This document shows positions 1 to 64,000 of a stretch of 64,000 nucleotides of DNA, piece by piece (the stretch's first letter is position 1; every line of letters begins with the position of its first letter). The position numbers were made by a program, and so were the translations under genes. Source of the DNA: Lepraria neglecta (taxonomy: Eukaryota > Ascomycota > Lecanoromycetes > Lecanorales > Stereocaulaceae). The notes beneath the pieces are model-generated. The model worked only from the letters and a program-made list of their open reading frames with translations, ran no database searches and was not told where the DNA came from. Where the stretch lies: positions 2,921,501 through 2,985,500 of the forward strand of contig CM065646.1 in the NCBI GenBank assembly GCA_033220425.1, given 5' to 3'.

Positions 1-3000
1 CGACAGCTACTATACGGTCAGCTACACCCTGTAGAGGCTGTCCCGGAACCCTTATATGACCTCTCTATCGATTTTATCGTGGGACTTCCCCTAACTCCGG
101 ATAACTATAATACTTTGATGACTGTAACTGATAAATTTTCCAAATATATATGGTTAATACCCGGGAATGAAAAGGACTCGGCGGAGACCTGGGCGGAACA
201 CTATTTCAACTTCGTGTACCGCTTCTAGGGAATCCCTTGTCGAATTATCTCCAACAGGGATCCTAAATTTACTAGTACTTTCTAGAAAACCCTTTTCGCA
301 AAATGCGGTATTACCCTAGGCCTTATAACGGCCTATTATCCCTCGTTAGATAGCCAAGTAGAACGGACTAATTAAACGGTCGAGACCGCTCTTCGTTACC
401 TACTTGTGGGAAAGTATAAGGAGAACTGGGACGCGCTACTTCCTAAAGTTAAGTACGCTTTAAATACTTCCGAAAGCGCGGCTACGAATATTATACCCTT
501 CGAAGTTCTATACAGGGTTAAACCCCGAGAGCCTCTAGTTACGATCCTCAGCCTAGATACTTATAATCAAACAGCCGTAGATTTCCTAAGACAGCGGGAG
601 AATATACGCCGGGATACCTTTAACGCTATTAAATTGGCCTAAGCCAAAATATCTGTACGATATAACTCCAAACATCGCATCCCGGACTTAGTAGGAATGG
701 CTTACCTGAAACTAGCGAAGACCGGAGATGCCGGTTATTATATTCCTAAAAGCTCTTCTCTCTCTACGAAAAAGGTCGGGCCATACAAGATCCTTCAGAA
801 GGTAAGTTCTTTAGTATATAGGTTGGAACTCCCGCCGTCGATATCTAGAATATATCCGGTGATTTCGGTCATACATTTGGAACAGGCCAAGGCCGACCCG
901 TTTTAACGGGAACTACCACCACCGGTACCGATTATTATCTAGGGCCAGGAAGAATACGTAGTAGATAGAATTCTAGGAAGGGAGAAACGCGGACGTTAGA
1001 ATAGGTACCGAGTCTGTTGGAAAGGATATAATGAAACGACCTATAAACCAGCCTGGAGACTAAGACAGGATATACCGGAGATTGTTGACAAGTTCGAGAA
1101 AGCTCGGCGGTAATCTACCTGACTGGGAAATTCAAAAATCCTGGACGCCAATAATTCGAGGAATCCTGAATGATAGGAATCCTGGATTTCTTTAAATACC
1201 GGTTATCGAGACTGGCACCCTGTCCGCAAAGATATAAAACTAAGTAAATAATAGAGAGTGAATCATATAGTAAAGGAGATACGGGAGATCGACTACGCTA
1301 GACTCACCTTAAAGTAAGAGTTCTCTTACTTCCTTCCTTCCTCTTTCCTTATTATTATACTTATTACTCTACCTCCTTTAATATATATAACATATGTATT
1401 ATATTATATACTCTATCCTATACGAAGTCGATCTTCTATATCGTGATCTTCTATATTATAGTCTTCTACATCGTAGTCTTCTACATCTCGGCACTCTATA
1501 TCTTCAGCACTACGTTCTTATAACTACCAAGAAGTTTATACCTTCTAAGTCTAGGAAACCCCCCAAGCCTGGACCTTCCAAGTCTGGATCTTCTAAGCCT
1601 AAACCTTCCTAGTATAAGTTATCCTAGGAGAGAAAGGAAGAGCAGGAGGCGTTAGAATAGCAGGACCGGGAAACTCGAACGGAAGAGGAACGGTCACTTA
1701 TCTTTATTAAACCTATACTAGAGGAAATCAATACCTACCTAGTAAACTGGACCCGGTTAGACTAGATAGTACGCTAGAGATTTCTAGTAACAGAGTCAGA
1801 TATCTATCGTCTTATAGAAGCCGAGATTCTGAAATTACCGTCACTAGAAAAACTTTTACGACTCTAGAAAGACAAGAACCCGGGCTTAAAGGTATACCTA
1901 TACAACCAGGATCTTATCAAGGAAGTATTATAATTAATAGACGTCGAGATCCTCAAATTTCTGACGCAAACCCGCTTTATCTACCCGGTAGATCCTGGAA
2001 TACCAAAAGATATCTTATATGCTCCCGGGTTTAAACGACGGTTAATCCCTAATAGGAACCACTTAGCAAGCCTACTATAGACTACCTTATCCGAAGAAGC
2101 TCAGGAGTAGGTTATTAACAGTCAAGATCCCGAAGTAGTACGAAAAATTAGAAAACTCCAAGAGATTTGCTACGATTTTAATTTAAACCTGTACTTCTCC
2201 GCGAAGGATAAGGTATATTATCTAGCCCTACCGGCTATTATCAGCGTTAACGACTACCTTAACTATCCCTAGGAGGAGGCCTTCACGCCCGATAAGGCCG
2301 AAACCTAGGCTATAGCCAAGTATAAGTTAACAGTAGCTGAGAAACGTCGAATCTCGAACCTTCGATAGGAATACCGGTGGACTAAAAAATCAGAGTTTCT
2401 CGAGGGAGAGGACCCAGAAGTAGATACTTTATTAGAAACTTCCTACGCTCCCCCTAAGAGACTTTTCTGAGAGGGCCAGAATCTTGAGTAGTCCTATAAA
2501 GCTATCGAGCTCAAGGGAGCTATTAAGAATTCCGAGGAGACTAGAGGTATATACTAGGTATACGGCCTATTAAATAGTAATATCTTCGAAGACGCTAATA
2601 AGGCGAACCTATAATACCGCAACGGACCCGTAGGTTTAAAGATCGACTAGTAGGTAGGAGAGTATTCTGATATTTTAGATCCTCAAACTCCCGATATTTC
2701 AGATCTTCGAACCTCCAACCTTTCACATCCTCAGAATACTAATACCTTCCAAAACGCGCGAGCTCGACTGGATAATACTTTGTCGGACTCTAGCGAGGAG
2801 CCTAGACTTCCCCTTACCAAAGAGGAATAACTGACCTGGGACATTATAGCAGTACTATACCCGGATAAGCCTCCGCTTAAGGAGTTCATAGCGGTACCCC
2901 GAGGAGTAGCAATACCTATTAACGATATTAAGCCTATAGACGTACGACTAAAACGTGTGTCACGAGCCATTTTTAATAGAGCTAATACCGGCGAAGGTCC

Positions 3001-5317
3001 AGTACGAGCCAGTATCTTAAAGGAATGAATAACAGAAGCGGAAATTAGGGATTGGCCGATTATCAATCGTTTTCTATCCTAGGATACTAAGGATACCGAC
3101 GAACTAGTAAGGTCTGAATAGGATAAGCTGGTGGCACCTTTTATAGTTCTGCTAGATTACTATAAATATTAGGCTATAAGACTGGATATTCCGAATCGCA
3201 AGGTTAATCACAAGTTCGACTTTATAGCTACAGGGAAACTACCTATAGTATCTATAGCCTTAGGTTGGCCAGCGGTAGCCGTCGACGCGGAAGGTATCTA
3301 GAGATTTATCGTTTACGACAACATCGAGCTCTATAGGGATATAGGAGCCCGGATAGGGCTACTTAGAAAATACCCCAAAGGAATAGTAGATAAGTAGAAG
3401 AAGGAACAGGATATACCATCTAGTAGTAATACTATTCTAGGGACTGTGTGTAATGTCGGAAACTATATCCTACGGGACTAGGACATCTTGGGCCAGATCC
3501 CCCCGGACGAGGAAAAGGGAGGCTCCGTCTTAAAAGCTTAGAAAACCTAGGATAAAGAATAACCGAGAGAGCCCGTAGTTAAAAAGCCGGTAATGACTAC
3601 GGAGGGACAACCCTAGAATGTATTACTAAGGGAGTCCGCAGATACGTAGCTGATAGTAACCTCGACGGGATAGACCTATATCGAAGACGCTATAATATCG
3701 GGATATAAGGCTATCGAAGACAAGTAACCAGTGATTACTTAGGCTCCTAGGATACCGGTTTTTGGGGAACTCAAACCAAATCCCCCAGGATTGCCGGGGT
3801 TCGAACTAGCTAATCCTGGTTAACTAAATCTCCCAAGATTACCGGAGGTTAAATAGTCATCTAATCCTAGTCAGCTAGTACTAGAGCGGTAAACCCCGAA
3901 AGTCAGTATAATCGTCGAAGATTCAAATCTATATAGCTCTAGGAAGTACGGTCTTGGTGGTCTCCCTAGGCTTATACTAATAATAGCTATAGGCGGCTTA
4001 GATAATAAGTATGTTAAGTATTCTCGGATTAGACATTAGAGCAGGGATTACCCTATAACCGCTGCCCCCGATAAGGAACAATACTCTCGCTCGAGATAAA
4101 GGTTAGAAACCAATAACTCAGACGAAGAGCTTGACGAGTACGATAATCCGTACCAGAATAAGCCCAAGAGATAGTGTCGGATTTCGCAGCCTGATACCTA
4201 GTATCGTTAAGACCCGGACATCGATATATTTGGGAGAACCAATACATTTTACTAATCTACTGCCATAATTGAATAAGAGAATAGTCTACCACCTTATCCC
4301 ACAGTACCTCTAGTATCGCCTTTACTTAACTAGGAGTTAAAGGCGACCCCGGAGTGGTTCAACGCCGAGAATCGTTTTGCGACACCTTCGCTTAATCGGA
4401 AGTTAAAGGCCACTCTAGAGTGGTTCAGCGCTGAGAATCGTTTTATAAGGCTATCGCCGCCCTCTAAAGACCGGATATAATTTACTTAACTTAGTTAGAA
4501 ATTGAAGGCTACTACCGCCTATATAAAGGATCTGGAGTTATATTACAAGGGGATATCGAGCGTCACGAACTCCCTGCTCCTACTAGCAGGCATCTCCGAC
4601 CCGTATGCTACTAATAGCCTTAGACAGGTATCAGTAGAGGTAGAGGAGAATTGTATACAACTACGACGACGATTTCAGGCAGTATATCCCGAGTTTCCTA
4701 CACACCGACCAGTCGCCCAGGTCCCTACAAGTCGCGTACCCGAGTATCTTAGGAGGTTTGCAAATTCTGGTTTTCCTACGCGTCGATCAGAATTCCCGGC
4801 AGCGTATCCCAGGGAAAGATTGAGCCCCTAACTTCCTGGACGAGTTACGGACACTGATTTCTCTACACGTCGCTCAGACACCGGCTTTTCCAATGAGTTC
4901 CCAGCGTATCACTCAAACACCAACTACTTCTAGGTCCCGGAATAGCCCGATAACAACGATCCTCGCCGTATTCATACCTTTATATACTCTTTCTATTATT
5001 CTTAGTATACTAGCCAAATTATCCTATAGGAATAGCTCAGTTTACATCCCAGGCTTTTCTATATACACACTCGCCAAATTATCCTATCGGAATGGCGCAG
5101 TTTATATCTTCCCAGATACTTATACTTCTATCCCTACTAACCCGGAACTCGACAAACCTAGGAACGTGGACGCTCGGGACGAGCTTTTCTGTGTCCCCGG
5201 GAGATGTTAGGGAGCCTTAGCGCCTTAAGCGCTTAGTATTCATGTATTTTATTAATTCTAGCTTAGCGAGAACGAACAAGCTTTTCACCACCCATACTGC
5301 GCACAAGTGCCTTAACA
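1..5317 (+). mobile_element. Gypsy-like LTR element C, 3' part, broken
   Basis: Degraded LTR retrotransposon entering from beyond the left edge. Positions 1-1112 read as the end of a Gypsy pol: an integrase core followed by a chromodomain-like tail near 940-1110, so it resembles chromoviruses. About 4 kb follow (1113-5204) with long degraded coding-like stretches that I cannot assign. The right end looks like a short LTR (5205-5317) starting TGTTAG and ending TTAACA. Homology of the neighbouring element B to element A begins at 5318, the very next base, so C probably inserted into B. It is heavily broken (many dozens of changes, RIP-like, AT-rich) and clearly old. It is a different subfamily from A and B. 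The reading of the middle 4 kb is uncertain. Confidence 0.7.
5205..5317 (+). repeat. Candidate short 3' LTR of element C
   Basis: The 113-bp stretch begins TGTTAG and ends CTTAACA, giving the TGTTA/TAACA inverted ends also used by elements A and B. It stops exactly where homology between B and A starts (5318). The partner LTR would lie left of the window, so it cannot be confirmed here. The expected 5-bp target copy on this side would be GTTAT (5318-5322). Confidence 0.5.
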
Positions 5318-7904
5318 GTTATCTTGTTTCAGGTTCATATAATATCTTAGGTATACTTCTATTATTTGGTTTGCGCGTTCTATTTATCTATTAGTCTATA
5401 GATAGTACGTAGTTAATATCCGAAGTTTAGTTCTAATCGCTGCGATTAGCGTTTTCTAGTAGTTAGAAGTGAATAACTTATCTCTATCGGATATTATTGA
5501 TTTGGGTATACTATAATCCCTTATTAGCTTATCGAGTAGTATAAAAGCTAATTAATCTGCTTTATAGGTCTCCTTGAACGGTATTATAATTATATACTTC
5601 GTTAGTTTATCTATAATAACTATAATTGAGTTGAAGGTATCTTATATAGCTGGATCCTTCGAAGGTAGTAGTTTAACTATAAAGTCTATTATGATATCAT
5701 CCTATAGTAATTCTAGTATAGGCGCAAACTGAATTTGCCTGTACTTGGCGTATTGTACAGACTTGTTTTATTAGCAATGAATATATTCCTTAATATATTA
5801 TTTAACGCGTGCCCGAAGTTTCGGTACTACGTATCCTCGTCCTAGGAGTTCTATTATCTTAGACACTCTAGGGTAACCTTATAAAGGGTTATCGTAGTAA
5901 TCCCTAATTACTTCTTTAATATATATATTAGGTAAGTAAGTTTTTTCCTGATATCTAAGTAATACTAAATCCAATTAATCCTATTGTAGCTTTATTACGA
6001 ATATATCGTTATTATAGGCCTTTACAATCTTATTAGTTATATTAGATCCTAATATACAAAGGGTTATTACTAATACCTAGTATAGTACTAATAATCCATC
6101 GGCTTCTCGTTTTAGGATTGGTCGTTCCGTAATGTTCTTTTCTTCTATATAGTCTAATCGCCTACTAAGCGTATCTACTCGACTATTATCTTTCCCTAGG
6201 GTATAGGTTATCTTGAACTTATATTATCCGAGTAGTTCTAACTATCTAACTTATCTCCTATTTAACTCTTTTGTTATTATAAAGTTAAGAAGATTCTTAT
6301 AATCCGTAAAGATAGTTAGGTCCGAGTAGCTTTCTATATATACTCTCTAATTTTAAAGTATATATACTATAGTAAGTAGTTCCTTATTATATATATTATA
6401 GTTCTATTCTACTACTAATATTTTTCGTGAAAAGTAGGTAACTAGATACTACTTTTAGTCCTTCATTTAATAAAGGTATACTCCTACTACGAGATCCGAG
6501 GTATCTATTTCGATACGAGCCGGTTCGTTAGCTTAAAAGGTATAGAGTACTAGTAGATCTGTATATGCTTTTTTCAACGTATTAAACGACTTTTATTATT
6601 CTCGTCCCTATATAAATCCGATATCCTTCTTTATAATATCTATAAGTAGAAGTACTTTCTTTAAGTAGCCTTTGATAAACTTCCTATTAAAGTTAGCGAA
6701 TCCTAAGAAACTTTGTACTACTTTGATATCCTATAGTATAGGCTATTCCGCTATAGCTTTGATTTTTTCTAGGCTTATACTAATACCTTTTATACTAACT
6801 ATAAATCCTAGGAACTCGATAGAGTCCCTATAGAATTCGCACTTTTCTGGTTTAAGGAGAAGTCCCGCTTATAATAGGTATTCGATAACGTCCTATATAT
6901 ACTTAATATATTCTTCCTTTTTCTTAGAGTAGATTAAGATATTATCGAGGTACACTATCGATATTCGATCTAAGTATACTCGTACGACGTTATTAATAAG
7001 TACTTAGTAGGTTACTAGTGCGTTAGTAAGTCTAAACGGTATTACTAAATACTCGTAGTGGCTATATCTAGTCCGAAAGGTAGTTTTCTATTCTTCGCCT
7101 TCTTTTATCCGGATTAGGTTATATACGCCCCTAAGGTCTAGTTTCGTGAATATCTTTACCTTGCTAAGCCGATTCTATAGCTCGCTGATATTTGGTAAAG
7201 GATACCTATTTTTGATCGTAATGTCGTTTAACTTTCAATAGTCGATATATAGTCTTAAGCTTCTATCCTTCTTCAGCGCGAAGAGGATTAGATAACCTAC
7301 TAGTAATTTAGATTCCCGAATAAATCCCTTCTTAAGATTCTTATCGATATACCTACGAAGTATAGTAAGTTCCTTTTCTAATAATATATAGATAGGTCCA
7401 AATATTAGCGCCTTACTAGGTTCGAGTTCGATCTTATAATCCTATAGTTAGTACTTAGGTAATACTTTTACGCTTATCTCTTCCTTAAATAGGTATACCT
7501 ACTATTTATATTCCCGAGGGATTATAGAAGGTTCGTCCTTTCCTTTAATAGCTCTCTCTTTAGTATCCCGCTAACCTTTACTAGTAACTAAGGAGTCGAG
7601 CCTTCTCTCTTAGAAGTCACTCTTATTATTTAAGAATAAAGTAATATATACTTTAACCGGTCTTCGGTTCTTTCTCTTATCTATTATTATCTACTATTAA
7701 CTAATAGGTCTAATACTAGTAACGTCTCTAGATCGTCCGAATTTAAGTACTTTTATCTTCTAGTTAATTTCTAGGTTATATTTATTTAACTAAGGTATTC
7801 CTAAAATGATATTATAAGTAGCTATCCTAACTATATCGAATATAATCTCCTTGTAGTATTACTGAATTATTACTAGTAGGGAGCGTGTTTCCTCCTCTAC
7901 TTTT

Positions 7905-8316
7905 TGTTAGAACTATTGGTTCTAATAGGACTATCCTATAGGACAAGGTACTATAGATAGGACTAGTAGCTATAGCGATGAGCGCAACGAGCGACGTGCG
8001 CTTATGGCGCTCAAGAATGATAAGCGTAATAAGCGCCGCGCGCTCATAACGCTCATGGATTGCTTGGCAGGATTTCTTATGTCTATATATACGGGGCTTC
8101 GCCTACTATTTGGAATAGCGTATTTAACTTGGTTAATCTTCCTAGTACTCCTTGTACTATACTTTACTAGTTATTAATATAGAACGTATTGATTACCTAT
8201 ATACACGAAGACTACTATTCTACCTAAGTGACTCCTCTCCTATAGAAGCATAAGATATCTATACCTAAACCCGATTATCGCACCGTTAGGTAAATAATCG
8301 GACGTAGGTCGTAATA
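7905..8316 (+). repeat. 5' LTR of element A
   Basis: 412 bp, starting TGTTAG. It aligns end to end with 14035-14446; every difference I could align is a transition. It contains a GCGC-rich stretch of inverted repeats (about 7980-8055) and a TATA-like stretch near 8090. Preceded by the target copy CTTTT. Confidence 0.93.
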
Positions 8317-11300
8317 CTTTGAATACCCTAAGGGATAAGTTCTTTAATAACTTCAGGCAGAAACCCTACCCTAAGTACCTTAACGGTTACTAGCTAGAGA
8401 TACTATACTATAGACGAAGGATCTAGAAAAAGGATTAAGGTTATAGTACTAGACCTATACTATAGAGACAGGGATAAGCTTAAGCTATAGCTTATACAAG
8501 TATAACTATACCTTCTATTCTAGGGAGACTTGCTCCTAGTAACTAGATATACTACCTTCGCTATATCGTACCTACGAGGACGAGCCCAAAAGTAGGTCGA
8601 ACCTTTCCTAAAGAAGTATATAGAAGATGATAATAAAGACGGCAACGTTAAGTTATAGATGGAAAGTATACTAAAGTTTATAGTTAAAATCTGCCGTATA
8701 TTCGAACCTTCTAACGAGGCAAACGTAGTAATATATATCATTTAGTATATAAAGTAGAAGAAGTTAGCGTTAGAGTTTTCAACTCAGTTTTAAATATACG
8801 CTACTAAAATAGGCTAGGATAATAATATACTAATAACGATATATTATCAAGGCCTTAAAGATAATATTAAAGACGAGCTTATAAGATTCGGAGGAGTAAT
8901 TAATACTCTAGACGGACTTATTAAAAATGCGATCGAGATTAATAATAAGCTATTCGAATAATCTATAGAGAAACGGTATAACGGAGGAGTCAGCGGAACC
9001 TAATATAAGGGATTCTTTTCGAAAACAAGGAATTACCGATAAGACTATAGAGAACGTAATACTTACCGTAGTATAGTGCTAATAGAAATTAACTTTGTTT
9101 AGATAGGAAAGAAGAAAGGAAACTTTAAAGGGAAAAAGCAGCACGGGGGAAAGAAAGCAATTACTTACTATAGCTATAGCAAACTAGGCTATATAGCTAG
9201 AGACTATAGGTCGAAGAATATAGTATACCGACCGCAGATTAATATAATAGAAGGAGGACCTCTAGATAACGAGGAAAACTCCGAAGAAATATAGCTACTC
9301 TATAATATAGAAGAATTAGATTAGGATTCGGAAGATAATACCTTCGAATTAGAATTCAATAAAGAAGTATAGAGGTATTACTATAGAGATAGTAATAGAT
9401 CTTAATAGTATAAGACGGATTAGGAACAACGGAAAGCTAGTCCGGAGAGACTAGCGTTAATACCCGAACCTAGATCTACTATATCCTAAGTAGGAGGAAA
9501 ATTACCGGAAATTAAAGAACCTTAATCGGATGAAGACGAATATAAACTCTTCGACGAAATCGAGAGCAAAGTACAAGGTATATTAAATAAGCAATTATCT
9601 ATAAAACCTAAATAGGACGAACCTATACGAGACTATCGATACGATAGGGAATATTAGTAATATAGCGAGATTCTATATACTAAATATATATTACCCGATT
9701 ATTCAGTATATAGAGAAGAAAGGGGCTATCTAGCGAAAGAGTATACGGTACCTCTACTTAAGAAAGCTTACTATAGAGAGATATAGTAGTATAAGTATAA
9801 GGAAGATAGGTACTAATAGTATCTTACGAGTAAGAGGAAGTATTACTACTTCCTATACTTTATAGAAAAGTAGGAAAAAGAAAGGAATAACTTACTTAAA
9901 GTCTTTAAGAGAGGAGCTTATAACTAGGTACTATAGTATAGCTACCTATATAATAAATATATTCCGTATAAGGGTATAAAGGAAGTATACGGATTCCTAC
10001 TATTATAGGGAAAAGAGTAATCTCTTATACTATAGGGAAGTATAAGGAGATTAATACATTATTCCCTAAACAACAATTATATTCCGCCTAATACTATACT
10101 TATATTATTATACCAGTGAATATCGATAGATAGCGGACCGTAGCGATAATAGATAGCGGAGCTACAGGAAATTTCATCTCAAGGAACTTAGTAGACTTAA
10201 GCGGCCTACCAACCCGAAAGAAGAAATTGTCTTACGAACTACGCCTGGCCGATAGGTTAGTATTCTTAACAGGAAAAGTAGAGGAGGAAATACGCTCCCT
10301 ACTAGTAATAATTCAGTAATACTATAAGGAGATTATATTCGATATAGTTGGGATAGCTACTTATAATATTATTTTGGGAATACCTTGGTTAAATAAATAT
10401 AACCCAGAAATTAACTAGAAGATAAAAGTACTTAAATTCGGATGATCTAGGAACGTTACTAGTATTAGACCTATTAGTTAATAGTAGACGATAATAGATA
10501 AGAGAAAGAACCGAAGACCGGTTAAAGTATATATTACTTTATTCTTAAATGATAAGAGTAACTTCTAAGAGAGAAGGCTTGACTCCTTAGTTACTAGTAA
10601 AGGTTAGCGGGATACTAAAGAGAGAGCTATTAAAGGAAAGGACGAACCTTCTATAATCCCTTAGGAATATAAATAGTAGGTATATCTATTCGAGGAAGAG
10701 ACGAGCGCAAAAGTATTACCTAAGTACCAGCTATAGGATTATAAGATCGAACTCGAACCTAGTAAGGCGCCGATATTTAGACCTATCTATATACTATTAG
10801 AAAAGGAACTTACTATACTTCGCGGGTATATTGATAAGAACCTTAAGAAGGGATTTATTCGGGAATCTAAATTACTAGTAGGTTATCTAATCCTCTTCGC
10901 GCTGAAGAAGGATAGAAGCTTATAACTATACGTCGACTATTGAAAGTTAAACGATATTACTATAAAGAATAGGTATCCTTTGCCAAATATTAGCGAGCTA
11001 TAGGATCGGCTTAGCAAGGCAAAGATATTCATAAAACTAGACCTTAGGGGCGTATATAACCTGATTCGGATAAAAGAAGGCGAAGAATGGAAAACCGCCT
11101 TCCGAACCAGATATAGCTACTACGAATATCTAGTAATACCGTTTAGACTTACTAACGCACCAGTAACCTACTAAGTACTTATTAATAACGTCGTACGAGT
11201 ATACTTAGATCGAATAGCGATAGCGTACCTTAATAATATCTTAATCTATTCGGAGAAAAAAGAAGAATATATCAAGTATATATAGGACGTTATCGAATAC

Positions 11301-13489
11301 CTATTATAAGCGGGACTTCTCCTTAAACTAGAAAAGTGCGAATTTTACAGGGACTCTATTAAGTTCCTAGGATTTATAGTTAGTATAAAAGGTATTAGTA
11401 TAAGCCTAGAGAAGATCAAAGCTATAGCGGAATAGCCTATACTATAGGACGTCAAAGTAGTGCAGAGTTTCTTAGGATTTACTAACTTTAATAGGAAGTT
11501 TATCGAGGGCTACTCAAAGAAAGTACTTCTACTTACGGATATTACTAAGAAGGATATTAGATTTATATAGGGACAAGAATAATAAAGGTCGTTTAATACG
11601 TTAAAAAAAGTATATACGGACCTACTAGTACTCTATACCTTTCAAGCTAACGAACTGGCTTATATTAAAATAGATACCTCGGATCTTGTAATAGGAGTAT
11701 ACCTTTATTAAATAAAGGACTAAAAGTAGTATCTAGTTATCTACTTTTCACGAAAAATATTAGTAGTAGAATAAAACTATAATATACACAATAAAGAACT
11801 ACTTACCGTAGTATATATACTTTAGAATTAGAGAGTATACGCTGAAAGCTGCTCGGACCTAACTATCTTTATAGATTATAAGAATCTTCTTAATTTTATA
11901 ATAATAAAAGAGTTAAATAGAAGATAAGTTAGATAGTTAGAACTACTCGGATAATATAAGTTCAAGATAACCTATACCCTAGGAAAGGATAATAGTCGAG
12001 TAGATATACTTAGTAGGCGATTAGACTATATAGAAGAAAAGAACGTTATAGAATAACTAATCCTAAAACGAGAAGCCGATAGATCATTAGTACCATATTA
12101 GGTATTGGCAATAACCCTTTATATATTAGGACCTAATACGACTAATAGAATCGTAAAGGCCTATAATAATAATATATTCGTAATAAAGCTAAGACAAGAT
12201 TAATAAGATGCGGTATTGCTTAGATATTAGGAAAAGACTTACTTACCTGATATATACGTTAAAGAAGTAATCAGGGATTACCACGATAACCCTTTACAAG
12301 GTCACCCTGGAGTATCTAAGACTATAGAACTCCTAGGACGAGGATACGTAGCGCCGAGGCTTCGGACACGCGTTAAACAATATATTAAGGAATATATCTA
12401 ATACCAGCAGAATAAGTCTATATAATATACCAAGTACGGGCAAATTCAGTTTGCGCCTATACCGGAATCACTATAGGATAATATCATAATAGACTTTATA
12501 GTTAAACTACCACCTTCGAAGGATCTAGCTACGTAGGACACCTTCGATTCAATTATAGTTATTATAGATAAACTAACGAAGTATACGATTATAATACCGT
12601 TCAAGGAGACCTATAAAGTAGATTAATTAGCTTTTATACTACTCGACAAGCTAATAAGGGATTATAGTATACCCAAATCGATAATATCCGATAGAGATAA
12701 ACTATTTACTTCTAACTACTAGAGGATACTGATCGCAGCAATTGGAACTAAACTTCGGATATTAACTATATACTATCTATAGACTAATAGATAGACGGAA
12801 CGTGCAAACCAAATAATGGAAGTATACTTAAGATACTATATGAATCTGAAATAAGATAATTAGATTTTACTACTTCTAATAGTATAACTAGCGTATAACG
12901 ATAAGAGATCAGATACGATAGGTCTAATACTATTCTTTACTAATTATAGAAAGAATATAAACACGTTTCTATAAGCTAGGGATAGACCTAATATAGAAAG
13001 AGCCTTAGTTAAGGTAGAGGAGCTAAAGAATTTATATAAGAATATATAAAGGACGATTAAAAGCTTAAATAATAAGTTAAAGGGATAGGTTAATAATAAG
13101 AGAAAGAATATTCCTTAGCTTAAAGAAGGGGATAAAGTATACCTCTTAATAAAAAATATAAAGATAATAAGACTAAGTAAGAAATTAGATTATATTAAGG
13201 TCGGACTATTCTTGATTAAGAAGGTAAAGGGGGCCGTTAACTATAAACTCGAGCTTCTACCTGACGCTAAAATATATCTAGTATTCTATATCTTACTTCT
13301 AGAGCTAGCAGACTCTAATATACTACTCTAAGAAATATTTTATTATAATATTAAGGAAGAAATAGAGTATAAGGTCGAGAGGATCCTAGATAGAAGAAAT
13401 TAGTTCTATCTAGTTAAATAGAAAGGGTATAACAAAACGGAAAGTACCTAGGAACCTCTTAGGAACCTTGCGGGGAATTGCGGGGAATA

Positions 13490-14034
13490 CCTATAAGAGT
13501 TTTATCGGAGATAAGAGAAGACTAGTCAAAACTCTCGGGGCCCTCTAGGCCGGGGAGGAGGTCGAACTACTCGGAGCCGACGTTGAATATTAGACTATCG
13601 GGAGTGTCGGAAGGGAGACCCTTATCTCTCTCTAACTCCTTGATATTCTATAACTCGCGCTCGACCAACTTTTTCTCTTTATCCTAGACTCGATCAAATT
13701 ACGATTAAAGGCGTATAAGTTTCGCCTATATTTCTTTTATTTCTAACTAAGTATCGTTATATACTTTCTTAATATAATATATCTCGTCGACGGATATAAC
13801 TAGGTTATACTTCTTGCCTATAGTAATATAGTTAGAATAATAGTCTGAACGGACACCTACCAAGTACTACTTATTACCCTTTATACAGAGAGTATAAGGA
13901 TATATTACGAATCTGGATAATTCACCGGAAAGCTCTTTATAACAGACGAGGGGATCTTTAGAATAGATATTTCAACAAGGAGGTATAAAGGACGGATAGT
14001 TTCTCGGGACGAGAAAACTGGAGGAGGGGGCTAG
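13490..14034 (-). other. Antisense coding-like stretch before the 3' LTR of A
   Basis: Between the end of pol and the 3' LTR, the plus strand shows no continuation of pol. The minus strand has a degraded coding-like stretch rich in Lys/Glu/Leu/Arg with a coiled-coil look (about 13560-13780). Antisense reading frames in this position are seen in some fungal Gypsy elements. The element is broken here too, so I report only the compositional signal. Confidence 0.4.
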
Positions 14035-14446
14035 TATTAGAACTATTGGTTCTGACAGGACTGTCCTATAGGACAAGGTACTATAGATAGGACTAGTAGC
14101 TGTAGCGATAAGCGCAACGAGCGACGTGCGCTTATGGCGCTCAAGAATGATAAGCGCAATAAGCGCCGCGCGCTCATAACGCTTATGGATTACTTGGTAG
14201 GATTTCTTATATCTACATATACGGGGCTTCGCCCACTGTTTGGAACAGCGTGTTCAACTTAGTTAATCTTCCTGGTACTCCTTGCACTATACTTTACTAG
14301 TTATCAATATAGAACGTATTGATTACCTATATATACGAAGACTGCCATTCTACCTGAGTGACTCCTCTCCCACAGAAGCATAAGACATCTACACCCAAAC
14401 CCGATTATCGCACCGTTAGGTAAACGATCGGACGTGGGTCGTAACA
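14035..14446 (+). repeat. 3' LTR of element A
   Basis: 412 bp, ending GTAACA and followed by the target copy CTTTT at 14447-14451. Same length as the 5' LTR with no gaps in the alignment; differences are C/T or G/A only. Confidence 0.93.
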
Positions 14447-16408
14447 CTTTTCCTATTAAGAATACTAACCTGTCGGCCAGGCGTAGCTCGTATAATAATT
14501 TCTTCTTTCGGGTTAGTAAGCCGCTTGAGTCTACTAAGTTCCTTGAGATGAAATTTCCTGTAGCTCCGCTATCTATTATCGCTACGGTCCGCTATCTATT
14601 GATATTCACTAGTATAATAATATGAGTGTGGTATTAGGCGGAATATAATTGTTGTTTAGGGAATAACGTATTAATCTCCTTATACTTCCCCGTAGTATAA
14701 GAGATTATTCTTTTCTCTGTAATAGTAGGAAGCCGTATACTTCCTTTATACCCTTATACGGGATATATTTATTATATAAGTAGCTATACTATAGTACTTG
14801 GTTGTAAGCTCCTCTCTTGAAGACTTTAAGCGAGTTATTTCTTTCTTTTTCCTACTTCTCTATAAAGTATAGGAAGTAGTAATACTTCCTCTTACTTGCA
14901 AGATACTACTAGTATCTATCTTCCTTATACTTATACTACTATATCTCTCTATAGTAAGCTTTCTTAAGTAGGGGTACCGTGTATTCTTCTGCTAGACGGC
15001 CCCTTTCTTCTCTATATACCGAATAATCGGGTAATATACACTCAGTATATAGAATCTCGCTATATTACTAATATTCCCTATCGTATTAATAGTCTTATAT
15101 AGGTTCGTCCTATTTGGGTTTTATAGATAATTACTTATTTAATTTACCTCGTACTTTGCTTTCGATTTTGTCGAAGAGTTTATATTTATCTTTATCCGAT
15201 TGAGGTTCTTTGATTTCTAGTAATTTTCCTTCTATTTAGGATATAGTAGATCTAGGTTCGAGTATCGATACTAGCCTCTCTAGACTAGCTTTCCGCTGTT
15301 CCTAATCCGTCTCGTATTATTAAGATCTATTACTATCCCTATAGTAATATCTCTATACTTCTTTATTAAATTCCGATTCGAAGGTATCGTCTTCCGAATC
15401 CTAATCTAATTCTTTTATATTATAGAGTAGCTATATTTCTTCGGAGTTTTCCTCGTTGTCTAGAGGTCCTCCTTCTATTACGTTAATCTGCGGTCGGTAT
15501 ACTATATTCTTCGACCTGTAGTCTCTAGCTATATAGCCCAGTTTGCTATAGCTATAGTAAGTAATTACTTTCTTTCCCCCGTGCTACTTTTTCCCTTTAA
15601 AGTTTCCTTTCTTCTTTCCTATCTAAATAAAGTTAATCTCTATTAGCACTATACTATAGTAAGTATTATATTCTCCGTAGTCTTATTAGTAATTCCTTAT
15701 TTTCGAAAAGAATCCCTTATATCGGGTCCCGCTAACTCCTCTATTATACTACTTTTCTATAGATTATTCGAATAGCTTATTATCAATCTTAATCGCGTTT
15801 TCTATAAGTCCGTCTAGAGTATTAATTACTCCTCCAAATCTTATAAGCTTATCTTTAATATTGTCTTTAAGGCCTTGATAATATATCGTTATTAGTATAT
15901 TATTATCCTAGCCTATTTTAGTAGCATATATTTGAAATTAAGTTGAAAACTCTAACGCTGACTTCTTCTACTTTATATACTAAATAATATATATTACTAC
16001 GTTTACCTTGTTAGAAGGTCTGAATATACGGCGGATTTCGACTATAAACTTTGGTATACTCTCTATCTAAGATTTAATATCGCTGTCTTCGTCGTTATCT
16101 TCTATATACTTCCTTAGGAAAGGTTCGACCTACTTTTAGGCTCGCCCTCGTAGGTACAATATGGCGAAGGTAGTATATCTGGTTACTAGAAGCAAGTCTC
16201 CCTGGAATAAAAGGTATAGTTGTACTTGTATAAGCTATGGCTCAAGCTTATCCCTGTCTCCGTAGTATAGGTCTGGTACTGTAACCTTGATCCTTTTTCC
16301 AGATCCTTCGTCTATAGTATAGCGTCTCTGGCCAGTAACCGTTAAGGTACTTAGGGTAGGGTTTCTGCCTGAAGTTGTTGAAGAACTTATCCCTTAGGGT
16401 GTTCAAAG

Positions 16409-16817
16409 TGTTATAACCCATGTCTGATCGTTTACCTAACGGTGCGATAACTAGGTATAGGTGGCGTGTGTCTTATGCTTCTGTGGGAGAGGAGTCACTC
16501 AGGTAGAATAGCAGTCTTTGTGGTAGTAGGTAGTTAATACGTTCTATATTGATAACTAGTAAAGTATAGTGCAAGGAGTACCAGGAAGATTAACCAAGTT
16601 GAACACGCTGTTCCAAACAGTAGGCAAAGCCCCGTATATATAGACATAAGAAATCCTGCCAAGTACTTCTTGATCGCTTGATCGCTCAGCGCTCTAGCGC
16701 TCATTATTCCTGATCGCTTGATCGCTCAGCGCTCCAGCGCTCATCGCTTTAGCTGCCTATCCTGTCTATAGTACCTTGTCCTACAGGACAGTCCTATCAG
16801 AACCAGTGGTTCTAACA
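16409..16817 (-). repeat. 5' LTR of element B (inverted relative to A)
   Basis: Reverse complement of the A LTRs: on the plus strand it opens with TGTTATAACCC and closes with TCTAACA. About 409 bp. Its GCGC-rich inner part differs from A: a motif containing TTGATCGCTCAGCGCT occurs twice in tandem (about 16670-16745). The junction at 16817/16818 passes directly into LINE sequence. Confidence 0.88.
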
Positions 16818-17790
16818 ACCTTCCCTGATAGCTAAATTTGCTTGTTCTACTATTCTATATTCTACTATAAGAGACGCTATCTACTAACCCTCTTTAGGCC
16901 TGTTAAGATATCCTAACCACATAATATCCAGTTTTACTGTGTCCTTGTTTTGAGTCTTGATATACTCTATTCCTTTTTCTATATCTGTCACATTAAGATC
17001 TTTAATCCTTACCCTATATACTAGTACTCTATATATCTATACTACCGCTTTAGCTTTCTCGCTGAAAACCGATATCTATCCTTCCTATTCTCTGAGCTTC
17101 GTCGCTTCTTCTTCTATAGCTGTAGTAATTACTATATCTCCGCTGGGTAGAGTTCTTGCTACCCTGATGTCTTTAGTACTAATATTGTTATTTCTAATAT
17201 ACTAGTTAACCTTTTCTACTAGCGCTCGTGGTTCCTTTACTGCGTTCGCTTTAGAAGCTTCTTTATCGTTTATCCTGACGATAATCTCTATATTCTTATT
17301 ATATAGTGTAGGTAGAATCTATACTCTACCGATAGAGGAAGAGGGGGAGGAATAAGTAAACTGGCTGTCACGGAGCCTGCTGGCCACTCCGGCCTATAAT
17401 GATGTAGTAGCTACGCTGTTCGTTGTGTAGGATCCCGCTGGTTGGTTCTTGAGGATAGTAAGCTTTTCGTCCATAGTATTATCTCTGGTGGTTATCTCTC
17501 TGGCTAGTTTTCTGACCTCATCCAGTACCGTTTGGATTCTAGGTTCCTGAGTCGTTTGTTCCGTAAATGCTACTAGGGCTTATAGTACTTCTTGGAGAGT
17601 ATTTGAGGGAGGTTTCTGTCTATTAGCAATATGGTTTAACCCGGTGTTTGCTGCTTGCCGTAGCATGATTACGTGCTCCTTATAGTCTGTAGGCATTTGG
17701 TCCTATACTGGCCAACGCGTCTTTTCCGTTATGACTGGGGTTAATTGGCAGTAAGACCCCCGCCAATTAGTTGAAGAGGTGACCGTTCTG
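16818..17790 (-). mobile_element. Tad-like LINE, ORF1 (gag-like) part, RIP-degraded and split by B
   Basis: The minus strand from about 17770 down to 16818 reads as a degraded ORF1 of the fungal Tad-type non-LTR family. It begins with a helical region around 17700-17450, then a low-complexity linker. A conserved segment follows around 17190-17120 (VARTLPSGDIVITTAIEEEA), typical of the nucleic-acid-binding ORF1 of fungal LINEs. Several in-frame TAG stops replace expected Gln/Trp codons, as RIP produces. The frame stops at the LTR of element B, so the zinc-knuckle part, the reverse-transcriptase ORF and the 3' end are missing from the window. The 5' end lies at about 17770-17820, next to host sequence. 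Confidence 0.72.
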
Positions 17791-18021
17791 AGCCGATAGA
17801 CGTGTTAATATTACGTGTTTAACCAAAAATCGATTTCGAGCGTAGGTGGAAGTTTTTCCCGCCCGTGAGAGAGAAAGGCGAAAGGTAGACCGACTCGAAC
17901 AAGATATCCCACATCAAGCTAGCGTAGCCCTAATCCAAAACCCCCCAATATTATTTACATTCTCCAACCCCACGCTCCCGACCACCCACCCAGTCTCTTT
18001 GTCTCCTCTGCACCACACAGA

Positions 18022-19140
18022 ATGGCGCCCACAGCCCAACCAACCATCCTTTCCCCCTCCGAGCTCTCCTACCTATATACCTCCCTCTCTCTCAACCCTC
18101 CCATCCGCCCAGACGCCCGCTCGCCGACTTCATTCCGTCCCTTAGTCGCAGAAACAGATCTCCTACCTACAGCAAACGGGAGCGCGCGGTTATGTTTTGC
18201 TGATGGGACGGAGGCGATTGTGGGGGTTAAGGGGGAGGTGGAGCGGACGGGAGGTGTGGGTAAACAAATTGGTATAAGAGAAGATGATGTGGAAATGGGG
18301 GGGATTGAGGGAGAAGAGGGTACAGGAGGGGCAGGGGGTGAGGATTGGTGGGTGGAGGTTACGGTTGATATGCCGGGCCAGAGAGATGATGATGCTATGG
18401 TTGTGTTTTTGGCTCAGATGATACACGAGGGCTTGGTTGCGGATGGGGGACTACGGGCTCGACTTGTGATCAATCGAAGATGGCATTGGCGGCTGTATAT
18501 TGACGTACGTTCCTTGCTTCCCTCTCAATTGTCTGCTCCCACCCTCAGCAAACACAATTCTATACATGGATGCTAACAGAATTTCTTACAGATCCTCCTC
18601 CTCTCGCCACCCCATACCTACCCCCTCCCCCTTCTCAGTCTAACAGCACACCTCGCGCTCCTCTCAACGTGTCTACCTGCCCCAGTGGCTGGGTTAGAGA
18701 AAGATGACGATCCAATATTCAACGATGACTGGGACGCTGCGATACCACTCTACCCGTCTACTCCACCTTCTTCAAAAGCGAAGGCAAACTTATCTGCGGC
18801 ACGCCCACCAATCACTTTACTAGTTATTAGTGTGGGCGACAACATCTTCTTCGACCCCTCCCACGCCGAACTAGCTGTCGCAGACGCCGTGGTCGCTGTT
18901 ACGGTCGCCTCTTCCCCTTCCTCTACCGACGATCTGAACTTACTAGCCGTGCGGACCATTGATCCACCAAGTCGGCTCTCTTCGTCTGCTGCAGAGATGG
19001 GTCAGGCTGTAGAGGAGGGAGCCTGGAAGCCCAAGAAGGGAGGCATGAGCAGGACCGTGTTGAGGAAGATGGTAGGGATGTGTGTGGCGCGGGGTGGAGT
19101 CGGAGAGGAGGTGTTGGGGGGTTTGGAAGGGTTTACTTGA
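18022..19140 (+). CDS. RRP42: Exosome complex subunit Rrp42 (RNase PH-like)
   Basis: Two exons, 18022-18504 and 18592-19140, joined over an 87-bp GT-AG intron (donor GTACGT, branch-like TGCTAAC, acceptor TTACAG), give 343 aa in one frame. The N-terminus has the family signature: LSPSELSYLYTSLSLNPPIR, then RSPTSFRPL, ETDLLPTANGSAR and FADGTEAIVGVKGEVE. The second exon supplies the rest of the RNase PH fold, including VGDNIFFDPSHAELAVADA. Rrp42 is a structural, catalytically inactive member of the hexameric ring of the nuclear and cytoplasmic RNA exosome. Between residues of about 74 and 111 lies a Gly/Glu-rich insert (VEMGGIEGEEGTGGAGGED) that looks like a surface loop. The gene starts only about 200 bp from the transposon block but is intact. 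It is convergent with the kinase gene at 20236-22814. Confidence 0.93.
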
Positions 19141-20235
19141 AAGGCGTACGGCTTCGAAGGGCTACATTCATGGATGATATTGGTCTACCGAGAGAGACTT
19201 GGGAGATATCAGGAACACCAAACTCTGCGTAAGAGAGGGGAAAAGCCGCTTCGGCAAATATTTCCACAGTGGGCTGGAAAGTCACTTCGCGAAGTGTTTT
19301 AGACACGAAGACCGAAAGCGGATATGGTTGTTTCTCAAACAGGAGGCTCGTATAGGATGGGCTGAATTGAGGGCCTAATCCGATAGTCCTAGCTCAGAGC
19401 AAATCCGGGTCAAACAATATGTAGGTGCGAAAATCATCACACAATTTGACTTGCGGATGCGGATCAAATAAAATTCATCATAGACCCAATTTGGCTTCGA
19501 ACAAATACTGTCTGGGTGAAGTTAATATTGTGATGAATAAGGACATGCACAGATTGGGAAATTTGATGACTAACAGATCGAGGAGAACATGCACGCATTG
19601 GGAAATTCAGTGATTAGATAAAGGCTCTCATTGTTTTTGGTATTTACAAGCCTGCTAAGAATAGCAGGCGTCCATCTCTGCTTCAGCTCTCGAGATGGTC
19701 TCTTTTCTCCCCTCTTCCTCTTTCTCTTCCCCCACCTCCCCTTCCACCTCCAAACGTAGGTTCAATACGATTTGATACAAGATGCCACCCCAGTTCCCTT
19801 TGCTCCGATAAAGATAACGAGAGATAAGCAACCTTGTAGCCACCCCTAACGATAGGAAAGATCTCTTGAGCGAGAGAATGAGCGTAGATGCATAGCGGTT
19901 TGGAGCACTAAGAATTATATGAATAAGTTTTACGTTGGCAAATGGCGCTTGCGCAGCTAGCCTAGTATAAGTCTATGAGGGCCGCTTGGGGGTATGTGGC
20001 GAAGAGAGCAAAATATTAAGTTCCGTGATAGATGGGATCGTTGAGGGCCGGGATCATCGTCGGAGGCTGTGTTGTTGTTTTGGGCCTGGTTGGCCAGCAA
20101 GCAGGCTTTTGGTTGTAATGGTCTATGAACAGAGAACGCTGATAAAGCTGCATCGGTGAAGAGGCAGGTCGGAGCGCGAGAATAGTGTACAGTAAACGAC
20201 ACGCGTGTGTCATTCGTAAATCGCTGTTGATGAGC
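19141..20235. other. Intergenic, convergent 3' ends
   Basis: About 1.1 kb between the stop codons of RRP42 and the minus-strand kinase gene; it must hold both 3' UTRs. Only short unconvincing frames occur. I see no tRNA, repeat or conserved motif. Confidence 0.6.
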
Positions 20236-22814
20236 TTAGTGGTAGACAGAACCTGCGGCGAAGATGCTCGCTGCAGCAGAAGCAGCCCATTCATTTTCCT
20301 CGTAAGGCGGCGTCGGAAATCTCGAATTGGGTGCCTGGTTCGGTCGTTGCTTGGAGACGTTGAGGGGTGAGACTGGTTCCGCCATGATGTTTTGGTCGAA
20401 CAGTATGCCATTCCTCTTGGCTGATGGCGACGGAGTCGGATAAGGGTTCACTGCAGCCATGTTCGTGGAATTTTGCAATGGCTGCCGTGATAATCCCCTC
20501 AAGTAGTCTTGTTCCTCAAGCTTGCTCCGTCGGTCCATCCGTTTAGCCGCGGTTTGAGCGCTGTTAAGAGCTTCGTGAAGAAGTTCATCCTCTTCGTCCG
20601 GCGTGTCGTACATGTGACTTGGATGCGTCGAGCGATGAAGTGCTCGCCTCGTCCGACTTGAGATCGGCGCACCGTTGGCACCCGTGAAACCTGCCGAGTC
20701 TAGACATGGAGAACTCGCACTCTTCGATAATGGCGGATGACGATCGAGACCGTTGTTCACACCAGCAAGCTCATGTTGGTGCTTATGCGAAGATGGCGCT
20801 TCGGGTGAAGGCGAGAGTGGCTCAGCACCAGTTCGGGCTAACTGCAGTGCCTTATCGACATCGTTGAAGCTCTTCTTCAGGACCGAGTCCATATTCGAGT
20901 CAACCATCATTGATGAACGGTTGCTTTGCCAAGGGACACACCCTGCGTTGGCCTCAATATCATCCACGGTGGGTGAGACTGGTGCCGTGGGCTTTCCAGA
21001 AAACCTGCGGGCTCGTTTTCGGAGATGAGAGAAGAAGCCTTCTTTCTGTTCGCTGGTAGGCGAGATAGGTCCTCTTTGCCCGTTCAAGGCACGCTCAGCT
21101 TCTTGACGGTGGTAGTCGGTATAGTGACTCCCATTCGAATGAACTGATAATTGTCGACCGATCTTCTTCGATGTCTTGGTGTCCGTTGTCAAGTTCGCAT
21201 TAGCGGCTTGACCAGCAGCATTTTTCGTAGGATTGTTGTGTGCTTGCGCATTCACGCTGTCTGAGAAGGGCGAGATCGGTCGGATAGAAGGCAGTATTGG
21301 CATGGGCGCCGCATTTGTACTCGTACCGTTGGTCCAGGTGGCACGCTTGCCGGCGAAGGGCCGATATTTAATTGTTGGAGGGGTCGCGGCCGAAGCATCG
21401 ACGTTGATTGTGTTGGCATGGATTGGAGAGGGTCGGGGTGAGGCTACTTGAGTCTGTGTGACGTGTGCTGGTACTGCTGGCGAAGGGTCTCGGATGAGAG
21501 ACCTCCTGAACCACGACGGTCTGCTCGAGTAGGCAGGGTTCTCGTTAGAGTCCCGGGAGGTGTTCGTCTCAACATTTGACTGCTTCTTCCCAAGGAGACG
21601 GTTAGAGCTCGATGATTTTGGTCGTAGAGGATCAACCGCATCGGCGAAGTACTCGTGCCTCATTGCTTCGGCCGATGTTGGTCGATTGCGAGGATCCCAC
21701 ATCAGGCACCAAGTGACGAAGTTGCTCAAAGCAACCGGCCACTGAGGTGGTCGAAGAATAGTCTCCATAGAGTGAGGAGCCATCTGAGAGATGATTAGCA
21801 AGCCGAGTCAGAAGAAAGCTTGGACGAAAGCCATACCTTAGGGAAAGAAAATCCCAGCTTCTGTGCCAGTCTAGTACCCTCCCTCCAGTCCCCACCGCCA
21901 ACTTTGTTGCCATTTTTGTCGTACCAATTACCAGGTGACCCCATGATCTCACATACTCTCCACACCTGATCAACCTCATTGCCGCCCGGGAACAAAGGCT
22001 TGAGATTAGCAATCTCTACGGCCATCGCACCAATAGCCCAAATGTCGACCGGTGCCGAATATTCCCCTGCTCGGAGCAAGACCTCCGGCGCACGATACCA
22101 TCGGGTCGAAACGTACGTCGTATAAGGGTGGTGCGAATGCGTCTCGCGAGCTAAACCGAAATCTGCGATTTTGATTGTGTACATAGGTGGGGTGGCAGGA
22201 GGTGTGACGAGCGCAGAGTATCTCCTGAATGAGTTATTCTGTTCCAGAGCAGCTGAAGTGGACACCAAGATGTTCTCTGGTTTGATGTCGCGATGGAAGA
22301 ATTGATGGTTGTGGATGTGATCGAGACCTGATAGAATCTGGAAGAGTATGCTCTTCACACTGCTGCCATCCAAGCATCTGTGGTCGCGTGCTTTCATGAG
22401 CTGGTACAGATTTCCGTCCATGTGTTCCATACAGATGTGGAGCTTCTTCGACGTGGGGTCGAGGAAGATGTCGAGTGCGGGTACCAAATGAGCATGGATG
22501 GGTAGTGAGCGTAAGAAGATGACCTCTCGAAGTTCAAGGCACGGCACGTATGATTCGAACGTCTTCTTCACCGTCTTGATTGCAACCTGCCTGCACGTTA
22601 GTCGCGGACGAAAATTGGGCAGCCTTGGAACACGTACCAAAGTTCCTCGTCGAGCGATGTGAGCTCCTGCTGTTCGGACACGAGCGAGAGCCACGCTACC
22701 GAAGCTGCCATCGCCAATCTCTTTGATAAGCTCGAACCTGTCCTCCAAGCATGCTGATGACAAAGGTGCACCGTGTGATGACTGTCGAGGTGGATATTCC
22801 TGTCCGAGCGCCAT
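20236..22814 (-). CDS. imeB: Ime2/ImeB-type (RCK family) Ser/Thr protein kinase
   Basis: Three exons on the minus strand: 22814-22638, 22586-21837 and 21783-20236, with GT-AG introns of 51 and 53 bp, give 824 aa. The kinase domain occupies about residues 26-390: glycine loop GDGSFG (34-39), catalytic Lys63 in VAIKTVKK, FFHRDIKPEN (HRD 157-159), DFG at 201-203, and a TTY activation motif (215-217) before STRWYRAPE. The T-x-Y motif and the overall resemblance point to the Ime2/MAK/ICK (RCK) group, between MAP kinases and CDKs. The long C-terminal half is Ser/Pro/Asn-rich and looks disordered. In yeast Ime2 drives meiosis; in Aspergillus ImeB represses sexual development in a light-dependent way. 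The role here is inferred from family. The first intron is a multiple of three, so its retention would not shift frame. The symbol follows the Aspergillus name. Confidence 0.88.
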
Positions 22815-25808
22815 TGTAGCAAGTATTGAAGTTCACCGTTGGAGACGAGTCAAGCTTTCCTCCTGCGGATAGTGACAGGTTTCTATGCTTGATGGAACAA
22901 CCGACGTATAGACTTGGTCCAGTCCAAAGCTTCCAGCGTCCCAATGGTTGTGTGCTATGATCACAAACAACTTATGCTTGCTCAAGGTCCTCCAAAACTG
23001 CTGTAGTTTTCGATTGGTTCCCTGCTCTTTCAGACTGATTGGTAACACTGCGCATGAGGATGCGTCACGAACTAGCTTGCTTTGGTGTCATTGGTGCCAA
23101 TGAGAGCTCTGGTGGAAAAATGAGGCTATGACGGGGCTGTTTTGAGTGGGCAGTGTCCAATTGTTCGACCTCCAGCGCAAGCTTTGCTATCGCTCACACG
23201 TAACTTGCTGGGCCAGAATGGAAATGGCGGGGCTTTTATCGTTTTGTAGTCCCGGCAAGGGTTTGGAATTGAGCGCCGTTGTTGCTGTCAACCACGCGTA
23301 GACCTGAGGAATGTTGACCTGCCGCCTGTTCCATATGACGTTGCTTTTTCGTCTGAACCTCCTCTTGTATTATTGTAGATATTTCGCGATCGTGAAGTAG
23401 TTCGGAAGGAATGAAGAAATTCTTTGTTGGATGCGTAGGAGTTGGAGCTGATCTGACAATTATTTACGGCCTGTCAGCGTCAAGGTACCATGCGGGTTCG
23501 TTGGAACACAGGGTAATCGGGACGCACAGATTATAAAAGAACGAAAGGGAAATGGAGCGGTGAGATTTGTGGAAAAGAGGGTCAAGGCATGATGGGAGTG
23601 AGGGTGAGGATGGATCGTGCCCATTATTGGCATTGCAGGGGGAGCAATGGGAGGTGAGCTAGGGCGTGATGTGATGAAACCAGGGCGGTCTCTAATTAGA
23701 ATCCTTTTTGGGCCCGCCCCCCGCGAAAAAGCTGCGCAGAAACGTGGTTATCCACCACAGGATGGAACTAGGCACTCTAGTTGACTCTAGCTAACTGTCC
23801 TCCACCCGATCTCCCACTAAGCCACTAAAGCTACAATCTATAAAGTATACTAGGAGCATGCCCAATCGAGTCAGCAAGGGCAACGCTTTCCATCACGGAT
23901 AGCGTCGACTCTGTGCTCATCAATCGTCTAGACCTGCGCTATCAAGTAAAATGATTCACTAAATGTTAACCACCTGTCGCTCCCTTGAGCCCCTTACGGA
24001 TTTCCATTCAGAGAGACAAGACATTATTGATCAAATGCCTCAATAGCAACAATCGCCACATTGCGCTACTGCCATATGCGCAGTCGGGCAGTAGCATGAA
24101 AAGGGAATGAGTTTCTGCAGAAGGATGCAGCAGACTGATCATCATGTGCTGACGACAATACATCGCCTGCGAGCCGATGTCACTGCGGCTTTTTGATGGG
24201 CTTGCCCTTGGAGATTATTTTCTCCTTTTTCCTTTGACTGCCGGATCGGCCCTGGGCCGGCAACTGCTGCTGGTCGACCGCTATCACAAATCGAGATAGA
24301 AACCCTGTCCCTGGAAAATGTTGTTTATCTTGGCAATTACACTAATGCATCCTTGTGAGATTGTCTGTTCCTGACTATCCAATTGGCGGGACATGGATTG
24401 GAGTGCCGGCGACGAAGCTCATTGGTTAGAGTTACTGTCAAATGGGACGGGCTTGTCGGGGAGTAGCGGGATCCCACCAATCTGGACGTTGGAAGGTTTT
24501 GGAAGTCACCAGTTTGAATCCATCGTTGGCGATCATCTTATTACCTTTGGGAGCGTGTGCTGATCTCCGTTGAGGGTCTTCCGCTGCTCTATCTGTGACA
24601 GCTGCGCATTACTGAATAGTTGTCCGTATTGCCGTCGCGGTCATCGATGCCGTCAACGACGTCAATGCTGAATCAAACCATGTCTTTGTAGAACTTTTTA
24701 GGCTGCATAAGCTTGACGATCGCTCCAAGGACCAATGTGTCTGTGCCCAAAGTGACGAGACACCAAGCGAAAGGCGGGGGAGGTTTCAGAGCTCTATTAC
24801 CACCGTGAATGGCTCTTCAGGCGAGTTTGGATCAAGCTATGACGAGTAGAGGGTGATGTCAAATTGGAGTGCAGCAGTTGGAGACATTGGGAGCCAAAGT
24901 GAAAGCCATCGGCAGCGGATTCATACAATTACCAGACGGGTAGAAACTAGTCTGCACCTTGATACTCCGCGCTCTAGCACCCACAGAAATGACTTGAAAC
25001 GAGCATGGGTGGTTGAGTACCTGTACATTTCCTCAAATGCGTGAAGCAAGTCGTATCAAAGAAAACCCGCATCACAAATCTCAATTGACGGGATCCTTGC
25101 GTATTCACTTCGTACTGCAAGTCATCGCCCGGACGCGTATGAACACATGATCGTGCTGCAGCTCGCCGTCGGCTTTGTTCTCAACTTGAAATTGAAACAA
25201 GCGAGCATGTAGCAGCGATGCTCTGCAGTGAAATGTGATCCTAATTGTCCTTGTGAAGGGATGCTGCCAAGAACTTCCGTCCATAATTTGTGGGTAGTGG
25301 TGGTGTGTCAAGGTTTGAGGAAGTGAAGTGAATGTGCCCGTGTGAAGTTGGGATGTCAACACCGAAGACGGCAAGCATCTGCCACTCAGCAACTTCCTGC
25401 TTCCTCACAACATATGTCTTCTACCAATCCACCCACCTCCAATTCAATCTTCCCCCACCTTCCAGCATGCCCTCCTAGCCCTCCTACTGACATCCACAGA
25501 CGCCTACAATTTGACTCTTGGTGCTGCTTCAGCAACCTGGCAAGCTGAGGTGGTTGCTCTGACCCCATTTGACACAACACCTCAAATTACCGATTGCAGC
25601 CCCGCAATCAAGTCATATTCACACCATTCATTACAACAATCTACGCTTTCCCCCATCAATCTTCGTCATCCTACATCGACTTCATCTACATCCACCCTCC
25701 AACCTGCAAACAACACCTTGACCTCTACCTCAAAGACAACTACATCCGCCAGCAGCCTTTGGCAATCTCAATCCTGATCTTCAGCAGAAATTGCTCTTCA
25801 CCAGAACC
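22815..25808. other. Long shared upstream region of the kinase and Stc1-domain genes
   Basis: Nearly 3 kb between two divergent start codons. Several short ATG frames precede the kinase start on the minus strand (for example 22598-22822 overlapping it, and 22833-23048), which could act as upstream ORFs in a long leader. GC content is host-like and I see no transposon remains. No specific binding site can be supported by eye. Confidence 0.5.
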
Positions 25809-27128
25809 ATGGTGGCTTCTAGGGGACCCCCGAAGCTCACCTCTGCCTATGTTCGTGGGTGGACCCCGCACAAGAAGGCACAGTGAGTGTCCCAAGTCCC
25901 TGTCACCTCGTTGTTTGCTCTCGTTTGATATACCGGAAGTACAAGCTGAGCGTAAACTTTTAGGATTGACGCCCTCGTTCTACCCGACAAGTAAGACACC
26001 TCGGTCAACACTCCTTACGCCACTACTGTCACTAACATCCGCCACTCAGGTTACGCTGCTGGGAATGCCGAAAACTACTCAAGACTTCCTTGTTCTCGGA
26101 GATTAACCAGAAGGAGATCAAGTCCGCCATTGTGGCCGGTCAAATTGACATTGATAAGCTCCAGGACGTAGCATGGCGCCGCTGTCGTCATTGTACTCCC
26201 AAACAGGTGACCGAGCTGGAGTGCATTATGTGTTTCAAAGTCAAAGGCCTAGACGGGTTCACAAAGGCACAGCGGAAGGACCCAGACCATGCGGTAAGTG
26301 CATCGAATTATACTGCAGTCCCGGCCACCAGAAAGCTCACGTCATCACAGAGATGCATGGAATGCGTTTTCGAGCACCGGGCTGAAGACCCTATAGAAGG
26401 CACAGCCAAAGACTTCTATGAGCTGAAAAAGTTGCAGGAAGACGATGACCTCGACGATGACATTAGCAACGCTTATGAGGATGTGGGTCTCCTTTGTTCC
26501 CCGGGCTGCGATGAGCGTTAACATATATCTTAGTCGGAGTTTGACGAGAGTGAGGCGGGCGGAGCGTCTTTGTCATATTATGAGCTCAATCAGGAGAACC
26601 TGGAGAGTTTGAATATCTCTACCAACGGGCACAGCTCCAAACCTTCGGCAAGCAGGCAGTCCACTAGTGCATCCATGGCCAGTACTAGACCAGCATACGC
26701 TGGCGTATCCTCAGCAAAACTCAAGGCTTGGCAAGATGTAGGCCGCAGCTATGGTGGTAGCACCGCCAATTCAACATGCGGGGCTCAATTCACTGGCTAT
26801 GACGGCGATGGAAATCCGCATCAGAGGACTCGTTCGCCATCGACAATCGCCAGCGAGGACGGAGATGATGGGGAAGAATCAGACGACACTACAACGGCCG
26901 AGCGCTTGCACAATGCTAAGGCTTTGGATGTAAAGGCTTTCGTGAGTATGGAGTATCCCATGTTTCAATGACAGGGCTGAATATCATGAGTAGAAAAACG
27001 CCACGTCCAAATTCGCAAAGCTTGAAGGTCCAAGGGTCCAAGCTGCTCCAAAGCCAACTTACGAGGGGCGTACCGTGTCCTACGGGTCTGATGAAGCCTC
27101 CGACGACGATGAATACTTCACGATGTGA
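25809..27128 (+). CDS. Stc1-domain protein
   Basis: Six exons (25809-25882, 25964-25990, 26050-26293, 26351-26482, 26534-26941, 26994-27128), all with GT-AG introns of about 50-80 bp, give 339 aa. The N-terminal half carries the Stc1 zinc-binding pattern: CxxC pairs at about residues 37/40 (RCWECRK), 79/82 (RRCRHC), 92/95 (ECIMC) and 117/120 (RCMEC). The spacing and the KGLDGFTKAQR segment fit the Stc1 family. The rest is acidic and Ser-rich, ending in an acidic tail (SDEASDDDEYFTM). In fission yeast Stc1 bridges the RNAi effector complex to the Clr4 methyltransferase complex to start heterochromatin. In filamentous fungi its role is not settled, so I give no symbol. The second exon is only 27 bp. 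It is divergent from the Ime2-type kinase. Confidence 0.85.
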
Positions 27129-28485
27129 GACCCCGGTCACGGCGCTCTAGCTTCGAAATACTTGATCTGGGGACGTAGGGATGACAGGGAATCAGAATTT
27201 TGCGAGCATGCGGCAGTGAATATCGACGGATCGATAATGAGCAATTCGAGGCATGCATATTGTACCATAAGCTCTGGCTTGCAGAACACCGGAACTTCAC
27301 ATAGGCTAATAGACGGACTACATCTACATCAACCTGTCCGGATGCGCAGTGAAAGTACGAACGTCTCTGAGAAGTACGAGTCGACCTGTTCATCTGTAAT
27401 AGACATCATGTAGGAATGTTTCATCCCAGAGCCGTTGTAGGGAGACCAACATAAAACGAACACATTTGATCGTGGGGATCGTGGCGCAGCAATAGAGCCA
27501 CGTAGACCACTACAATTCATGGAGTATAAAGAGCCGGGGGCCGCACGCGCTCAAAGGAATTTGCGATATCCAACACCATTTGCTCGAAGCTGCAACGTTT
27601 TACAGAGCGAAAGCCGGCCAGTGATTTGAAGTTGGTCACATGCCCCGTCGGCTGTCTCCGATCCCTTGTTTCGAAGTCCTTCCTCACGGGGCCATCACAT
27701 GGCATTTCGATGCTCGCGTAGAGATGATACTTGTTTGAAGCAGTTGATGTAGAAAGAATCCGTAGCAGTCTTAGATGGTGATTAGAAATGCCGTTAGAAA
27801 TTGTATCTCACAAGTCGGGCAGCAAGCGAGATGATCAGCCTGCCGATGGCGAGGATGGTGTCCTTTGAGTGGACTCAGATGCGTCATCGCAGCAGCTGAT
27901 GGCAGGGATCCCCAGGGATTGTTGGCAATAAACGGGGCGCAAGCGAAGATCTGCTGCAGGCCCATAGCACCAATAGTAATCTGAGTAGGCTTGTTTACGC
28001 TGATCGACGGAGCCAACGTCAATTCCCACGCTTCCCATCTTTGCTTCAGAATCTCCAACACACGTTTCAGTCCCGGAATAGAGTAGCCTTAGAGCGCGGG
28101 ACTCCTACATCATCGCCATCCGCCGGTCTACAATTCCTTCGACCATCGCGCCAATGCAAACAACCGTCCTCTACTGCTGATTTGACACCTATCCTGCTAC
28201 ATACTACTGCAAGTCATGCGAACTCTCTTATAGCTGTCCAAACCAGCTTCAAACCACATCCCACCACCCCGTCGACAACCTCAAGGCTGCTAGGCACCCG
28301 TTGCGCCGACCTTGCCTCGCGTTTCGCAAATCCAGATGTTTCCCTCACTTCACATCCAATATACTTGACCGTGAGCAGCAAGGGGTTGGAATTTTTGGGT
28401 TTAAGGCCCGTGTAAAGTTTTAATCACTATTCAGTGGTCCAATATTTGCGGCCAATCCTTGCAGTCCGAGCAGCTACAGGGTGAG
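27129..28485. other. Intergenic, upstream of the DUF7514 gene
   Basis: Holds the 3' UTR of the Stc1-domain gene and the leader of the next gene. A 124-codon open frame at 28041-28415 has no recognisable domain and low-complexity Ser/Thr content; I do not call it. A possible 5'-UTR intron (GTGTAA near 28411 to TTGCAG at 28463) lies just before the next start codon. Confidence 0.45.
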
Positions 28486-30665
28486 ATGGATTACGAACAA
28501 CCCAGCGTTCATTATACCGACCCTGGGACGCAGGTCCCCCGCGATAACGGTTACTCTGGATCGCAACCACGCAAACAACGCCCACACTCACAATCATATG
28601 CTCAAGAAGGATTCGCGATGCCACAACAAAACCATTACACCCCACCTCAAAAAGTGGACGAGGCTGTCACTTCAGCGTTTGACAGAGCAGGCGCAGAGAC
28701 CCAGAACTACGTCCCGCCGGAGTTGATCGCACAGATAACTCACAACGTCATCAAGCAGCTCCAGTCAGGTGGTCTCGATGGAACAACACCTGTTAACCCG
28801 CAGAACAGCTTTTCGCCTCCCCCTCCACCCATACAACAACCTGTCCCTCTTTCGCCATCCACCGCTTCTGGAACATCAACCAACATGCCAAATCGGGTCT
28901 TTACCCCGCCGTCACCACAAAAGCATCAAGACTACCCCAACCATAGCTCGCCAGAGTCGCACACGAGATTCACTATGCCAGATGGCCCTCCTAGCCCTAC
29001 TCAGTCCAGAGCAGCTGCCTTCAGTTCGCCTAGAAGAACCTCGTCACCTCAGAGCCAAGCAAGCGATGCGGGCGAAAAGCCAGCCAGACCAAAAGGCCCA
29101 TCAAGACTCTCGACAAGCAAGGAGGAAACTACATTGGAGAGAATATGGGGCCAACTGTTCGACGAGGAGGGTCATCCTACGGTCAGGCTTGGCCAATTCC
29201 TACGTGGCCTCGCTGTGCACATAGTATGTTTGATGTCTCAACACGCTTCTACCATTGCGATTCTGACTATGTGACGCAGATAGAAGATTATGAGCCTCGT
29301 CAAAGCATCGTGATTACGCCGAGCAAAATGCAAAAGTACTACGAAGAAGTCAAGCTGGCCAATGAGAAGTATCCATGGTCAAGTAAGCTCCCTCGGTCTA
29401 CCTATCGGAGTACATAGCTAACATAATCTTCAGAGGTCTTCGACGACGAGCGTTCCTCAATCTCGCGAATGTACCGAGATCTGTCGTGTCAGCACCACCT
29501 CGTTCAAGAAAGATACGATGAGCGACCAGATATCCCAGGTCTCACGCCAGTTGGCTTTGAAAGATGGATCACCCTCCTAATCCAGGCACATCCTGACGAG
29601 GAGTTCGAAAGGCTTCAAAAGGCGGTGCTGGAGATGCCGATAAGCAATCCAGACGACAAGAAGGAGCGATTCCCCAAGGAAATCTCAAGGAGACTATTCC
29701 CAGGCCACGGGGACACCAGTATCCGCGACCGGATTGAAGACTCTATCTCAGAGCACGCAGCTGTCGATCTTCCTCGACGCTCAAGCCGAGACGAGCCCCG
29801 AAACCGTCAAGACTCTCCACCCCAAAAATCCGCCCCTACCATGGACCACACCCCTGCCCCGCAGAACCATCGCGCAAGCGTCAGCTTCAACTTACCCTCA
29901 ACCACCACCAACTCAGAATCCGCCTACGTCCCCCCAAATCTCGAACGCGAACGAAAACCTTACTCCAACATACCCTCTGAGTGCGCCATCGACGACACAA
30001 ATCCTCCCATGCCTATGCCACCACCAACTACAACCCCTATCGAACGCGAACGGAAGCCCTACAGCGTGATGCCAGGCGGCGGCAAACAATACGAAGACGA
30101 AACCAGACCAAAAGACCTCTCGAAACCTCGCTCAGAATCGAATGCCCCAAAGCCAAGCCGGTCAGATTCCAATGCCCGCGCCCGCCCCATCATCGTTGGC
30201 CAATCCCGACCAACGGAGATTCCAAAACCTGAGGTCCACAACCATCACCGCGCCCCCAGCAACGCCGGACGCCGGCGCCGCAGCCCTTCCTTCAGTCGTG
30301 GTACGACCCAGGACTTCCGGCGATCAGAAGGAGATGTCCGCGGCTATACACCCAGTTCTTACGTGCCTCCCGCTTCTATTCCTGTCGGTGGTGCCCCAGA
30401 AGCCATCTATGATGAGTCGGATACACGGAGACATTTCGAGAAGAATGCAAGAGAGCGAGCTGAGCGGGCGAGACGACAGGCTGAAGAAGAAGCTAGGATG
30501 CATGGCGAGAGCCCGAGAAGACACGACCGTGGTGGCTTTGAGGATAGGCCATCGCCTAGACGGAACGATTACCAGAATGATGAGGACTACTATCGTGCTG
30601 GTGGCAGAGGCGGCGGAAATGGGTACGACTACGCTCAACCGTACGGTGGACCTGTCTATCGATAA
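28486..30665 (+). CDS. DUF7514-domain protein, disordered tails
   Basis: Three exons, 28486-29223, 29280-29382 and 29434-30665, joined over two introns of 56 and 51 bp, give 690 aa. Residues 1-220 are Pro/Ser/Gln-rich. The fungal DUF7514 domain spans about residues 222-395: IWGQLFDEEGHPTVRLGQFL, then IEDYEPRQSIVITPSKMQKYY, then LVQERYDERPDIPGLTPVGF and MPISNPDDKKERFPKEISRR. The C-terminal third is Arg/Glu/Pro-rich with repeated RERKPYS motifs (about three copies) and a Gly/Tyr-rich end. The function of the family is unknown to me. I chose ATG 28486 because the frame upstream has no ATG; an upstream exon ending at the CAG at 28463 cannot be excluded. It reads like a scaffold with one folded domain. 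Confidence 0.8.
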
Positions 30666-33470
30666 AGCCGCGAACCTCACTCAAGGCCCGAAACGATCTC
30701 AGAGGTTGAGGGACAAAGATTGCAGTCATTATTGATTTGGATGAAGAAGACTGCATGGGATGGATGTATTTACGGCCGGGGCTCCTACATATACACATTC
30801 GCTTCTGGTTTGTTTCTCATTGGTTGGAAGAGGCGTTGGCATTAGCGAAATCATGGGAGACTGCCCTTCGAATTCGAAAGAGGGTCTACGGCATGCGTTC
30901 CCAGTTATAATTTTTCGAGGGTTTTATTGAGATACCATGAACTATTAGCCGTTTCGTTTGAGGTAGTCATGTACCTGTTGAGCATGCAAGATTTTCGTAA
31001 TTCCTTTCCGGTGCTCGTTCTCCTTGTACACATCCCACTATTCCTCTCTCAGCTTCCAGTATATTCATCGTCGGTAAGCGGCGTGATTCAGTACACTATT
31101 CGGAGTCAACTCCTCCAAATCTATCTATTGATTGCTCTCAATACATCTCTTTTAACCCGGACTCTGCTCCTGGGCAGCTTCTAGCCCATCTCATCTGCTC
31201 CTGGGCGTAGGGTTTTGGCTCCAAGGCCACTCCCGAAGGCCCTCCTGTCGCTCCTTCATTTCTTTTCTGTATTACTTTTTTTCTTGGCTTAAACTAATTT
31301 CTTTGGAGAAATATACTGAGTCCGAAATTCCCTGGTGGCTCCAGATTTTCTGGCGGGTTTCTCTGTTCAAGAGCGGAGCTTCTTGACCATCTGCGTATTA
31401 GTAGCCGGCTACCTTACTGATAGCCTCCTCAAGCCGCTGTGTCGATCTAAAGATTTCCATTATTCGTTGGAAGAAGGGTGGCTCGTATCTCGGCTCAATT
31501 GTGATTTCCACTCCTTCGCGTGTTTTCCTCTATGTGGATCGTCCGATTTCGGGGCCCTTCGAAGGATTCTTCACGTGCTGGCTAACGTATGCGGCTCCTT
31601 GCACTATGTATAAGTATGCAGTAGCTTCATGCTTTGGACTGCTCTCGACTTCCACCTTCCTCTTCGAGGTTTTCTGGACTCTGAGTGTTGGACGTCGTCA
31701 AAATTTGGAGGATTTGAAGCGCATGGTGGCTGGAATTCGTGTGCAGTAGTTCCTCGGTTTAGGGGTTTTGCCTTCCTTTTTGGGGTCGCTCTTCTCTGAT
31801 TATTGGTTCGCTGGAATTCTGGACGAGGCCATTTATTCCTTTTTGAGAATGATGGGCTCTAAATGTTCATTGTATGGTGAGTTAGAGAACTCTCTTGTGA
31901 TCTGTTTTGAGGTTTCATTCCTCTAACCATCGAATCGATAGAGGACTAGAAGATACCCTTCATTCCTTTCCGACGTGGTGTTATTTGTGGTCTTTGGGCC
32001 TCTGGCACATTGAAAGAAGCCCTCACATTCCCCTATTAAGATTTACTTCCTCTGTTCGTGAGATTTATCCCCAATTGGACCGCTGCCAGCCAACCTATTG
32101 ATACCCACAGACTTGCAAGAATTCCACCCTTTGGCTTCCCTTTCTCGCTCGGATATTTGTGGCTTGTCTGATGAGCGTTGGAGCTATGCATGTCATTCTC
32201 ATAATGATACTGAGCCTAGCGTACGACCCATCTGATTCTCCTGCCACTTGCGATCCCACTCGTTCAAGGCTTTCGTCTCTCCTGGCCCCTTGGGACCGGA
32301 AGACGATCCAGCGGCGACGCATTGGTATGACACGAAAGTGGAGTGTGGCTTTCGCCTCTCCCTGCCAGATTTTTCCTGCATGTAGCGTCAGAAGCAAGAC
32401 ATGAACAGTCTAAGGCGCCGTAGTACTGACTCACTACAATTTCTTTCTCCCGCTTGTCTGTGACTTTCACAAGTGTCGGGCATTTGATGGAGGGACCCTG
32501 CCTCTTTTGGGATTACTAACTTGGACTGCTGATTGTCGTGGTTACACGGCAGTGGACGGGCGATTAGGGATGATATGTCACGCCCTTCGTTTTTGCCTTA
32601 TCCATTAGACATGTGACGAAATGGAGAGCTACACAATGGGATTTGCGTCAATCTGTCTTCTTTGGGGTTTCCAGTCTCTGTATATTCGGTGTCGCGGCTA
32701 CACAACGCATGTCCCCTAGAGAGTGACTGAAACCCGACATCTTGATGCATTACAAGTTCTATCTATATCATTCTGCGGTTTCTTTCCTCTTTCCCCTCTT
32801 CACCCTTTTCGGCTTTTGCTATCTTTTACTGTTGAAATCTAGCAGCGTATTGAGGAATACAACGGATGGACTTGATGGACTTCTGCTACTCTCTACCTAT
32901 CTGGTTCTCCCAATCTCTCGGTGCGGAGCATCGTGATTACACAGCATCCCTTGGCGCCGGAAGAGTGATTCAAAATGGCAACTTAATGCTTTCTTCCCAA
33001 CCAAACACCCTGGAGTCACGAGTGACGTTGGCTTGAGCTACTAACCAAATTCGAGTTTCTCTATTTCGATTGTTGAACGTCGTGCGGAGAACAGCTAGCC
33101 AAATCCCAAGATCCGCAAGGTTTACATGTGGTTTGCAACCAGAACTCTGTGTTCTTTGAGCTCAATTGGCTTCTTGAGTGCAGCATTAATCACAGTCCTG
33201 AATTTCTTGGGCTCCACAAAATATCAACTATAAATTAGACAGCCCTTCGGTTGCTTCCCTCATAGATTTCGTGTCTGAGTCATTCTCCGAAAACTGAAGG
33301 TTCAAGTTGTTGGCTTTTCGTTGGGTTGCTATTCGGCTAGACTTCGGCAGTTGGCAAGGTACATTTGTGGCAGGAGCTCCTTCTACCTAGCGCAGCTCCC
33401 CTCGCTACCTCGTCAAATCTTCCTGACTTTAATTCCTGAGTTTTGTTCCTTCCATCAAAGAGTCTCTCAC
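30666..33470. other. Gene-poor 2.8 kb
   Basis: T-rich, host-like sequence after the DUF7514 gene. The open frames at 30927-31184, 31335-31749 and 32095-32404 are short, on both strands, and show no domain or plausible intron chain. I see no repeats or transposon ends. It may contain a long untranslated or non-coding transcript, but nothing in the sequence proves it. Confidence 0.4.
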
Positions 33471-35260
33471 TCAGCCTTTGGGTCGGCCAATCCTGTGGCT
33501 CAGTAACGGTACCATTCTCTTCTTTGCCACAGGACCTCCCCTTCGTCTTCTCGGGCCGTGTGGCGATATCTTGACTTGAATCATACTTTCGGAGAAACCA
33601 CTTTGAGAATCCGGCAGGATGACTGGAGAGCCATAGCTCACTAGCAGGATCTTGACCCTGGTCTTGAAACAACGATCTGACAAACTCCTGAAAAGACCTT
33701 AGAAAGCCGGAGGCCACGGGAAGTCCTTCGGAAGAGGTGCAAACGTCGAATTGAGGATCTCTTAAGTCGATCAATACACATACCTCCTTAGGGATGCCTG
33801 CGAGTACGCTTTCAATGAGCTGGAACCATTCTTCTTCCGTGGCTGAGCTCTGGAGCCTCGCACAGCTCAACGCCATTGATTTCTCCGTTCGCAGTGTGGG
33901 ATTTAGGCGTAAAGCCTGAAGGATCAGGTGTTTAAGTATATCAATCGGGGATGCGCTCTGTATCGATGTTGCTGTTTGCTTCTGCAACCCTTTTTTTCCG
34001 CCGGTGGTTTTCAACGCCCACAGAACATGTACTCGTGCGTCTTGGAGCTGTTCAATGACGCTTATGCAGAAGTCTTTCACCTCAAATCTTGACTGAAATG
34101 CTCCTTTTATTACTGACAGCGACGAACTTTGAGTCGATAACCAGGCTTGTAATTTGGGAGACTGCCAGACTATAGTACCGAAATGTGTCGGCAGAGTCTA
34201 TCAGAGGCACCTCGGCCAGGAAGGTCATCATCCGGGACATTTCCAGGTCGGTGAGTCGCTGATCTGTATTGAGAGCAGCAGTTGAATTAATCGCTTGAAA
34301 TGCTTCATAAACAGGTCAGTGTGGGCATCCAGATTACATCTTTGTAAAGCTTACAGATCATCATTTCTTTAACTTCCAACACCTTGACATCGGATTGGTC
34401 CAGCTTGGTAAGAATGACATCAATTTTCTTGTGCATATCTCGTTGCTCAGCCTGCCCCCCCACCCAAGCTGATCAATTCTTCGAGAACAGTCAGCGATGG
34501 TTTCTACCAGGTCCTTATACCGGAGCTCAGCAGGTCTTGTAATGGAGTGAATGACGTGCTTCAGAGTGCCTTCTTGGTACCAATCATAGGATCGGATCAA
34601 AAACCTGATGAGATGTGCGGAGAGCTCGATGACTGCTTGCTGCATGCGTGTTGTTGGATATAAGGTTGTGCTGAGATCAATTCGAGGTAGTGCATCGGCA
34701 ATTTGGGAGAGCGCTTTGGCTAACGAAGAGATGACTGCTTCATGATTAAGAAAAGCCTGGTGTCTATCAATTTCTGAACCTCCATGCCTAGATTGAGGTG
34801 ACTGACCACGAATAGGAACTTCATAGCCCCCATGCGAGAGCGACATATTTTGGGTGGTGCTGCACGAGCACATCTATAATGCCTCCATAGTATTGCAAGC
34901 GCGTGGCTACCTTGCCAAGCCACTTCCTTGTCTTCTGGTTTCGATGAGAGGCTTCATACTTGAGCCTGGCCTTAGTGACCGTGTCTTGAAGATATTGAAG
35001 GCTTGTCACATTTTTGACAGTCGCAATTTTGCTATCATCCCTGTTTAGACACGATGCGAACCTTTCGCTAGCTGCTTTCCCAGTGTCTTCAGGTAAGCCG
35101 TCGCTGTATGTTCATCAACTTGATTGTATAATTGGCTCTAACTGTGATCCCGTACTGATCTTCAGCAATGCCACTCTTTTAAGGCCACCATCTGGTATTA
35201 TATTCCTACTGCGGTCATACGCGAAGTCGGCGGTCTTTCCTGCGAAAAATGACTATATGT
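33471..35260 (-). pseudogene. DUF7708-family protein, decayed or mis-sequenced
   Basis: Minus-strand pieces line up in order with the fungal DUF7708 family, whose domain is often found in front of NACHT/ankyrin proteins. An N-terminal piece near 35230 reads YDRSRNIIPDGGLKRVAL. Then come GGIIDVLVQHHPKYVALAWG (about 34870), NHEAVISSLAKALSQIADAL and SYDWYQEGTLKHVIHSITRP (34560-34750), RDMHKKIDVILTKLDQSD (about 34400), and VKDFCISVIEQLQDARVHVLWAL (about 34050). The frame changes at least four times: at a C run (34827-34831), at a second C run (34455-34461), near 34160 (with a short deletion relative to the family) and near 33650. Introns with GT-AG ends are still visible (for example at 34780 and 34330). 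Two of the breaks are one-base losses in homopolymers, so sequencing error is possible for those; the others suggest a real pseudogene. Confidence 0.7.
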
Positions 35261-35466
35261 AAGTATTTTATCGGAGGTTATGGGTCAGCATATACCTTTC
35301 CTGCCATTCTTCGCGATCGTGGCGGCAACGACGCCGATCTTTCGAAGCGAGTAGTATCTAGAAGGGTTCACCCCCAACCCTATAGGGCTGAGGCCTAGAC
35401 ATCGAATTTTTTCCTTAACTTTATATCGCGCTGTCCCAAAAGATTATGTCATTAGCGCTACTAGTA

Positions 35467-38103
35467 TTGACCCCACAACCGGCAGGACCCTACAACCGGC
35501 AGGCGCTAAGCCTAGTTAGGTATAGTAGTAAACAAATACCATAAACAATTCTATTCGAATTGCTCCATATTACCCACTCAACTCTACTATTATGGCCACG
35601 TCAACGCTCTACAAGCCCCTGGACCCTCTCCCAGATCTAGCCGATGACGAAGACCTCCAGACAGGTCCTCCGGAGCTCCTAAAGGAGCAAAGAATCCTGT
35701 TGGCTCTGTACTTTTATCACAAAGTTGTTAGTACCCTACAAGCCAAACCTATTTGCTAGATCGCTAGTCGCTTTCGGATTAGTCGGAGTACTCTACAAGA
35801 TCGGATTAAAGGGGCAAAATCAAAGAAGGAATACGACGAGGAACGGTAATTGCTATCGCTAGCAGAAGAAGCTTCTATCATAAGATAGATAATATAACTC
35901 GGCAAATAGGGGTGGCCACTAAGGCTTATTTAATTGCGCTCTATAGCCCAGTAAATACTTTAGAAAAGAGGCTATACAAGAGATCTAGGATATTATTAGG
36001 TCGATAAGTTCTTATATCGCTATCCCGATCTAAAAACGAAATTCCTCTCGCCTATAGATAAGAATAGGAATAATACCGCCAGTAACCCTGCAACGATAGC
36101 TTATTAGTTTGAGCTCTATATTACAATAAAGCAGAAGTATAATATAGAAGACTAGGATATATATAATATAGACGAGAAAGGCTTCATGCTTAGAGTCCTA
36201 AAGAAGGTTAAATATATTATCTTAAAATATACTATCTAACTATATATTACTTATTACGGTAATCGGGAATAGGTATCTCTCCTTAAGCTTATCTCGCTCG
36301 ACGGAAGACTCCTTCAGCCCTAGATCATCTTTAAAGGAAAGCAATAGTAAGTAGTCTACTGGGAAGTACTAAGTAAAGAGAAGGTCTGGGGTCATATTAT
36401 ATATAGTGAGAACGGCTGGACAGATAACGAATTAGGCCTACTTTGGATAAAGGAGTACTTCTACGAATATACGAAGCGAGAAGGCTTGAAAGATGTTGAA
36501 ATCTCCAGGACGATCGATATGATTGGATGGTGTCATGAATCAAGTCCATGCAAACATATCATGTGAATGCATATACTGCTTGATTATCACCGAAAATCTA
36601 GCTACGAACGCAGAGATTTTCTCTCCTATCTACTAGCGCCTTGGCATGCTCGCTTAGTTATTGGCCCGGCAACTACTATATAATATCGAAGGCTGCCCAT
36701 TTTCAACAAAAGATAAATATAGAATGCTTATATTCGACGGCCATCAATCTCACATCTCAAATGAAGCTATTGAGTTCTGTGAGGCTTATAATATCATCCT
36801 TTTATGCCTTCCTTCCTACTCTACGTATCTACTCTAACCTCTAGATATCTTATTCTTCGGACCTTTGGCCAATATATATCGAAAGCAGCTATTAGAAGTT
36901 ACGAGGTTCGCTACCTATGTTTCGGTAAATAAGGCAGAATTTATCGAATATTATTGCTAAGCGAGGAAAGTAGTAGGCAGGGAGGATATAATCAAAAACG
37001 CTTAGAAGAAAGCTGGCTTATCTCCCTAGGACCCTAATATAATCATTAGAAAGCTCCCTGTCAATATCGATATCAGTATTCGTCCAGTTATACTATCTAA
37101 AGCCGGGGTCACTATTAATAGCTTCAAAACGCCTACTAATATCTAGCAGATATAAGACCTCCTTTAAGCCATCGGAAACATCGATCCTCGAGTAGAGAAG
37201 CTAGGGAAAGCCGCTATCTATGCTACCTCCTTCTCGGAAACTTAAGAGAGCGTTAATAAGTAACTAATAAGAGCTAGTCAACGAAATTAGAGGCGTAAAG
37301 GTAATAAGTAAGGTACTTACGGTAAAGCCCGAGTTATAAGCTCAGAAGTCGTCTAAGAGAGGTTACTTACTAAAGAATAGTAAGAGAAGGAGGATACTTT
37401 AAGAAACTAATAGAAGGAAGAAGCAAAGGAGAAGAAGGTACTAGATAAGATCTAATAAGCGAAGAAGAAAGAAGAAGCCAAAATATATAAGCTTATTAGT
37501 CAAGTAAGAGTAAGGGCTCGAAAAGATAACGAGAAGAAGGCATTTACTGTATTAGGATTCATCCGCTATCTATTCGAGCTTCCAGAGCCTCCAATAGTAA
37601 CACTAAAAGTACCCCGAGCGACAGCAATCACGACTCGCCGAGTATATATATCAGATACATCACCGAGGACGGAGCAGCCAGTCCCTGAGCGAGAGCTATC
37701 ACCTACTCCTGTGGCTACGCAAGGAGGTCGGATTATTAGGAAGCTACGGCGACTGCTGGAATAGAAGCTATACTCAAATAGGAAGGAGGTATTGCAATCG
37801 CGTTTTCAGGCCTGATTTCGAATTCGATTTGCGATATAATATAGCAAGCACATTCATGTATTTGAGAATTCGGGTGGATGTGCCACACTATGTATCTAAG
37901 ATATGGCTATTCTGGATATCAGGGCCTCTTTCACTACTAGTCCGCTGCCTCCGAGTATATTGTAGAGCCCCAATTCGGTCAGTTCGCTATATAATGTCCT
38001 TGAATGGAGGTGTTTATGTGGACAACATTGCTAATTTTTTAGAAGTTTGCCTAATTAGGCTTAGCGCCTGCCGGTTGTAGGGTCCTGCCGGTTGTGGGGT
38101 CAA
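35467..38103 (+). mobile_element. Pogo/Fot1-type DNA transposon, 2.6 kb, degraded
   Basis: Flanked by TA on both sides (35465-35466 and 38104-38105). Terminal inverted repeats of about 54 bp (35467-35520 and 38050-38103) start TTGACCCC and each contain the motif ACAACCGGCAGG twice. The plus-strand transposase starts at ATG 35592 with a Psq-type helix-turn-helix (QIASRFRISRSTLQDRI). The catalytic residues follow: NIDEKGFML near 36165, FDGHQSH near 36735 and LQPLDILFFGP near 36835. Several in-frame TAG/TAA codons replace Gln/Trp codons, as RIP would produce. About 190 bp around 36500-36690, between the first two catalytic parts, do not read as transposase and change the frame. It cannot be active as read. 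Confidence 0.88.
35592..37815 (+). pseudogene. Pogo-type DDE transposase, inactivated
   Basis: The N-terminus reads MATSTLYKPLDPLPDLADDE and is followed by the helix-turn-helix; the same N-terminus recurs on the minus strand in the neighbouring element (from 38585). The DDE domain is recognisable in two parts separated by about 190 bp of unexplained sequence (36500-36690). In-frame stops include changes expected from CAG to TAG. The C-terminal part ends near TGA 37813-37815, in a different phase from the start. Confidence 0.8.
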
Positions 38104-38105
38104 TA

Positions 38106-38115
38106 CGAGTACTCG
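38106..38115. repeat. 10-bp perfect palindrome between two pogo elements
   Basis: CGAGTACTCG lies between two TA dinucleotides, each abutting the end of a pogo-type element. It may be what remains of the original target or of an excision event. Confidence 0.6.
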
Positions 38116-38117
38116 TA

Positions 38118-38687
38118 TTGCCCCCCAAACCGCCACTCCCCCCAAACCGCCAGCCGCTAAGCCTAATTGGGAGCGCTAATAAATGATTTATCAGTGTCAC
38201 TATTCAATGCCTCCATTCCATTGCATTGCATGGCCATGTGGCCTAATTAGAGCTCTACAAGAGGCCCGGAGGCAGTGGACTAGTAGTGGAAGAGGCCCTG
38301 CTATTCAGACAAGCCATATCTTATGTGGTTGGTGCAGCACATCCATCCGAATCCTCGAATGATTCGATCTCGTAGAGTAGTCCGACTGATTCGGAACCGA
38401 GTAGCGATCTGGCAAGTCGATTCGGCTTGTGGTGTTCCAATGGTTTCGTGATAATAGTTTATAGCCAACAGGATCCTTTGCTCTTTCGGGAGCTCCAGAG
38501 GGCCTGTCTGGAGGTCTTCTTGCTCTGGTAGATCAGATAGAAGGTCGGCAGGGTCGTCAGAGCCGTGGAGCGTTGATATGGCCATTACGGTGGCATGCAA
38601 TGGGTGGAATGGAGGAGTTTGAGTATGATTTTCGACATACCATTTAATAGCTTGCCTAATTAGGTTTAGCGGCTGGCGGTTTGGGGG
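38118..38687 (-). mobile_element. Second pogo-type element, internally deleted
   Basis: Its left end (38118, after TA 38116-38117) begins TTGCCCCCC and has the motif CCCCCCAAACCGCCA twice. The right end (about 38640-38687) is the inverted inner half only; the outermost repeat is missing. On the minus strand 38585-38301 encodes the transposase N-terminus (MAISTLHGSDD, DLQTGPLELPKEQRILLA, QIATRFRISRTTLRDRI). Compared with the neighbour at 35592 it stops being homologous just after the helix-turn-helix, so the catalytic part is deleted. It is related to but distinct from the 2.6-kb neighbour. Only 14 bp (TA, CGAGTACTCG, TA) separate the two elements. Confidence 0.8.
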
Positions 38688-39006
38688 ACTGACCTAGAAA
38701 TCAGCCAAATCAGCAATTCTGGGTTGCGGACAGCAACTCGAGCCCCCCAGAGCAGTCCCTAACCATCCCTTACCATCCCTAAGAATATCCCCTAAAGTCA
38801 TGCGACGGTCCTGGCGACGATTATAGATATTAATCAACCTTTTGCTTAGTCAGCAATTACGTGATTTGCTGATAACTAGTTAGTTACTGCTGATGCTGTT
38901 AGTCATCAATTCCAATTTGAGTCATAACTAATTAAAACAAACAAACAGCTTTGTTCTTCCCGCATTACCGAATTCACGTGCAAAACACAGAACAGTCTCA
39001 ACCAAA
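38688..39006. other. Upstream region of the SPOK-like gene
   Basis: About 320 bp between the truncated pogo element and the start codon; it must hold the promoter unless transcription begins in the transposon. It contains an imperfect palindrome at 38850-38872 (CAGCAATTACGTGATTTGCTG) and several AT-rich short repeats of GTTAGT/AACTAGT type. No TATA box can be singled out. Confidence 0.5.
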
Positions 39007-41355
39007 ATGGCTCCACGTAAAAATAATGCACTCCTACTACGTGAGGCAAATGAGCGAGCCCAGAAGTTAGAAGAGGAGAACCAGAAGTTAAAAGAGGAGC
39101 TACAGAAGGAGAAAGAGGAGCTACAGAAGGAGAAAGAGGAGACTCGAGGAACCACCCTCACTGAATACCTCAGTCTCTGTCATGAGCATTTGTCCAAGTC
39201 GATATCTGTTCAGACCGACAAGTATCTCAGCACTCAAGGAGATCCCAGCAACGCAGATGGCAAAGTCCGTCCGGACTATCTACAGCCGTGGGAAGGCTTT
39301 ATCGACACGCAAAAGAAAACACTGGAATCACTCTATTCTGTCTACCCGTCGGATAATATGCCTAGAGTCTTTAACAACAAGAGTGTCATCAAGAGTGCCG
39401 GGACGGATGTGGCATCAAAGAAACTGGCAAGTGAGCAAGACCTGCAGATTCTCCAATGGAATATTGTGCAGACGCCGGTGACTCGAATTGTGGAACACCT
39501 GAAATCGCTGGATGATGTCCGCGATGAGCTTAGACTAGCGGGAGGGATGGAGTTCAGTAGTCATCTGAACTCCTTGAGCGGTGGCACCGAGGAAGTTGAC
39601 CAACGGCTGGAGGCACAACAGCTGAAATCCTCCACATCCCGTCCCGCGCCGGATCAGATTTGTTTCTACACGCCGGTCAAGGGCCGCAAAAAGGTGGCCT
39701 TGATCGTCGAGTACAAAGCGCCCCACAAGCTCACCCTCGCCCACTTCCGCCGCGTCCTCAAGCCTGACCGTTCCCGGCTGGAGCTGGACGGGATTATCAA
39801 CGCGGTCTCGGTGCCGTCGCCCCAGGACCGAGAGGCCCACTTCGGATACCACGCCGAACGCCTGGTGGCCGCCGTCGTCACCCAGGCCTTTTCATACATA
39901 ATAAGGTGCGGGACTCAGTATGGCTACATCACCACCGGAGAGGCGTTCGTCTTCCTCCATGTTGAGTTGAAGAACCCTAAAATAGTCTATTACCACTTGG
40001 CTGAACCCAACGAGGACGTCAATGCGCAGAACAAAGCTTTTCCAAATACGGAAGATTACTTGCATCGCACTGCCATCAGCCAAGTCTTGGCCTTCACTAT
40101 CCTGGCTCTTGGATCGGCTCAAGAAGATTGGGGATGGCCAGAGGATATCGTAAACACCCTCGAAACATGGGAGGCGGATGTTAGAGCCATTCTCAGGGAA
40201 ATTTCCGAAAGCACCGAACCTGAGGACAAATCGTCGCCGTTCTTACCAAAATATTGTTCGCGAACATACAAACTCGACGTTCCCGATCGATCTCCCATAA
40301 GTGAACGATCTCCCATACGTAATCGTCTCCGCCCCAGGAAGACTACTTATCGACCAGGGTCTAATCCTACTTCCGAAGGCGACCAGGATCCACCTCCGAC
40401 GGATGATGAATCTTCTCCTCCCGATACTCCCACTCGACCCCAAGGCGGCCCACGCGGCAAGCGAGGTCAGCGGGCTCCTCCTCCGCCCGGCACAGGTTCT
40501 TCCTCGCGCGGAGGCCAGAGGCGTGCATTTTGTACGCAACTATGCTTGCAAGGACTGGCTCGAGGGGGACCGCTTGACCGTCGGTGCCCGAATGTGTCGA
40601 ACCACTGCGAGGAAGGGCATCAGGGCGATCGGCATCAGCTCGATGGTGAGGGATTTCGGGTGCTCCTGGGTGAACAGCTGCGGCGGAGCCGAGGTAACGC
40701 GTGCCAACCGCTAGGGATGCAGGGTGCTCGAGGAGCTCTTTTCGAGGTCACGCTGACGTCGCACGGCTATACGGTGGTGGGCAAGGGGACAGTCCTGGCC
40801 TTTGTCAAGGATCTTCGACACGAAGCGGAGGTCTATCGGCGGCTGACGACACTCCAGGGAGTTCACGTTCCAATCTGCCTGGGTAGCATTGACTTGGATA
40901 GTCCGTATTACTACGAGGCTGCAATTGAAATCGTGCACTTCATGCTTTTGTCCTGGGCGGGAGAGTGTCTGGATGGGAGCAAGACATCCACGGGCACGGA
41001 TGGGCAGAGATGGACATCAGACCTGGTCCGCGCAGTCAATGCCATCCACGGAGCTGGGGTGTTGCATCGAGACATACGAATGCCGAACTTACTTTGGAAT
41101 GAGGAGACGAAACGGGTTATGGTGATCGACTTTGAGCGGGCCGAGATAGTGAAGGTCATCCGACGGGCTCTATTGCCGATGTTGCCAAAGGGGAAGAGGA
41201 AGCGAACTTTGGGGGCGAAGGAGATTGATGGCGAAGACAAAATGGTGGATGTAATGAAGGAGGATCCTACAACGCGATTACGAGTGGCACTGGATATGTC
41301 GGCGGCGCGGATGATGTTTACTTCCACGGTTCCTATTGTGGCAAGATGCTTCTGA
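39007..41355 (+). CDS. SPOK-like protein: coiled coil, PD-(D/E)XK nuclease, Cys cluster, kinase-like
   Basis: One intact 782-codon frame without introns. Residues 8-48 are a strong coiled coil (EENQKLKEELQKEKEELQKE). Residues about 100-400 look like a PD-(D/E)XK nuclease: PDQICFY with Asp216 and VEYKAPHKL with Glu235/Lys237, followed by FGYHAERLVAAVVTQAFSYI. After a Pro/Arg-rich linker (430-505) comes a cysteine cluster (Cys509, Cys513, Cys527, Cys534). A kinase-like domain then has a glycine-loop-like GARGALFEV (573-581), Lys601 or a neighbour, HRDIRMPN (687-694) and DFE (708-710) in place of DFG. This order and spacing match the SPOK family of Podospora, single genes that kill spores lacking them, with nuclease linked to killing and kinase to resistance. 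Many fungal homologues are of unknown activity, so drive here is inference. It lies beside two pogo elements. Confidence 0.85.
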   Translation: MAPRKNNALLLREANERAQKLEEENQKLKEELQKEKEELQKEKEETRGTTLTEYLSLCHEHLSKSISVQTDKYLSTQGDPSNADGKVRPDYLQPWEGFIDTQKKTLESLYSVYPSDNMPRVFNNKSVIKSAGTDVASKKLASEQDLQILQWNIVQTPVTRIVEHLKSLDDVRDELRLAGGMEFSSHLNSLSGGTEEVDQRLEAQQLKSSTSRPAPDQICFYTPVKGRKKVALIVEYKAPHKLTLAHFRRVLKPDRSRLELDGIINAVSVPSPQDREAHFGYHAERLVAAVVTQAFSYIIRCGTQYGYITTGEAFVFLHVELKNPKIVYYHLAEPNEDVNAQNKAFPNTEDYLHRTAISQVLAFTILALGSAQEDWGWPEDIVNTLETWEADVRAILREISESTEPEDKSSPFLPKYCSRTYKLDVPDRSPISERSPIRNRLRPRKTTYRPGSNPTSEGDQDPPPTDDESSPPDTPTRPQGGPRGKRGQRAPPPPGTGSSSRGGQRRAFCTQLCLQGLARGGPLDRRCPNVSNHCEEGHQGDRHQLDGEGFRVLLGEQLRRSRGNACQPLGMQGARGALFEVTLTSHGYTVVGKGTVLAFVKDLRHEAEVYRRLTTLQGVHVPICLGSIDLDSPYYYEAAIEIVHFMLLSWAGECLDGSKTSTGTDGQRWTSDLVRAVNAIHGAGVLHRDIRMPNLLWNEETKRVMVIDFERAEIVKVIRRALLPMLPKGKRKRTLGAKEIDGEDKMVDVMKEDPTTRLRVALDMSAARMMFTSTVPIVARCF

Positions 41356-41861
41356 TACGTTTGATAGGTTGATAGGTGATGTGGCCACAGATGAAATTCT
41401 TAATGCTCCCCTCATCTCAGATGTCTTAGCCGGTATTCCAGAAGCCAAAGAGAAAGGGTGCTAGGGAGTAGGCTTGCCGGGAAGATGAAAGTGATGTACC
41501 GTGGTCTTTTCTACACAATTGGGTAGAGGGGGCTCTACAGGATGGAGCGGGGAGTACTGTCAGAGTTGCAGAGAGAGATCACGTAGTGACTAAGATATTA
41601 TGAATAGACTCGAGACGGCCTGTCAATAGGAATTGATCAACCGCCACAATGATGTATTTTGCGTCTACTTTGCCTTCCCTATTCTATGTATCCCCTATCT
41701 ACATCATTGTTCTCTTCCGTCGGAGGCTTTTCTGCAGGGCATGATTTCACGTGACGTTACCCAGCAGGATTAGTTATGTAATCAACTTAATTTGCGCAGG
41801 ACTGCTGCCTAGAAGTCCCGGCATGATTGTCATGCTCGACTTTTCCTTCGTCTTTTACACC
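41356..41861. other. Intergenic after the SPOK-like gene
   Basis: About 500 bp. Immediately after the stop, a different frame stays open to the TAG at 41461-41463 and reads like protein (GDVATDEILNAPLISDVLAG), but has no start and no known relative that I recognise. The rest shows no features. Confidence 0.4.
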
Positions 41862-43300
41862 ATGGACACTCTTCCCAACGAGATCCGGGATAAAATCCTC
41901 TTCCTGTCAAGCCGGTATTGGTCAGCTGACAGCAGCAACTTCCTTAACTCAATGCTTGTTTGCAGTTCGTCTCCTTAACCTATAGACACTGGGATTCAAA
42001 CTGACGCGTTGTTCCTGTAGGATCATGGTATCAAAGCGTGATGTGGTCTGCCCCCAAATTTTTAGCTGTTGCCGTGGGGGAAGCCGAGCAATGGGTCTTC
42101 GTTCCAATACTGCGGATCATCAAACGGCATTACAAGAATGATTTTCCTAGACGCCTTGAAGATTCCTTGCAGGCTGTTGTCGCTTGGCGCTGGACCTTCA
42201 ACGTAATGGTGAATCTACTCCTGGAATGGGCTGCTAACTCCACGACGACACTGAGCCCAATACCGCTATTGGCTGCTGCACAGTATGGGCACCGGTACCT
42301 TATGCAGAAGCTGTTGGAACGGAACGATGTTGCAGCCGACTCGCGATCTGATTACGGTCGAACGCCACTCTCATATGCTGCAGCGAACGGGAATAAGGAA
42401 ATTGTAGACCTGCTCCTAAGGCGGGATGATGTCCTCGCTGACTCGCGAGATGATATCGGCCGAACACCCCTGACATATGCTGCAGCGGGGGATTGTAAGC
42501 AAATTGTGGAACAGCTACTGGGGCGGGATGATGTCCTCGCTGACTCACGAGATTACTTTGGCCGGACGCCTTTCTCATATGCGGCAGAGTATGGGCAGAA
42601 TATGGCTCTGTGGCTGCTGATGGAGCGGGAAGATGTCGCAGCAGACTCACGAGACGACGTGGGTCGAACACCTCTGTCTTACGCTGCAGAGAAGGGTTCT
42701 TGGAGTGGGCTGTACCTGCTTCGGCGGGAAGATGTCGCAGCAGACTCGCGAGACGACGTGGGTCGAACACCTCTGTCTTACGCTGCAAAGAATGGGCGCG
42801 AGAACGTTGTGCGGCAGCTGCTGGAGTGGGATGTCTCAGCTGACTCCCGGGACAGCTCTGGCCGGACACCATTATCATATGCTGCAGGGAAGAGTTCTGG
42901 GGTTACGCTGTGCCTACTGGAACGGGAAGATGTCGCAGCAGACTCGCGAGACGACGTGGGTCGAACACCTCTGTCTTACGCTGCGGAGAATGGGCGCGAG
43001 AGGGCTGTGCGGCAGCTGCTGGAGCGGGAAGATGTCGCAGCAGACTCGCGAGACGACGTGGGTCGAACACCTCTGTCTTACGCTGCGGAGAATGGGCACG
43101 AGAGAGTTGTGCGGCAGCTGCTGGAGTGGGATGTCTCAGCTGACTCCCGGGACAGCTCTGGCCGGACACCATTATCATATGCTGCAGAGAAGGGTTCTGG
43201 GACTGCGCTCGCGTTGCTGGAGCGGAATAACGTTGTAGCTGATTTGCAGGACAATACTGGCCGAACGCCACTGTCATATGCCAAAGAGACTAAGCGTTAG
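41862..43300 (+). CDS. F-box-like protein with about ten ankyrin repeats
   Basis: Exon 1 41862-41964 and exon 2 42021-43300, joined over a 56-bp intron (weak donor GTTCGT, acceptor CTGTAG), give 460 aa. The N-terminus (LPNEIRDKILFLSSRY, then LVCRSWYQSVMW across the splice) resembles an F-box, which would link it to SCF ubiquitin ligases. From about residue 110 to the end run ten ankyrin-type units of 32-34 aa with the consensus DVAADSRDDVGRTPLSYAAE. Units 4, 5, 7 and 8 are almost identical at DNA level over 60-70 bp, so the array expanded recently or is being homogenised. Substrate binding by the repeats is family knowledge; the target is unknown. Open frames on the other strands are shadows of the repeat. 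Confidence 0.8.
42612..43200 (+). repeat. Near-identical coding repeats inside the ankyrin array
   Basis: The stretch starting GAAGATGTCGCAGCAGACTC recurs at about 42630, 42730, 42927 and 43029, spaced by one or two repeat units. A second unit type (GGGATGTCTCAGCTGACTCC) recurs at about 42828 and 43128. The order of units suggests duplication of a block of two or three units. Confidence 0.8.
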
Positions 43301-43433
43301 GGGGTGGTGGATGAACTCGCACTGGCCCAGTAACCAGAAAGATCAGGTTTCCTGGAGGGGACAGAACCGCTACAGGATCGGAAAGGCGGACAAAAAAGAG
43401 GTTCGTGCTGCGGGTTTCATTAGCTGTAATAAT

Positions 43434-43757
43434 TTAGTCTTGCATTTCAAAATCAGGTAGCGACCTATTTCGAATGCTTACGTCTTTAATAGATATAAGC
43501 CGGCGGACGAGGACTGCTGACCTCTCTGAGACATGCCCTTGGCTTGATGTCTTGTGCACCTTATTAGCGGCTACTTGTAGATTGTAGAGCCTCCATCTGA
43601 CCATAGTTTTTCGCTGATTACTAGTAGCCCACTGTATTCCTTTTTCTTCGCATAGACTCTCGAGACGCGCCGTAGCTTCGTCCTTCTCATTGTCCGGTAA
43701 GAGGCTCCATGGACAGACAGAATTGAGGTCTGAGTCATTACGTAGATCAAATAACAT
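43434..43757 (-). CDS. Hypothetical small protein
   Basis: A 107-codon minus-strand frame starting MLFDLRNDSDLNSVCPWSLL with a central part rich in charged residues and Trp/Arg (MVRWRLYNLQVAANKVHK). The composition is protein-like, but I recognise no family and see no neighbouring exon. It may be a remnant of a longer gene. It lies between the F-box/ankyrin gene and the ankyrin pseudogene. Confidence 0.25.
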   Translation of the reverse strand: MLFDLRNDSDLNSVCPWSLLPDNEKDEATARLESLCEEKGIQWATSNQRKTMVRWRLYNLQVAANKVHKTSSQGHVSERSAVLVRRLISIKDVSIRNRSLPDFEMQD

Positions 43758-44130
43758 TCGCCGTTAATTATAGAGCTCAGAGGGGAAAGTATTCATACCA
43801 AGAAATCCAACCATCGCTTATCGTATTGTTTCCCCTCTACTCCCATTACATATGTTCCCCAGTTCTAGTTATTTTTTAGACCTTTGCTTTTCGCCCTGTG
43901 GCTGAAGTCTTGGCATAAAAAAGCTCAGCCTCACCAAGATGTTGCTGCCTTCTCTAAACTTCGGAGCGCACGAAGAATAGTGGAGTCCGACGAAGCCTCC
44001 CTGATTCATGCTTGCACAATCTGCCACATAACCGACGTCCCCAGCAAAGATGTTCATCCACCACCACCAGCCTAAAGCCCCACCATAGTGAGCTCCCTCA
44101 CCTGTCTCCTCCACTAGACAAGTCACAACC

Positions 44131-45569
44131 ATGAGTAGAAAGAGCTGGCATTCACAACAGCAGGGACACATTCGCTTGGAGGGGAAGAGACCGAGTGATG
44201 GGCCCCCGCGCAAGATTAGTCCGGCGCCTAAGGCTGCCCTTGAAGAAGGCATCCTCCAACTACTGGCCTCCGCCGCAGAGATGCAGCAACATCAAGACCT
44301 AGATTCAGCACTCCAGCTCTACCAGGCTGCTATGGAGAAGGTCCGAGAGAACGGATTGAACCGCAAGCGTCTGTTCACAGGGACAAACAAGAAGCCTCCA
44401 CCATTGAGCAGCAGGACGCCCCTCGAGTGGTGTCTACACGTTGGAGATATAGCATCCGCTATCTGCTTGCCGGGGAGCCCGAATGCAGCTCTCACAGAAT
44501 TACGGACTACGGTGTCACTTGAGCGGGTGGAGCAAGTGCTGGATGCCGGCGCAGACGTCGAACATCGCATCGGACCTTATGGAAGAACACTATTGCTGCA
44601 AGAAGCTGCTGAAGGAAGACATGCTAGTGTTCGGTTGGCTCTCGATCGCGGTGCTAGTGTACATTGTATGGACGATAATGGCGATACTGCACTTGCCCTA
44701 TCACTTTCGTATCAGAAACCTCAGGCGGATCTCATCGTTGCAGACCTCCTAGAAGCCGGCGCAGACTTGAACACGCGAAATGGCTAAGGTCAACCACTAT
44801 TCAAGGTAGCTCTTGCCGAAGCTCAACCTGAGGTATTGGAGCGCGTCATCGCCGCGCTCTCGCCGCTGACTGCCGAAAATCGCGATATCATTCAGGCGTG
44901 GGCTGCTGGGCTCCCGGTGCATGAGAAGAAATGGAGCTTCAATCGCGCCTGCGACGCATGCGAATATTACTAGGCCACGGCCTTGACCCAAATCTACGCT
45001 TTCAGAACCCACGCTATCAGGGGCAAGGGACGTCGACACTGCTTGATGTGGCTACTCGGAGACAGGCAGATGCAGATGGCAGCGACCTCCTCATTACAGA
45101 GCTCCTCGAAAGAGGCGCTTAGCCAAACCTACAGGTAGCATTACAGTGCGGCAGCATTCAAGTCACTGAGCTTATCCTTACCAAAGCCACACCGATGACT
45201 GAGAAACACTATCAGCAAATGGCAGCCTGGGTGAAGACTTTACACGTCAACCCCACTAGGTGGGGTGCGCGTGACATCGACGTCCTTAGGCTGCTCCTAG
45301 GCTACGGCTTGAACCCTAAACTCTGCCATCCAACGGCTCCTCATTCGCCTTTAATCATCTGTGCTGCTTCCAATGGTAACCTTAGCCTTGTGCAGAAGCT
45401 TATTGCACATGGTGCGCAGCTCGACGTGAAGAATGACGATTCTGACACCTCGCTCATCTGCGCGGCTAAGAACCATCACCGGCAGGTCTACGATGCTTTG
45501 AAAGCAGCTGGACTAAATGACAAGTACTTTTTGTTTGGGACTGTGTGGAGTAGTTATGCTGGCTCGTAG
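44131..45569 (+). pseudogene. Ankyrin-repeat protein, decayed
   Basis: The frame from ATG 44131 (MSRKSWHSQQQGHIRLEGKR) encodes a helical N-terminus (ILQLLASAAEMQQHQDLDSA) and ankyrin units (VEQVLDAGADVEHRIGPYGR, DRGASVHCMDDNGDTALALS). It meets TAA at 44785-44787 where the protein clearly continues. A frame change follows near 44930; the new frame carries ILLGHGLDPNLRF and LLITELLERGA, then a TAG at 45120-45122, and more ankyrin units up to 45569 (LVQKLIAHGAQLDVKNDDSD). TAA and TAG here are what C-to-T change of CAA and CAG would give. Three breaks in 1.4 kb make this a pseudogene. No introns explain them. It is not closely similar at DNA level to the intact ankyrin gene at 41862. Confidence 0.78.
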
Positions 45570-46276
45570 GGTGTTGTTTAGAGCCCTGGACCCAATCCAT
45601 GGCAAATTTGTTAAGCTAGGATGAGCTTCGAAGCACTTTCTAGGAACTCCTGTCTTTGAAATCACAGACAAAATTACTTTTGGCCGTTGCAAATAAATTC
45701 TACTCGGTATCAGAGATTTCTGAGGATGTCGTCCGCCAAGTGTCATGTGACACATCCAGCGCAACGAGAGATCTCGATGACAGACGATAGCCGCCACGCG
45801 CAAACCTGTCTAGTGGGGCCGGAAAGATCACACAGTGAGAGATCTGCGCAACGCAACGTGCGTACGTAGATGAGGGAATTATCAATTGATTCTCTACTGT
45901 ATAGAAAGAATTCACGTTTAGCATCCGTGGCCTTCAATCTCCCTGCTATCATCATTCATTGCATCGTCGTCAATCATAATCCAGTAATAACAAGGCAACC
46001 TAGATCTTAGACCTACCAGCCGAACCCAATTGCGCCTGCCATCAGACTCCAAACGCCTGGTTTCTCTTTCTTCATAATACATTTCACTTGGCTCTACCTC
46101 CCTCATCAGCATCAACGTCAACACCCTTCCTCTAAAGCCCCAAACACTGGCGCATATTGAGATTCCCGCTACCCAGAAGCTCACAGAGGACCCTTGGGGG
46201 CTGCCATATCGGCTTGATTACGGCCTTTTCGATGACATGGGCTCGGTGAGCTAGGCGGTGCAGAAGTACCTAGGCT
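45570..46276. other. Intergenic
   Basis: About 700 bp with only short frames on both strands (for example minus 45918-46184) that show no domain. Nothing else seen. Confidence 0.4.
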
Positions 46277-47778
46277 CTACGCAATTTCGGAGTCAGCATT
46301 GCTCTTTAAAGATGAGGTTGGAGTCGAAAGATATCTCTCAAGCGTCGGAGAAGATTTCCGACATCCCAAACACGTCTCACGACTCGGATTGGGATAGGGA
46401 AGGAGAAATAACAACCCGGAAAGGATGCTTACGGGTTGCAACTGCCAACCTCTCGATATCCTGAAATCTCTTGGGGAAAAGAAAATGCTTTGGGCTTCTG
46501 GCTCTAGCCAACTCCGATGCTCGTCCACCGCTGCTAGAGAAGGAAGGCTGCTGTGGCAGCTCCCGAGCAAATTTCCGACGTCATAGAGGCGATGGAATCT
46601 GCCATTCCCCAGGACTTTGGTCGGCGATGGTCGGCGATCAAAACCACCCGGCCACGTTCTAGGAGTTGTACTTGTCTTTGAGGGACGACGAGCCCAAGCT
46701 AAGGTGCCGTCACCAAATACTTTTGCCACGGTTGGTTGAAGGATGGGCAAGCATGCCATCACAATCCCCAGGCATGGCTCTAAACTACTCCAGATGGTCG
46801 TGTTGACGATGCTATAAGAGACATCGGTCGTATCAACTCGAATCAGTGCAATAATACAGAATACCGTGATCATGCATGTTCTGTTATGGACACGTTTGTT
46901 AGGAATGCCGTGACAGATGGTGCGGAACATGAGATGGAAGAAGTAGACTTACACGGCGCCCATGCCAAAGATCACTATGACAACAATCTTCCTCCAAGTT
47001 GGCATCCTCAGCTTCCACAATACCGGCATCGGAAGCGCGATCACAATGACGTTCAGAACGAGATTGATGACCGCGGCAATCAAAGAAAAAGCAGCCACGT
47101 TCACGCATGTGCCGTTGAGAATGGTCTTGTCCCATTCATATACAACAGGGGAGCAAAGCAGAAAGCTAGGAACTATGATGCCTCCCCAATAGCTGATTGT
47201 GAGAGCCACCACGCCATAAACGACATAACGGAGGTCTTTGGTGGGGATGATGCTGAGGTATAGGTGCATCATGGATAACTTGACGCATGAGTTCGCCGAA
47301 GCTCTTAAAGGTATTGCTACCACGATGGTCTGAAGCTGTCAGCGATACTATATCACAAGCAACAGTATGGGCTTTCGTACCTTGCTCAAGAACAATGCTT
47401 CTCGTGTCGTCAAGCTTGGAACGTGATATCCAATCTTGCCCGCTACAACGGCTTCGCATCAAGACTCAGCATGCATAGGGACATAACGTTTGTCAGTGAT
47501 ACTGACACAGGACGATAGTAACAGCATCGCCCAATTCGAAAGCCTTTCCACGCATAAGTCTTTGCAGTCGTCAAGTGCTACATCAGAGTGTCCCTTACCA
47601 AGGCTACAAGTACGGCATAGTCATTGAAACGCAGACAATGTCCCTTGATTCTCCTCGCCCAGAGACGAAGAGCAGTTGTCACCGACGCCAGCGTGAAGGA
47701 ACTCAAGCCAACGACAAGCAATTTGAGCGCTCCATATCTGACACTACGGACATTCTCCTCTGTCGATGTAGCGTCCAT
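46277..47778 (-). CDS. Fungal rhodopsin-domain (PTH11-like) integral membrane protein
   Basis: Minus-strand exons that can be placed: 47778-47599 (MDATSTEENV, first membrane segment, RLWARRIKGHCLRFNDYAVL), 47329-46953 (KLSMMHLYLSIIPTKDLR, two further membrane segments, WDKTILNGTCVNVAAF, ALPMPVLWKLRMPTWRK) and 46880-46277 (FCIIALIRVDTTDVSYSIV, TIWSSLEPCLGIVMACLPIL, then a hydrophilic tail). Splice sites GTAAGG, GTAAGT and AACAG/TTCAG fit. The order matches the large fungal rhodopsin-like seven-helix family that includes PTH11-type receptors. The exon between 47598 and 47330, which should hold the second helix, ends well (GKIGYHVPSLTTREALFLSK then GTACGA), but its start is unclear and a TGA lies in frame near 47460. 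The gene may therefore be damaged there. An earlier ATG at 47874 is possible. Confidence 0.62.
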
Positions 47779-50308
47779 TTCAAGTTGTTTTCCTATGTCA
47801 AAAGGATTGAAATAAAACGAGTGTGTAATTTCTCCTTTCAAATAACTGATGCTCGGCCTTTCGAGACTTGTCATTTCATATACGTCAGTCTACCCTTATA
47901 GGTATTCTATGACCAAAATCAGTGGCCTGCTATCGGCCTTATCAATAAGAAACGGCCGGTTCCTGCATCTTGACCTATTTTCAGTCTTTCAACCGTCCAT
48001 CTTTATCTATTGTCGTCACGCCATCCAATAGATGTTGCATCTACAGTCCTACAATCCTGCAGTCATGAAGGAAGCCCAGATCCCGCGTTGACCTGTGCCC
48101 GAGAGGCAAGGCCCAACGGCCCAGATAGACTCCTGAGATTTCGAAATTTATAATTCATGACCCGTGCTCGTCAGGATGCTGATCGAGCAAATTCATCGCC
48201 AGACTTGTCAACTGGCTTGCATGAGAGCACACTGAAATACGGGGTACGGTCTTTGTATCTGTTTAGCATCGGTTTTATCAATTAGCTGACAATGGATCTT
48301 GTATGAAGAAGGCAATGCACTGCAAGCTTGATAGGTCTCACCATATACCTATTGCAGCATAGGGACAGCTTCCGAAGGCCCGAAGGATTCGACTCTGTAG
48401 AAAACGGTCTACACATACAGCCCAGGCCTTTGCTCTTTCCCTATCGATTCCCGGATACTACCTCCTTATCGACCTCTCGCTTACGTTTCGCTGGTCATGG
48501 ACGGCAATGATCCGACCAATCCTGCACAGTCTGTTTTACACAGCTCCCACGTCAGCATTCGGCGATTCCCCGCGGAAGCCGCATCTGTCTCTACATGCGC
48601 ACGCATCAGAAATTATTCCTACACCGATCCCCACCGTTGCATGCCCGCCCGAAAAAATTCTACGCGACTGTCTTACGTACCCCCTTTCTGCACGTATCGA
48701 GTCATATTTCTATTGCCGAGCCAAAGATATGGCAAACCAGAAAAGCCAAGCTAGACATGAAGTCATTCTGTGTATGAGAGTGCGCCCATCTTTACCATTA
48801 TTCGCTACAGTGGGACTGTGGTTTAGTGTGTCTCATGATCAGATGCGGTTTCAGCCATGCGCCATGACCATGGGCCATAGCGAGAGATCCGTGCTTCCTG
48901 AGAGCACTATTTATATAAGCATCCCACCAGCAGTGGGCTCTTCAGTCGAGTTCATCTTTTTCAGAGCCATAGCAGTTCTTTCCCGCCCACCCGCACCTTA
49001 TACATAGCCTATATATAGCCTATCTACACTCCAGGTCTATGCCGTCTAGGCATGGGAGTTTTCTAGCGCTGGGGCACCTGTTGTGGCCTTTCTAGGCTTG
49101 CTAGCCCTGGCGTTGGACCGCCCAAGCATCTATTTACATATCCACTTGTGCCGGTGTATATAGCTTCAGGAGTGAGAACACTAATAGCGCAGAACGGCAA
49201 ATGGTCTGCGGGTTTCCCGCCTTTTTGTTTATCCGTACAGACCAACGGTTAATGCAAACATCAGTATTCTCCGAGATCTGTATGGGGAACAAAACATATA
49301 TCGACATCGGGGTAATATTTGAGGAGAGAGCTGTAATATTAGGTAACCTATGAGAGCGGGGGCTATGCCAGATTCCACGAGATCGAGCCTGTTTAGGAAA
49401 CATATGAGTAAATCACCTTACGTGCACGACCGGATCAAGCTACCCCGTTGATTCTTGCCAACGCTTAAATGTATTGCCTAAATTACAGCAAGTTTTGGTG
49501 CTTGGTCAATCCTACGCCATCCTTTGCACACACGGATAGCGACGAAAGGAAATTTGCTTTCTGGTTATCGGTCAATTTCATATGTCATTTCCAAGATATA
49601 TTGCTTGCCAAGTATCACAGCCCCAATCTCTTCGGAGCTGCCTCAGAGTAGCCTCTGCCCCCACAACGAAGAACCCGGTCTCTTGCGATCGGAATCCCCA
49701 GGCATATTGACCATCCAGAGCTAGCGGCGGCCTTAAACATCGTCGCTAGATTAGTAAAATGAAATTCACTCCATGGAACATACAACTGGATATCGCAGTC
49801 TACACGATAGCTTGGGGTCTTTCAGGTACACAAGGCTTATCCGTACCACGCATAGTTTGAAGTTGAAACGCCCAATCCAGGCCCTTGCTGAAGGCTTCAA
49901 TTCGATGGCGGTAGCGCATAGAATTCCAATACAAAGAGGCTGCACCAGCAGGAGCTTGTTCATGAGGGTGTTCTACCCATTCTTGCTCCTTTGGTTGTTT
50001 CCATTCTGATTGTTGATTCTGCTGTTAGTAGATTTCTCGCCCACTCGTCCTCGCCCGAGTGGATTACTGGAACTTGGTCTCACTTAGCGGTGGCAACTCT
50101 ATAGCAAGTGCTTGAGGCTCCGTTGGCTCATGGCATGGAGTTGGAAGGATAAGCCTAGAAACAGTTGACCCAGAATCACGTGATGACGTATGTGGCTGAA
50201 CACCTTCAAAGCACAAATAAGTAAACAGCTCAGAGCATTGCACATTTTCTCTACAAATCGACATCGATTCGCCAATCGGACCATCCTGAATCACCACAAT
50301 CCCGGACA
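47779..50308. other. Gene-poor 2.5 kb
   Basis: Several open frames of 60-170 codons occur (the longest 48507-49007 plus) but none has a domain, a convincing intron structure or a long neighbour. The 48507 frame overlaps a second one starting at 48497. I do not call a gene. No transposon ends or tRNA seen. Confidence 0.4.
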
Positions 50309-50980
50309 ATGCCCAAAACAGCCCGCCGCACCAGCGGCCCCAATGTCGCCGCGAACCGTAAGGAACCTTACACCAAAACCTCTCCCAAGTCCACGTCGAA
50401 GACCGACAAAGAGAACGTCGACCCCAAAGCCTTGTCAAAGTCTAAAGCTTTACCAAAGTTGGACAAAAGCACGAAGGGCAACTGTCGCGATATCCACCTC
50501 GACGAAGTCAAGGACGAGGTTCCCTATAAGTGCCTTTCGAGTTGCTGTATCTGTGTGGAGTGTGATGCAACATACCCATTGCAGCTCCCAAGATACCCTC
50601 TCCGACTCGCTATCGATTTCCCACGATAGCAACGCTAATACACCAAGCATCTAGGCTACGACAATGCAGCCACAATCCGCCGCAATCTCAAAAAACTTCT
50701 CGAAGACAAATCCACCATCCCCGGCACCAGCAAGAAATGGAGCCAAGCATCCATGGCAGCCAAGATGCAAGAGCTAGAAACCCGCAGCCACCTAGTCGAA
50801 TACAACGAAAACGCAATAGGACCGAGTGCGAGGTCGTTGGGCAACTTCATGAAGAAGAGTGGGCAGATGGGGGGAGGGGATAGCCCTTACTATTATTGGG
50901 GTTATGTGATGTTGGAGAAGCTGCGGATCTACAATGAAGAGAAGACGAGTAAGCCGAGGGAGAAGGCTGAGCAGGAGTAA
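50309..50980 (+). CDS. DUF7726-like protein, middle unresolved
   Basis: The frame from ATG 50309 encodes a basic Ser/Lys/Pro-rich N-terminus with KENVDP and ends LDEVKDEVPYK near 50530. The same reading frame resumes with a well conserved C-terminal part: KHLGYDNAATIRRNLKKLL, GTSKKWSQASMAAKMQELE, SLGNFMKKSGQMGGGDSPYY and YVMLEKLRIYNEEKT, ending at TAA 50978-50980. This fits the fungal DUF7726 family (small nuclear-looking proteins of unknown function). Between them lie TAG (50627) and TAA (50636) in the same frame. Either an intron covers them, although I find no clean GT-AG pair that keeps the frame, or they are nonsense changes of CAG and CAA. The gene may be a recent pseudogene. Confidence 0.5.
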
Positions 50981-52350
50981 GTGATCGTTCTTTCCTCCTG
51001 TTCTATTGCATACAAGCGAGAGGATTGCACGAGATCCTCACATTACATCGCCACGCCAGATTCGACGGCGGCTTTCGCCGCGACGACCCTTCCCAACGCC
51101 GCATCCTCCATGAGGCAGGCAACCCCCCATCTCACGCATAGGATGTCGAAGCCAGACTCGGCGAGACGCAAAAGCAGGGCGAGCGCAAGCGTAATGGTCC
51201 TGATGTTGAGAAACCTGCAAAAATGAAGCCTGGCACTGTCTAGAAGGAGAAGCCAATGTCAAAGACATGTCCAGGCTCAGTCGAGAAATGCTTCGTCTGT
51301 GCGCCTAATATTTGGTCGAGCGATCCGACTTAGCGCCCCGGCCTCTCTGGTCCTAACTTCTCCACTAAGTTCGATCCTGAAAGTAGTCTTTTGGCGGATA
51401 TGATTCCTCTGGATCCGTATATCGTCTATGAAGCGCATCCAGCGGAGACACGGGCTCTGCATTATCCCGATAGTCATAGCGTGTATTCATAGAAACTATG
51501 TCATTCATGCGATTCAGAAGATCGCAGTTTACTTGCTGAAGTTCTCTCCTTCCATTAGCATACCCGCGGGCCATATGCGCTGGGACCCGAATATTCAGAA
51601 GTTGTGGTGTGGCCTGGTCTTCCGCCACCTTCGGTGGAAGAAATGAATAATGCTGGCAGATAGGTTGTGGCTATACTTGACGGAATGTCACTATAGGATA
51701 AATGTAGGATAGTGTATGATGAGGCATGTCATAGAACGCAGATTGGTCAGTCTAGTAGGATTTTCATTGTTTTAAACCTTCGATGTTCGCTCTTTAGATA
51801 CACGGCTGGTCCACAAGAATAATACTGCAAATACCACTTCACTGCATCTTGCACACTCCGATTGCTACCTCTTTCACTGAATTCCGCGCCTCGTCTCGCT
51901 CCATCAAAACGAGTCAACTTCTGAGTGAACCTCCAAAGTTCTGATTCTTACACTCTGCTGTTTTGCCTTATTACTTGACCTGATCTTCAAGGGCAATTGG
52001 AGATTTCTGTCTACGTGGTGATTTGATGGCGCCGATTCCTGAGATTATATAAGTTGGCTGAGCATCTGATCCGTTTGAGGAAGGCTTTGAGTTGGAAGGT
52101 TTACATCAACCTCTAGCCCTCTCTGATGGAAGAGGTCTATGGACCCGGTTGCCTGTGGGAGATCTGGATGGATTGTGCCAAGGATCATTCAATATCAGTT
52201 ATTCATTTCCTCCTACCCACTTTGGCAAATAGAATTCACTCCATTGGCCCCGCTGGTAATAAGCTCCTTCAAAACCTCCTGCTCCCCCCAATTGTCCCAT
52301 ATTAATAACACCGACGTGTTAAGCAAATCCTAGCTAGCTACTCCACAATC
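50981..52350. other. Intergenic with coding-like scraps
   Basis: Open stretches at 51040-51160 and 51365-51640 look somewhat protein-like on either strand (for example minus 51365-51628), but no gene model can be built. The last 400 bp before 52351 show only short frames. Confidence 0.35.
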
Positions 52351-53634
52351 ATGAGTCGCCTACTCACCACATCTAACGAGGCGCTGCTCCAAATCTTCGA
52401 GGAAGTGGTCCACAAAGACCTCGAGAACTTTACTCTCAGCTGCAAGCGCATTCACGTCGTAGGAGAAAGTGCCCTCCGAAAGCATCGTGAGGGCAAGACG
52501 AAATACACCTAGATCATTTGCGGCCACAAGAAAGAGGCCAAGAAGGGGACAGAGTTCCATCCAACACTCCTACTCCGTGATGTGTTGACGGACAAGAATA
52601 TTGCACTCTACGTGAAAATTTTCTGCCTACGACGTCTCTCTACGGTTGGTGAACAGATCACAGATGAAGTACATCGAGTCTTCGATGACCAAAGTGGTGC
52701 AATCAGAGCAGAGATCCAGCAGAATCTTTACACAGGTGGAAAGAGCGCAGAAGTCTGGGTTAAGGGTGTTTTACTCCTTTGCTTACTGCCAAATCTACAA
52801 TCTTTCTCCCTCGAATGCTCCCTCAGAAACTCGAAGTAGCTTAGAAATGTTGTCTCTCACATCGGTGCGCTAAGTCATCAAGTTAAATTCAGGATTGACG
52901 CTCTCAGCAAGCTCAACAAGGCTAGTTTCAAGAATGGAGACTGCCGCTACTTCTTGCCTTTTGCTGCCCTGCCATCACTACGATCACTTCGTGGAGTCAG
53001 CATTCAGAAATACTTCTGGGATAATGAACCTCTGGTCTACGGCTCCAACATTACAAGTCTGATATTCGAGCAGAGCCTACTCGATAGTGAAAGCATCAAC
53101 AATGTGATCAAGAATACCTTCGACCTCGAGCACTTGAAGTTCTCTTTCGATGGAATGGAATCGAATGCTACGGAGGAGATCACTCACGAGATTGTTGATT
53201 GTCTTTTGCGAAGAGCCCAAAACACGCTCCGATCTCTGGACATTCCTGGAGATATTTGTGCCGGCGAGATAGCATGGGACTTCGAGGAGGAAGAGTCTGT
53301 CCATAATCTGACGGAGTTCGAGCGCTTGGAGATAATTCGTGTGGGTAACACCATATTCACTGAGTTGGTCGATGAGGATGAGGATGAGGATGAGGAAGAT
53401 GATTATGATCACGGTGAAAACAAGAAGGCGAATGAAGATGAGAGCGGAAATCATGTACAGGGTCTCACTCGGTGGACTCGGCCTCTGGTAGAGTGCTCGC
53501 CACGATCCGTTGTGAGCCTTAGTTTGACTCTGCCGGTGAGGAAAGGGGAGGCATCTCAATTGCTTGAAGGCTGGCTGGACGGAGAAAGAAATATCCCAAG
53601 AAGGAGATTACCTTCGAGGACAGCAACGATCTAG
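52351..53634 (+). pseudogene. F-box protein with two premature TAG codons
   Basis: One reading frame from ATG 52351 to TAG 53632-53634 (427 codons) is continuous except for TAG at 52510-52512 and at 52837-52839. The start (MSRLLTTSNEALLQIFEEVV, then LSCKRIHVVGESALRKH) is an F-box. The rest has the leucine-spaced look of F-box/LRR proteins of fungi (LPSLRSLRGVSIQKYF, LEHLKFSFDG, RAQNTLRSLDIPGD, EFERLEIIRVGN). A run of Asp/Glu follows at about 53370-53405. Both stops could arise from CAG or TGG by a single C/T-type transition. No GT-AG intron removes them neatly. The long undisturbed frame implies recent inactivation, or stop readthrough, which is less likely. Confidence 0.72.
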
Positions 53635-53955
53635 ACGAGTGGACGGAGAGAGAAGGCGAGAAGGCGGGCATTTCGATCAAGCACTTGAAAAAGGATCGGC
53701 GCGGAGGCTTTGAGAATATCTGATGCCGATTACTGGGGTGTGGAGCGTCTTGCTATCATGGTTTGGCTTGGACAGAACAAAGCGATGCATGCATATGATC
53801 ATATCGATGCAAAACTTGTGGCTCTTGATGCAGTCGTAAGAACCTAAGTCATAATCGATCTTTTGCTAGTGAAAGATGATGGCATTGTCTACTAGCGCAT
53901 GAAATATTCTAACAGGTCTGAGCCCGTTCAAATCAGGCCCAGATCGACTTCCCAT
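53635..53955. other. Intergenic, convergent 3' ends
   Basis: About 320 bp between the ends of two converging pseudogenes. No features seen. Confidence 0.4.
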
Positions 53956-55860
53956 CTATTTAGGAGTTCGGCTAAGCGTGGGCGTTGGGGTTCTTTCAAG
54001 CCACGCCATGTACACCAAACTCAATACCATCAGCGGTGCGGTCAGGACGAGGAACGGCTAAAATTGGGATGCTGGAACAAAATGGGTGTTGGCTTTAGAT
54101 TCTCCAGGAGACTGCAACGCAACAAGGCTCGAGCTGAAAATGGTCTGTAGTCTCGATCAGCAGTTTTGAAGATAATTGGTGGGCATGTGAAGGTATGACT
54201 CACGGCTATAAATGTAGCTGGTTGGTATATTGTCCCCAGAACCGACAAAGCTTTGATAGACCGCGTGTCCTTTTGATTTTGATTTGTGAGACTCGCCATA
54301 GTCTCATTGTCGTGCTTCATGTGATACGAATTCTCTTTCAGTTTTTCGATGTGCTTGTGCAGTGCACCACCGTTTCTGTTTATGTGCTCATCGTTGTGAT
54401 AATCTAGCATTTTGAACAGCTTTCACATACGTTAGTCTCCATGCTTAAGGCAAGCTCAGATGATGGGGAGGCGTCTCAACTTACAAGGCTCAAGGTGCCT
54501 TGGGAACGCTCTAGGAGGGCAACCACTATCCATCGATGGCTTCTAAGCTCCGCCGAATAGGCCTGCAATTCGGAGACTAGATGCTGTCCGGGAACACCAA
54601 TATTGCTATCATCAAGTGCGATGCAATGTAATTCACATTCCTTTGCTACCTCAACATTTGCGTCGAGGATCACTATCGTCCTCAGCAGGCGCTCGCGGAT
54701 TTTTTGGACTCTTTGATTGTCCGCAAATGTCACTGAGTAGTCGTGCGTGAAGTCCCGTCCGAATCGCGTGAACACGCTTTTTCGTCCTTCACATGGTATA
54801 GCATTGGATGATCACCCAAAGCTCTCGTCTGCTGTAACTTTTCGAACCGTCTTCTAGCTTCAATACAAGGCTGGAGTAAGACCCAGATCGACCTTGCGCT
54901 ACAAGAGTTTCAATGTTAATATACTGATGTCTGTCTCAGTGACCATGGTGAACCCGCAGCTCTTTTGTTACGAGCGACATATCGGAATACAGTACAGAAT
55001 TCTAGAATCGTAAGTTCGTCAAGCATAATATATCCAAGTTCATGCAGAGCGTACCATAACCTGTGCCCTCCTTTCCTCCTTGCGATATGTTTCGGACTGA
55101 GCGCCGGTACCCGTTCCACACCTATCGTCCCCGCCAGTTTTTGGAGCCGAATAAATGCACATAGTCTAGGAATGGAGCGAATACGTTGTGAGAATTGAGG
55201 ATAGCCTGGACACCACTGAGGTTTACATTGAACTCGCCCCCGATGACAATTTTGGCGCATAATACTGTAACACGACTCAATTTAAGAGTCTTGTGGCGGG
55301 GATTAGGCTGCTCACTAAACCAAATCCTTTGGAGAATCTTCATATTCCTGGAATACCCCCTTCTCAGTCCAATGAAGCATCATGGAGACATTTATTGCGT
55401 TGACCTTACCCGAAGATGGCGCCAAATAGCAGTCATACTGTCAAGTCTAACCGCGTTCCTGTCTTGCCGTAAGTCAGCGACCCCGAGATGGCGTAGATCC
55501 TGCGGGTGAGTACTTGCCTTGTTGCTCTTTGTAAAATTGCAGCACGTTAACGGATATTTCTCATGGCTAAAAAGTCTTTCAGAATCCCTCAAGAGACGCT
55601 GATGGTAGAAATGCCTGTCTTCGCTAATTAGGGATGGTATGTCAAGGGTTATCGGGTACCGTTGGGATTCGTCTGCACCTGCGATGTGCATTGCCGATGT
55701 TGTATTTTTCGTAGTCGAGCAAGTCCTTCAATTCTCTGCATATGGGGAAACGTCGGTCTATGAAATTAAATATGGAGTGTCCAGGTGGCTGTGCATTGGT
55801 AAGCGGTAGTTGATGCGGTGGCATGCACGCACGCCAGACCACCCCGAATAACAGTTTAAG
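53956..55860 (-). pseudogene. CorA-like Mg2+ transporter-domain protein, decayed
   Basis: Minus-strand pieces follow the order of a large fungal CorA-like family. N-terminal pieces: CRELKDLLDYEKYN (about 55710) and HPQDLRHLGVADLRQDRNAV (about 55470). Middle: ILNSHNVFAPFLDYVHLFGS (about 55150), FRYVARNKRAAGSPWSLRQT and RSIWVLLQPCIEARRRFEKL (about 54840). C-terminal: TKGT-like QGTLSL, LFKMLDYHNDEHINR, LTNQNQKDTRSIKALSVLGT and IYQPATFIA. A final exon 54144-53956 has TIFSSSLVAL and a last membrane helix (VLTAPLMVLSLVYMAW). Clean exons: 54419-54204 and 54144-53956. Breaks: TAA 54916-54918 and TGA 54910-54912 where Gln and Arg codons are expected, a one-base loss near 54770, and TAG 54058-54060 where Trp is expected. 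All three stops are C/T-type transitions, as RIP would give. Confidence 0.78.
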
Positions 55861-57812
55861 TCTGAGTAATTGGCGCCCTATTTTATGTGCGAGCTAAGTC
55901 CAAGCTGACATATTCAAGGTCGAAGCTATCCTATGCCCAACCTTCCAGAATCTTGCCTCTTGCTCGAAGCCATGGAGAACCAGGTGCCATTTCAATCGTA
56001 CGTCAAGAAACAAAGCTCTTGAATACGCTAAAGCAGACTTTTCCGGCAGGGGACTACAAGGTTGAAGTACTTTCGCCCACTTCTATCCATTATGGTTCAA
56101 CATTGACAAGACCAGGGACGCGATGAATATTACTTGTTGGCAGCGTCCCGGAAGCTGATCGATGTAAGATCGCATATTTCGACTCCTTACGCATTCAGCC
56201 GTAAATGTCTTACAATTGCAGGATGAAATTAAGTCTCTTAGATATTAGCGTCATAGCTCGGGCACCATTCAACGAAAACAAATAGGTGTGATCAGGCTAA
56301 AGTGAGGCGGAGTAATTGAGTTCTAGGATTAGTGCTATCCCATCAGGTGCAGATTTGAGCTCGTCTAGTAGGACTAGCATGAGGCTTACTTGGTTGCGCA
56401 TTCCCTTCTTGAATCTGTTTGTTTGGTCGGGCTGCCCAGTTTAGACAGCTGTAATAGATTACCAGCTTGTCAAGCTACTTGGTTTTCGATGAGTTGATTC
56501 ATATAGTCGAATAGATAATAAGGTATTTCGGCTGTACGATGCTATGTACAGTACCCAATTCAATGAGCACTTGGCACCCTAGTCGCGGGCTGCTGAGCGA
56601 GAGATACCATGATGCTCTTGTTACCACGCATGTCCGAGGTTTGCCCTGAGCGTTGCGGAGCACGAAGTCTTCGGGTTCGCGCCCTAGAAGATCCCAGCTA
56701 GACGGGAAGAGCCAACTCGGCTGAATGAATGGACGCCATTGTTAAAAGTCTATCAGAAGCTTTATTGGCAGGTGGTTCAGTCTCTTCAAACTTGGAACGT
56801 TTGAATAGTGATTTCGCGCGGTCCTGTTACCAACAAGGACACAAAGGATGAGAGAAGTTGCTGGTCGAGCTTGGAAAGAGTTTATGTAAACTCTTGGCAT
56901 CTTCATTAAATTATGCTTGGCTCATTTAGCACCCCTGTTTGGCGCTAGGGAACAAGCCAATCAGAAGCGTTGCGCAAACTCATCCCGCCACTTCCTTGTC
57001 AGAAGATAAATAGTTGGCCATGCCCACATTTTCAAAGGATGGGCATCACATGCATCGCTCAAAGGTGGTGTCCCCTTGCGATCCATCCTTCTCGTCCAGA
57101 GGCTCTGGTAACCTATGCCCGTGATGGATTCTTCCAACAAGATCATCCCGGGGCTCTGGAATCCGCTACATTCGAGACGCGCCAGAATAATGTAGTGGCA
57201 GCAAAGAGAAATCGCAAGTCAATCACAAAGAGCAAGGCAAGGTTTCAGGCCGATTCACCAAGGACCTTTGCCTGCCATAGCATCTGGTCGCGCTAGCGAC
57301 ATGACGGTCGACTCGCGGCCACTTGATTCTTCGGTGGTGGAGCGCGCTTACCCCAGATCGCTCCCAGCCAATAACCTTGCGAAAGACAATAGCCTTGAGA
57401 TAGCGTGAAGAACCAATTCTGAAACACGCATATCAAATGACCGTCATTGTTTCAGATTCTTGCGGATCTTCATGGCTCCGTGGTGGATATGCTACTCGCC
57501 CACAGATGTAAGTGATACTATTATTACTTTGTGTCACTTCTTATTGTCCAAGTGTCAATACGAGCCAAGACAACCGACAATGCATACTTCTTTCTATTGT
57601 TCGCCTCTTCTCTTTGTTCACCTCACCCTTCTTCTCATCCACTGCGTGGAACCCAGCACGAACTTGACGACTTTCATTTGTTCCTTTCCTTTCCTCACTT
57701 ACAATCTTACAATTTTCGTCTCACGACTCTTACTTGCAAACCACTCATAGACATAGACTAATACCCTCCGCTGGACGGACGCAGACGCACATAACACCAC
57801 ACGAACACCAGG
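55861..57812. other. Gene-poor 1.95 kb, includes the PRM1 promoter
   Basis: An open frame at 55887-56126 (plus) ends with a protein-like stretch (GDYKVEVLSPTSIHYGSTLT). Just after it another frame reads GSVPEADRCKIAYFDSLRIQ (about 56143-56205), so this may be a small broken gene I do not recognise. From 56210 to 57450 nothing convincing is seen. The last 350 bp before 57813 are CT-rich, as is usual in fungal promoters and leaders. Confidence 0.4.
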
Positions 57813-60041
57813 ATGTCTTCCACAGGGAACCAGCATCCTCCTACTTTTCCGGTTGTGCCTCCATCTCTCTCCGCTGGCGATCATGGGATGCGAGATAATT
57901 ACGACGCTCAAGACACACAACGACCTACACCACATACAGTATCAAACATCACCCCGTATCTCGGACTCCGTGCTCGATTATCGCAAGTCTGGGTCAACCG
58001 ATGGACCATTCTCTTACTTCTCGTTCTCGTCAGGGTCCTCATCGCCATTGTTGGTGTAAACCATGACCTCGCCTCGGCCAAAACTGTAGCATTGTCATCA
58101 TGCACAGCAGTCGAGTCTATTGGCAGCACCATGGCCTCTATGCCTCATTACCTTTCTGCAGGGGTGAATGAGCTAGCTGGTACTGGTGTCGAAAAGGCCG
58201 TTCACGGCCTCATGTCCATGCTCCTGATGACCATCACTGGCGTTGAAGAGCTCATCGTGTTCTACGTCAACATGCTTACTGGAACCTACATGTGCCTCAT
58301 CACACTTCTGGTTGCCGGAAGTCTGCATGCCGCTCTAGAACTTATCGGGGATGTCAGCGGCTTTCTCAACACAACTCTGCACGGCATTGGCGACGATATA
58401 TCCAACGGTATTGGCGCCTTCACAACGGACCTCAACAAGTTCACGAGCGGTCTTAATAGTGTCCCGAAATTGTTCGGCAGCTCAGACACCATACCCACGC
58501 TCAACGTCAACTCATCCATCGATAAACTACAGAACCTCGAACTTCCTGGCAATCTGACTGCAGACTTGTCGAAGCTGAACAGCTCGATACCCACTTTCCA
58601 AGACGTCCAAAATTTCACCGACAATGTCATTCGTTTCCCCTTTGAAGAAGTCAAGAGGCTTGTCAATGGGTCGCTCCACTTCAGCTTCAATCAATCTCTA
58701 CTTCCAGTGCCAGAAAAGGAACAGCTCACTTTCTGCTCCGAAGACAATGGCATCACAGACGCCTTTGATGATCTAGCCAAGATTATAATCATTGCCCGCA
58801 AAGTATTTCTTGTAGTCCTGCTACTTGGGGCTATTTTGGCATGCATTCCCATGGCTTATCAGGAAATTCGACGGTGGCGCACTATGCAGGATCGGGCCAA
58901 GCTGATTGCTGACAAGTCATTCGATCCCCTGGACGCTGTCTACATTGCTTCTCGGCCATATACTGCAACTGCAGGTATCAAAGTCGCGGCGCCCTTCAGC
59001 TCCACCAAGAGACAAGTTCTCACTCGCTGGGTGGTCGCCTACGCGACTTCGGTTCCGGCACTGGTGGTGCTCTCACTCGCTATTACGGGCCTACTCTCCT
59101 GCCTTTGCCAGTACATCCTGCTCAAGCTCGTGGTCAAAGAAATACCCGCGATCGCCGCTGACATGGGTCATTTCGCAGACCTAGTTGTCCAGAAACTCGA
59201 CAACGCCTCTCAGGCTTGGGCCAACGGTACCAACGGTGCAATCTTGGACGTTCAGAATGATGTCAACCACAACATTTTCGGATGGGTCAACACAACCACA
59301 GGTGCCATCAACGATACGCTCAATACATTCATCAACGAGACTATGAAAGAGCTGAATAACACATTCGGCGGTACCGTGCTCTACGAACCTGTTACTGGTG
59401 TCTTTGAATGCTTGATTGGCCTTAAAGTCGCCGCCGTCCAAAAGGGCCTTACCTGGGTTAGCGACAACGCACAAGTCGAGTTCCCACTGACCAACAACAA
59501 CACCTTCTCTCTCGGTGCGGCCGCCAGCATCGCTGGCTCCAATTCGTCAAGCTCAACCAACAGCTTCCTGGCCACTCCAGGTAGCGATCATCAAGACCAA
59601 GTCACCAACGCGGTCGTCAAAGTCGCTCAACATCTCGCAGACGGTATCAGGACTGAAGCAATCATCTCGACCTGCATTCTGCTCCTCTGGGTCATCATCG
59701 TGCTCTGCGGTGTCGCCCGTGCCCTCTATCTCGCGTCCACAACCGAGAAAGTTCGTGCAGAGGGCGGCCCCTCGTATGCCGGTGATATACCACTTGAAGA
59801 CCGAAGTAGAAATACGATGTATAGCACTTCTGGACCTGCGCCGGCTTATGAGCCACCACAAGGGAACCCGACCGCGTTCCCGAGCTTTGGCCAGCCCATG
59901 GGACGGAGTGCACGCACTAGTGACGTCTCTGAAGAGGAAGAGTACCCAGACGAGAAAGCGGGCTTCGGAGGATTGAGAGACCTAACATATGAGCACGCAG
60001 CACAACGACAGAGCACTTATCCTACAATCGAGAAGTCTTGA
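57813..60041 (+). CDS. PRM1: Plasma membrane fusion protein Prm1
   Basis: Intronless 742-codon frame. It starts with a Pro/Ser-rich cytosolic tail, then TPYLGLRARLSQVWVNRWTI and the first membrane segment (about residues 64-82), followed by a Cys-containing extracellular region. Four further hydrophobic segments lie near residues 146-175 (FYVNMLTGTYMCLITLLVAG), 325-350 (VFLVVLLLGAILACIPMAYQ), 402-432 (SVPALVVLSLAITGLLSCLC) and 612-636 (ISTCILLLWVIIVLCGVARA). Between them lie two large loops with many N-x-S/T sites. This is the Prm1 layout. Prm1 helps fuse plasma membranes of mating cells in yeast and in hyphal/sexual fusion in Neurospora. The acidic C-terminal tail is cytosolic. Length is normal for Pezizomycotina. 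The start is the first ATG in frame after a CT-rich leader. Confidence 0.93.
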   Translation: MSSTGNQHPPTFPVVPPSLSAGDHGMRDNYDAQDTQRPTPHTVSNITPYLGLRARLSQVWVNRWTILLLLVLVRVLIAIVGVNHDLASAKTVALSSCTAVESIGSTMASMPHYLSAGVNELAGTGVEKAVHGLMSMLLMTITGVEELIVFYVNMLTGTYMCLITLLVAGSLHAALELIGDVSGFLNTTLHGIGDDISNGIGAFTTDLNKFTSGLNSVPKLFGSSDTIPTLNVNSSIDKLQNLELPGNLTADLSKLNSSIPTFQDVQNFTDNVIRFPFEEVKRLVNGSLHFSFNQSLLPVPEKEQLTFCSEDNGITDAFDDLAKIIIIARKVFLVVLLLGAILACIPMAYQEIRRWRTMQDRAKLIADKSFDPLDAVYIASRPYTATAGIKVAAPFSSTKRQVLTRWVVAYATSVPALVVLSLAITGLLSCLCQYILLKLVVKEIPAIAADMGHFADLVVQKLDNASQAWANGTNGAILDVQNDVNHNIFGWVNTTTGAINDTLNTFINETMKELNNTFGGTVLYEPVTGVFECLIGLKVAAVQKGLTWVSDNAQVEFPLTNNNTFSLGAAASIAGSNSSSSTNSFLATPGSDHQDQVTNAVVKVAQHLADGIRTEAIISTCILLLWVIIVLCGVARALYLASTTEKVRAEGGPSYAGDIPLEDRSRNTMYSTSGPAPAYEPPQGNPTAFPSFGQPMGRSARTSDVSEEEEYPDEKAGFGGLRDLTYEHAAQRQSTYPTIEKS

Positions 60042-61122
60042 GTCTGATGTTTCCATCTACAATAATCCACACTTGCACGCTATTCGAATCACAAGTTCTT
60101 GATGGAGTGGGTGATGCGACAAATACTGTATCTGGCGCTCAGCGTCATTGTGTCTCTTTCGAGCAAATTGATCGTCTTGAAGCTTAGTACTCGACGGTCT
60201 CTTATGTAATATTTTCTTACGTCTTAGGTTGGATGGTTGGATGATCGCAGGAGCTCTGGCCCACTCCAATCGGTTTTGGGCTAGGTTCATGTGTCGGGGA
60301 TTGAGATTCATGGAGGTTTTTGGTGGATTGGTGATGGAAAGGATCAATGCTGCTGCTACCTACATGGCCCTCTTGAATGGATCTGGTTCGAACACCTGGT
60401 GTGCATGGCTGGCAACAAACACGGAATGAATTCACGAATACACGATACCAACAAAACAACATGGACGAACTTGGAAATAATCGCGCGCCCTCGAGGCTGC
60501 AGCTACCTTTTCCACCTTCTTCTACAACGATATCGACATGTCATATTCCTCCAACCATGCACCTAATACTGGACACATTCACTACGGACCACGTTAATCG
60601 CGCGCATACTTTGCATATCAGCTTGCTCGCCAATACAGCTTCCTCTGCTACTTAATGGGAAGAACCGCTGCTGCTACCTGCCTTGCTCTTCTTTTTTCGG
60701 AGAGATCTGTGGCGAGGCTAATCGCGCGTGGTGGAAAAGAGGGGGATGTACATAAATAAAACAAAGTTGGAAAGGGGGATTCACGGCTATCGAATGGACA
60801 TTTTTAGATAGCTTGAATTAAGAGCAATCCTCCTACCACCACAATGAGCTTCCATTATACCGTACATGAATATGCCTATGGTTCTCAGCGAACTTCCATT
60901 TACAATTACAATGATGTATCGTAAAGCCTATTGTAATCCTGATAGCCTTGCGTAAACATCCAAATTTAGACAGGCCTCTCAGCCCTACGGAATTTTCAGC
61001 AGGAATCCTCAACTTTCGCCCATCGTACTCGCAACTTTCATTCTCCAAGTCACTCGTTACGCTGGTGAGGAGCTTCGAGCGCAACATGGGACCTTTGGCT
61101 CTCCCTCTGACACACTAGCGCC
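60042..61122. other. Intergenic
   Basis: About 1.1 kb with the PRM1 3' UTR and the next promoter. Overlapping short frames at 60229-60655 have no domain. No repeats or RNA genes seen. Confidence 0.45.
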
Positions 61123-62907
61123 ATGATGAGGCCAACGCCATCGCGCTACCACCGCAAATCCTCCCTCTCCAAAGCCTACCCTAGGCCTGTGCCTCCACCC
61201 CAAAGAACGCTCCTCTACACTGTCATAGCAGCCTTCTTATTCGTCTGCCTTCTCTTCTACGCCTCGCCCTCCGTCCCTGTAATCCAAGACATCAGCCTGT
61301 TCCACCACACACCAACGCACAAGCCCCCAGCGCAAAAGAACAGCACAAGCGGAGATGCAAAATGGTACAGCGATTGGAAATGGCTTTATCCCTTCTCGGC
61401 CACGATAACGCTCGAGGAAGACCGCTCTGTGCTGCCACCTCTGCCGCAACGACCACCTATCTATACGTTCTATGATTCCGAAGCTGAGAAGGCTGAGAAG
61501 ACAAAGGCGGCGGAGAATAAGTTGCTGCTGTTATGGAGGAGAGCTTGGTGGGCTCAGGGGTTTAGGCCTGTTATACTTGGAAGAGCGGAGGCAATGAACA
61601 ACCCAATCTACGAGACCTTCCAGGGGCATAAGCTGCAACCACAGCTTGAGGCTGATCTGGTGAGGTGGCTGGCATGGGGGCAGATGGGATCGGGGATTTT
61701 GGCAAATTGGTTGGCTGTTCCAATGGGCCCTCGTGACGATCATCTGCTATCCCATCTTCGACGAGGCGACTATCCAAAGCTAACGCGCTATGAAGGCCTC
61801 GGGGCTGGCCTTTTCTCCGGAGAGAAGAGCGCCATTAACGCTGCCATTGAGGAAGCGCTGAAATCGCCAAAATTGAAGCAATCGAAGTCTCTGCTCGATT
61901 TCGTTGATCACTCTACTATCTCAGTCGATCACAACCCGGACGCCATCGCCTTCTACGACGCCAATGCGAATGCTGAGCACTACAAAGCCATCACTAGCAA
62001 GCTGGCGGACGACAAAGCCGCCGGACTACAATCGCTGGCTCAGCTCATAACGTCACACCTTCATCTTACCTTCCTCAATACCTTTATCGATGGCTTTGCG
62101 GTCCTGACTCCATACCCTGACAATGCTCACGTCCTCACTCAACAAGCGCTCTCCCTAGCCGACGCTTTGAGATCTTGTCCGTCATCACCCATACCCTCAT
62201 CATGCCCTCCAAACCGGCAAGACTGCACACCATGCTCCTCGATATCTCCACCACCAGTGAAAACCCCGGAATACTTCACCAATGCCTCTGCCGTCTACAC
62301 CATCGGCACAGTCCCTCACCCTTTCACACTCGCCTCGCTTCTGGCCAATACTAAAGATATCACTACGCGGCATATCAGGCGCGACACAGATCGCGATCGC
62401 TGGCTCAGCGCCGTCACCGAAAAGACACTGGGCAAAGACCTCGGTGGCCAATCCCGGATCGTCAGCCTCAAGGAGACCGTAGCAGGCGAATGGGGATCTG
62501 CCCGTGGACTATGGATGACCGAAGACCCGACCCCAAACCACAAAGACCTAGAATACCACTTCGGCTTCCAACTCGCTCCCTTCAACATTACCAGCCCAAC
62601 CCTCGACAATCTACCTCTCTCGCGAAAGGAAAAGCAAGCGGCAGATCAGACATTGAAAATGCAGAAAGAGTACCTAGCGAATGCGCAAGAGGTCTTGAAG
62701 GCGAAGGGGGAGAAAGATGAGATGGTGGGGACTAGGGAGATGGTTGAGGCGTGGAATTTGGCGGATACGGAGGCTTGGAGGTTTGTGAGGGCTTTTATGG
62801 CTAGGGAGAGGGTGGAGAGGACTAAGTGGGAGGAGGAAGAGAGGGCGTTTGCTGGGGCGGAGGAGGGGAGGGGGAAGGGGTGGGGGAATTGGTTCGATAG
62901 ACGGTAA
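61123..62907 (+). CDS. Conserved fungal type II membrane protein
   Basis: Intronless frame of 594 aa. A short basic N-terminus with RSSLSK-like residues precedes one hydrophobic segment at about residues 29-48 (LLYTVIAAFLFVCLLFYASP); the rest is expected on the lumenal side. Conserved-looking blocks are ENKLLLLWRRAWWAQGFRPV, VILGRAEAMNNPIYE, RWLAWGQMGSGILANWLAVP, HLRRGDYPKLTRYEGLGAGL and AVYTIGTVPHPFTLASLLAN. A Cys/Pro cluster lies at about residues 355-375. The C-terminal 100 residues are charged and helical. I recognise it as widely conserved in filamentous ascomycetes but know no function. The ILGRAEAM block and the membrane topology recall Golgi/ER glycan enzymes, which is only a guess. 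A second ATG (residue 2) is equally possible as start. It follows PRM1 on the same strand. Confidence 0.72.
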   Translation: MMRPTPSRYHRKSSLSKAYPRPVPPPQRTLLYTVIAAFLFVCLLFYASPSVPVIQDISLFHHTPTHKPPAQKNSTSGDAKWYSDWKWLYPFSATITLEEDRSVLPPLPQRPPIYTFYDSEAEKAEKTKAAENKLLLLWRRAWWAQGFRPVILGRAEAMNNPIYETFQGHKLQPQLEADLVRWLAWGQMGSGILANWLAVPMGPRDDHLLSHLRRGDYPKLTRYEGLGAGLFSGEKSAINAAIEEALKSPKLKQSKSLLDFVDHSTISVDHNPDAIAFYDANANAEHYKAITSKLADDKAAGLQSLAQLITSHLHLTFLNTFIDGFAVLTPYPDNAHVLTQQALSLADALRSCPSSPIPSSCPPNRQDCTPCSSISPPPVKTPEYFTNASAVYTIGTVPHPFTLASLLANTKDITTRHIRRDTDRDRWLSAVTEKTLGKDLGGQSRIVSLKETVAGEWGSARGLWMTEDPTPNHKDLEYHFGFQLAPFNITSPTLDNLPLSRKEKQAADQTLKMQKEYLANAQEVLKAKGEKDEMVGTREMVEAWNLADTEAWRFVRAFMARERVERTKWEEEERAFAGAEEGRGKGWGNWFDRR

Positions 62908-63523
62908 GGATTGGGTAGCAGGTGAGGCGGGATTATACTGTAAGTCTTCCAACAATGCTATCATTGGGGTCTGACGCGGCTTACATTGATCCCACTCTAG
63001 TCTTGGCCTCGTGTATACGACTAGGACATCTTTATGGCATCAGAATTCTTTACATCAGGACTGCAATTGTTCTCCATTGGACGCGAGGAGATGGATCTCG
63101 AAGCCACCGGCATCATAGTTCTATTGCAACACGCGGCCCATTCCTTCTGGGGTTCGTCGTAGGATCGCAAAGCTAACCTCTGCCAGCCTAAGTCCGTGGC
63201 ACGTCTCGAGACCAACCAATAAGCCGCTAAACATCTGCGGTTCCTTTAAAGTTGTTTTGTGAGTTGAAGATGCCTCCTGCATCCTCCCGTTGGGCTTACA
63301 TCCTGAAACAAAGATAATCCTGTGAAGGCTGTGAGACTGAACTGTGGTTGGTTGTTAAAGTTCCTGCTGATGGCGATCACTTCTCAGCTAAGCCTGCGCC
63401 GCAAAATGGGAACATCAAACAACGTGGCTTGCATAATCCTTTCGATATGACATCTTTGGACTGTCACTTTTTCTCTTGCCCCTCCCATCTCCTTTCTCTT
63501 CTGTATCTATACAGGAAATCACC
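62908..63523. other. Intergenic with probable leader of the MFS gene
   Basis: About 600 bp. A pyrimidine-rich run ending TATACAG at 63514 lies 10 bases before the next start codon and could be a 5'-UTR intron acceptor. Nothing else seen. Confidence 0.4.
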
Positions 63524-64000
63524 ATGGTTGAACCAATTGGACCGGAGGTCTATCTTGCTATTGCAAATGTTGCGCAGGGTGCTGTGCATAAATATAAAGA
63601 TAAGAGAAATTACAAACAGCAAGAGAAGCTTGCTAAGCTAAACAGCGAGATTGCGAGTTGGCGCACTGGTTCTTCTAGTTCTGGTATCTCGCTGGGCGAT
63701 TTGTTTGCGCAGAACGGTCTGGAGTTGGGAGACGATGGATCCGTTCAGTGGAGCATGGACAATCCAGCACTTCCACGGAACTGGAGTAAAGCCAGGAAAG
63801 GACACGATCTCGGTCTACTCATATTCTTGAACTTCTTCATGAGCGCTATGAGTAATGCCGGGACACCTGCTTCGAGTTATGCTTTGAAAGAATTCCGCGT
63901 CAGTCGCACGGTAGGACTCTTAGGCTTTACCACTCTGTATGTCATTTTACTCAAGCCCGCCCCAAAAGAGGAAAACTGATATTGTCTAGGTATCTCATCG
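63524..64000 (+). CDS. MFS transporter, N-terminal exon (runs off the window)
   Basis: Exon 1 63524-63936 (ATG in CACCATGG context) and the first bases of exon 2 from 63990, joined over a 53-bp intron (donor GTATGT, branch-like ACTGAT, acceptor TCTAG). A hydrophilic N-terminus of about 80 residues ends with MDNPALPRNWSKARKG, the NP-x-NWS-x-x-x-K motif in front of helix 1 of DHA1-type drug:H+ antiporters and related fungal MFS carriers. Helix 1 follows (LGLLIFLNFFMSAMSNAG), then KEFRVSRTVGLLGFTTLYLI into helix 2. The substrate cannot be told from this part. About 137 codons are visible. Confidence 0.8.

What the first reader, a model, noticed from the sequence alone, without database searches (positions are those of the whole stretch)
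39007..41355. Intact SPOK-like (spore-killer family) gene in a transposon-rich neighbourhood
Seen: an uninterrupted 782-codon frame with N-terminal coiled coil, a PD-(D/E)XK-like site (Asp216, Glu235, Lys237), a four-cysteine cluster (509, 513, 527, 534) and a kinase-like domain (HRD 687-689, DFE 708-710). Known: the Podospora SPOK proteins have this same order, act as single-gene meiotic drivers, and have homologues scattered across Ascomycota with signs of transfer. Inferred: this could be a live or recently live drive or conflict element. Being whole among pseudogenes fits selfish maintenance. Many homologues have no shown activity, so function is open.
Basis: partly seen in the sequence, partly recalled or inferred. 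Interest (0 to 1): 0.92.

Follow-up and report, generated by a model that had tools for sequence, protein, structure and literature searches.

The report
Intact SPOK-family fungal nuclease-kinase gene
A fungal genome carries an unbroken gene of the SPOK type, a family known for spore-killing poison-antidote genes; its key sites line up with the studied killer, but whether this copy kills anything is unknown.

Summary
Window 39007-41355 (+) is one uninterrupted 782-codon frame, far longer than chance, with every named residue present. Nine anchor residues taken from published SPOK3 coordinates fall in the same order and nearly the same register: PD...ExK offset -3, QxxxY -1, C-x3-C-x13-C-x5-H +16, catalytic Asp +22. 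The one Pfam match listed for the nuclease stretch is the HsdR restriction-enzyme family, weak, which agrees with the published SPOK3 annotation. A 21-base tandem repeat encodes the coiled coil, as in SPOK genes. I file it as a SPOK-family homologue. The gene shows no RIP-type bias, while transposon remains at 1-18 kb and 36-38 kb do. Drive, killing, copy number, strain distribution and clade could not be tested: no genome for the window, no fungal collection and no SPOK sequence was available. SPOK-like genes are widespread in ascomycetes and often broken; 4 of 6 tested Fusarium ones had no effect in yeast. So: a new member of a known kind, plausible toxin-antidote, function open.

The parts
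39007..41355 (+). Coding frame, 782 codons, SPOK-family nuclease-kinase protein, read without introns
39060..39142 (+). 21-base tandem repeat, 4 copies, encoding heptads of the N-terminal coiled coil
   Evidence: TRF, period 21, 87% matches, score 75; unit sequences
39649..39717 (+). PD-x18-ExK site (Asp216, Glu235, Lys237) of the predicted PD-(D/E)XK nuclease
   Evidence: register against SPOK3 219-240
39883..39897 (+). QxxxY motif (293-297) of the nuclease part; lies in the stretch matching Pfam HSDR_N_2
40207..40527 (+). Low-complexity linker (about residues 401-507), probably unstructured
   Evidence: composition; place matches SPOK3's published unstructured stretch ~400-490
40531..40605 (+). 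C-x3-C-x13-C-x5-H cluster (Cys509, 513, 527, His533)
   Evidence: 1 of 20,000 shuffles
41065..41136 (+). Kinase catalytic loop HRDxxxxN (687-694) to DFE (708-710)
35459..38111 (.). Degraded DDE transposon with inverted ends (83 nt, 88%), partly RIP-like, just upstream
   Evidence: pair I6; DDE_1 piece, E=0.001, below cut-off
38139..38687 (.). Short element of 549 bases with 54-base inverted ends (83%), 320 bases upstream of the start codon
   Evidence: pair I11

Best explanation
An intact SPOK-family gene. Shown here: one protein with a heptad repeat, a PD-(D/E)XK-type site with QxxxY, a Cys/His cluster and a small kinase with complete catalytic-loop residues, in the order and register of SPOK3. 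Inferred from the characterised SPOKs: the nuclease half can damage DNA and so poison cells, and the Cys/His cluster plus kinase, in the same protein, restrains that, so that cells or spores that keep the gene survive and those that lose it are harmed. Dimerisation through the coiled coil is inferred. Whether this copy still does either job is not shown.
For: Motif register with nine SPOK3 anchors, offsets -3, -3, -1, -1, +16 (four times), +22; HSDR_N_2 as the one Pfam match listed for the nuclease stretch (E=0.0097), the same restriction subunit that Vogan et al. report as best HHPred hit for SPOK3; C-terminal part above the curated cut-offs of Pkinase, APH and Kdo, in line with the published 'eukaryotic-like kinase' description with Kdo kinase as comparison; 21-base repeat where SPOK genes have a variable-length repeat; frame open without introns, as the Podospora coding regions are said to be; no RIP bias. 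Published roles: SPOK3 K240 needed for killing, D667 and the cysteines for resistance; SPOK1 acts through DNA damage in E. coli and yeast.
Against: No SPOK sequence could be aligned, so identity, clade and orthology are unknown. The nuclease profile match is weak, covers residues 289-327 and not the PD...ExK site, and is absent from the whole-protein scan at E<=1. QxxxY occurs three times in the protein. The last His of the cluster is displaced. No intron-like pattern was found in the 317 bases upstream, whereas the Podospora genes share a 5'-UTR intron. AlphaFold models of both halves failed (mean pLDDT 38.7 and 35.2). 4 of 6 Fusarium homologues had no effect in yeast, though its authors say that the assay may miss weak toxins.
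Confidence: 0.55

Rival explanations
1. A diverged SPOK homologue that keeps its catalytic residues but no longer drives: fixed, resistance-only, or used by the fungus for something else such as defence or non-self recognition.
For: Vogan et al. suggest that the mostly single-copy clade I homologues are not drivers; 4 of 6 tested Fusarium homologues showed no effect in yeast; codon use of the gene is as close to five neighbouring frames taken as a core set as those are to each other, so nothing marks it as newly arrived; no second copy in the window.
Against: The catalytic residues are present and the gene is free of RIP bias, and it lies beside transposon remains, as the Podospora genes do.
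Confidence: 0.36
2. A gene in early decay: frame open, but damaged by amino-acid changes or by a moved stop at the 3' end.
For: SPOK homologues are often pseudogenes and differ by 3' frameshifts that move the stop; across this stop another frame stays open for a few dozen codons.
Against: Stop positions differ among active SPOKs too; the 782 codons are open and the catalytic residues intact.
Confidence: 0.06
3. Not a SPOK homologue: an unrelated fungal nuclease-kinase fusion with chance motif likeness.
For: No direct sequence comparison with a SPOK was possible; the nuclease match is weak.
Against: Nine anchors nearly in register, including a Cys/His spacing that arose once in 20,000 shuffles.
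Confidence: 0.03

Closest known systems
SPOK3/SPOK1-4 of Podospora (spore killers; PMC6660238, PMC4022471)
   Same: Domain order; PD-(D/E)XK span; QxxxY; C-x3-C-x13-C-x5-H; kinase catalytic Asp at nearly the same place; [quoted passage not shown] transposons nearby.
   Different: Last His of the cluster displaced; 17 more residues between QxxxY and the Cys cluster; catalytic Asp 22 further on; no 5'-UTR intron seen by a simple pattern; identity unknown; no killing shown; copy number unknown.
FuSpok genes of Fusarium (PMC12693581)
   Same: SPOK-type homologues outside Podospora with conserved catalytic residues, annotated without introns.
   Different: There enriched in accessory regions in 16 of 24 genomes tested and 33 of 408 in known Starships, two shown toxic in yeast; here no Starship captain was seen in what was scanned and the kind of chromosome is unknown.
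HsdR N-terminal nuclease family (Pfam HSDR_N_2)
   Same: The one Pfam match listed for the nuclease stretch, around QxxxY.
   Different: Weak (E=0.0097, 16.4 bits against a cut-off of 25); no other restriction-enzyme part in the protein.

Membership tests
SPOK family | Order coiled coil - domain 1 - PD-(D/E)XK nuclease - Cys/His cluster - kinase in one protein | tested here: met
   rests on motifs and the heptad repeat; domain 1 (no profile; none matched) and the nuclease fold were not confirmed
SPOK family | PD-(D/E)XK spanning 219-240 in SPOK3 and QxxxY 54 residues after the Lys | tested here: met
   216-237, and Q293 56 after the Lys; I take 219 to be the Asp, which the passage does not say in so many words
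SPOK family | C-x3-C-x13-C-x5-H-x7-H upstream of the kinase | tested here: inconclusive
   C-x3-C-x13-C-x5-H exact; last His at x4 or x9, not x7
SPOK family | Kinase with catalytic-loop Asp (D667 in SPOK3) | tested here: met
   HRD 687-689; Pkinase 33.3 bits against cut-off 31.7 on the C-terminal part; whole protein 31.6, just below
[quoted passage not shown]
   21-base repeat, 4 copies; the unit length of the Podospora repeat was not in the passages seen; variation between alleles not testable
SPOK family | Intron in the 5' UTR (shared by the Podospora homologues) | tested here: inconclusive
   a simple intron pattern finds none in 38690-39006; no transcript
SPOK family | Significant sequence match and place in the SPOK tree | not testable with these tools
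   no fungal collection or SPOK sequence held; the search for related loci, which finds only close relatives of a single protein, gave none in viral and prokaryote collections
Active meiotic driver / toxin-antidote gene | Kills non-carriers and protects carriers | not testable with these tools
   needs crosses or expression
Active meiotic driver / toxin-antidote gene | Presence/absence polymorphism, multiple near-identical copies | not testable with these tools
   no genome held; one copy within the window
Starship cargo | Captain tyrosine recombinase (DUF3435, recalled name) nearby | tested here: inconclusive
   no such match in 32 of the 55 stop-free frames of 120 or more residues nor in 10 shorter pieces; split genes could be missed and Starships can exceed the window

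The most novel reading that the evidence does not exclude
A working single-gene toxin-antidote in a fungus that mutates its repeats (RIP): the gene stayed clean because it remains single-copy, so here selfish persistence would rest on killing rather than on copy-number growth, possibly also in vegetative cells, at a spot shared with DUF7708 and ankyrin genes.
Probability: 0.18. Interest if true: 0.6.

Novelty: new member of a known kind. Interest (0 to 1): 0.36.

Why it matters
SPOK genes are single-gene meiotic drivers with domain-level genetics. If this copy is active it would add a candidate killer in another genome, and one with clear RIP-like traces, where duplication is costly. If inactive it is one of many scattered homologues, useful for asking how often these genes lose drive while keeping their catalytic residues.

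Tried and rejected
No whole genome is held for the window, so copy number and a wider neighbourhood could not be studied. Searches for relatives found nothing: viral contigs with the whole protein and two parts, prokaryote genomes with the whole protein and the Cys/kinase part, phages; plasmids gave one generic Streptomyces kinase match. A PDB search of the nuclease stretch gave no match up to E=10; for the whole protein the 60 best of 436 chain sequences shown are all kinases, none matching outside residues 565-720. PADLOC listed 25 of 26 families, all in the kinase part, and none for the nuclease. AlphaFold without an alignment failed for both halves, so no fold search was run. Rfam found nothing in the window at gathering thresholds. 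PDB searches of two neighbouring long frames (57810-60038, 61123-62904) found nothing and one (21798-22832) found CDK-like kinases. A frame-shift inside the linker was considered, because base composition by codon position changes at residues 401-500; I think it more likely the effect of a Pro/Ser/Thr-rich linker, since the Cys cluster follows in the same frame.

Literature: searches with SPOK plus meiotic drive, Aspergillus, Starship, Eurotiomycetes, Penicillium, Eurotiales, Onygenales and related words listed 20 of 40, 20 of 154, 20 of 926, 7 of 7 and 15 of 284 papers; in those listings (titles, abstract starts) I saw none about this gene. That is not a claim of absence, as the host species is unknown. 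Four papers were opened: passages of PMC6660238, PMC9972908 and PMC4022471, and abstract plus two sections of PMC12693581. I recall, from no call, that proteins with a similar Cys cluster and kinase are common in Aspergillus and Penicillium annotations.

Full report
What is there. The frame at 39007-41355 (+) is real: ATG to TGA, 782 codons, no stop. Among 30 first-order Markov sequences of 64 kb with the gene's dinucleotide frequencies the longest stop-free frame was 336 codons, mean 246.

Test against SPOK. No SPOK sequence is held in the collections offered, so I used the coordinates printed for SPOK3 by Vogan et al. 2019 (PMC6660238; passages): PD-(D/E)XK at 219-240, QxxxY at 294-298, C-x3-C-x13-C-x5-H-x7-H with C493, C497 and C511, and catalytic D667. 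Here they are at 216-237, 293-297, C509/C513/C527/H533 and D689. Offsets are -3, -3, -1, -1, then +16 four times, then +22. Two of the SPOK3 positions are my reading: 219 as the Asp of the motif, and 517 for the first His from the printed spacing. The step from -1 to +16 falls across the low-complexity linker, about residues 401-507 here, where SPOK3 has its published unstructured stretch 400-490. In 20,000 shuffles of the protein the Cys/His pattern arose once, PD-x18-[DE]xK 408 times, HRDxxxxN 72 times, all three never. Against the match: QxxxY occurs three times in this protein (69, 217, 293), so by itself it says little, and the final His is not seven residues after the first; His stands at four and nine.

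Profiles. On the 192-residue nuclease stretch Pfam lists one family up to E=10 (the filters drop most matches above 0.1): HSDR_N_2, E=0.0097, residues 289-327, below its curated cut-off. Vogan et al. [quoted passage not shown] it does not reach the PD...ExK site. The Cys/kinase part matches Pkinase (33.3 bits, cut-off 31.7), APH (28.0, cut-off 23.2) and Kdo (24.3, cut-off 21.3); for the whole protein Pkinase is just under its cut-off at 31.6. That mixture agrees with the published view that the SPOK kinase is closer to 'eukaryotic-like' kinases, with Kdo kinase as the comparison. The 60 best of 436 PDB matches are all kinases; the nuclease stretch has none. AlphaFold without relatives failed (mean pLDDT 38.7 and 35.2), so fold evidence is missing.

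Coiled coil. TRF finds a 21-base repeat with 4 copies at 39060-39142: seven codons, one heptad per unit. [quoted passage not shown] unit length not given in the passages). Whether the number varies here cannot be tested, and no coil predictor was run.

Introns. The frame is open without introns, as Podospora SPOK coding regions are said to be. A simple intron pattern fits once inside the frame (40777, 81 bases, in phase) and not at all in the 317 bases upstream, where the Podospora genes have a 5'-UTR intron. Without transcripts both points stay open.

Surroundings. The window looks like a fungal chromosome. Of 30 neighbouring frames scanned matched a Pfam family at E<=0.01, some below the curated cut-off, among them RNase PH, a protein kinase, Stc1, DUF7514, DUF7708, fungal rhodopsin and ankyrin repeats. 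Upstream, 35459-38111 is a degraded DDE transposon with inverted ends, and 38139-38687 is a short element with 54-base inverted ends, 320 bases from the start codon. The first 18 kb are AT-rich with retrotransposon remains: of 10 short pieces from both places scanned, 4 matched (rve E=0.04, Tf2-1-like SH3 E=1.2e-12, aspartyl protease E=0.0006, DDE_1 E=0.001); inverted repeats there reach 2.6 kb at 91%. Composite RIP index (TpA/ApT minus (CpA+TpG)/(ApC+GpT)) is +0.80 to +1.40 in each 2-kb block from 1 to 18000, +0.31 at 36001-38000, -0.37 or lower in all other blocks, and -0.57 in the gene. RIP is a pre-meiotic process that hits duplicated DNA (established knowledge), so the fungus or its ancestors probably had sex, and the clean gene was probably not in several copies then; this is inference. 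Codon use of the gene correlates 0.80 with five neighbouring frames taken as core, which correlate 0.76-0.88 with each other's sum; three shorter or repetitive neighbours (ankyrin, DUF7708, rhodopsin) lie lower, 0.53-0.64. So nothing marks the gene as foreign. No Starship captain was seen in 32 of 55 long frames and 10 shorter pieces scanned.

How it most likely works. In SPOK3 the nuclease Lys is needed for killing, and the catalytic Asp and the cysteines for resistance; SPOK1 acts through DNA damage in E. coli and yeast (PMC9972908, passages). With the corresponding residues present here, the most likely mechanism is the same: a nuclease toxin held in check by the kinase half of the same protein. 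That is inference by homology. Against a confident claim: SPOK-like genes are patchy, prevalent and often broken (PMC4022471, passages); mostly single-copy clade I homologues may not drive; and 4 of 6 Fusarium genes had no effect in yeast (PMC12693581, abstract and two sections), one of which had been toxic in Podospora, so that assay can miss activity. I put family membership above 0.9 and an active toxin-antidote near 0.55.

Verdict. Since such homologues are reported from all major classes of Pezizomycotina but two basal ones, this is a new member of a known kind and of moderate interest.

Noticed in passing
1-17900: AT-rich block with strong RIP-like bias, holding degraded LTR-retrotransposon pieces (integrase-like, Tf2-1-like SH3, aspartyl protease) and large inverted repeats (2586 and 2017 nt at 91%).
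   Followed up: partly
41862-43300: Ankyrin gene about 500 bases downstream of the SPOK-like stop, with 99-102-base tandem repeats (74-77% matches) and a 300-base unit at 91%; a separate small first exon starting at 41862 is likely.
   Followed up: partly
33340-34873 (-): DUF7708-containing frame; I recall this domain from the N-terminus of fungal NLR-like proteins. The two long frames here showed no NACHT match; shorter pieces were not scanned.
   Followed up: partly
41356-41480: Across the stop of the SPOK-like gene another frame stays open for a few dozen codons; SPOK homologues are known to differ by moved stops at the 3' end. Not explained.
   Followed up: no
26036-26518: Stc1 domain frame (E=4.7e-16); Stc1 is recalled as a link between RNAi and heterochromatin in fission yeast.
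   Followed up: no
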